Shown here: positions 1 through 35,619 of the stretch, piece by piece
How the letters are laid out: every line of letters begins with the position of its first letter
Numbering within the stretch: the stretch's first letter is position 1
Assembly: GCF_015207665.1 (NCBI RefSeq)
Contig: NZ_JADEWL010000068.1
Coordinates: forward strand, 1 to 35,619
Source: Plectonema cf. radiosum LEGE 06105
GTDB lineage: Bacteria; Cyanobacteriota; Cyanobacteriia; Cyanobacteriales; Nostocaceae
Length of the DNA: 35,619 nucleotides
Direction of reading: 5' to 3'
Notes under the pieces: generated by a model
What the model was told of the DNA's origin: nothing
The model's input: only the letters and a program-made list of their open reading frames with translations
Databases searched by the model: none
Translations under genes and position numbers: made by a program

Positions 1-23
1 GGGTGATGGGGTGATGGGGTGAA
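1..23. repeat. G-rich octamer tandem repeat
   Basis: Three near-identical copies of GGGGTGAT (the first lacks one G, the last ends in A) lie at the left edge of the window. The array may extend beyond the edge. No coding frame uses it. Confidence 0.6.
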
Positions 24-28
24 TAACT

Positions 29-84
29 AATTACCAATTACCAATTACCAATTACCAATTACCAATTCCCAATTACCAATTCCC
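29..84. repeat. Heptamer tandem repeat (STRR type), AATTACC/AATTCCC
   Basis: Eight contiguous 7-base units, six AATTACC and two AATTCCC, end about 90 bases before the 6-phosphogluconolactonase start. Such short tandemly repeated repetitive sequences are a known intergenic feature of filamentous cyanobacteria. The unit is 7 bases and uninterrupted, so it is not an iteron set with spacers and not a CRISPR. Confidence 0.9.
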
Positions 85-172
85 ATTCTTAAAAGTTTCA
101 CAAAGTAAATGCACTATTCCGATATCGGCGGTATGGTTATCCCAGAAGTGAGTTAGATTGTGAAGGAAGCTA

Positions 173-895
173 ATGAACAAAAAAGTAGAAGTATTGCCGG
201 ATAAGAATGCGTTGGTTGAACGAGCGCTTCTTTTGATTTTGTCCAAAGTTGAACCATCGATTCAACAACGGGGACGTTTCACTATTGCCTTGTCTGGTGG
301 TAGTACTCCCAAACCGCTGTATGAAGCCTTGAGCCAAAAAAAACTGCCTTGGGATAAAATTCATGTATTATGGGGTGATGAACGTTATGTTGCACCAGAC
401 CATCCTGATAGTAATCAATTAATGGCGCGTAATGCCTGGCTGGATAAAGTTGATATTCCCGCAGAAAACATTCACGCAATGCCTACCGATGCAGCCGAAC
501 CCTCACAAGCTGCACAACAGTACGAACAACATTTACAGGAATTGTTTAATTCCTCTCAAGGCGAATTTCCCGCGATTGATGTGATTTTACTGGGAATGGG
601 CGATGATGCTCATACTGCATCTTTATTTCCCAACACCGAAGCATTGAAAGTTACTGATAAGCTGATTACAGTAGGCAACAAAGATAGTTCTGTACGTCTT
701 ACTTTTACTTATCCATTTATTAACGCCGCTGAATGTGTCATATTCTTGGTTTCTGGTGAAAATAAAAGACCAGCTTTAGCTCAAGTTTTCGCACCCACAG
801 CATCAGAAACTATCTACCCTTCTCGTTTAATTCAACCCCAAAAAGAACTTTGGTGGCTTTTAGATGAGGCTGCTGGTGCGGAAATCAAAATTTAA
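173..895 (+). CDS. pgl: 6-phosphogluconolactonase
   Basis: Hydrolyses 6-phosphogluconolactone to 6-phosphogluconate, the second step of the oxidative pentose phosphate pathway in the cytosol, the main NADPH source of cyanobacteria in the dark. The 240-residue product has the normal length of the PGL/DevB family. Family motifs are visible in order: LSGGSTPKPLYEAL near residue 40, a WGDERYV segment near 66, the ILLGMGDDAHTASLFP loop near 140, and the VIFLVSGENKRPAL segment near 190. The ATG at 173 is preceded by GAAGG at 161-165. The neighbours are unrelated, so the gene is probably transcribed alone. No terminator hairpin is visible directly downstream. Confidence 0.95.
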   Translation: MNKKVEVLPDKNALVERALLLILSKVEPSIQQRGRFTIALSGGSTPKPLYEALSQKKLPWDKIHVLWGDERYVAPDHPDSNQLMARNAWLDKVDIPAENIHAMPTDAAEPSQAAQQYEQHLQELFNSSQGEFPAIDVILLGMGDDAHTASLFPNTEALKVTDKLITVGNKDSSVRLTFTYPFINAAECVIFLVSGENKRPALAQVFAPTASETIYPSRLIQPQKELWWLLDEAAGAEIKI

Positions 896-938
896 CGGCG
901 AAATTGTAAGTAATTGTTAAAATCAAAAGCGACAGAAA

Positions 939-963
939 ATTTGAGATTTGAGATTTGAGATTT
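939..963. repeat. Heptamer tandem repeat ATTTGAG
   Basis: Three full copies of ATTTGAG plus a partial fourth lie in the gap after the 6-phosphogluconolactonase gene. This is the same class of cyanobacterial heptamer array as at 29-84 but with a different unit. Confidence 0.75.
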
Positions 964-1095
964 TGGATTGAATTACGAATGATTTCAAGCCCTTAGTTTT
1001 AAGTAGGTGATAAATCTAAATATATCCTACGGACACACAGCGAGCGAACATTAATCTAAAATATTTAAGCTCCGAGGAAAGCGATTCATGGGAAC

Positions 1096-1135
1096 AATCC
1101 AAAATTCAAAATCCAAAATCCAAAATTCAAAATTG
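1096..1135. repeat. Heptamer tandem repeat AAAATCC/AAAATTC
   Basis: Nearly six contiguous 7-base units alternate between AAAATCC and AAAATTC, with a final AAAATTG. They sit about 65 bases upstream of the preferred start of the FHA-domain gene. They are typical of cyanobacterial intergenic heptamer arrays. Confidence 0.85.
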
Positions 1136-1200
1136 ACTGACAGATGCTCGTCTGCTTGCCAGCACTATTTTACGATGAACTTGAGAAAAGGTTTAATTCC

Positions 1201-2082
1201 ATGATTGTTTGCCCTAACTGCAATCATCCCAATCCAGATGGCGCTGTCCAATGCGAAGCTTGCTATACCCCCCTACCGGCAACTACTAGCTGTCCGGGCT
1301 GTGGGGCAACCGTGCAAGCAGATGCGGCTTTTTGCGGGCAGTGTGGTTACAATTTACGCTCCTCTCCTTCCGGAATCGAGCCAACTGTTGCTCCTGAAAG
1401 TCCAATAGAAGTACCGCCTTTGGGCAACCTGCCAAATTTGAATCCTATAGAAGCTTCTTCTTTACCACCAACAGCAGTTTCTTCTCCTCCGGGATTTGAA
1501 CCACCAACAACGTCCTCCGAACCCGAAAGCGGAGAACAAGAAATACCAACTCCACCTCCAGCAGTAACACCACCTCCCGTTAATGTTGTTGAAGCTGCAC
1601 CTGCGACGGTAGAGGAAGAGGAAGAGGAAGAGAATAGTTCTTTTTTCCCAGATTTAACAATCGAACCCGAACCCGAACCCGAAGCTACACCCGCACCCGC
1701 ACCCGCACCGATACCCGTAACAAGTCCTTCTCCTTCTAGGACTCAATTACAGCAGGTCAGCGCTCGTTTGGTTCACGTTAAAACTGATACACAAATTGAA
1801 CTACCGCAAAATCTTTCTGTAATTCATATTGGTAAAGCAAATGACCGAGTTCCCCCGGATATTGATGTTTCGGGATTGGAAAATTCGGAAGTTGTTTCGC
1901 GAATTCATGCTGATATTCGAGTAGAAGGAGATGCTTACTATATCGAAGACGTAGGAAGTTCCAATGGTACCTACGTTAACGGAATGTCCCTGCTACCGGG
2001 CAATCGTCACCGTTTGCGACCGGGAGATAAAGTAAGTATGGGTAAAGGAGATTTGGTAAGTTTCTTGTTCCAAATCTCTTGA
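1201..2082 (+). CDS. Zinc-ribbon and FHA domain protein
   Basis: Probable phosphothreonine-binding adaptor protein. From the ATG at 1201 it has 293 residues: two CxxC-CxxC zinc-ribbon units (Cys 4/7/18/21 and 31/34/45/48), a long Pro/Glu-rich linker of about 120 residues with repeated PEPEPE and PAPAPAP runs, and a C-terminal FHA domain. The FHA domain has the usual core: GKAND near the first loop, SRIHADI, then DVGSSNGTYVNG. An upstream in-frame ATG at 1144 would add 19 residues ahead of the zinc ribbon. The ATG at 1201 is preferred because GAGAAAAGG lies about 11 bases upstream and the zinc ribbon begins at once. No kinase or phosphatase gene is adjacent, so the phosphorylated partner is unknown. 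Confidence 0.85.
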   Translation: MIVCPNCNHPNPDGAVQCEACYTPLPATTSCPGCGATVQADAAFCGQCGYNLRSSPSGIEPTVAPESPIEVPPLGNLPNLNPIEASSLPPTAVSSPPGFEPPTTSSEPESGEQEIPTPPPAVTPPPVNVVEAAPATVEEEEEEENSSFFPDLTIEPEPEPEATPAPAPAPIPVTSPSPSRTQLQQVSARLVHVKTDTQIELPQNLSVIHIGKANDRVPPDIDVSGLENSEVVSRIHADIRVEGDAYYIEDVGSSNGTYVNGMSLLPGNRHRLRPGDKVSMGKGDLVSFLFQIS

Positions 2083-2225
2083 TATTTAGTCGTATTTACT
2101 GCTATTAATTACGTGTTTTCACTTTAAAAAGCTTTGACATTTTTTCTCAGCCAGCAAATTTGGAATTAGAGAAAAAGTCAAAAATGAGAAGTGATATTGC
2201 ATAGATTTACTCCCAAATAAACTTT

Positions 2226-2257
2226 AACCCCTCTCTTGATGATTAGAGAGGGGTTTT
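2226..2257 (+). terminator. Rho-independent terminator of the FHA gene
   Basis: An 11-base-pair perfect stem (2226-2236 with 2245-2255), with C4/G4 in its lower half and an 8-base loop, is followed by a short T run. It lies 144 bases after the FHA stop codon and ahead of the next plus-strand gene. Confidence 0.8.
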
Positions 2258-2408
2258 GAATTTTTTATAACTGTTGTTTCGTATTAGAAATATTTATGCT
2301 AAGTATTTCCGAAATTATCAATAGCATTTAGTATAGAAATACTTGAGTAATATAAGTAGTTTTGCTAGTATTAGTTTATTGTTTTTTTAAGTATATTCAC
2401 TAAGTGAA

Positions 2409-2888
2409 ATGAATAAATCAGTCACTGCTTTTACTCTATTAATGCTGACAAGTTTCATGTCGATCGCACCCACGATTGCACAGGCTGGAACTTATAAGGG
2501 AAAGTGCTTCAACCAGCTTGAACGAGATATGGATAGCTGTAGCGTGACTATTGATAATAGCAATATTCGTGTAACAATGAATTCGGATAGCAATCAAACA
2601 GCTAATCAAGTAATTCCAGGAAGTTCTGTTTAAAAAGTTGAACGAAGCAAATCAGCAAAACGTCTGGGCAAAACTGCGATTTGGACTACTCTTGCATTTG
2701 GTCCTTTAGGTTTATTGCCATTAGCTTTCAAAAAGAAGCAGATGACATATGTTGTTGAGTACAATAATGGTAGTAAAGTCGAGGGAGCTGTTTTTACTAT
2801 TCAGCGTAGTCAAGCACCTTTAGCTGATATTGACTTTACTAATCTTGGTAAAAAGGTTGTAGATTTAGACGCTATTATACAAGAATAA
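2409..2888 (+). pseudogene. Secreted protein gene interrupted by an in-frame TAA
   Basis: The first 74 codons give a signal peptide (cleavage likely after IAQA, residue 26) and a short domain with two Cys. The TAA at 2631-2633 stops the frame. In exactly the same frame the sequence then stays open for 84 more codons to TAA at 2886-2888, with protein-like content: a basic segment KVERSKSAKR, a hydrophobic stretch TTLAFGPLGLLPLAF and a polar tail ending in AIIQE. Together these make a plausible 159-position protein with one nonsense codon. I do not know the function; the layout resembles uncharacterised cyanobacterial exported proteins. Alternatives are a sequencing error, stop readthrough, or true use of the short product only. 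Confidence 0.7.
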
Positions 2889-2907
2889 TTTATAGTTTGT
2901 GTTGTAG

Positions 2908-2934
2908 GTTGGGTGGAACATTGTGAAACCCAAC
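2908..2934. repeat. Short hairpin repeat GTTGGGT...ACCCAAC
   Basis: A 7-base-pair perfect inverted repeat with a 13-base loop lies 20 bases after the end of the interrupted secreted-protein gene. This sequence type is common between cyanobacterial genes. It may act as a weak terminator, but there is no T run. Confidence 0.55.
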
Positions 2935-3167
2935 ATCACGACATAATCAAGTAAAACGAATAAGTAAGTAGGCACAAATAAATATTATTCTGCAACAGAA
3001 TATAAGCCCTTCTCAAGGACTTATTTCTAATCCCGAACGAACTACTCCCTTGTCATAACTATAAATTTTTCTACCCACCTACTTAATCGATCGCAATACT
3101 CATCAGATAGACGCGACTGGCGAGATACTTGGCGATTGCTTTGCAGAAAAACCCAATTCAAAAGCAA

Positions 3168-3193
3168 AAAAGCCTACCACAAGGCAGGCTTTT
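3168..3193 (-). terminator. Terminator of the beta-barrel protein gene
   Basis: Inverted repeat AAAAGCCT/AGGCTTTT (3168-3175 with 3186-3193), with two further inner G-C pairs. Read on the minus strand it ends in a run of six T, about 80 bases after the stop codon of the minus-strand gene at 3271. The 2889-3270 gap otherwise shows nothing I can name. Confidence 0.7.
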
Positions 3194-3270
3194 CTTTAAT
3201 AGTTCAAGGATTAATGTAGTATATTTTTACCTACACAACGTGAAAACTAGCTTTGACAATTCCCAAACAA

Positions 3271-4191
3271 TTAAAAATGATAAGAAGCACCAATAGAAAT
3301 AACAGGATAAACACCAATTCCATTGATGTCATCTTCTATCTTCTTTCTCTCCGCTTCAATATCGCTCTGAATTTGTTGACGGGTTGTGTCATCAACACTT
3401 GGATCGATATCAGCACTCAAATCGAAGTTAGGAGAACCTGTAAACATCACACCTAAATTCAGCGAGAAAGCAAAGCGATTTCCTGGTTTCACAGCGTTAC
3501 CCCAACCAATACCGAGGTATGGCGCAACTTTGTTAGGCAAGGAAACTTTCGCATCTACTGATTTTATTTGGTCGGTTGTGTAAGTATTCCCGTTATATTC
3601 GTATTGATTACCGTCGGATTTCGCACTTCCAGAAACATTATTATTGTTGAATACCAAGCCTCCGGTTAAACGAAAACCAGATTTTTTAAAAGGATGGTAA
3701 TCAACTAAAGTCGAAACGTTAAACAGATTCAAGTCAGCTTCATATTTGACATCTTCTTCTTCAAAATCTGCACCATATTTAAAAGCGTTTAAACCGACTC
3801 TTGCATTAACATTCGGTGAAACTGACTTTGTTACCGATGCTCCTATACCTGTAGTACCAATTTCCGGAGTTATACCCCAACCGCTTGTTTTAGCTTTTTT
3901 GGTTTCTTCTTCCACAGGTTGAGATGCTTCTACTTCTCCCTCTGCTTCTTCTGATGATTTTTTATCAATACAAGCTGAATTTAAGGGATAGTCTTTACAG
4001 AATTGAACTGGATCTACACTTCTTTGAGCAATTAAGTTGTCAGATAAGTCCATTTCGGGAGCTAAATCAGCAGCACTGTAGGAAATAGCTTCTACTTCCT
4101 GCTGAATTTCTGTAGCACTGGTTTGTTGATCGACTGCTTCTGTTGGTACTTCAGTCGCAAACGCTTTTAGAGTCACGGAATTTGCTACCAT
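3271..4191 (-). CDS. Outer-membrane beta-barrel family protein, N-terminus possibly truncated
   Basis: Probably an outer-membrane barrel of unknown role. The C-terminal 200 residues show alternating hydrophobic/polar strands separated by Gly- and Asn-rich turns, and the chain ends in SIGASYHF; a terminal Phe preceded by aromatics is the usual signal for barrel insertion. The N-terminal 110 residues are acidic and low in complexity, with a small Cys pair in DPVQFCKDYPLNSACIDK. The first residues MVANSVTLKAFA-TEV look like the end of a signal peptide, but the positively charged start and most of the hydrophobic core are missing. Upstream in frame there are only 13 sense codons and no start before a stop. 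Transcription ends at the hairpin at 3168-3193. The protein may therefore not be exported, or the gene may be broken. Confidence 0.7.
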   Translation of the reverse strand: MVANSVTLKAFATEVPTEAVDQQTSATEIQQEVEAISYSAADLAPEMDLSDNLIAQRSVDPVQFCKDYPLNSACIDKKSSEEAEGEVEASQPVEEETKKAKTSGWGITPEIGTTGIGASVTKSVSPNVNARVGLNAFKYGADFEEEDVKYEADLNLFNVSTLVDYHPFKKSGFRLTGGLVFNNNNVSGSAKSDGNQYEYNGNTYTTDQIKSVDAKVSLPNKVAPYLGIGWGNAVKPGNRFAFSLNLGVMFTGSPNFDLSADIDPSVDDTTRQQIQSDIEAERKKIEDDINGIGVYPVISIGASYHF

Positions 4192-4243
4192 TGCAGCAGG
4201 CGTACAAGCACAAACGCGATCGCTCGATAATCAAGTTCCAAGA

Positions 4244-4597
4244 ATGGTAGAAGCATTACGATTGGCTGCACCTAAAACAGGTTCTGCTAATGATGGATTA
4301 TACAGCGAATGGCAAGTTAAACCAGAAACTTTGAAAGGTTGGTCAAAATTTTGTCTGAAAAAAGAAGTTTCACCAACAGAGTTTGAAAATAATTCTCAAT
4401 TAGCTCGTCAAATTGTTAGTTGTATCGTACAACGAGAATTAAAAGGACAATTGCAAGCTAATAATAATAATGAAACACAAGCTGTGCTTGGTACTGCTTG
4501 TTGGTGGATGACTGGTCAGTACAAAGGCTGCAATAGTGGTTTTACTGCTGATTATGTAAAAAAAGTTTTGGGTTATTATCAGAAACCGAGTACTTAA
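4244..4597 (+). CDS. Small secreted-type protein, signal peptide start missing
   Basis: A 117-residue product from the only ATG; function unknown. It has four Cys and a conserved-looking LYSEWQVKPETLKGW segment and WWMTGQYKGCNSG motif. The open frame continues upstream to 4130, and the codons just before the ATG read IAAGVQAQTRSLDNQVPR. That looks like the end of a signal peptide with an AQA cleavage site, followed by mature sequence. No ATG, GTG or TTG exists in frame upstream, so the natural start seems to be lost. The upstream frame overlaps the 5' end of the minus-strand barrel gene. As read, the gene either encodes a non-exported fragment or is dead. Confidence 0.6.
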   Translation: MVEALRLAAPKTGSANDGLYSEWQVKPETLKGWSKFCLKKEVSPTEFENNSQLARQIVSCIVQRELKGQLQANNNNETQAVLGTACWWMTGQYKGCNSGFTADYVKKVLGYYQKPST

Positions 4598-4600
4598 TAC

Positions 4601-4627
4601 GAAGGAAGAAGGAAGAAGGAAGAAGGA
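4601..4627. repeat. Heptamer tandem repeat GAAGGAA
   Basis: Nearly four contiguous 7-base units directly follow the stop codon of the small secreted-type gene. This is another cyanobacterial heptamer array. The rest of the gap to 4767 contains only an open frame of 61 codons that overlaps the arsR-type gene and shows no protein features. Confidence 0.8.
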
Positions 4628-4767
4628 TATTTTGGATACTCTATGGGGATTTAAACGCCCGGACGCATTTCATACAACCTATGACTCAGGGGACTTTAAC
4701 CCCGAAGCGAGGAGAAGTTATGAAGTAGTCTCCCCCTCTTCCCTCTTCCGATGCGATCAAAGTGAGT

Positions 4768-5088
4768 TTAATCGAGTTTTTCCAAAGTATTCCGTACTTC
4801 GACTAGGTGATTGTTAAACACCTCTAAAGCTGCATCGAGAATTTTGAAAATAGCTGGATCTCGTATAGAGTAAAAAACGTAATTTCCCTGTTTGCGGCTG
4901 ATTAGCAAATTGCGACTCCGCAACACACCCAATTGTTGAGACACAGAAGAAGCTTCCAACTCTAACCATTGAGCAATGTCATTGACATTTTTTTCTCCTG
5001 TTCGTAATGTATCAAGGATCTGAATCCGCACCGGATTGGATAATACTTTGAAAAGATCCGCTTTGAAATGACTCTGTTTAAATACCAT
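4768..5088 (-). CDS. ArsR/SmtB-family transcriptional regulator
   Basis: A 106-residue winged-helix DNA-binding dimer of the usual family length. The N-terminus KADLFKVLSNPVRIQILDTL is the typical ArsR opening helix. The recognition region is VNDIAQWLELEASSVSQQLGVLRSRNLL (about residues 35-62), followed by the wing RKQGNYVFYSI. The product has no Cys, and the alpha-3 position that carries ELCVCDL in metal sensors reads ELEASSV. A Cys-thiolate metal or sulfide sensor of the classical kind is therefore excluded. It matches the truncated copy at 6931-7071 at 31 of the first 39 residues, so the two are paralogues. The intact copy sits 72 bases downstream of the minus-strand metallo-beta-lactamase-fold gene and may share its transcript. 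Targets are unknown. Confidence 0.88.
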   Translation of the reverse strand: MVFKQSHFKADLFKVLSNPVRIQILDTLRTGEKNVNDIAQWLELEASSVSQQLGVLRSRNLLISRKQGNYVFYSIRDPAIFKILDAALEVFNNHLVEVRNTLEKLD

Positions 5089-5160
5089 CTAAATATTATT
5101 GTAGCTTCAAACTTTTTTAGGTACTTTAACATTTATATACCATACCGACAATGACTAAGA

Positions 5161-6039
5161 TTAGAAGTATCTTGAGAAACTATTTGAATTCTGGGATCTG
5201 TTTTTATTTAAAATTATTTTAGAGGTAGTTATTTGTACTTTATTTGCCGCAAGTTTAGAAATAGTAATGTTTCCATGCTCGCGGGTAGTTAATAATTTCT
5301 GCTTGTCACTTAATGTTTTAAAGCCTTGACTATGACTTATATACTTATTTTTAGTTTCTGATTTAATCGGCTGATTTAGATTATTAGAAATAATCACTAG
5401 TTCCGGCTTACAATAATCAAAAACTTCTGGACAATAGCCGCTTTCTTGTCCGTGATTAGATGCTACAAAAAAATTGACGCGCCGCAAATGTTCTTGAAAT
5501 GATGCATTTTCTAAAAGAGAATACCAACCTCTTTGTGTCAAATTACTAGGAAAAATTATGTCAATATCAAAATAATGTACAAAGGTAACTAAGCTCAAAC
5601 TATTGTAATCTAAAAAATCTGGATAATTATTAGAAAAAAAACTCAAGCTGATGTTCCCAACTCTGTGATTAACAATTTTGGCTCGATAAGAATCACTGAT
5701 TAATCTCAAAAAATTTATTCTTGTTTCTCTGGTATTATTCCGAATTCCTATTTCTGGCAAATTACTAGCATTTAATGAGGGATTTTTAATCAAAATTTTT
5801 GTAGGAAATTGGCTTTGTACATCCTTGCCCATCAGGTACGGCAAATCGGCTATGTTCTCGTCGCTCAGATGAGAAATAATCACGTGTTCTAATCCAAACA
5901 AACTACTATTCATAATATAGTTTGTCGGACGAAATCCTGTTCGCTCATTGTAGCCACAGTCAATAAGTGCTGCATGATTATTGTCAGCAATAATTAAGGC
6001 GCAGAAACCAGAATCTACATCAAAAATTTTAATTTCCAT
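5161..6039 (-). CDS. ComEC-type metallo-beta-lactamase-fold protein with degenerate metal site
   Basis: A 292-residue protein with the fold markers of soluble ComEC/Rec2-like hydrolases: the opening strand IKIFDVDSGFCALI, AALIDCGYN, the VIISHLSDENIADLPYL loop, a middle DIIFPSNL strand, then FFVASNHGQESGYCPEVF and PELVIISN. In active members the metal loop is HxHxDH and the later loop is SHHG. Here they read HLSDEN and SNHG, so several ligands are changed and catalysis is doubtful. The last 50 residues are Lys/Asn/Ser-rich and look disordered. No signal peptide is visible. It could be a non-catalytic binder of nucleotides or DNA; no partner is evident apart from the arsR gene downstream. Confidence 0.7.
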   Translation of the reverse strand: MEIKIFDVDSGFCALIIADNNHAALIDCGYNERTGFRPTNYIMNSSLFGLEHVIISHLSDENIADLPYLMGKDVQSQFPTKILIKNPSLNASNLPEIGIRNNTRETRINFLRLISDSYRAKIVNHRVGNISLSFFSNNYPDFLDYNSLSLVTFVHYFDIDIIFPSNLTQRGWYSLLENASFQEHLRRVNFFVASNHGQESGYCPEVFDYCKPELVIISNNLNQPIKSETKNKYISHSQGFKTLSDKQKLLTTREHGNITISKLAANKVQITTSKIILNKNRSQNSNSFSRYF

Positions 6040-6075
6040 TTTCTATTCTTCGATGAAAAATATTCAGTAGATAGC

Positions 6076-6244
6076 AGGACTTACGATATTGTCACAAATG
6101 GTTGATGGTGCGTGACGCTACAAACCTTATTACTACGTTCAAATTAACTCAAAGCGTCACACAACGGCAATAATGCGGTCGTGTTCATCCACACCGCTTC
6201 AACCGCCTCCCCTACAAGAAAAATGTGCCAGTTGCGTAAGTCCT
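6076..6244. mobile_element. MITE-like non-autonomous element, 169 bases
   Basis: Terminal inverted repeats begin AGGACTTACG at 6076 and end CGTAAGTCCT at 6244; similarity continues imperfectly to about 22 bases on each side (TGTCACA against TGGCACA). An inner inverted repeat GTGACGCT (6112-6119) / AGCGTCAC (6153-6160) lies in the middle. The hexamer AGATAG flanks both ends (6069-6074 and 6245-6250, one base off on the left), consistent with a target duplication. There is no coding capacity. Elements with GGACTTACGCAA ends are common in cyanobacterial genomes. The remaining gap (6251-6388) shows nothing I recognise. Confidence 0.7.
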
Positions 6245-6388
6245 AGATAGATATAAATAAATTCAGCATTCACAAGGGTTGCTCTAAGTGATACATCGCT
6301 CAATACAAACTAAAATTTGTTTGGATGTTTCCAGAAATGTTTACCTACTTACTGGATGCAATTAAAATTACAGGGGTAAATTCTGACT

Positions 6389-6811
6389 CTAATCCAAAAA
6401 CCCGATCAGATTTTCAGAATCTTTCACAGTATTTGCAGCGACTGGACGATTCCTCATCACCCCATCAGTTTGAGAAACTATTAACGAACTAGAACCAATT
6501 GGACGTATTCCAGACTGGTTAATAGTGCTAACAATATCTATTGTATGAACGCCGATGGGACGAATACCCATGATATTCATCGTCTTCACAACTTTGAGTT
6601 TGCTAGCACCAATCGGACGTATCCCTGCACAGCGAAATGTCTTAACAACTTCTATGTCTTTGATAATCGGACTAAGTTCGGAATTTGCTGGTGTTTGCAG
6701 AATTTCCAGCTTATTTGACGATTCTACTGATGATATTGGCATCATACCAATACTTTTACCATCAGCCACACGCCTGGACTGTTCGCTCTTATCCTGTTGT
6801 TGTACTTTCAC
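6389..6811 (-). CDS. Small GIRPIG-repeat protein
   Basis: A 140-residue protein of unknown function. Residues 53-129 consist of four tandem repeats of 19-20 residues with the pattern VVxTxxxxGIRPIGxxxL: ...CAGIRPIGASKL, ...IMGIRPIGVHTI, ...QSGIRPIGSSSL and a divergent last copy ...MRNRPVAANTV. A weaker copy starts at residue 35 (LEILQT). The first 30 residues are polar and charged. There is no signal peptide, membrane segment or Cys-rich site (a single Cys). The regular hydrophobic-polar spacing suggests short beta-strands stacked per repeat, which is inference. No clear ribosome binding site precedes the ATG. It lies between the MITE and the arsR fragment with no evident operon partner. Confidence 0.6.
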   Translation of the reverse strand: MKVQQQDKSEQSRRVADGKSIGMMPISSVESSNKLEILQTPANSELSPIIKDIEVVKTFRCAGIRPIGASKLKVVKTMNIMGIRPIGVHTIDIVSTINQSGIRPIGSSSLIVSQTDGVMRNRPVAANTVKDSENLIGFLD

Positions 6812-6930
6812 TGTAGTTTTCTGCGGGACTAACCCGAAAAGGTGAGCTTGAGAGTTATTTATCTAACTTGCTGAAGCATAGCATAAGTGTTAAACTATCT
6901 GCAATACTTTGAAGGTAGAGAGATATTAAT

Positions 6931-7071
6931 ATGCTCTTTGAGCCTAGTTACTTCAAGGCAGACTTTTTCAAGGTTCTGTCCAACCCTGTGCGGATTCAAA
7001 TATTGGATACTCTGCGAGAGGGTGAACAAAACGTGAATTATATTGCCCTTTGTTACCTTCCTCCGCGATGA
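6931..7071 (+). pseudogene. arsR-family gene, 5' fragment
   Basis: ATG at 6931, preceded by AAGG (6912-6915) about 15 bases upstream, opens a frame that reads as an ArsR N-terminus: FKADFFKVLSNPVRIQILDT and then LREGEQNVNYIA. It matches the intact ArsR at 4768-5088 at 31 of 39 residues. After NYIA (about 7047) the likeness stops abruptly: the frame runs on for 7 unrelated codons and ends at TGA 7069-7071. The helix-turn-helix and wing are missing, so the product cannot be a working regulator. The break point joins sulP-derived sequence (next entry). Confidence 0.85.
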
Positions 7072-7378
7072 ACCGGAAGTGAAGTATTTAATTTTGCGGT
7101 TACGGTTTGTGCCAAATATGGACACGACTGGATTAGTAGCCTTAGAAGATATTTACCACGACTTAAAACGGCATAATTGCCGCTTAATTCTCACAGGTTT
7201 ACAACCGGAAGTCAAACAAATATTAGAACGTTCAGGGTTTTTACAAACAATTGGGTTATCAAATTGTTTTGAAACAACCACAGATGCGATTTGTTCTATC
7301 AGTCCTCAGATTGCAGGATGTTCTGAAACTGTAACAGATGATTTGAAAACAAAAGAATTAATGAAGTTAAATGATTGA
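7037..7378 (+). pseudogene. SulP-type anion transporter gene, 3' STAS fragment
   Basis: The open frame from 7037 encodes about 113 codons that match the cytoplasmic STAS domain at the end of SulP-family anion transporters: EVKYLILRLRFVPNMDTTGL, ALEDIYHDLKRHNCRLILTG and VKQILERSGFLQTIG. The transmembrane part of the transporter is absent, and the only starts are a TTG at 7043 and later internal codons. It is in a different frame from the preceding arsR fragment, with overlap. ArsR-type regulators often sit next to sulP in bacteria, so one deletion spanning the end of arsR and most of sulP explains both fragments. A free-standing STAS protein (anti-anti-sigma type) is less likely because the first strand is missing. 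Confidence 0.75.
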
Positions 7379-7408
7379 CAATAATGGTTTATGTGATTAA
7401 ATTTCAAT

Positions 7409-7462
7409 GTTTGTAGTTGGGATGCCCGCCCTTGATTTGAGCGATAAATCGCAACTACGAAC
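7409..7462. repeat. Inverted repeat GTTTGTAGTTG...CAACTACGAAC
   Basis: An 11-base inverted repeat (one G-T pair) at 7409-7419 and 7452-7462 encloses a second palindrome, GCGATAAATCGC (7441-7452). This layout is typical of cyanobacterial intergenic palindromic repeats. It lies 30 bases after the sulP fragment and might end its transcript. Confidence 0.6.
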
Positions 7463-7569
7463 CTATCAAAACTAATGAAATGAACTACTACTTTACTCTC
7501 AGCAAAGCATAATAGATATTTCTAATCATCAATAAAGTCTCATACTTTGTCCCATTTTAATTAGGATGT

Positions 7570-7618
7570 GTGATTTTATTATCCAATCAAATTAAACAAA
7601 TTTAATTGATTAAATCAC
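7570..7618. repeat. AT-rich imperfect hairpin
   Basis: GTGATTT (7570-7576) pairs with AAATCAC (7612-7618), and inside it AATCAA pairs with TTGATT with further A/T pairing. It lies 70 bases upstream of the receiver-domain gene. A structural or regulatory role is possible but not shown. Nothing else is recognised in the 7379-7689 gap besides this and the preceding repeat. Confidence 0.4.
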
Positions 7619-7689
7619 CACCCTTTGATAAGCATCAATATCAATTGGATTGTCCTATTACGAAGAAATAACTCAAACCAAAGAAAATC

Positions 7690-8082
7690 ATGAAGAATAT
7701 CCTAGTTATTGAAGACGATATAAATTTTCGTCATCTTTTATGTCAATTTTTGAGAAATAATAATTTTCAGGTAATTGAAGCCAACAATATTTTCATGGGT
7801 TCACATTTAGCTAATGAACAGTACCCAGATTTAATTGTTTATTCATTAGAGATAGTTGAAGAAATCGGCTATCAAAAATTTCAAAAAATACATGGAGATT
7901 CAACAATTTTTGAAATGCCTTTGATATTTTTAACAAAACATACAGATATTTCTTATTCGTTCAAAAAAAATAATCAAATAGGTGCAGGTATTTTATTGCA
8001 AAAGACAGTAGGATTCAATCGGATTTTGAAAATAATTCAGACTGAATTAAACAAAAAAATTCCCGATTTTTATGTTCATTAA
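7690..8082 (+). CDS. Receiver-like protein lacking the phospho-acceptor Asp
   Basis: A single-domain, CheY-like protein of 130 residues. It opens with MKNILVIEDDINFRHLL, where ED-D supplies the acidic pocket. The strand that normally ends in the phosphorylated Asp reads PDLIVYSLEI: Ser stands where Asp is expected. The later strand MPLIFLTKHTD keeps the Thr position and ILLQKTVG keeps the conserved Lys. Phosphorylation by a histidine kinase is therefore unlikely, and the protein may act as a constitutive or ligand-gated binding module. No kinase gene is adjacent. The ATG has no strong ribosome binding site. The gene is AT-rich relative to its neighbours. Confidence 0.75.
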   Translation: MKNILVIEDDINFRHLLCQFLRNNNFQVIEANNIFMGSHLANEQYPDLIVYSLEIVEEIGYQKFQKIHGDSTIFEMPLIFLTKHTDISYSFKKNNQIGAGILLQKTVGFNRILKIIQTELNKKIPDFYVH

Positions 8083-8236
8083 AAATCCCACTTTAAATAA
8101 GTGGAAGAAAATTCAAACCCAAGCTAAAAAATGGTATGATTTTTATCAATCATAACTCCTGTACTTCTTAGAAGTTCCCTGTTCCCTCAACCCTATTTTC
8201 AAGCTAGAGTTTCAGCAGTCAATCTACGAATAAAAA

Positions 8237-8821
8237 ATGAAGAACACTATCAATCAATCGAAGACTGATCAATGTGTTTGTTGTCATCCCTCGCCTAGTC
8301 GTCGTCATTTCCTTAAATCCTTCCTTCCTGGAGCAGTAGCATTTAGTATTTTACAATCAACAGCACCTGCCAAAGCGGAAACTCATCAAGCAAAAGCTTT
8401 AGTTCTGAGTTGTATTGATTTTCGATTTTTGACAGCAGAAAGTGATTTTTTAGGGAGGAAACATTTAGGTGGTGAATATGATTGGACAGCCTTAGCTGGT
8501 GCTTCCTTGGCTGTCAGAGGATTTCCTCATCCATCTGATGCCGAAGCATTTTGGGACCAGTTGGATCTATCCTATCGACTACATCATATTAACAAAGTGA
8601 TTGTCATCGACCATCAAGACTGTGGCGCTTATGCAACTATGATTGACCCTGATTTAAGTAAAAACCCGGAGAGAGAATTGCAAATACATACAGAATATTT
8701 ACATCAAGCTTATCGTTCAATTCGCGATCGCTATCCAAATATTGAAGTAGAGCTTTATTTTGCGACTCTTAACAAAGCCGAATTTCAACGGATTTTATCT
8801 GTAAGTAGGGTAGCGGTTTGA
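8237..8821 (+). CDS. Tat-exported beta-carbonic-anhydrase-like protein
   Basis: Likely a zinc enzyme or enzyme-like protein of the periplasm or thylakoid lumen. The N-terminus carries a twin-arginine signal, SRRHFLKSFLPGAVAFSIL, with probable cleavage after APAKA (about residue 47). The mature part has beta-carbonic-anhydrase-like motifs: SCIDFR (C-x-D-x-R, near residue 59) and VIDHQDCGAY (H-x-x-C, near 125), which would supply the Cys-His-Cys zinc site and the Asp-Arg dyad. At 194 residues it is close to a short beta-CA after signal removal. Three Cys precede the Tat motif (CVCC). No ribosome binding site is obvious. Carbonic anhydrase activity is an inference; related proteins have often been left unassigned. 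Confidence 0.75.
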   Translation: MKNTINQSKTDQCVCCHPSPSRRHFLKSFLPGAVAFSILQSTAPAKAETHQAKALVLSCIDFRFLTAESDFLGRKHLGGEYDWTALAGASLAVRGFPHPSDAEAFWDQLDLSYRLHHINKVIVIDHQDCGAYATMIDPDLSKNPERELQIHTEYLHQAYRSIRDRYPNIEVELYFATLNKAEFQRILSVSRVAV

Positions 8822-8962
8822 TTTATCGCTTGAGTAGATGTATTCTTGTGGGGTGGACATCCCTGTGCGCCCGAATTTCACCCAATCCACAAACAAAAAC
8901 TTCCAGTTGCCTTAAAAATTCCTTTCAAAGTTCAATACTTACCATAAATAAATATTTTTGTC

Positions 8963-9004
8963 AAGACCAGTTTCTCAATCCATCAGCACCGTAAAACTGA
9001 TCTT
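8963..9004. repeat. Hairpin AAGACCAGTTTC...AAAACTGATCTT
   Basis: An imperfect 12-base inverted repeat with an 18-base loop. The right arm is the same sequence as the arms of the hairpin at 19452-19491, so the two are copies of one short repeat. It lies in the 8822-9166 gap, which otherwise shows only a HIP1-like octamer near 9019. Confidence 0.5.
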
Positions 9005-9166
9005 TCGTCAAGTAGTGCGATCGCGCCATACTAATCAACTAGCTAGTGGTTCATATCTTGAGTGATGGGGAGTTTTGAGATAGGGGGAGTTACAGGAAAT
9101 AAAAATTCCGATTTTTTAGAGAAAGAAATGGACTACTAGGGGTTGAAGTTCTCGAATCTAAAAATT

Positions 9167-9973
9167 ATGTCTAAAATTATCTCGATTCACTCCTTCCGGG
9201 GTGGAACTGGAAAATCAAACCTCATCGCTAATTTAGCAGTATTAATTGCACTTCAAGGTAAACGGGTAGCAATTGTTGATACTGACTTACAATCACCCGG
9301 TATTCATGCTCTATTTAATCTTGATGTTAATAATCTTAATGGTCATAATGCTCAGAAAACATTAAATGACTATTTATGGAATAATTGTTCCATTGTTGAT
9401 ACAGCCTATGATGTTAGTTCTTATCTAGAAATTCCCAGTCAAGGAAAAGTTTTTTTAATTCCCGCGAGTTTGAATCCGGAAGAAATTACAAAAATCCTCA
9501 GTGAAGGTTACAATGTAACGTTGCTTAATAGTGGATTTCAACAACTAATTCAAGAACTACAATTAGATTATTTATTTATTGATACCCATCCAGGTTTAAA
9601 TAAAGAAACCTTACTTTCTCTAGCAATTTCCCACAGAATATTAATAATTTTACGTACCGACAGCCAAGACTTTCAAGGAACTGCTGTCACCATGAATATA
9701 GCTCGTCAATTGCAACTAGAAAATATCCTCATGGTTATTAATAAAATACCAAGTCAGATTGATATTCATGGACTGCAAAAACAAATAGAACAAAAATATC
9801 ATGTACCAGTTGCAGGTGTTTTACCATTTTTAGAAGATATGGCAATATTAGGTAGTACGGGACTATTTTGTTTACAGTATCCCGACCATTATTTTACTCA
9901 AAAATTAAAGCAAGTTGCTGAGGAAACAATACAAGATTTTCAACTTATACGAAAAGTGGAAAGTTTAACTTGA
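9167..9973 (+). CDS. ParA/MinD-like P-loop ATPase
   Basis: A cytosolic SIMIBI-class ATPase of 268 residues. The deviant Walker A reads IHSFRGGTGKSNLIANLA at residues 7-24, with Arg in place of the usual first Lys and with Gly-Thr-Gly-Lys-Ser intact. Then come AIVDTDLQSPGIHALF (Walker A' region), DYLFIDTHPGLNKETL (Walker B) and the NKIP base-recognition motif. No partner parB or min genes are present, so plasmid or septum roles are not supported. The ATG at 9167 is preferred over the TTG at 9143 because the conserved MSKIISIHS strand starts there. It lies 166 bases upstream of a vMAP-HTH/AAA ATPase on the same strand, suggesting a functional pair. Confidence 0.85.
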   Translation: MSKIISIHSFRGGTGKSNLIANLAVLIALQGKRVAIVDTDLQSPGIHALFNLDVNNLNGHNAQKTLNDYLWNNCSIVDTAYDVSSYLEIPSQGKVFLIPASLNPEEITKILSEGYNVTLLNSGFQQLIQELQLDYLFIDTHPGLNKETLLSLAISHRILIILRTDSQDFQGTAVTMNIARQLQLENILMVINKIPSQIDIHGLQKQIEQKYHVPVAGVLPFLEDMAILGSTGLFCLQYPDHYFTQKLKQVAEETIQDFQLIRKVESLT

Positions 9974-10006
9974 ATAGACTTATTAACTTATACTGACAAC
10001 GCTCAT

Positions 10007-10071
10007 AGAAGTCGGGTTTTCCAGAATTAATATCTGTAATACAAGAGAAACTTGATAAAAACCTGACTTTT
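10007..10071. repeat. Palindromic repeat AGAAGTCGGGTTTT...AAAACCTGACTTT
   Basis: Inverted arms at 10007-10020 and 10058-10071 differ at two positions. The same element, with perfect 16-base arms, ends the window at 35532-35595. Both copies are about 64 bases long. Here it lies between the ParA-like gene and the next ATPase gene and could reduce readthrough. Confidence 0.7.
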
Positions 10072-10139
10072 TACCTGACGAAAAATATAGGTTTCACAGC
10101 TTTTATTGTAATTAACTTATCCCCAGTTAAATTAATCTC

Positions 10140-11552
10140 ATGATGGAAACCAATCTGACAGAAGAAACGATTAATTTTGAATCCGCACTTAAATTAGTAG
10201 ATGCAGCGGTATTTCGGAAAACCCAGAGACATCTCAAAAATATTGAAGTAGTTGTCCTCAAGGGAGCATTACTAGGTCAAAAGTATGACAAAATCGCCGA
10301 TAATTGTGGTTACGCTCCTGAATATATTAAACATGATGTCGGACCAAAACTGTGGCAATTACTTTCCTTAAGTTTGGGTGAAAAAGTTGGTAAAAATAAT
10401 TTAATGGCTGTGTTGACACAGCGAACATTTGCAGAAGCAAATATTGGTGTAAATGCAGAGGAAAATCCAGAAAATCCTTCCAAAGCTACCTCTATATCAA
10501 CTAACAGTAACCAAACCGCAGAATTAGAAGCACCAGTCGGACTCATACCTTTAGAATCCAGCTTATACATAGAACGGCACGGCGTAGAATCTCGTTGTTA
10601 TGAAGAAATTAGCAGAGCGGGAGCATTAATTCGCATTAAAGCACCTAGTCAAATGGGTAAAACCTCCTTAATGGTGAGAATTTTAGCCCACGCAAAACAA
10701 CAGCATCAAATTAACACAGTTGCACTCAGTTTACAAAGAGCAGAGCGTTGTATTTTTAGCGATTTAGATAAATTTTTGCGCTGGTTTTGCACTTCCATAA
10801 CTCGCAAATTACACTTACCCTATCGAATCGAAGATTACTGGAGTGATACATTTGGTAGCAAAAGCAATTGTACAGCTTATTTTGAAGACTGTTTACTACC
10901 AAATATTAATGGTGCTTTAGTACTAGCATTAGATGATATTGACGAGGTATTTTTACATCCCGAAATTGCCGATGATTTCTTTACTTTACTCCGTTCCTGG
11001 TATGAAGAAGCAGCCTATGGAGATAGCGGTAATCCCCTGTGGCAAAATCTCCGCTTAATTATCGTCCATTCCACAGAAGTGTATATACCTTTAGATATTA
11101 ATAAATCTCCCTTTAACGTCGGTTTAGCAATTGAATTACAACCATTTACACCAGAACAAATAATTAATTTACAAACACGTTATGGGCTATCTTTATCAGA
11201 AAATGAATTGTCAGAATTAATACAACTTGTTACAGGACATCCCTACTTAATTCAACAAGCTTTATATCATTTAGCATCTCAAACTTTGACATTTACACAG
11301 TTAATAAAAACAGCCCCAACAGACGCAGGAATTTATTATCATCACCTCCATCGACACTTAGGAAATTTACAAGAACATCCCCAATTAGCAGCCGCATATA
11401 CAGAAGTAATTAAATCACCCATACCTGTAGAATTAGAACAATTCTGTGCATTTAAACTCCATAGCATGGGTTTAGTAAAACTGCACGGCAATCAGGTAAT
11501 ATCCAGTTGTGAACTCTATCGTCAGTACTTTCAGGAACGTGTTGAACTGTAA
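10140..11552 (+). CDS. vMAP-type HTH plus AAA/STAND-like ATPase protein
   Basis: A 470-residue protein with two parts. Residues 14-95 match the N-terminal helix-turn-helix domain of vWA-MoxR-associated proteins (vMAP): ALKLVDAAVFRKTQRHLK, KYDKIADNCGYAPEYIKHDV, LWQLLS and GEKVGKNNL. A 35-residue polar linker follows. The ATPase is of the AAA_35 type, with P-loop APSQMGKTSL at 168-177, Walker B LVLALDDIDEV near 265 and the P-F-N-V-G-L-A-IEL motif near 325. The C-terminus is a winged-helix-like tail with no sensor repeats or effector. In known vMAP proteins this HTH is fused to NTPases of predicted conflict or signalling systems. The partner is probably the upstream ParA-like ATPase. ATGs at 10140 and 10143 are equally possible. 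Confidence 0.8.
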   Translation: MMETNLTEETINFESALKLVDAAVFRKTQRHLKNIEVVVLKGALLGQKYDKIADNCGYAPEYIKHDVGPKLWQLLSLSLGEKVGKNNLMAVLTQRTFAEANIGVNAEENPENPSKATSISTNSNQTAELEAPVGLIPLESSLYIERHGVESRCYEEISRAGALIRIKAPSQMGKTSLMVRILAHAKQQHQINTVALSLQRAERCIFSDLDKFLRWFCTSITRKLHLPYRIEDYWSDTFGSKSNCTAYFEDCLLPNINGALVLALDDIDEVFLHPEIADDFFTLLRSWYEEAAYGDSGNPLWQNLRLIIVHSTEVYIPLDINKSPFNVGLAIELQPFTPEQIINLQTRYGLSLSENELSELIQLVTGHPYLIQQALYHLASQTLTFTQLIKTAPTDAGIYYHHLHRHLGNLQEHPQLAAAYTEVIKSPIPVELEQFCAFKLHSMGLVKLHGNQVISSCELYRQYFQERVEL

Positions 11553-11594
11553 ACTTATCTAGTATCGTATTGATGAAAACTCTGCCAAATCAGA

Positions 11595-12902
11595 TCACGT
11601 TACATCGGGTAATTCTTTTTCTACTTTTCTCAACGGGGGATAATAATATCCAAAAATTTTAATCAACATAATAATTAATCCCATCAAAATAAACATTAAT
11701 CCAATGCCTCTTCCTGTACCAATACCTATGATTTTTCCCATAGTTTCAGCTAGCAAACCGTTAGCAGACATTAAGGGTTCAAAAATATTATCAGCAAGGG
11801 GTCCAGCGACTAAATAAGCGATAGGAAAAGATATCCCCGTAACTCCCCCAATTAATGCAAATACTCTACCTTGAACATCATGGGAAACTTTCTTTTGAAA
11901 GATAAATCGGGTCGAACTGTTGATAATTGGCCAAGTAAAAAAGAATAAAAATGCTGCTAAGGCTGAGAGGATGACAGAAGTTTTTAATCCTGCTGCTAAG
12001 ATTGATAATCCCCCTAAAAATTGAAAGATAAATATACTATTAATCTTTGATTTTGGTCCTCGATGAATAATAATTAATAGGCTACTCAGCAACATCCCAA
12101 TTCCACCGATGGACATGATACTTCCTAAAGCTGTTGGGGAAGCAAAGGATAATACTAATGGGGTGATTAATACTTGAACTACTCCTAAGCCTAAGTCAGT
12201 GACGGCAGAGAATATGAGTAATCCGAGTAATCCCTTTCTTTTGAACACGTATTTACAACCATAGATAATCTCTGTGAATAATGAGCTATGATCTATTTTT
12301 TTAGTTATAGCTTTTTTCTCATTTGGAAATTGAATACTAATGAGAATTAAGAAGGAGAAAATAAAGCTAAGAAAGTCAATCAAGATGATACCTTGTAGCC
12401 GGATATTTATGATTAAAACACCAGCTAAGACAGGTGAAATTAGTTGAGGTAAAGCTTCTCCTAATTCAATCATGCCATTCGCACGACTTAATAATTGTTT
12501 GGGAACTATCAGAATGGTAGCAGCATTATAAGCTGGCCATTGAAAGGAACTAAAACTAGCACTGGTAATTGTCACTAAATATATATGCCAAATTTCTAGA
12601 TGATTGGTGATTAGTAGTACAAATAACAATAATGTACTGACACCTGCACCAGAATCAGCAATAATCATTACCCAGCGACGTTGCCAACGATCTACCACAG
12701 CACCAGCTACAGGAGAAATAATAATCCGGGGAATGGTTGCAAATAAAGAGATTAGGGCAAATTGTGTTACTGAACCTGTATGTTGATATACCCACACACC
12801 CAAGGCAAAATTGGTTAATCCAGAACCAGTTAGGGAAGCTACTTGTCCCAACCATATAAGTATAAAAATTTGCATTCCTCTCGTAGTTAGGGGTTGAATC
12901 AT
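11595..12902 (-). CDS. MFS exporter of the NRPS locus
   Basis: A 435-residue integral membrane protein with about 12 hydrophobic segments, of the MFS group that includes enterobactin and macrolide exporters. The N-terminus reads FILIWLGQVASLTGSGLTNFALGVW and the loop 2-3 motif is AGAVVDRWQRRWVM. It begins 2 bases after the stop codon of the thioesterase remnant, with GGGAG about 9 bases upstream of the ATG, so it was the last gene of the NRPS operon. The likely role was export of the lipopeptide product. The frame is intact. With the synthetase broken it may now be an orphan that still has some substrate, or is on the way to loss. Confidence 0.85.
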   Translation of the reverse strand: MIQPLTTRGMQIFILIWLGQVASLTGSGLTNFALGVWVYQHTGSVTQFALISLFATIPRIIISPVAGAVVDRWQRRWVMIIADSGAGVSTLLLFVLLITNHLEIWHIYLVTITSASFSSFQWPAYNAATILIVPKQLLSRANGMIELGEALPQLISPVLAGVLIINIRLQGIILIDFLSFIFSFLILISIQFPNEKKAITKKIDHSSLFTEIIYGCKYVFKRKGLLGLLIFSAVTDLGLGVVQVLITPLVLSFASPTALGSIMSIGGIGMLLSSLLIIIHRGPKSKINSIFIFQFLGGLSILAAGLKTSVILSALAAFLFFFTWPIINSSTRFIFQKKVSHDVQGRVFALIGGVTGISFPIAYLVAGPLADNIFEPLMSANGLLAETMGKIIGIGTGRGIGLMFILMGLIIMLIKIFGYYYPPLRKVEKELPDVT

Positions 12903-12904
12903 TG

Positions 12905-13318
12905 TTATGCAACTCCCACGATTTCAACTTGATTGATACAAACTTTTAGCTTTTCAGCTAATACTTGAACGTGGGGTGTGTTGAGCATGGTGTGATGATT
13001 TCCAGGAACTATGTGGATTTCCACTGGTTGAGAAGTAACTTTGTTCCAACCCCATGTTATATCTGTGGGAATAAAAGTATCTTCTGTGTCATCTTCTTTG
13101 GCTTGGAAAAGTGCAATTCGCAGGGGATAAATATCTGCTGCTAAACAATTAAATGAATAATTCATTCCCGCTTGGACATTAGCATCAAAAACTTGAATTA
13201 AATCCTGTACTTGCTCAGTTGTACTGTCGTTAAATTGTTCTTGAAGGTAATTTAATTGTTCATCAAAATTAAGTTTTTTCCAAGCCTGATAATCAACTTC
13301 TAATTTTTTGCCCGATAG
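12905..13318 (-). pseudogene. NRPS thioesterase, 3' fragment
   Basis: From 13318 the minus strand reads LSGKKLEVDYQAWKKLNF, then DEQLNYLQEQFN, VFDANVQAGMNY, IYPLRIALFQAKED and IVPGNHHTMLNTPHVQVLAE before TAA at 12905. This is the last third of a type I thioesterase domain, including the catalytic His (GNHHTML); the GxSxG nucleophile part is absent. The frame is shifted relative to the A domain just upstream, whose frame stops at TAG 13302-13300, so no fusion protein can form. The only ATG in frame is internal (13165), giving 86 residues. The sequence is therefore a remnant left by a deletion between the A domain and the thioesterase. Confidence 0.85.
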
Positions 13319-16300
13319 ACGTTTGCTTGTTTAACTTGGGGATGGGTATTGATAACGGATTCAATTTCTCCCAATTCGATTCGGAAACCACGAATTTTTA
13401 CTTGGTTATCAATGCGTCCGACAAATTGAATGTTTCCATCTGCTAAATAACGTGCTAAATCTCCTGTTTTATACAATTTGGGAGACGTTATATATAACGT
13501 CTCTACATAATTAAATGGGTTATCAATGAATTTTTCTTGGGTTAATTCGGGACGATTTAAATAACTCCTAGCAACACCATTCCCACCGATATATAACTCA
13601 CCGACAACACCTACAGGTACTGGTTGTAAATTCTTGTCTAAAATATAAACTTGGGTATTAGCAATTGGACAACCAATCGGTACACCACCAGTTTGATTTT
13701 CTACCTTTCGCAAATCCGGTTCATAAATTGTAGCTGTAATTGTCGCTTCCGTCGGACCGTAAGCATTGAGTAATTTGATATGTTGACCTATGTATTTCTG
13801 CCAGAGAGCAACTTTTTCCCATCTCACTTGTTCGCTACCGACAACCACCAATCGTAAACAGTTTGGGAGAAAATACTCAGATTGAGATAAATCTAAAACC
13901 CATTCATGCCAAAATGCAGCAGGTAAATTTAATACCGTTAACTCCTGCGATTTAATAAATTCCACCAAGTCTGTAAAAGTAGCAAACATTTCTTGGGGAC
14001 GTAATACTACTGTTGCACCACTTAACCAAGAAGGGAAGATTTCTTCAATTGCAACATCAAAACTCAAAGCTGCAAATTGTAGGACTTTATCTTGAGAGGT
14101 GAGATGAAATCGATGTGCGATCGCGTTACTATGATTAACTAAATTATGGTGGGTGACTAGTACTCCTTTGGGTTTTCCGGTAGAACCGGAGGTGTAAATT
14201 ACATATCCCAGGTTGTTTGGTTGGACATTGGATAAGATATTGTTTGTACTATAATTAGCAATTTCTTCTTCTTGTTTATCTACACAGATGATTTTGAGTT
14301 CATGGGTAGGTAATTGGGTGAGGAGATTCTCAGTTGTTAATAAAATGGACACTCCAGAATCCGACAAAATATAATCTAAACGTTCTTGGGGATAGCTAGG
14401 ATCGAGGAGTACATAAGCACCACCTGCTTTGAGAATTGCTAATAGTCCTACCATCATTTCTAAGCAACGATTTATGCAAATTCCCACTAATGTTTCTGGT
14501 TTTACTCCTAATGTTTGTAGATGGTATGCTAGTTGGTTTGCACGCTGATTTAATTCTTGGTAGGTTAATTGTTGATTTTCAAATACAACTGCGATCGCAT
14601 TTGGTGTTTTTTCAACTTGTTCCTCAAATAATTGATGGATACATTTATCTTGGGGATATTCAGTTTGAGTATCATTCCATTCTACTAATAGTTGATGATG
14701 TTGGGATTGGTTAAGTAAAGGTAGATTAGCCAGAGATTGTTGCGGATTCGTGACTGTTGCTGTTAACAATGTTTGGAAAAGTTCCAGGAAGCGATGAATA
14801 GTGCTGTCATCAAATAAATCGGTATTGTAGTCAAAATCAAAAACTAATTCCCCATCTATTTCGCTGACATTGAGACAAATATCATGGTCTACAAAACTTA
14901 GAGTTTGAGGTAATAAACTGGTTTCAACTCCAAACATTGTTGGCACAGCTAAAGGCCGATTCAAGTTAAATATGGCTGTCACCAAAGGAGATATTTTTTG
15001 ATTTCTGGATATTTTGAGCTTTTCAATTAACCTTGCAAACGGATAATCTTGGTGAGTGTAAGCATTTAACAATTCAGTTTTCGTTGCTTGTAAATGTTGG
15101 GAGAAATTGTAATTCTGATCAATGTAACTTCTAATTGGTAATAGATGAGAACAGTAACCGACAATATTTTCACTACCTTTAAATCTTCCCGCAGATGGAA
15201 CACCAACCACAATATCTTCTTGACCTGTTAATCTGTACAGTAATGTTGTATATACAGATAGCAAAGTCATTAATAAAGTGCAATTATTCTCTTTACTAAA
15301 CTGCTTGATATTCTGAAATAAATTAGTATCAAGCTGAAGAGTTTGCCGATTTGCTTTGTAAGTTTTAATTGCTGGACGGGGACGGTCTGTAGGTAAATCT
15401 AAAATCGAATTTTCAGTTTTGAATTTTTCTAACCAATAGGACTCATACAGTTGCATTTCTGATGTTTGAACTTGTTGTTCTTGCCACTGAATATATTCTC
15501 TAAATTGCATAGATGGCTTGAGTCGAGTATCAAAATTCTGACATTCTGCTGAATAGAAAGTAGCCAATTCTTGCAGAATTATACCCATTGACCAACCATC
15601 AATAATAATATGATGGGCAGTGAAAACAAGTAGGTGATACTTGGACGTTAATTTCAGGATATAAAAGCGACATAAAGGAGCTTGATTTAAATCAAAAACA
15701 GTTAAACTTTCCTTTTTAAACCACCTATCTAATTGAGATTGACGTTCTTCTGGATGGAGATAGGAAAAATTAATTACAGGAATTTCAACTTCCAAATTAG
15801 GCAAGATATACTGAAAATCACCTTCATTACTAATACTTGTCCGCAAAGCTTCATGACGATTTACTAAACTTTGTACCGCTTGACGCATTGCTGCTAATTG
15901 AAACTCACCCTTGAATTCTGCGGTAGCTGAAACATTATAAGCTAAGGAACCATCATCCCCCATGTTGCCTAAAATCCAAAGTTGTTTTTGTGCCTCAGAA
16001 AGGGTTATTTTTAATTGTTCTTCTCTTTCTTCTTCTACTTTGTGTACTTTGCGTCCTCTGCGGTTTGTTTCTCTTAAATTAGACTCTAAAGATTGATTTT
16101 GATTAATATAATTTGCCAAAGCATCAAGAGTAGTTAACTCTTCAAATAACTGCCGAAGTTCAAGATTAATACCAAAGCAATTTTCCACAGCCTCAGCAGC
16201 TTCAGCTAATACCAAAGAATCAGCACCCATTGCCATCAAAGATTGATTAATATCAACCTCGGCAAAATCTATTTTTAATAAACTCGCAAAAATATGACGT

Positions 16301-17697
16301 AGTTTGACTTGAATTTTCTCTAACTCTGGAGATATTTTAATTACTTCTTTATCCTGTTTCTTGTTTGTTATCTCCTGCTTTAAAGCATCCATATCTGCCA
16401 ATAAATTGCGAAACTCAGATTTACGATCAGGACTCTTACTCCAATCCCAAACAAGATTTAAATCCCCAGCCAGAAAACCAGCCCGACAAGCACGACGGCG
16501 AATTTTACCACTAGAAGTTTTGGGAATACTTCCGGTTTTTAAAAGTAGGATAGTATGAACTTGTAATTCATGTTCTTCCCCAACAGCCTGTAAAATATTT
16601 TTCGCGATCGCATCACCATCTAGCTTTCGTAAATACTCACGTTCTACCTCACAAGTAACTACCAAATGTTCCTGTCCATTAATATCCACTGAAAATGCTG
16701 CACTCGCACTTTCTTTAACAGCAATATGACTTGTTTCTACAGTTAATTCAATATCCTGGGGATAATAATTCCGTCCGCGAATAATAATTAAATCTTTCAA
16801 TCTACCAGTTACAAATAATTCCCCATTCTGCAAAAAACCTAAATCACCACTCCGTAAAAAAGAACCTTCTTGAGTATCTGCCAAATAAGCCGAGAAAGTA
16901 GCTTGAGTTTCTTCTACTTTTCGCCAATATCCTTGAGCAACACTTGCTCCTCTAATCCAAATTTCTCCAACTTCATCATCAGAACAACGTTGTAATGTTT
17001 CCGGATGAACAATTACAATCTGATGATTTTCAATATTGTTACCAGAACTAACAAAAGTCTGAGCATAATTAGTTTTTGTAGACGCTGGAATCACACGATT
17101 TTCTAACAATCCTTTACCATCAACACTTGTTAGTATCGGTGCATCTTTTTTCACACCACCAGTAACAATTAAAGTACTTTCAGCCATCCCATAACAAGGA
17201 TAAAAACTACTAGCACGAAAACCACAACTTGCAAACGTCTCTGCAAACTTAGTTAGAGTTTCAGCACGAATTGGTTCCGCACCATTAAAAGCAACTTCCC
17301 AACTACTTAAATCAAGGGTTTCTCGTTGTTCAGGTGTAATTTTACGCACACATAGGTCATAAGCAAAATTTGGTCCACCACTGGTAGTAGCTTTGTAGCG
17401 AGAAATAGCTTCTAACCACTGAAAAGGCTTTTGTAAAAAATCCACAGGTGACATCAGTGCAACCGGAAAACCACCGTAAAGAGGTTGGAGAATTCCACCA
17501 ATTAATCCCATATCATGATAAGGAGGTAGCCAAATCACACCTTGACTGTGGGATGAATGAGCAAAACACTGATGAATTGCAGCTAAATTGGCTAACAGGT
17601 TGCCGTGGCTAACCATAACACCTTTTGGCATCCCCGTAGAACCAGAGGTGTATTGCAGAAAAGCGAGGGAATCACGATTTATCTGTAATGGTTGCAA
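13300..17697 (-). pseudogene. FAAL-ACP-C-A lipopeptide synthetase, truncated at both ends
   Basis: The open frame encodes 1465 residues. Residues 1-430 are the rear two thirds of a fatty acyl-AMP ligase (LAFLQYTSGSTGMPKGVMVS, WLPPYHDMGLIGG, GRLKDLIIIRGRNYYPQDIE). The acyl carrier domain follows with MGADSL (Ser 494), then a condensation domain with HHIIIDG at 695-701, then an adenylation domain from about 1030 (YTSGSTGKPKG, NAYGPTEATI, YKTGDLARY, GFRIELGEIE). The chain breaks off at HPQVKQANVYRAKN, losing the A10 Lys and the peptidyl carrier. At the 5' end about 150 FAAL residues are missing: the frame is closed by TAG at 17701-17703 and starts only with TTG. It once activated a fatty acid and loaded one amino acid; it is unlikely to work now. 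My reading of the A-domain pocket is D-V-E-N-V-V-A-I-T; the substrate is not assigned. Confidence 0.8.
13482..13503. repeat. 22-base perfect palindrome inside the NRPS A domain
   Basis: GAGACGTTATATATAACGTCTC is a perfect palindrome and belongs to the cyanobacterial GTAGAGACG...CGTCTCTAC repeat family. It falls in the NRPS frame at residues 1399-1406 between PFNYV and SPKLYKTGD, where usual A domains have a short variable loop. It appears to have been inserted in frame without a stop. Confidence 0.8.
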
Positions 17698-17772
17698 TCT
17701 CTAATCTCGATAGTTTTGCTTGATCTATTGCAATGTAAAATGATCTTGATCAAATAGGAGTGTATATAATAA

Positions 17773-18411
17773 GTGAAACCAATTTTAGGTTTAGCCATCA
17801 GTTCCATATTCATTTGTTCACCAGCTTCTGCAATTGTTCAATTACAACCCTTATCTGGTGTCAAGATTTTAGTTAATCCAGGACACGGAGGGCAAGAAAC
17901 TGGTGCGGCTGGTCCAACAGGATATTTAGCTAAAGATGTCAGCTTGAGTGTATCTAAGTTGCTCCGCGATCAACTGGTGTTAAGAGGTGCGATAGTGGTG
18001 ATGACGCGAGAAGATGACATAGAATTAAGTTTATCCGATCGCCAAGCCATGATTGATCGAGAAGAACCAACCATCGCTATAACTATACATTACACAGCAG
18101 TACCCGACGACGGAGATGCCGAGAATAGCAAGGGTATTAGAACTTTTTGGTATCATTCCCAAGCTCATAGTCTAGCCGTTTTTCTGCATAATTATCTAGT
18201 TAACCAGCTAGGACGTTCATCAATGGGGGTGTTTTGGAATAATTTGGCTTTAACTCGTCCCTCTACAGCACCATCAGTGGTAATGGAACTGGGTTTTATG
18301 ACCAATCCTGAAGAATTTGAATGGATAGCTAATACCGACGAACAAAAAAAATTAGCGCGAGTCTTGGCAGATGCTATTGTTGAGTGGTTTCAGAATCAAA
18401 TCACTCCATAA
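17773..18411 (+). CDS. N-acetylmuramoyl-L-alanine amidase (Amidase_3) homologue
   Basis: A 212-residue exported cell-wall hydrolase of the AmiC zinc family. A signal peptide of about 20 residues ends at SPASA. The fold motifs are ILVNPGHGGQETGAAGPTG (zinc His 38), TIHYTAVPDDGDAENSKG (zinc His 106), FWNNLALTRPSTAPSVVMELGFM (catalytic Glu). The second zinc ligand, Glu in the usual EKD motif, is Ala here (YLAKDV, Ala 53, codon GCT), so zinc binding and activity are doubtful. GTG 17773 is taken as the start, with AGGAG at 17756-17760 twelve bases upstream; no better start is in frame. It is divergent from the truncated synthetase and convergent with the next gene. Confidence 0.85.
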   Translation: MKPILGLAISSIFICSPASAIVQLQPLSGVKILVNPGHGGQETGAAGPTGYLAKDVSLSVSKLLRDQLVLRGAIVVMTREDDIELSLSDRQAMIDREEPTIAITIHYTAVPDDGDAENSKGIRTFWYHSQAHSLAVFLHNYLVNQLGRSSMGVFWNNLALTRPSTAPSVVMELGFMTNPEEFEWIANTDEQKKLARVLADAIVEWFQNQITP

Positions 18412-18433
18412 TCATAACTTGAGATGAGATAGC

Positions 18434-19369
18434 TTATCCCGGATTAACTGGCGAATATTCCCCAAATTGCCAACGTAAACGAGTCGCATTTTGAGTTTCT
18501 AATACCTGCTTAATCTCAAACTCAACTAAACGCTCTGCTCCAGCAAATTCACTTAATCTTTCTGCATCCCAAATCACTTTTGCTTTTCCTGTTAATTGCA
18601 ATATATCACCTGCTTGAAAGTCTATAAATAATAAACCTGCATGGGAATTTACAAGCAAGTTACCAAAGGTTTGAAACATATTATTTCCTGAATAATCAGG
18701 AAACAGTAATTTGTTACTATTTAAAATTCTTACAAATCCCGGAAATCCTCCTCGATGAGAAGCATCTGCACCACTTTCGGGATGAAAACTAGCAATAAAA
18801 AAAGTATCCGATTGAGCTATCCAAAATTGATTTTTTTCGTTTAAAGCATCTCTGGTAACAGTTTCAGCTTGTTCTAATGAATCATTTACAGTTTTTTCTA
18901 TATGACGGATTTGAATATATTTAGGACAGTTGAAAAATGCTTGTTTAATGTCTACTTTTATATTTGTTGAACTGAGCCGCCCATCAGTACAGGTACCGCT
19001 AATCTCTGCTTTGCCATTGAAACGCGATCGCCTGCGATTTGCCAAGTCAATCACTAATAAACCAATATCTTGGTTGTTTTCCAAGTTTTGATACAGTGGA
19101 ATGGTAGATTTAGAACAGCCATCAATTTGTACATTAATGTGTAAGGTCTGCTGGTTGAGAACTTGGATAAAACCAGGTTCTCCTGTTAATAAAGATGCCC
19201 AAACTTGACTATGTATATCTACTGTACTAGCAATTGCTAATTGTTGTGTGCGAAGAAATTCCTGTGCTGCTGGTTTGATCAAATTACTGATTACACTACA
19301 CAGTTTTTGTGCTTCTTCACGCACTCCCGCTTGGTTTTGGACTGCGATTTCTCCAGAATGGAAAGACAT
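18434..19369 (-). CDS. Pyridoxamine-5'-phosphate-oxidase-like (FMN split-barrel) protein
   Basis: A 311-residue cytosolic protein of the PPOX-like flavin-barrel family, built from two barrel-like halves. The first half has WASLLTGEPGFIQVLNQQTL and NQDIGLLVIDLANRRRSRFNGKAEI. The second has TFFIASFHPESGADASHRGG, FPGFVRILNSNKLLFPDYSG and NAGLLFIDFQ-type strands with LTGKAKVIW. The GxADASHRGG segment is characteristic of this group, and likely binds FMN or a related flavin. The substrate is unknown; relatives are annotated only as pyridoxamine-phosphate-oxidase-like. The stop is 23 bases from the convergent amidase stop. No ribosome binding site is clear at the ATG. Confidence 0.8.
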   Translation of the reverse strand: MSFHSGEIAVQNQAGVREEAQKLCSVISNLIKPAAQEFLRTQQLAIASTVDIHSQVWASLLTGEPGFIQVLNQQTLHINVQIDGCSKSTIPLYQNLENNQDIGLLVIDLANRRRSRFNGKAEISGTCTDGRLSSTNIKVDIKQAFFNCPKYIQIRHIEKTVNDSLEQAETVTRDALNEKNQFWIAQSDTFFIASFHPESGADASHRGGFPGFVRILNSNKLLFPDYSGNNMFQTFGNLLVNSHAGLLFIDFQAGDILQLTGKAKVIWDAERLSEFAGAERLVEFEIKQVLETQNATRLRWQFGEYSPVNPG

Positions 19370-19451
19370 TGGGATTTGGAATTTGGAATTGTTTGAATAT
19401 CAATTACTTAATACTATTTTCAAGTTTTGCTGACATCACCTGAGATGCTCA

Positions 19452-19491
19452 AGATCAGTTTTGCGATCGCAAATACCCATAAAACTGATCT
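19452..19491. repeat. Perfect hairpin AGATCAGTTTT...AAAACTGATCT
   Basis: Eleven-base perfect inverted arms with an 18-base loop contain a HIP1 octamer. It lies about 100 bases upstream of the NB-ARC-WD40 gene, between two divergent genes. A second, imperfect copy lies at 8963-9004. Confidence 0.65.
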
Positions 19492-19588
19492 AGGCAAATT
19501 TTTATGAATATGCTATTGCAAATTAGATTAAAGTTCTGCAATATATACCTATAAGAAATATGTATATGTACAGGATGTATAGCAAATC

Positions 19589-22500
19589 GTGGCAACTCTC
19601 AAAGCTTCTCAACAGGGAATCACAGCGATTAAGCAAGCTAGAATTGCTCAGGGTTGGTCTGTCGATGATTTTCGCTGGTTAGAGTCAGCGAGTGAGATTT
19701 TGGGTGTTTCTTGGCAAGAAAATGGTGTTTTGGCAGTGGGAATTTCCGAGGGTACCTGGAAAAGATTTTTAGCAGGAAAAAACCCAATTAATGCTGATGC
19801 TTTTAAAGCTTATTGTCAGGTTTTGGGGTTGAATTGGCAAGAAGTTGGGGAAATTGCGGTAAAAAAAGAATTTTCTTCTTCCCACCCTCTCCCCCTCTCC
19901 CCTCTTATAGATTGGGGTGATGCTCCCGATGTATCATTTTTTTATGGTCGTCAAGCAGAAATACAGATAGTTAAGCAATGGGTTGTGCAAGAAAAATGTC
20001 GTTTAATAACCTTGTTGGGGATGGGTGGTATCGGTAAAACGACGCTTTGTGTCAAGGTAGCGCAACAAATTGTTGAAATGCAGGATTTTGCCTGTTTAAT
20101 TTGGCGAAGTTTGCGTAATGCACCACCGATTGAAGATATTTTAGTTGAATTAATTCAGGTTTTTTCTAAACAGCAAGAAACGGTTTTACCTGTTACTTTA
20201 TCAGGTCAAATTTCACTGTTATTAAAATATTTGCGTTCATCACCTTGTTTGTTGATTTTAGATAATGCTGAATCGATTTTACAACCAGGTGAACGCACTG
20301 GTAGTTATCAAGTGGGATATGAGGGATATAGTGAATTATTCCGATGTTTTGCAGAGACTTTCCATCAAAGTTGTTTGATTTTAACTTCACGAGAAAAACC
20401 CCAAGGTTTGGCAAAATATGAAGGAGAAAGTTTACCTGTACGTTCTTTACAATTAACAGGTTTAGCAGAAACGGAAGGGCGAGAATTATTTGGTCTTCAA
20501 GGTAAATTTAAGGCTTCAGAAGTACAATGGCAAGCTTTAATTTCTCGTTATGGTGGTAATCCTCTGGCTTTAAAAATTGTTGCCTCTTCTATTCACGATT
20601 TTTTTGATGGTGATGTTTGCCAATTTTTAGAAATTTCTCTGCAAAGTACGTTTATTTTTGATGATATTCGAGATTTACTTGACCAACAGTTCTATCGGCT
20701 CACAAAGTTAGAACAACAAATCATGTTTTGGGTTGCAATTAATCGTGAACCTGTTTCTTTATCTGAATTACAAACAGATTTTGTAATTAATGTTTCCCCA
20801 CGTGAGTTATTAGAATCTCTTTCATCTTTGCAACGACGTTCTTTTATTCAACAATCTAAAGACGCAAAATTTCGCGTCTCTACCGTGTTTACTCAGCAAC
20901 CTGTGGTGATGGAATATGTGATTAATCAAATCATTGAGAAAATCTGTGATGAAATAGTTAATCAAAAAATATATTTATTTGCGAGTCATGCTTTGATGAA
21001 AGCACAAGCTAAAGATTATGTGCGCGAAACTCAAATCAATCTAATTTTACAACCTATTATTAACCAATTGACTAATCAACTTGGTAGTTCAGAAAATATT
21101 TATTGTTATCTCAATCAAATTCTCTCAAGTTTCCGAGGAAAATCAGCCAAAGAAACGGGATATTTAGCTGGTAATTCTCTGAATTTATTACATCAAGCAC
21201 AAGTTGATATTAGCGACTGTGATTTTTCTGGTTTAACATTATGGCAAGCATACCTACAAGGTGTACATTTACATGATGTCAATTTTTCTAATTCCGATTT
21301 ATCTCGTTGTGTATTTACGGAAATTTTAGGCAATATTTTATCAGCTAATTTTAGTTCAAATGGAAAGCTTTTAGCAACTTGTGATACTGACTGTAATGTG
21401 CGGATTTGGGAAGTAAAAACAGGTAAATTACTATTAATTTGTCAAGGTCATAATAACTGGGTGCGCTTTGTAACTTTTAGTCCCAATGGAGACATTTTAG
21501 CGAGTTGTGGTGCCGATCATCAAATTAAATTATGGAATGTTCGCGATGGTATTTGCATTAAAACCCTAACTGGACATGATCATGAAATATTTTCTCTCGC
21601 TTTTAGTCCCAAGGGTAATATCTTAGCAAGTGCAAGCGGCGATCGCACAATCAAAATCTGGGATATTTACGACGGTAACTGTATCAAAACTCTTACTGGA
21701 CATACAGATTGGGTGCGTTGTGTTACTTTTAGTCCCCAGGGAGAAATTTTAGCAAGTAGCGGTGCAGACCATAAAATTAAATTGTGGGATCTAGAAACGG
21801 GGGAATGTGTCCAAACCCTGAGTGAACATCAAAATTGGGTACGTTCCATTGCATTTAGTCCAGATAATCAAACTTTAGCAAGTGCAAGTGGCGATCGCAC
21901 AATTAAAATCTGGAATTATCAGACAGGGGAATGCCTTAAAACCTATAGTGGACATACAAACAGCGTTTATTCTGTGGCTTTTAGTCCTGGGGGTGAGATA
22001 CTTGTAAGCGGAAGTGGCGATCGCAGTGTGAAAATCTGGGATTGCAAGACTCATACTTGCATTAAAACTTTACATAAACAAACTAATGAAGTTTGCTGCG
22101 TTGCTGTAAGTCCCGATAATCAAACAATTGCTTGCGTCAGCTTAGACCAAACCATGCGATTATGGGATTATCATAGCGGGGAATGTTTAAAAACTTGGCA
22201 AGGAAATACGGATTGGGCATTGCCTGTAAAATATAGTCCAAATAATCAAATTTTAGCAAGTGGAAGTAATGACAAAACGATTAAATTATGGGATTGGCAA
22301 ACAGGAAATTGTTTAAGAAGTTTACAAGGACATAGTGATTTTATTTATGGACTTGCTTTTAATCCAGAAGGACAAATTTTAGCCAGTGCGAGTACAGATT
22401 CTACTGTTAGATTATGGGCTGTAAATACAGGTAAATGTTTTCAAATATTACAAGGACATACAGATTGGGTTTATGCTGTAGAATTTCATCCCAACGGTGA

Positions 22501-23179
22501 AATTATAGCTAGTGCAAGTGCCGATTGTACAATAAAAATATGGGATTGGCATACAGGACAATCTTTCAATACTTTAACTGGTCATACTGATAAAATTTTG
22601 GGAATCACCTTTAGTCATGATGGTAAAATATTAGCAAGTGCTAGTGCTGACCAAACTGTGAGAATTTGGGATTGGCAAACGGGTAATTGTTTGAAAATTT
22701 TAAGCGCCCATGCAGACAGAATTTATGCAGTTATATTCAGTCAAGATGATCGGATTTTAGCAACTTGTAGTACAGACCAAACAATTAAACTTTGGCAATT
22801 CCCAACAGGAGAGTTTTTAAAAACCTTAACTGGGCATAAAAATTGGGTCTTTTCTATAGCTTTTAGCCCAGATATAAATACTCTTGCTAGCGCTTCCCAT
22901 GACCAAACCGTGAGAATTTGGGATGTAAAAACAGGAGAATGTAAATACATTTGTGTGGGACATACACATTTAGTTTCTGCTATTACTTTTAGCCCAGGAG
23001 GTAAATTTATTGCTAGTGGTTCCCAAGACCAAACTGTGAGAATTTGGGATATCAATACGGGTGAATCTACCAGAATTTTGATTGCGAAAAGACTTTATGA
23101 AGGAATGAGAATTACTGGAGTTAAAGGATTAACAGATGCGACAATTTTAACGCTACAAGCTTTGGGTGCAGTGGTGTGA
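19589..23179 (+). CDS. STAND protein: HTH-like, NB-ARC, pentapeptide-like, 14 WD40 repeats
   Basis: A 1196-residue signalling or defence-type NTPase. Residues 1-90 look helix-turn-helix-like (GVSWQENGVLAVGISEGTWK, AFKAYCQVLGLNWQEVGE). The NB-ARC ATPase follows the FFYGRQAEI entry motif: P-loop LLGMGGIGKTTL near 145-155, LLILDNAES Walker B, LILTSREKP and GNPLALKI (GxP). A short pentapeptide-like stretch (CDFSGLTLWQAYLQG) leads into 14 WD40 repeats from about 580 to 1165, enough for two seven-bladed propellers. The propellers probably sense a ligand and relieve inhibition of the NTPase; no toxic effector domain is recognisable. The start is GTG 19589. Two repeat-derived insertions are visible: a C/T-rich run at 19883-19915 in the linker and a palindrome at 20861. 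Confidence 0.9.
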   Translation: MATLKASQQGITAIKQARIAQGWSVDDFRWLESASEILGVSWQENGVLAVGISEGTWKRFLAGKNPINADAFKAYCQVLGLNWQEVGEIAVKKEFSSSHPLPLSPLIDWGDAPDVSFFYGRQAEIQIVKQWVVQEKCRLITLLGMGGIGKTTLCVKVAQQIVEMQDFACLIWRSLRNAPPIEDILVELIQVFSKQQETVLPVTLSGQISLLLKYLRSSPCLLILDNAESILQPGERTGSYQVGYEGYSELFRCFAETFHQSCLILTSREKPQGLAKYEGESLPVRSLQLTGLAETEGRELFGLQGKFKASEVQWQALISRYGGNPLALKIVASSIHDFFDGDVCQFLEISLQSTFIFDDIRDLLDQQFYRLTKLEQQIMFWVAINREPVSLSELQTDFVINVSPRELLESLSSLQRRSFIQQSKDAKFRVSTVFTQQPVVMEYVINQIIEKICDEIVNQKIYLFASHALMKAQAKDYVRETQINLILQPIINQLTNQLGSSENIYCYLNQILSSFRGKSAKETGYLAGNSLNLLHQAQVDISDCDFSGLTLWQAYLQGVHLHDVNFSNSDLSRCVFTEILGNILSANFSSNGKLLATCDTDCNVRIWEVKTGKLLLICQGHNNWVRFVTFSPNGDILASCGADHQIKLWNVRDGICIKTLTGHDHEIFSLAFSPKGNILASASGDRTIKIWDIYDGNCIKTLTGHTDWVRCVTFSPQGEILASSGADHKIKLWDLETGECVQTLSEHQNWVRSIAFSPDNQTLASASGDRTIKIWNYQTGECLKTYSGHTNSVYSVAFSPGGEILVSGSGDRSVKIWDCKTHTCIKTLHKQTNEVCCVAVSPDNQTIACVSLDQTMRLWDYHSGECLKTWQGNTDWALPVKYSPNNQILASGSNDKTIKLWDWQTGNCLRSLQGHSDFIYGLAFNPEGQILASASTDSTVRLWAVNTGKCFQILQGHTDWVYAVEFHPNGEIIASASADCTIKIWDWHTGQSFNTLTGHTDKILGITFSHDGKILASASADQTVRIWDWQTGNCLKILSAHADRIYAVIFSQDDRILATCSTDQTIKLWQFPTGEFLKTLTGHKNWVFSIAFSPDINTLASASHDQTVRIWDVKTGECKYICVGHTHLVSAITFSPGGKFIASGSQDQTVRIWDINTGESTRILIAKRLYEGMRITGVKGLTDATILTLQALGAVV
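20861..20878. repeat. Palindromic repeat inside the NB-ARC-WD40 gene
   Basis: GACGCAAAATTTCGCGTC is an 18-base near-palindrome (one mismatch), followed by TCTAC. It matches the same GTAGAGACGCG...CGCGTCTCTAC repeat family as 13482-13503 and 23213-23255. It lies in frame and encodes DAKFRV between QQSK and STVF, without harming the frame. Confidence 0.65.
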
Positions 23180-23212
23180 ATATCAGTTTTTACTCTTGGT
23201 AAACATTCATTA

Positions 23213-23255
23213 TAGAGACGCGACTAGGAGCTTGCAAGAAGCAGTAGCCTCTCTA
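23213..23255. repeat. Degenerate inverted repeat TAGAGACGCGACT...CTCTCTA
   Basis: The two 13-base arms agree at 11 positions. It lies 33 bases after the NB-ARC-WD40 stop, in the intergenic gap between convergent genes, and is a likely degraded member of the TAGAGACGCG palindrome family. Confidence 0.5.
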
Positions 23256-23298
23256 CACCTGCAAGGATTTTGTAATATTCAGTCTTAATTCCCCTTAT

Positions 23299-23841
23299 TT
23301 ACTTGATTTTTGGGAATGAACCCATCAGGTGAGTGAAAGTGACTTTGCCCAGTTCACCAGGCATTTGACCGTGTGTTTTATTATCTGCATGATAAGCAAG
23401 TGCCAACATTTGATAATTATTATTGTTAGGTACAGTGATAGTTGCAGTGGCGTTACCACGAGGATCTGCTCTGAACTCATTACTGGGTAAACCTCCTGCT
23501 GGTCCCATGTCCATTCCTACAAGTTTTTTATTCACCCACCAGAAGGTGTAAAGTCCGTTAGGTGCTAAACCACTGGCTTTGAGTGTCACCTGATAATTAT
23601 TGGCATTGACGGGTGATATGGAAACCTCACCTTTAGCAGTCAGCCATTTTTCTTTAGTAAAACCTCTGGGAGTACCGTCATCAGCAGTAGCCATTAGCAT
23701 TCCAGAGGTCTTTTGATTCTGTGCGATTAAAGTTGGGGAAATATTTTTGTTGTTGGTGTTTATCTGGTTTGCTCTGACAACAGGTAACACAACAGTAGAT
23801 AAAGTTAGGGTAGATAGGCTAGCAATAATTAAACGTTTCAT
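23299..23841 (-). CDS. Secreted beta-rich protein of unknown function
   Basis: A 180-residue exported protein. A signal peptide (MKRLIIASLSTLTLSTVVLP, probable cleavage after VRA) is followed by an Asn-rich segment and a beta-rich domain: VTLKASGLAPNGLYTFWWVN, NEFRADPRGNATATITVP, ALAYHADNKTHGQMPGELG, VTFTHLMG. The layout of Gly-Leu-Ala-Pro-Asn-Gly turns, a conserved Trp-Trp and His residues near the end recalls single-domain exported proteins such as the CHRD type, but I cannot place it with certainty. The ATG has GGAG in AGGAGTTCTGAAG just upstream on the minus strand (about 23852). It is separated by 251 bases from the redox cluster and probably forms its own unit. Confidence 0.7.
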   Translation of the reverse strand: MKRLIIASLSTLTLSTVVLPVVRANQINTNNKNISPTLIAQNQKTSGMLMATADDGTPRGFTKEKWLTAKGEVSISPVNANNYQVTLKASGLAPNGLYTFWWVNKKLVGMDMGPAGGLPSNEFRADPRGNATATITVPNNNNYQMLALAYHADNKTHGQMPGELGKVTFTHLMGSFPKIK

Positions 23842-24092
23842 CTTCAGAACTCCTGATTGAATACTTTACTTGAGTCAAGGTTGACCTTTCTTATGGTTCA
23901 GATGGATCAACTGCAATATCCGTTAGAAAATAAATCCCAACTAGATACAAAGCATTTAGACCTATATGCTGTTTTGATTCTGTTTTGTATCTAGGCATCT
24001 AATCTGCTGCTAAATTTATCAAAATCCTTGATATTCTCGATCTTCTTTTTTGATTCGTGCGGAACCAAAAATAGCTACCCGATAATGGGGTT

Positions 24093-24746
24093 TCATAGGA
24101 TTGCAATCTCCTTAAGAATTGTGACAATCTCTTCCGGATTTTGTCTTTGTGTATAATCAGGCTTAACAAAAGCATGGACAATTACACCATCAGTATTGAC
24201 AACGTAAGTTGCTGGTATGGGTAACTCAAAGCTTTCATCCCCATTACTTGCAGGTAGATTAATGCCAAATCCTTGATAAATGGGACGAAGTGCTTCTGGA
24301 ATGGTAAATACTAAGCCAAATTGACGGGCAACCTGATTACCAACATCACTTAATACTGCAAAAGTCAATTCATTTTTTTCCACTGTTGAAAGCGAGTTAT
24401 CCGGGGTTTGGGGTGAAATTGCCACTAATGTACCCCCATAAGCCTTGATTTCCGGTAGTGCTTGCTGTAATGCTCGCAACTCCAAATTACAATAGGGACA
24501 CCATCCTCCGCGATAAAAGGAAATCACGACTAAACTTGATTTGAGTAACTGGTAAATATCAACTAATTCACCGATCGCATTTGGTAAGGTAAAACTGGGT
24601 ATAGTATCTCCTTCTTGGAGAGAATTATCGCTAATACCCGAATTGAGCAAATCGATGGCTGCTTGTTCCATCAGAACTTTGATTTCTTCTGGCATTTTTG
24701 ATTCTATTTGCACTGCTAAATTGACTAAATCTTCAGTTAAATTCAT
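24093..24746 (-). CDS. Peroxiredoxin-like AhpC/TSA-family protein
   Basis: A cytosolic thiol peroxidase candidate of 217 residues. The thioredoxin fold starts with GDTIPSFTLPNAIGELVDIYQ, then VVISFYRGGWCPYCNLELRAL with the active-site pair Cys 83 and Cys 86 (CxxC rather than the single peroxidatic Cys of classic AhpC), then TLVAISPQTPDNSL and LPIPATYVVNTDGVI. The ATG at 24746 is preferred to the TTG two codons upstream, because AGGAG lies six bases before it. The gene is 44 bases downstream of the thioredoxin gene, likely in the same operon. It would reduce peroxides using thioredoxin. The 23842-24092 gap downstream shows nothing I recognise. Confidence 0.88.
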   Translation of the reverse strand: MNLTEDLVNLAVQIESKMPEEIKVLMEQAAIDLLNSGISDNSLQEGDTIPSFTLPNAIGELVDIYQLLKSSLVVISFYRGGWCPYCNLELRALQQALPEIKAYGGTLVAISPQTPDNSLSTVEKNELTFAVLSDVGNQVARQFGLVFTIPEALRPIYQGFGINLPASNGDESFELPIPATYVVNTDGVIVHAFVKPDYTQRQNPEEIVTILKEIAIL

Positions 24747-24790
24747 AAACAACTCCTAATTATTTGAGGAATGAGAAAAATATAATCATC

Positions 24791-25132
24791 TTAGGCTCGG
24801 AGAATCTTTTCTACAGCTTCTGCATAGAGTTTTTTCGGCTTCAAACCAGGAATCTGAACAACCACTTTCTTCCCCTGAAGAAAGAATACAGTGGGAGCGC
24901 TCCGCACACCCAATTCCATCGCTAATTCTGGTTCTTCAGCCATATCGATTGTCACCATATGTATTTCACTACTATGTTCATTGACTAGTTGTTCAAGAAT
25001 TGGGGTAAGGGTTTTGCAACTAGGGCAGTGAGGGGCGACAAATTTTACTAAAATTGGGTGAGGTGATTCTTGCTGCAACTGTTCTAAGGAATCTCGTCCT
25101 TGACTAAAAATTGAATTAGCTAATTCTGACAT
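24791..25132 (-). CDS. Thioredoxin-family protein with CPSC active site
   Basis: A cytosolic disulfide reductase of 113 residues, normal thioredoxin length. The fold is LVKFVAPHCPSCKTLTPILEQL, VTIDMAEEPELAMELGVRSAPTVFFLQG (with the cis-Pro at SAPT), and VVQIPGLKPKKLY. The active site is CPSC instead of the usual WCGPC, with His in place of the Trp, which would shift the redox potential. AAAGGAG lies 9 bases before the ATG. It sits between the CcdA-like gene (119-base gap) and the peroxiredoxin gene (44-base gap) on the same strand and is the natural electron donor for the latter. Confidence 0.9.
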   Translation of the reverse strand: MSELANSIFSQGRDSLEQLQQESPHPILVKFVAPHCPSCKTLTPILEQLVNEHSSEIHMVTIDMAEEPELAMELGVRSAPTVFFLQGKKVVVQIPGLKPKKLYAEAVEKILRA

Positions 25133-25251
25133 TGTTATTTCTCCTTTGATTTGGATTAAATTTGATTGAGATTGATACCAAGAATTTCTGGAAAAATCTT
25201 GATTGTTTGATTTATGGCGTTATGTTTTATATTCAACCTTGAGAAATCAAC

Positions 25252-26103
25252 CTAGCTTCCCAAAAACCATTGAGTTCCTGTAAACAGGTAATACACACCA
25301 GTTAAAATCAGCGCGACGCTACCAAAACGGATAATTCCCTCAGAATGTTGCAACAACTTATTACTTTGTTTTGCCAATCCCGTAAATAAACTTGCCAGAA
25401 AAATCAACAGGGTATAACCCAAAGCATAACTAACCATTGTCAGCGTACCCAATACCTGGGAACCCGTAGCTGCTGCTGATGCTAACACCGCGAATAATAC
25501 CGGACTCGCACAAGGAGAACTCACCAATGCAAAGGTCAAACCGACTCCATAAGGTCCTGCTTTCGGCAGATTGACATTCATCTGCGGTAGGGGAATATTT
25601 ACAACTCCCATCAACCACAAACCCATCACAGCCATAATTAAGCCTACTATTATATTGATATAGCCCCGGTATTCCACCATTACTGCTCCCGCAAAGGAAG
25701 ATACCAAGCCAAATAAACTGAGAATTGTCACCGCACCTAAAACAAACAAACCAGCTTTGGTGAAAGCATCCCAACGGGATTTGATTTTGAGTGTACCGAT
25801 ATAGCTGAGATTGACAGGTAAAAGGGCAAGAATACAAGGAGATACAGATGCGAGCGCACCACCTGCAAATGCCAATGGTAACAAGACAAAGGGATTGGCG
25901 GTATCTTGTTGATCGAACCATTGTTGGTAGCGGTTTTCGATAATGGAAATTAGCCGTTCTACTGGATGGCTGATTACAGGTCCGAGGGTGATAACTAGAA
26001 TCAGTGATATTAACCCCAATCCACCATAAAACAGCCATTTTTTCGAGATTTTAGAACGTCGAGCAGGACTTGGCTCGGTGGATGATTGAGGTATTTGTTT
26101 CAT
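25252..26103 (-). CDS. CcdA/DsbD-type thiol-disulfide transmembrane protein
   Basis: Moves reducing equivalents across the membrane, from cytosolic thioredoxin to an extracytoplasmic thiol protein. The 283-residue chain has an N-terminal membrane anchor (residues 25-45), a short periplasmic-side segment, then about six more hydrophobic segments. The two redox Cys are in pseudo-symmetric motifs GGALASVSPCILALLPVN and ALVSSPCASPVLFAV, as in the DsbD-beta/CcdA family; the family length without the extra N-terminal helix is about 200-240. It lies 33 bases downstream of the Cys-rich lipoprotein gene and probably reduces it. Confidence 0.88.
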   Translation of the reverse strand: MKQIPQSSTEPSPARRSKISKKWLFYGGLGLISLILVITLGPVISHPVERLISIIENRYQQWFDQQDTANPFVLLPLAFAGGALASVSPCILALLPVNLSYIGTLKIKSRWDAFTKAGLFVLGAVTILSLFGLVSSFAGAVMVEYRGYINIIVGLIMAVMGLWLMGVVNIPLPQMNVNLPKAGPYGVGLTFALVSSPCASPVLFAVLASAAATGSQVLGTLTMVSYALGYTLLIFLASLFTGLAKQSNKLLQHSEGIIRFGSVALILTGVYYLFTGTQWFLGS

Positions 26104-26136
26104 AATAATTTCCCTTGAGCCATGAAGAGACAGGAG

Positions 26137-26751
26137 CTAATTTTGGGCTAAAGCAGTATCAAGAACTTTGGTGTAATCTGCCTTGTTAGGATTATTTTTA
26201 AACATCGTTAAAATATTGCCAGTTGCCGGGTCAACAATAGCTACTGTGCTAGTTTTACTCTTGTTTGCTTCCAGGAATTTACTTAGACCCAATTTTTCTG
26301 CTTGGGCTTGTGTCTCTTTCACTTTGGCTTGGTCAGTCACATCCAAGACGACAAAGTTAACCTTATCTGCATAATCCTGTTTCAGTTCTGATAGAGTCGG
26401 AGCAATATTTTTACAACCAGCACACCAAGTTGCAAATACATCTACTAAAACAGGTTTACCTTGAAGTTCTTGTGCAAGAGGTCCTCCCACAGAAGTTAAT
26501 TTACCAGCACAGGGGTTTTTGGAATTATCTTTACCCGCGCAAGGGTTTTTAGCAGCACAGGGATTTTTGGAACTATCTTTACTAGCACAAGGATTTTTCC
26601 CAGCACAGGGATTTGCCTGAGCCACCTCCGTAGTCGATGATGCAGCTTGATTTTGAGAAATATTATCGGAATTTCCAGTGCTGCATGATACCATCAAAAC
26701 CAAGCTACTTAAAGACAGTAGACCGAGCCAAAATTTAGTATGTTGGTACAT
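26137..26751 (-). CDS. Thioredoxin-domain lipoprotein with NPCAGK Cys repeats
   Basis: An extracytoplasmic thioredoxin-like protein of 204 residues. The signal ends in SLVLMVSC, a plausible lipobox with the lipid-bearing Cys at about 23. Residues 47-84 carry five copies of NPCA(G/S/A)K, three spaced by DSSK- or DNSK-type inserts. The C-terminal domain has VLVDVFATWCAGCKNIAPTL with the CAGC active site, then FVVLDVTD and STVAIVDPATGNI. The thioredoxin domain is a probable electron acceptor from the CcdA-like protein encoded 33 bases downstream. The Cys repeats may bind metal or serve as thiol substrate; this is inference. It is the first gene of the redox cluster. Confidence 0.85.
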   Translation of the reverse strand: MYQHTKFWLGLLSLSSLVLMVSCSTGNSDNISQNQAASSTTEVAQANPCAGKNPCASKDSSKNPCAAKNPCAGKDNSKNPCAGKLTSVGGPLAQELQGKPVLVDVFATWCAGCKNIAPTLSELKQDYADKVNFVVLDVTDQAKVKETQAQAEKLGLSKFLEANKSKTSTVAIVDPATGNILTMFKNNPNKADYTKVLDTALAQN

Positions 26752-26910
26752 TTTCCTTTTTATCCTCTCCTGAAATTTGTATTGTCAGATGCTGGAATAA
26801 TGGTTGGATGAAATTGGGAATTCCAATTGCACCTATTCAATAAGACGAGTGAGGAACGGAATTGGATTTAATTAAAATAATTTCATCCGAAATGAAGTTG
26901 TTGCGTTCAC

Positions 26911-27579
26911 TCAAACTTCCTCTGGGAAGCGATCAAGACTGTTGAGGATTAATTCTAGTCCAAACTCAAAGTCATGAATACCGCTATAAGAACCGTTAAT
27001 AATTTGATTGGCTAACTGATGGAGGTAAGGGTAATCCTCAACAGGGATGAGTGAAAGGTTTTTCTGGGCAACTTCCGAATACTCCCCCGTCTGAAACGGG
27101 AATTTCAGTTTTTGGAGTGTAAATCCATAGATGTAACTGTCGATTGCATTCCAGGCATGATCTGCCATCTCGAACGAAAAGCCTGCTTCATGCAGACAGC
27201 CCAGTGTTGCATCCACATAGCGCAACATTGCTGATCCAATATTAACCCGTGACATCATTGCCATCGTCGCCCAGGGGTGGCGCAACAGCACCTCGTGAGA
27301 TGAAATTCCACGCCGCCGCATCGCTGTCTTCCAGTCAGTTTCCAGGCTAGGTACCTCAATCTCGCTGACTACAATCTCAACCATGCCATCCAGTATATCC
27401 TCCTTATTGGCTACATGATTATATAGCGACATCGCCTTGACACCCAGTACAATCGCCAGTTTCCGCATAGACAGTGACTCAATACCACCCTCGTCAGCTA
27501 GATACACAGCAGTGCGTAGTACCCGTTCCCGACTCAACGGGGTTGGGGAAGGTGTATCGGGATTAATCTTCTTAGCCAT
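26911..27579 (-). CDS. TetR-family transcriptional regulator
   Basis: A 222-residue repressor of normal length. The DNA-binding part is LSRERVLRTAVYLADEGGIE, LSMRKLAIVLGVKAMSLYNHVANKEDILDGM (about residues 15-68), the TetR N-terminal three-helix bundle. The rest is all-helical and of the TetR_C (tetracycline-repressor-like) ligand-binding type. It is divergent from the MDR oxidoreductase gene, and the 230-base intergenic region holds two tandem palindromes (27720-27757) that are its likely operators. The thiol-redox lipoprotein gene starts 159 bases downstream on the same strand; joint transcription is possible. The inducer is unknown. Confidence 0.9.
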   Translation of the reverse strand: MAKKINPDTPSPTPLSRERVLRTAVYLADEGGIESLSMRKLAIVLGVKAMSLYNHVANKEDILDGMVEIVVSEIEVPSLETDWKTAMRRRGISSHEVLLRHPWATMAMMSRVNIGSAMLRYVDATLGCLHEAGFSFEMADHAWNAIDSYIYGFTLQKLKFPFQTGEYSEVAQKNLSLIPVEDYPYLHQLANQIINGSYSGIHDFEFGLELILNSLDRFPEEV

Positions 27580-27719
27580 TTAACTTTTCTCGCATCAATT
27601 CTTAACGTAGCTTGGGCTTTAAATTTTGGATTACAGAAGTTTTGCTAGACAAGATTTATGCTTAAGCGATCTGTCGCAATCATTTTTTAAATTTGTATCA
27701 GTTTACTTTTTATCTTGAC

Positions 27720-27757
27720 AAACTTACACTATAAGTTTAACTTACACTGTAAGTTAA
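27720..27757. promoter_or_regulatory. Tandem palindromic operators, likely TetR sites
   Basis: Two overlapping palindromes: AAACTTA-5-TAAGTTT at 27720-27738 and TTAACTTAC-ACT-GTAAGTTAA at 27737-27757 (9-base perfect half sites). They share the ACTTACACT core. TTGACA at 27715-27720 could be the -35 box for the oxidoreductase, with the operators over the spacer and the weak -10 region TAACTT at 27738-27743. Binding by the adjacent TetR protein is inferred from position. Confidence 0.7.
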
Positions 27758-27809
27758 ATTAGGGCTTGCTGGCTTCAAAGTCAATTGCTTCGTAATTTTA
27801 GGGAAAATC

Positions 27810-28838
27810 ATGAAAACATCAAATACCTCCGTCCCTAGTCAAGGGGATAACCAAAGTAATGACAAAATGAGAGCGATCGCGCAGACGGAGTATGGTTCAA
27901 CGGATGTATTGAGATTGATAGAGATTGAGAAACCCAAAGTACCAGATAATGGCGTGCTGGTGCGAGTGTACGCCACCTCCGTTAATGCTGGTGACTGGCA
28001 TCTGATGAGGGGTGAACCGTTCTTAATCCGCTTCATATTTGGGGGATTACTCAAGCCAAAAATCAAGATTATAGGCTGTGATGTGGCTGGACGAGTTGAA
28101 GCCGTTGGTAAAGATGTCACCCAGTTTCAGCTTGGTGATGAGGTGTTTGGAGACTTGTCTGAGTATGGTTTTGGTGCGTTTGCTGAATATGTCTGTACAA
28201 CAGAAGCAGCATTGGTGCTAAAGCCAGCTAACATGACATTCGAGGAAGCTGCAACTGTTCCCACAGCAGCCCTTAGTGCCTTACAGGGACTGCGGGATTG
28301 TGGGCAGATTCAGTCAGGACAAAAGGTGTTGATCAATGGTGCATCTGGTGGAGTAGGGTCTTTTGCAGTGCAGATTGCCAAGGCATTTGGGGCTGAAGTC
28401 ACCGCCGTATGTAGTACGAAAAAAATGGAAATGGTGCGAACGCTCGGCGCAGACCATGTAATTGATTATACTCAAACAGATGTCACCCAAGCTGGACAGC
28501 ATTATAATCTGGTACTGGATGCGGCAGCCTACCGTTCAGTATTTGACTATTTGCCAATACTGACAACTGAAGGAGCCTACATTATGGTAGGTGGTTCCAC
28601 CGCTCGATTGTTCCAAGTAATGTTTTTTGGATCTTTGATTTCCAAAACCAATAGTAGGAGAGTGCAATGCTTGGTTGCAAAACCTAATCAAAAGGATTTG
28701 ACAACATTGAAGCAATTCATAGAAGCTGGAAAAATCACTACCTATATCAATAAACGCTATAATCTCAGCGAAATTGCTGAGGCAATTAGCCATCTCGAAC
28801 AAAGGCAGGTCTTAGGAAAAGTTGCCATTAGTGTTTAA
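27810..28838 (+). CDS. NAD(P)-dependent MDR oxidoreductase (quinone-reductase-like)
   Basis: A cytosolic oxidoreductase of the zinc-free medium-chain family, 342 residues. The GroES-like half has ATSVNAGDWHLMRG and IIGCDVAGRVEAVGKDV, FQLGDEVFGD. The Rossmann half starts with VLINGASGGVGSFAVQIAKAFGAEVTAVCS (AxxGGVG near residue 172) and LGADHVIDY, and ends with GKITTYINKRYNL and RQVLGKVAISV. The zinc-binding Cys cluster is absent, which fits quinone or enone reductases. An alternative start at 27867 (MRAIAQTEYG) would remove a polar 19-residue extension and matches the usual family start. Control is probably by the divergent TetR protein. Confidence 0.88.
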   Translation: MKTSNTSVPSQGDNQSNDKMRAIAQTEYGSTDVLRLIEIEKPKVPDNGVLVRVYATSVNAGDWHLMRGEPFLIRFIFGGLLKPKIKIIGCDVAGRVEAVGKDVTQFQLGDEVFGDLSEYGFGAFAEYVCTTEAALVLKPANMTFEEAATVPTAALSALQGLRDCGQIQSGQKVLINGASGGVGSFAVQIAKAFGAEVTAVCSTKKMEMVRTLGADHVIDYTQTDVTQAGQHYNLVLDAAAYRSVFDYLPILTTEGAYIMVGGSTARLFQVMFFGSLISKTNSRRVQCLVAKPNQKDLTTLKQFIEAGKITTYINKRYNLSEIAEAISHLEQRQVLGKVAISV

Positions 28839-29105
28839 AATAAAACAAAGCCCTACCAATTGCATATTGCCGTTCCAAGGTTCATTTTTTCCACAATTTC
28901 CTTGGCTAAAGCATTAACTAACCAAGGTTGTCCTTGAGTTAAATCAAAAGCTCAGTCTAATCTCACGAGTAATTATATAAATAATTTTGCGTAACTACTT
29001 AAATTGTAATCGATATCCCCCTCCCCATCCAAACATTCCAATTAATTATTAAGTTTCTTGAAAATCAAATATCACCATCTCACACTAAATCCGATCGCCT
29101 CCCTC

Positions 29106-29133
29106 AGTCGTCATATATATAGACGGCTTTTTT
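29106..29133 (+). terminator. Rho-independent terminator-like hairpin
   Basis: A 7-base-pair stem AGTCGTC/GACGGCT (one G-T pair) with a 9-base AT loop and six T. It lies 268 bases after the oxidoreductase stop and 40 bases before the leader ORF of the sigma-factor operon. The stretch 28839-29105 shows no gene or other feature. Confidence 0.6.
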
Positions 29134-29173
29134 AAGCGAAAATATCTCTTGATGTGCATTGTGGAGCGAGGTG

Positions 29174-29227
29174 ATGACAGAAGAAATATGCAAAACGAAA
29201 GACTGTATTAGTTTAGACATGGGTTAA
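29174..29227 (+). CDS. 17-codon leader ORF upstream of the sigma gene
   Basis: ATG at 29174 with GGAG at 29163-29166 (7-base spacing) opens MTEEICKTKDCISLDMG and ends at TAA 29225-29227, seven bases before the sigma-factor ATG at 29235, which itself has no good ribosome binding site. Translational coupling or a leader peptide with two Cys is plausible. It is too short to prove by sequence alone. Confidence 0.45.
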   Translation: MTEEICKTKDCISLDMG

Positions 29228-29234
29228 AAATCGC

Positions 29235-29837
29235 ATGGAGCCTAAACAACCCCAGTCAAATTCTTGCCTAACTTCCGATGTGACGGATGAAGCTTTGTTT
29301 GTGGCGCTGAAAAATGGTGATTCTGCGGCTTTAAGTATTTTGTTTCAGCGTCACGGTCGTTTGGTGTATGGATTAGCACTAAAGATTTTGGCAAACCCCC
29401 AGGAAGCCGAGGATTTAACCCAGGAAATATTTCTGACATTGTGGCGGAAAGCATCTACGAATCCCGATTGTCGCTTTTTTGTCCGCTATTTAGTCACAAT
29501 AACGCGATCACGTGCCATCGACAAAATTCGCGCTCGCACTAGACAACTCAAACTTGTGGAAAAAGTAGGAAAAATGAACAATGACGTAACACCCGAACCA
29601 ACACCTGTGGAACAAGCAAGTTTTGCAGAGCGATCGCAACGAGTTAATCATGCTATGAGTGAACTTCCAGAAAAGCAACGTCAAGTGATTGAATTAGCTT
29701 ATAACCAGGGATTGAGTCAATCAGAAATAGCCAAAAAACTTGATATTCCCCTTGGTACAGTTAAAACCAGTACCCGTCAAGGATTATTAAAACTCAAACG
29801 GATTTTACTAGATTCTGATTTATTATCATATGAATAA
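29235..29837 (+). CDS. ECF RNA polymerase sigma factor
   Basis: A 200-residue alternative sigma factor. Region 2 has LFQRHGRLVYGLALKIL, PQEAEDLTQEIFLTLWRKA and VRYLVTITRSRAIDKIRARTRQ; region 4 has MSELPEKQRQVIELAYNQGLSQSEIAKKLDIPLGTVKT. There is no region 3, as usual for ECF factors. The next gene, overlapping by 8 bases, is an RskA-like anti-sigma factor, so this sigma is released by membrane-side signals. The operon continues with NrtS-like and cupin genes. The start at 29235 lacks a strong ribosome binding site (see the leader ORF). The ECF group most similar is the SigK/RskA type, by association. Confidence 0.9.
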   Translation: MEPKQPQSNSCLTSDVTDEALFVALKNGDSAALSILFQRHGRLVYGLALKILANPQEAEDLTQEIFLTLWRKASTNPDCRFFVRYLVTITRSRAIDKIRARTRQLKLVEKVGKMNNDVTPEPTPVEQASFAERSQRVNHAMSELPEKQRQVIELAYNQGLSQSEIAKKLDIPLGTVKTSTRQGLLKLKRILLDSDLLSYE

Positions 29838-30663
29838 ATCTTTCAATTCTGAACATATTAAAAACTTAGTCGCGGGGTTTGTTGTAGATGATCTTTCCCC
29901 GGAGGAAGCTGAGGAATTTCGGTTATTACTCGATCAACATCCAGAACTAATTACCGAAGTTGAGGATTTACAGGAAGTTTTACGACAGGTTGTAGATGGT
30001 TTTATTGAAGTAGAACCACCTGCTGATTTGTTAGGTAAAATTCTCTCGCAAGCTGAAGGAATGACAATTAAACAAACAAATATAAATCATATTCCCATTC
30101 AAAAAATTCATAATTTACTCATACCAAAAATCTCTCGGCGATGGAAAAAAATTGCTGGTAGTATCGCTGCATTATTTGTGGTAATTATCGGTGTTGATAA
30201 TTATCTATTGCGGCAAAAATTGGGTGTTGTCACCGCAGAACATCAAAAGTTACGCCAGGATTTTGCTCAAGTTCAAGACGTTAAAAATCTGCTGCAAAAT
30301 TCCCAAACGCGATTATTTACTTTTGAAGCAGTTAACTCTACAAATCAGATTACAGATAATGCTTCCGGAAGTATAGTTATCAATCCCCAAAAACAAAAAG
30401 CTGTGATGGTATTCCAAAATCTTCCCGCACCACCTCCTGGATACGCTTATCTATTATGGACAATTGTCAACGATGAAAAATTACCCTGTGGTCAAGTTAA
30501 ACCCTATTCCTGGGGTACAGCTTCCTATGATTTACCATTTACTGAGCAAATGTACCAAGAATTTTCTCACCCCCAATTTTCTGGGTTAGTCATTACATTA
30601 GAAAAAGACCCCAATGTAACTCGTCCGACGGGAACTGTTGTCATGCAGAGTTCACAGATTTAA
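29830..30663 (+). CDS. RskA-type transmembrane anti-sigma factor
   Basis: A 277-residue single-pass inner-membrane protein. Cytoplasmic anti-sigma domain about 10-50 (HIKNLVAGFVVDDLSPEEAEEF), one membrane helix near 118-135 (IAGSIAALFVVIIGVDNYLL), a short coiled-coil-like stretch (EHQKLRQDFAQVQDVKNLLQ), and the RskA C-terminal periplasmic domain (KAVMVFQNLPAPPPGYAYLL, SGLVITLEKDPNVTRPTG). It binds the sigma factor encoded just upstream, with which the gene overlaps by 8 bases, and releases it on a periplasmic cue, presumably by proteolysis. The zinc-finger His/Cys motif of classical ZAS anti-sigmas is absent. Confidence 0.88.
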   Translation: MNKSFNSEHIKNLVAGFVVDDLSPEEAEEFRLLLDQHPELITEVEDLQEVLRQVVDGFIEVEPPADLLGKILSQAEGMTIKQTNINHIPIQKIHNLLIPKISRRWKKIAGSIAALFVVIIGVDNYLLRQKLGVVTAEHQKLRQDFAQVQDVKNLLQNSQTRLFTFEAVNSTNQITDNASGSIVINPQKQKAVMVFQNLPAPPPGYAYLLWTIVNDEKLPCGQVKPYSWGTASYDLPFTEQMYQEFSHPQFSGLVITLEKDPNVTRPTGTVVMQSSQI

Positions 30664-30699
30664 ATTTTAACGCTGAGTCATTTAGGTTTTATGTAGCAG

Positions 30700-30930
30700 A
30701 TGAAAACACTTAAAAAATTTGGCTTATGTCTTTTTGATCGAGATATGATGCCGACAGCATTAAAAGTATCTGTTGTGGTTGGTTCTATTTTATTTGTAAT
30801 TAATCACGGTTCGGCTTTAACCAAAAATCAAATGAATCGTGAACGGTGGATTTCTTCTGCTGTAACCTACTTAATTCCCTATATGGTAAATATCCACGGT
30901 CAATATGTGAGTCGTTCTAGAAAATTTTGA
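30700..30930 (+). CDS. nrtS: NrtS-like small membrane protein
   Basis: A 76-residue protein with two hydrophobic segments (residues 18-35 LKVSVVVGSILFVINHG and 50-64). The motif FVINHGSAL, the RWISSAVTYLIPYMVNIHGQY segment and the length match the NrtS family, described in cyanobacteria as nitrate/nitrite transporter components that work in pairs. A second nrtS gene is not in the window, so a transport role here is inference. It lies 36 bases after the anti-sigma gene and 42 before the cupin gene. Confidence 0.65.
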   Translation: MKTLKKFGLCLFDRDMMPTALKVSVVVGSILFVINHGSALTKNQMNRERWISSAVTYLIPYMVNIHGQYVSRSRKF

Positions 30931-30972
30931 GATATTAATTAATATTATAAATAATACTTTGACGGAATAATC

Positions 30973-31602
30973 ATGGCTAATTCTACAGATTGTATTGATT
31001 CTCAAAACTGGCTGGTAAACGATGATGGTAAGTCTATCAGCTTAAACTTTAAGGAACTTGCTTTACAAAAAAAAACCTATCGTTTATACCGTTTTCTCAC
31101 GGAATTAGAAGATATTTTAGATAATATTAATGATGATTATCTTCGTATTCAGAAAATTATGCCACTGGTGCGAAAATTATTGAGTAGTTCCTATTGGTTA
31201 CAAATGGAGTTTACTCAACCACCAATAGACCCAGGTTGGTCTGTGCAATTCCTGTATGATGAATATGAGTTTCCTTTAACTATCCAGATGGTTGCTTGGC
31301 TACCTGCTCGTGTTTCTCCTATTCATAATCATGGTACTTGGGGTATTGTTGCTGTTGTGAATGGAGAGGAAAAAAATCAATTTTGGCAAAGAGTTCCGAC
31401 ATTGGAATATCCAAATCGTATTGAATGTGTTGGTGAAAAAATTTTGGTTCCCGGTGATATTATTGGTTTTACACCCGGTGCTATCCATTGTGTTGAACCG
31501 TTGGGGAATGAACCAGTAGTGACATTTAATCTGTATGGGGAAACTGCATATCATCAGCGTTTTGAATTCAACCCCATTACCCATCAAGCTGAAAATTTCT
31601 GA
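30973..31602 (+). CDS. Cysteine-dioxygenase-like cupin protein
   Basis: A cytosolic cupin-fold protein of 209 residues. The first cupin motif is SPIHNHGTWGIVAVVNGEEK (His-x-His pattern and Glu), and the second is VPGDIIGFTPGAIHCVEPLG. Together they would form a three-His iron site as in cysteine dioxygenases and related thiol dioxygenases. The N-terminal helical half (YRLYRFLTELEDILD) also fits that group. The substrate is unknown; a Cys at the usual Cys-Tyr crosslink position is not evident. It probably ends the sigma operon. Confidence 0.75.
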   Translation: MANSTDCIDSQNWLVNDDGKSISLNFKELALQKKTYRLYRFLTELEDILDNINDDYLRIQKIMPLVRKLLSSSYWLQMEFTQPPIDPGWSVQFLYDEYEFPLTIQMVAWLPARVSPIHNHGTWGIVAVVNGEEKNQFWQRVPTLEYPNRIECVGEKILVPGDIIGFTPGAIHCVEPLGNEPVVTFNLYGETAYHQRFEFNPITHQAENF

Positions 31603-31677
31603 GATTTAACGGGAAAGCAAGCGAAGCAATGACTTAATTCCCATAAACGATTATGGAGTTAGAGTTATAAAAATAAG

Positions 31678-31721
31678 CCTCTGCGTACCTTTGCGTAAAC
31701 CTTCGCGTCCCTTTGCGTAAA
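31678..31721. repeat. Direct repeats of CCTTTGCGTAAA type
   Basis: Four similar units follow each other: CCTCTGCGTA, CCTTTGCGTAAA, CCTTCGCGTC and CCTTTGCGTAAA. They lie in the gap between the convergent cupin and WD40 genes. Such phrases occur in many cyanobacterial intergenic regions. No hairpin with a T run is evident for either strand. Confidence 0.7.
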
Positions 31722-31776
31722 AAAAGCCTTATAAAGTTTTTATACCTTAGTAAATCAAGCAACAAGTGTTGGAAAC

Positions 31777-34700
31777 TTAATCATAAATTTTACCAATCCC
31801 ATCACACAAACCCCTTTCATCTTCTTTTACATTCCCACTATTGTGTAAATAATCCTTAAGGCGATCGCAACCCTCCATCAATAATTTATCTGGGTTAGAA
31901 TCCAAATCCAAATGCCAAAAAATCACATTTCCCAAGGAATCAGCAGAAGCTAATAACTGACCATTTGGACTAAAACTGACGCTTTTGACTCCAGCGTCAT
32001 GTCCCCCGAAGGTTTGCAGGACATTTCCATCCAGTGTCCATAATTTGATTGTTTTATCTTCACTAACTGTGACAAAGCTGTTACTATCTGGATTAAAAAT
32101 TAAACTATTGATTGCACCTTCATGGCAATATATGGTTTTTAACAATTTACCTTGGAAGTTCCATAATTTAATGGTATTGTCTTTACTTACTGTGGCAATT
32201 ATTTGCTTGCTAGGAGCAAAAGCTACGGCTAAAATTCCCGCTTGATGTCCTTTTAAGGTAGTTAATTCCTTACCTTGTCGATTCCACAGTTTTGCAGTTC
32301 CATCTTCACTTCCTGTGACAATCATTTGACCATTCGGACTAAAACTTACACTTCTCAACGCTGCTGTATGTCCGCGTAGTGTCACTAATTCTTCACCAGC
32401 CAAATTCCACAATTTAGCTGTATTATCCCAGCTTGCAGTGGCAATTGTTTGACCATCGGAACTAAATACCGCACTCCTCACATCTGCGTTATGTCCGCGC
32501 AGTGTAGCCAATTTTTGACCATCTAATGTCCATAATTTGGCTGTTTTATCCCGACTTGCGGTGATGGCAATTTTGCCATTGGGACTAAAATGTAAGCTTC
32601 TGAGTACATCACCATGACCTTTTAATGATGCGATCGCTTGTGCCTGGATGCTTCCCTTCTTCACACCTGCAAACTTCCAGATTGTCGCACTATCCAGACT
32701 TCCGGTTGTACCGAATATTTGACTGTTGGGGCTAAAACTAATACTGGTAGAACCTGTTTCCCCAAGATTTTTAGTCCAGGCTTTTTGTAGTGGCGATTTT
32801 TGATTTAAGTCTTCAATCCCTCGGAAATTCGACTCTCCCAGGTTCCAAAGTCTCACGCTTCCATCATCACTACTGCTGGCTAAAGTTTTATCATCCGTGC
32901 TAAAACTTACACCCCAAATCGCTTCTTTGTGTCCGTGTAAAAGTTGTAACTGTTCTCCCTTACGGTTCCAAAGTCTCACGGTTCGATCCCAACCTGCGGT
33001 TGCAATTGTCTCACCATCATGACTGAAAACTGCACTACCGATGGTATCGTTATGTCCCTGTAAAGATACGATATGTCGGGTTTCTACACCATCGTAACTC
33101 CAGATTTTCGCAGTTTTATCCCGACTGGTGGTAATTAAACTTTTGCCATCGGGACTAAAATTCACGTATGTTACCCAATCATTATGTCCGCCCAATGTGG
33201 CTAATTTTTGACCATCCCGACTCCAAATTTTGGCTGTACTATCTCGACTAGCAGTAGCAATGGCATCTCCTTTGGGACTAAAATTAATGGCAACGACTGG
33301 GGCATTATGGGTTTTAAAGGATTTTATTTGCTGTCCCTGTAAATTCCACAACCGCATGGTGCCATTCCACTCCATTGATGCCACTGTTTGACCATCTGGG
33401 CTAAATCCCACACAAGCAACCCAATCTGAGTGCGGCAGGGTGAATAATTCTTTCCCATCTTCTACACGCCAAATTTTAACGGTTTTATCCCGACTGGAAC
33501 TTGCTAATAATTTACCATCGGGGCTGTAATTAATGCTCCAAACTGCATCCGTATGTCCCCGTAGAGTCCGTAGTAACTTGCCGTCACGCTGCCAGATTTT
33601 CACGGTTTTGTCCCAACTACCACTAGCTAGGGTTTGATTCTGGGGATGAAATTTCACTCGTGTGACAACATCCCTGTGATCTAGGAGACGGTTTTCTTCT
33701 CGCACCCAATAGAGGGATTGACGGAGAGCTTTTTCTACCTGTACCCGCAGGAGTAAATCAGCATTTTGCCAACCGATTTGTCTTAATTTGATACCCGCTT
33801 TTAAACTAGACAGCAAAGCGTCAAAAGGTTGTTGAGAATTAAAATATACTTCTGAAGAAATACTTAAAGTTTTAATTTCACCCAGGGTCATTTGTTTTTT
33901 TTGTTGTGCTGTTTGCCACATCAAAATACCGGAACTTCCTAGTAACAACACAGCAACTACAGATACCACAGAAAACCCCCAAAAACCACGGCGAATTGTC
34001 TGTTGTGCTTGTTTTTCAGCAGATATGAGAATTTGATTTGCTTGTTCGGAAGCCATCAACGCAGTTTGCACTTCCCGCTTGTCCAGTTCCTCACTCGCAG
34101 CTAAAAAGCGATAATCGAGGTTGCTTAAAGTTTTCCCTTTAGCCCAAATTTGCACGTCTAATAGGGCTTGTCCTCTTAACAAATTTGTGTCATCTTGATA
34201 GTCAGACATCACCCATTGATTAAGTGAATCTGCGTAGGGTCGTAATTGCTTTAATTGCTTTTCTACCCACTCTAAGTTAAAAACTTCTTGATAAATACGA
34301 TTGTAAACTTGTAAATTACCTTGTTTTTTGACAACTAACCCCGACAGCAGCAACTCGATTTGTTCGGGAGAATCATTGACGGAGACACCACCATTTTGTA
34401 AGATTTGTAGATATAGTCCGAGTAATCTGCTAGCGCGTTGTTCCGAAACAAGTAACCTGTCACGGATTGTTCTTAAATGTGGTGGTTCATCTTGAGCAGC
34501 CCAATTGTCTATGATATGCGATCGCACTATTACAGCGACTTGTTGAGCAATTTCCTCTGGTTGTGTGAAGATTTCCCGCATTAATTTTTGCAGATAAGGG
34601 GATGCAATCTGCTGTATATTCCCTTGTTTCCCTGTTCCCTTTTTCCCATGTTGTGCGACTAATTGACATAATTTCTGAGTGAGAAATGGTTGTCCTCCTG

Positions 34701-35406
34701 TCCAAGTCAGTATTTCCCTCAATACAGCTTGGGGATAATCAATTTTATCAGCTAAACCTGGCTCTAATGGTTGGACTTCCTGCAAATTAAAGCCATTTAA
34801 TTCAATTGCACGTCCAATATTAAAGGGTGTGCGAGTTTTATCTGTAATTAAATCTGAAGGTGTCGCTACTCCCAAAAGAGCAAAAGTGAGACGTTTGTGT
34901 TCGTGACAAGAGCGGATAAGAGCAAAAAAGTCATCAGTATTAAATGGTAAGCTGATGGTGCTATCTATTTCATCGAAAAAAATCACTATCGGTTGCTCAA
35001 TTAAATCTATCAGCACCGATTGCAGCAACTCACCCAAACGTCCCACCGCAGAAAAATCTTGTCTTTGTGCTAACCAATGACGAACATTAATTTGTCCAGA
35101 TAATCGCAAACTGCGTACCAATCGCATAATTATATCTGCATACCACTGGTCAGCTGTAATGTTACGATTGCCAATTCCCGATAAATCCACCGTCGTGCAA
35201 ATAATACCATCTTCTTCTAGCCGTTTCGCCACCTGTACCCGCAAACTGGACTTTCCCATTTGCCGACAGTTGAGAACATAACAAAACTCACCCGCTTTTA
35301 AAGCATTGTAAAGTTCTTCGTCAGCACGACGGACTACATAACTTGGTGCATCAACAGGTAAACGACCACCAATATGATATTCGTATAATGAAGTCAGTTT
35401 TTGCAC
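31777..35406 (-). CDS. AAA/STAND-like ATPase with membrane helix and 14 WD40 repeats
   Basis: A 1209-residue signalling-type ATPase anchored in the membrane. The AAA_35-type ATPase begins at the start: [21 protein letters not shown]-loop [10 protein letters not shown] at 46-55, Walker [10 protein letters not shown] near 145, then [11 protein letters not shown] winged-helix-like region follows ([20 protein letters not shown]). A predicted membrane helix ([18 protein letters not shown]) lies near 480-500. Fourteen WD40 repeats from about 565 to 1180 would make two seven-bladed propellers; repeats 7 and 8 are split by a longer insertion ([20 protein letters not shown]). No effector is recognised. 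The ATPase is related to that of the 10140-11552 protein. It is transcribed alone; upstream lies the palindromic repeat. Confidence 0.88.
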
Positions 35407-35531
35407 GGGTGTACCTGCCTTACAATTGCCAATCAGTAGAGTTTGTATTATTTCTATATTTGTATAGCTTGCAAGTTGGATTGTCGATGTAGAAAAGTTA
35501 AGGAGTTGGAAAATTTATAGGGCTTTGGGTA

Positions 35532-35595
35532 AGAAGTCGGGTTTTTAGCAAGTTTATTTGATGTTACCGTAATTTATCTTAAAAACCCGACTTCT
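35532..35595. repeat. Palindromic repeat AGAAGTCGGGTTTTTA...
   Basis: Sixteen-base perfect inverted arms (35532-35547 and 35580-35595) with a 32-base centre. It is the same family and length as 10007-10071. It lies upstream of the WD40 gene on the minus strand, near the right edge of the window. Confidence 0.8.
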
Positions 35596-35619
35596 GATGA
35601 TTGCATCCCCCCATCTCCC

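Follow-up and report, generated by a model that had tools for sequence, protein, structure and literature searches.

The stretch of DNA analysed here (the window, 35,619 nt of Plectonema cf. radiosum LEGE 06105) very probably carries what is left, in inactivated form, of a lipopeptide synthetase cluster that had two genes, two modules and an MFS exporter. Intact homologues of the cluster exist in relatives, and parts predicted to be essential are missing from the window at defined breakpoints, as would be expected of a decayed NRPS cluster. Cluster decay by deletion, which a preliminary description of the sequence had proposed, is supported when the locus is set beside its relatives: two clusters are intact, one is eroded in a different way and one has been lost almost entirely.

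Architecture of the remnant locus

11595 to 12902, minus strand: MFS transporter gene, the cluster's own, intact, 435 aa
12905 to 13323, minus strand: C-terminal half of a thioesterase (TE), in a frame different from that of the NRPS; GNHH motif retained, GYSFG nucleophile part gone
13322 to 13324, minus strand: deletion junction, matching the join of 24312 to 29883 in L032, 10925 to 16523 in L016 and 10657 to 16230 in L078
13300 to 17697, minus strand: NRPS remnant, comprising FAAL without its N-terminal ~156 aa, ACP, condensation (C) domain and cut adenylation (A) domain; start is an internal TTG
13324 to 14628, minus strand: A-domain remnant; Pfam AMP-binding full-length at aa 1024-1380, C-terminal subdomain gone
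14686 to 16011, minus strand: C domain (Pfam, aa 563-1004); HHIIIDG motif retained
16105 to 16305, minus strand: ACP (Pfam PP-binding, aa 465-531); phosphopantetheine motif GADSLV retained
16456 to 17697, minus strand: FAAL remnant, aa 1-414; YTSGSTG motif retained
17687 to 17731, no strand: 5' breakpoint zone, separating the FAAL remnant from the amidase upstream region
17773 to 18411, plus strand: N-acetylmuramoyl-L-alanine amidase gene, abutting the truncated FAAL and outside the synthetase

The open reading frames of the window include a single frame of 1465 aa that encodes FAAL-ACP-C-A and is closed upstream by the TAG at 17701-17703, and Pfam matched it with two AMP-binding domains, PP-binding, Condensation and a DIP2-like AMP domain; both the closing TAG and the run of this frame out of register into the TE had been recognized previously and were borne out. 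No internal stop codon was found in the remnants, and the frame is 78% identical in amino acids to the first NRPS of the intact relative L032 (1453 aligned codons, two alignment gaps). FAAL models and PP-binding matched in both the window and L032, in each of which a FAAL joined to an ACP precedes C-A. NCBIfam FAAL scores fell below their whole-protein cut-offs, and the window FAAL is incomplete. Relative to L032 the first ~156 FAAL residues are absent from the window, in good agreement with the earlier estimate of about 150. Three features of a functional synthetase that L032 possesses, namely AMP-binding_C (by Pfam), a second PP-binding domain and the nucleophile part of the TE, are likewise absent from the window. 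The A-domain frame was previously placed as ending just before A10; the out-of-register end is real, but the frame stops before what we take to be both A9 and A10. The TE match (12905-13330, profile positions 122-221 of 226) scored 21.9 bits, under the 26.4 cut-off, and roughly half of the domain survives (L032 residues ~1200-1334 against a Pfam TE at 1073-1318) rather than the last third previously assumed. The MFS gene is complete, as described before.

Intact and eroded relatives

Two intact relatives were identified, on plasmid NZ_CP091914.1 of Nostoc sp. UHCC 0870 (proteins WP_237996749.1, WP_237996758.1 and the MFS protein WP_237996760.1) and in genome G514, whose clusters have 97% mutual identity across 13,007 bp and share the domain order FAAL-ACP-C-A-PCP-E, C-A-PCP-TE and MFS over successive genes. 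The window has the same domains in the same order, and its DNA is 80% identical to theirs across the synthetase portion that both possess and 78% identical across TE and MFS. Whereas the intact clusters are complete, the window is without ~5.57 kb internally and, at the beginning, ~468 bp; the surrounding gene order is also rearranged relative to theirs. These comparisons point to an ancestral FAAL-initiated NRPS lipopeptide synthetase that was larger than the FAAL-ACP-C-A-T-TE line first envisaged, with two genes, two modules and an E domain, and with a flanking arrangement that has since changed. UHCC 0870 also has the window's companion genes (AAA-like, MinD/ParA, PNPOx and two WD40-type genes). 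One intact copy is plasmid-borne and the other adjoins transposase-like and integrase-like frames. Under an assumed position mapping, the residues of the second A domain (D-A/S-T..E..V-G) would resemble an asparagine code, and those of the first (D-V-E..A..I-T) are not known to match any code. Searches of the open-licence literature by strain name, accessions, locus tags and topic found, among the titles listed, no prior description of this cluster or of either intact one; the paper listed for the strain name concerns aeruginosins.

The closest relative found is L016 (CALJJQ010000076.1, a MAG of an uncultured Calothrix sp., equal to G406 by coordinates), with amino acid identities to the window of 87% for the A domain (318 aa), 84% over 139 aa for the TE, which is complete in L016, and 91% for the MFS protein. 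L016 has lost the opposite end: FAAL-ACP-C and the N-terminus of the A domain are gone and everything after is retained, with putative FAD monooxygenase-like and ABC transporter-like frames upstream. In the congener G007, whose amidase-side flank is 94-97% identical to the window, the only trace of the cluster is ~240 bp of the MFS gene, split by 128 extra bases; identity of these scraps is 92-94% to the window, against 88% to L016 and 76-79% to L032. Across 217 family genomes, TE and MFS occur nearly full length in only four, indicating a patchy cluster, and among the matches listed (two candidates scored per genome) the two intact clusters alone, apart from the window, had the FAAL-ACP-C DNA at 81% identity, all others being at or below 75%. 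A peptide-pattern search of genome contigs returned 11 loci; L016 alone among them was confirmed as an orthologue and the others were rejected, while UHCC 0870 was missed by this search and found by a plasmid search.

Breakpoints

At 13323 the NRPS frame passes into the C-terminal TE half in a different frame, followed by the MFS gene, and alignments to L016, L032 and L078 all make a single clean jump at this position, with microhomology of ~1 bp. These alignments support one deletion of ~5.57 kb spanning two genes, the removed segment having held A9/A10, the PCP, the E domain, the gene boundary, a second C-A-PCP module and the nucleophile half of the TE. The single internal deletion of the preliminary description thus holds, but not its extent, as two genes were joined and the loss also took in the E domain and a complete C-A-PCP module. 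Such an illegitimate deletion, probably by end joining at the ~1 bp of microhomology, would have left the first A domain running straight into the terminal TE at its middle. Recombination between homologous stretches of the two A domains was considered and rejected, because the join lies beyond the similar A-domain segment and shares ~1 bp. Inspection by eye revealed no insertion element at 13323.

A second breakpoint would have taken the gene start along with the first ~156 FAAL residues. BLAST homology to relatives ends at 17686 on the 5' side, and from 17732 onward the window aligns to the amidase-gene upstream region of G007 and G001. At about 17700-17734, the stretch IAIDQAKLSRLE had been described as vaguely resembling FAAL in a shifted frame, a weak hint of a frameshift. 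An alignment anchored to the intact FAAL reaches ~17725 with a net 2-base difference, and at a mismatch cost of -1 it was equalled by 12 of 300 shuffles and 12 of 600 random contig 40-mers; at -2, however, 98 of 300 shuffles equalled it, and unanchored local alignments of the stretch to FAAL were not significant (466/1000 and 566/1000). The suggestion therefore stands for the anchored alignment at the milder cost only, which hints weakly at FAAL homology upstream of 17686.

Function and age of the losses

In the intact form, a fatty acid would be activated by the FAAL and loaded onto the ACP, module 1 (C-A-PCP-E) would add an amino acid that its E domain epimerises, module 2 (C-A-PCP) would add a second residue, and the TE would release the product for export by the MFS protein. 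With a complete FAAL, the C-terminal subdomain of the A domain, the PCP and the TE nucleophile all missing, the remaining frame should be unable to complete a catalytic cycle. The dN/dS of the remnants against intact relatives is 0.12-0.35, and since the remnants also keep an open frame, the sequence suggests that the damage is recent. Polarised codon changes on the window branch (nonsynonymous:synonymous) were 5:11 for A, 4:2 for TE and 10:33 for MFS, with 10:15 for the neighbouring PNPOx gene as comparison, numbers too small to reveal relaxed selection or to date the loss.

Alternative explanations

A contig that skips real sequence through collapse between repeated NRPS modules, which the preliminary description had left as an option, is conceivable in an assembly of 323 contigs with 28 AMP-binding matches among many NRPS-type domains, the more so as segments of the window's A domain are similar to the second one of L016 (76-79% over 357-537 bp, and 88% over 361 bp). 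Collapse would require a long stretch common to both sides of the join, however, where ~1 bp was observed, and the similar A-domain segment (13357-13680) does not include the join. No 15-mer within 30 bases either side recurs in the contig, and the 121-bp junction occurs once in the genome, the sole other match being 76% over 59 bases. Among the 40 of 123 candidates scored, the missing 5.6 kb found no orthologue-level match in the rest of this draft genome (listed completeness 100): the best outside the contig was 67% over ~1.9 kb, with shorter paralogous pieces of 84% over 123 bases and 84-97% over some 27-60 bases. The missing FAAL N-terminus had two genome matches, of 51% and 52%, both in other FAAL genes. 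The congener G007 also has a different loss at the same locus. An assembly artefact is very unlikely; a minority variant would be a further option. Working split subunits, with the FAAL-ACP-C part acting in trans for a different synthetase, would suit 1465 stop-free codons, the retained ACP and C motifs and the low dN/dS, but the FAAL start is gone, no PCP follows the A domain, and the low dN/dS may mostly date from before the deletion. Relatives with the same split, which would have told against decay, were sought among the 217 family genomes and none appeared in the matches listed, leaving this the most improbable of the alternatives.

That the locus was already broken when horizontal transfer brought it in, to a lineage that never had a functional cluster, is a variant of the decay reading, compatible with the deletions themselves. 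It is in keeping with the patchy distribution, with the plasmid location of one intact copy and with the transposase-like and integrase-like frames beside the other, but the G007 scraps lie at the same place by matching flank and are closest to the window, so that the cluster is probably older than the split between window and G007; arrival in a broken state is accordingly unlikely, though less so than the two preceding explanations. One may tentatively envisage a small island (AAA-like, MinD/ParA-like, PNPOx, two WD40-type, NRPS and MFS genes) whose companion genes persist although separate lineages have lost the synthetase time and again, each through a deletion of its own. If so, the island would offer a natural series, from intact clusters through those with one or the other end cut to a bare scar, in which the course and causes of the change from producer to non-producer could be measured.

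Comparison with known systems

The loci described here show one lipopeptide cluster at several stages of loss, and their breakpoints are located to within a few to tens of bases. The product of the two intact two-module FAAL clusters could now be sought. Software for cluster prediction could take a remnant of this kind for a one-module lipopeptide pathway. Puwainaphycin is made by a hybrid NRPS/PKS line with more modules, whereas the window's ancestral cluster would have had two NRPS modules. The likeness lies in the initiation, in which a fatty acyl-AMP ligase activates the fatty acid ahead of the NRPS (PMC4219810). Remnants of lost NRPS clusters are known for mcy and apn in Planktothrix, where clusters were lost by deletion and short flank or gene scraps were left, as in the present case (PMC9366434, PMC4349496). 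Those losses are described there as IS-linked and concern a known product, whereas inspection by eye of the window's internal join showed no such element. NRPS cluster decay is already well documented, and the locus is a clear but fairly ordinary case of it.

The synthetase remnant and its intact counterparts

The Plectonema genome comprises 7.6 Mb in 323 contigs, one of which, C54 (35,619 bases), makes up the entire window. What remains of the synthetase cluster consists of the following features.

11595-12902: MFS exporter gene, intact
12905-13330: C-terminal part of a thioesterase (TE), in a frame other than that of the synthetase (Pfam, score below cut-off)
13300-17697, minus strand: NRPS remnant, a single open frame of 1465 aa, closed on its upstream side by a TAG at 17701-17703

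Within the remnant, Pfam identified an AMP-binding domain with a DIP2-like AMP domain, a PP-binding domain, a Condensation domain and a second AMP-binding domain. These assignments, together with the 84% identity of the TE fragment to a truncated cluster in a metagenome-assembled genome of an uncultured Calothrix sp. (L016, CALJJQ010000076.1; genome G406 by coordinates), confirm the preliminary description of a FAAL-ACP-C-A frame followed by a TE end in a different frame, and the intact MFS gene and the TAG closing the 5′ end were likewise as described. The first ~410 residues match NCBIfam fatty acyl-AMP ligase (FAAL) models only from about model position 145-200 onward, and the start of the FAAL is therefore missing; scores were below the models' whole-protein cut-offs, as was also the case for the intact protein of the plasmid cluster L032.

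That cluster, on Nostoc sp. UHCC 0870 plasmid NZ_CP091914.1 (genome G145 by coordinates), gave the best DNA match to the window query when 72,556 plasmid records were searched (80.7% across 90% of the query), the other four of the five matching records covering just 2-7%. Its first gene encodes FAAL-ACP-C-A-PCP-E (2228 aa), its second C-A-PCP-TE (analysed as a 1334-aa frame, with the annotated start 18 bases inside it) and its third the MFS exporter; the terminal Condensation-family stretch of the first protein would be an epimerisation (E) domain, judging by its position after the PCP and at the gene end. A further genome, G514 (locus L078), carries the same cluster at 97.0% identity over 13,007 bp. 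Transposase-like frames, reading as Tn3-type, and an integrase-like frame flank it (L078 2518-4873 and 18211-19242), the latter sharing 83% DNA identity with the annotated integrase gene adjoining the UHCC 0870 cluster. Companion genes in the window (MinD/ParA-like, AAA-like, PNPOx and two WD40-type; 9143-11552, 17732-23183 and 31777-35507) also lie near the UHCC 0870 cluster in a different order and orientation, and the island has therefore been rearranged. The first A domain of the window (14336-14696) shares 88% of 361 bp with the second A domain of L016 and 81% of 371 bp with the second of L032, which suggests that modules have exchanged domains or undergone gene conversion.

Extent of the deletion

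Alignment to intact clusters, which had been proposed as a check, was run against L032 and G514, and both place the internal breakpoint at window 13323. The L032 blocks (window 13323-17686 to 24312-19985, and 11600-13323 to 31593-29883) meet there, so that at that one point the window falls 5570 bases short of the intact arrangement, and the same point was recovered against L016 (10925|16523) and G514 (10657|16230). About 1 bp at the join, read by eye, is assignable to either side. A single internal deletion, as originally suggested, is supported, but not its confinement to one module: what is missing begins within the A domain of gene 1 and takes in PCP, E, the gene boundary, the C-A-PCP of gene 2 and the nucleophile half of the TE.

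At the other breakpoint, roughly 468 bases are missing from the start of the first gene, in agreement with the ~150 FAAL residues previously noted as absent. Clear homology to the intact FAAL extends as far as 17686, homology to the upstream region of the amidase in the congener G007 and in G001 starts at 17732, and the 45 bases between are ambiguous in origin. A shifted-frame FAAL-like reading had been described just upstream of 17700; there is weak support for diverged FAAL sequence continuing up to 17725 with a net 2-base difference. A longer amidase flank common to G007 and G001 (from L079 9889, in G007) is absent from the window, which has therefore probably lost that piece too.

The preliminary description had offered an assembly collapse between repeats as an alternative. 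Such an artefact is unlikely. In the rest of the genome the missing 5.6 kb has only paralogue-like matches, 91 in all; among the 40 of 123 candidates scored, the best outside the contig reached 67% over ~1.9 kb, with shorter ones at 84% (123 bases) and 84-97% (some 27-60 bases). The 121-bp junction occurs only once in the genome, the sole other match being 76% identical across 59 bases, and no 15-mer near it recurs in the contig. The missing FAAL start matches just two other FAAL genes in the genome, at 51% and 52%. That part of a two-gene lipopeptide synthetase cluster has really been deleted here is well supported, and the loss is apparently recent.

Selection on the remnants

Between the window and intact relatives, dN/dS lay at 0.12-0.16 in FAAL, C and A and at 0.13 in MFS, with higher values in TE (0.26-0.27) and the ACP/linker (0.31-0.35); against L016 it was 0.16 (A), 0.18 (TE) and 0.13 (MFS). 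From these values we infer that the remnants diverged mostly while part of a working system. Branch-specific counts, restricted to codons at which L032 and L078 agree (A 226, TE 126, MFS 425), gave nonsynonymous:synonymous changes of 5:11, 4:2 and 10:33 for the window and of 8:22, 4:9 and 5:15 for L016, with 10:15 and 12:19, respectively, for the neighbouring PNPOx gene (298 codons; L032 as sole outgroup). These counts are too small to show relaxed selection on the window branch.

Distribution and loss among relatives

Among 60 relatives, the TE fragment had no close orthologue besides the window itself (best-scoring other match 45% identical), and among 388 genomes of the order, sampled evenly from a larger group and apparently excluding G514, three matched at E <= 1e-30: the Plectonema genome itself (G000), G406 and G145. 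A DNA search of 217 family genomes, with two candidates scored per genome, matched TE+MFS in 69 (E <= 1e-12), nearly full-length and at 78-100% identity in four (G000, G406, G514 and G145), as two scraps, 144 and 108 bp long (92%), in G007, and as shorter or weaker matches (63-77%) in the remaining 64. In the same genomes, scored likewise, FAAL-ACP-C was present at >= 81% in three (G000, G514 and G145); 155 had some match at E <= 1e-60, the others reaching at most 75% among the matches listed, and G406 was not among the 155.

L016 lacks FAAL-ACP-C along with the beginning of A and keeps the remainder. FAD-monooxygenase-like and ABC-transporter-like frames, identified by reading, immediately precede its truncated synthetase (6402-9698), a layout that suggests either fusion to a different cluster or a chimeric join.

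The congener G007 aligns to the window over 17732-19384 (97%), 19410-23194 (94%), 25259-26878 (95%), and 29082-31603 and 31778-35517 (~94%), with unmatched gaps between; the stretches compared to the left of the locus contain no match to window 1-11598. At the place of the synthetase it retains only window 11599-11841, the MFS 3′ end, split by an insert of 128 bases whose ends are TA-like. The scraps are nearer to the window (128/139 and 89/95 bases identical) than to L016 (122/139 and 84/96) or to L032 (103/135 and 77/97). The insert, in the region L079 9297-9440, has imperfect inverted ends flanked by TA and looks like a MITE; the stretch GGACTTACGCA follows the second scrap. Left of the scar (L079 142-8881) is a gene run whose translations resemble phage-tail or contractile-injection baseplate genes.

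In the 13-20 kb compared for each of G001, G013 and G035, the amidase is present but nothing matches the synthetase at more than 60 bits. G001 (L080 2950-3124) also lacks most of PNPOx and the first WD40-type gene beside the amidase, most of window 18695-23131 being unmatched, which reads as a further local deletion.

Relation to known cluster loss

Nothing specific to the intact two-gene cluster was found within the open-licence literature searched. The kind of event, loss of an NRPS cluster leaving remnants, is already known, and the window is a further case. Planktothrix strains are described in which the mcy or apn cluster has been lost with short remnants left in place, IS elements being implicated in the loss of mcy (PMC9366434, PMC4349496); the present case is of the same kind.
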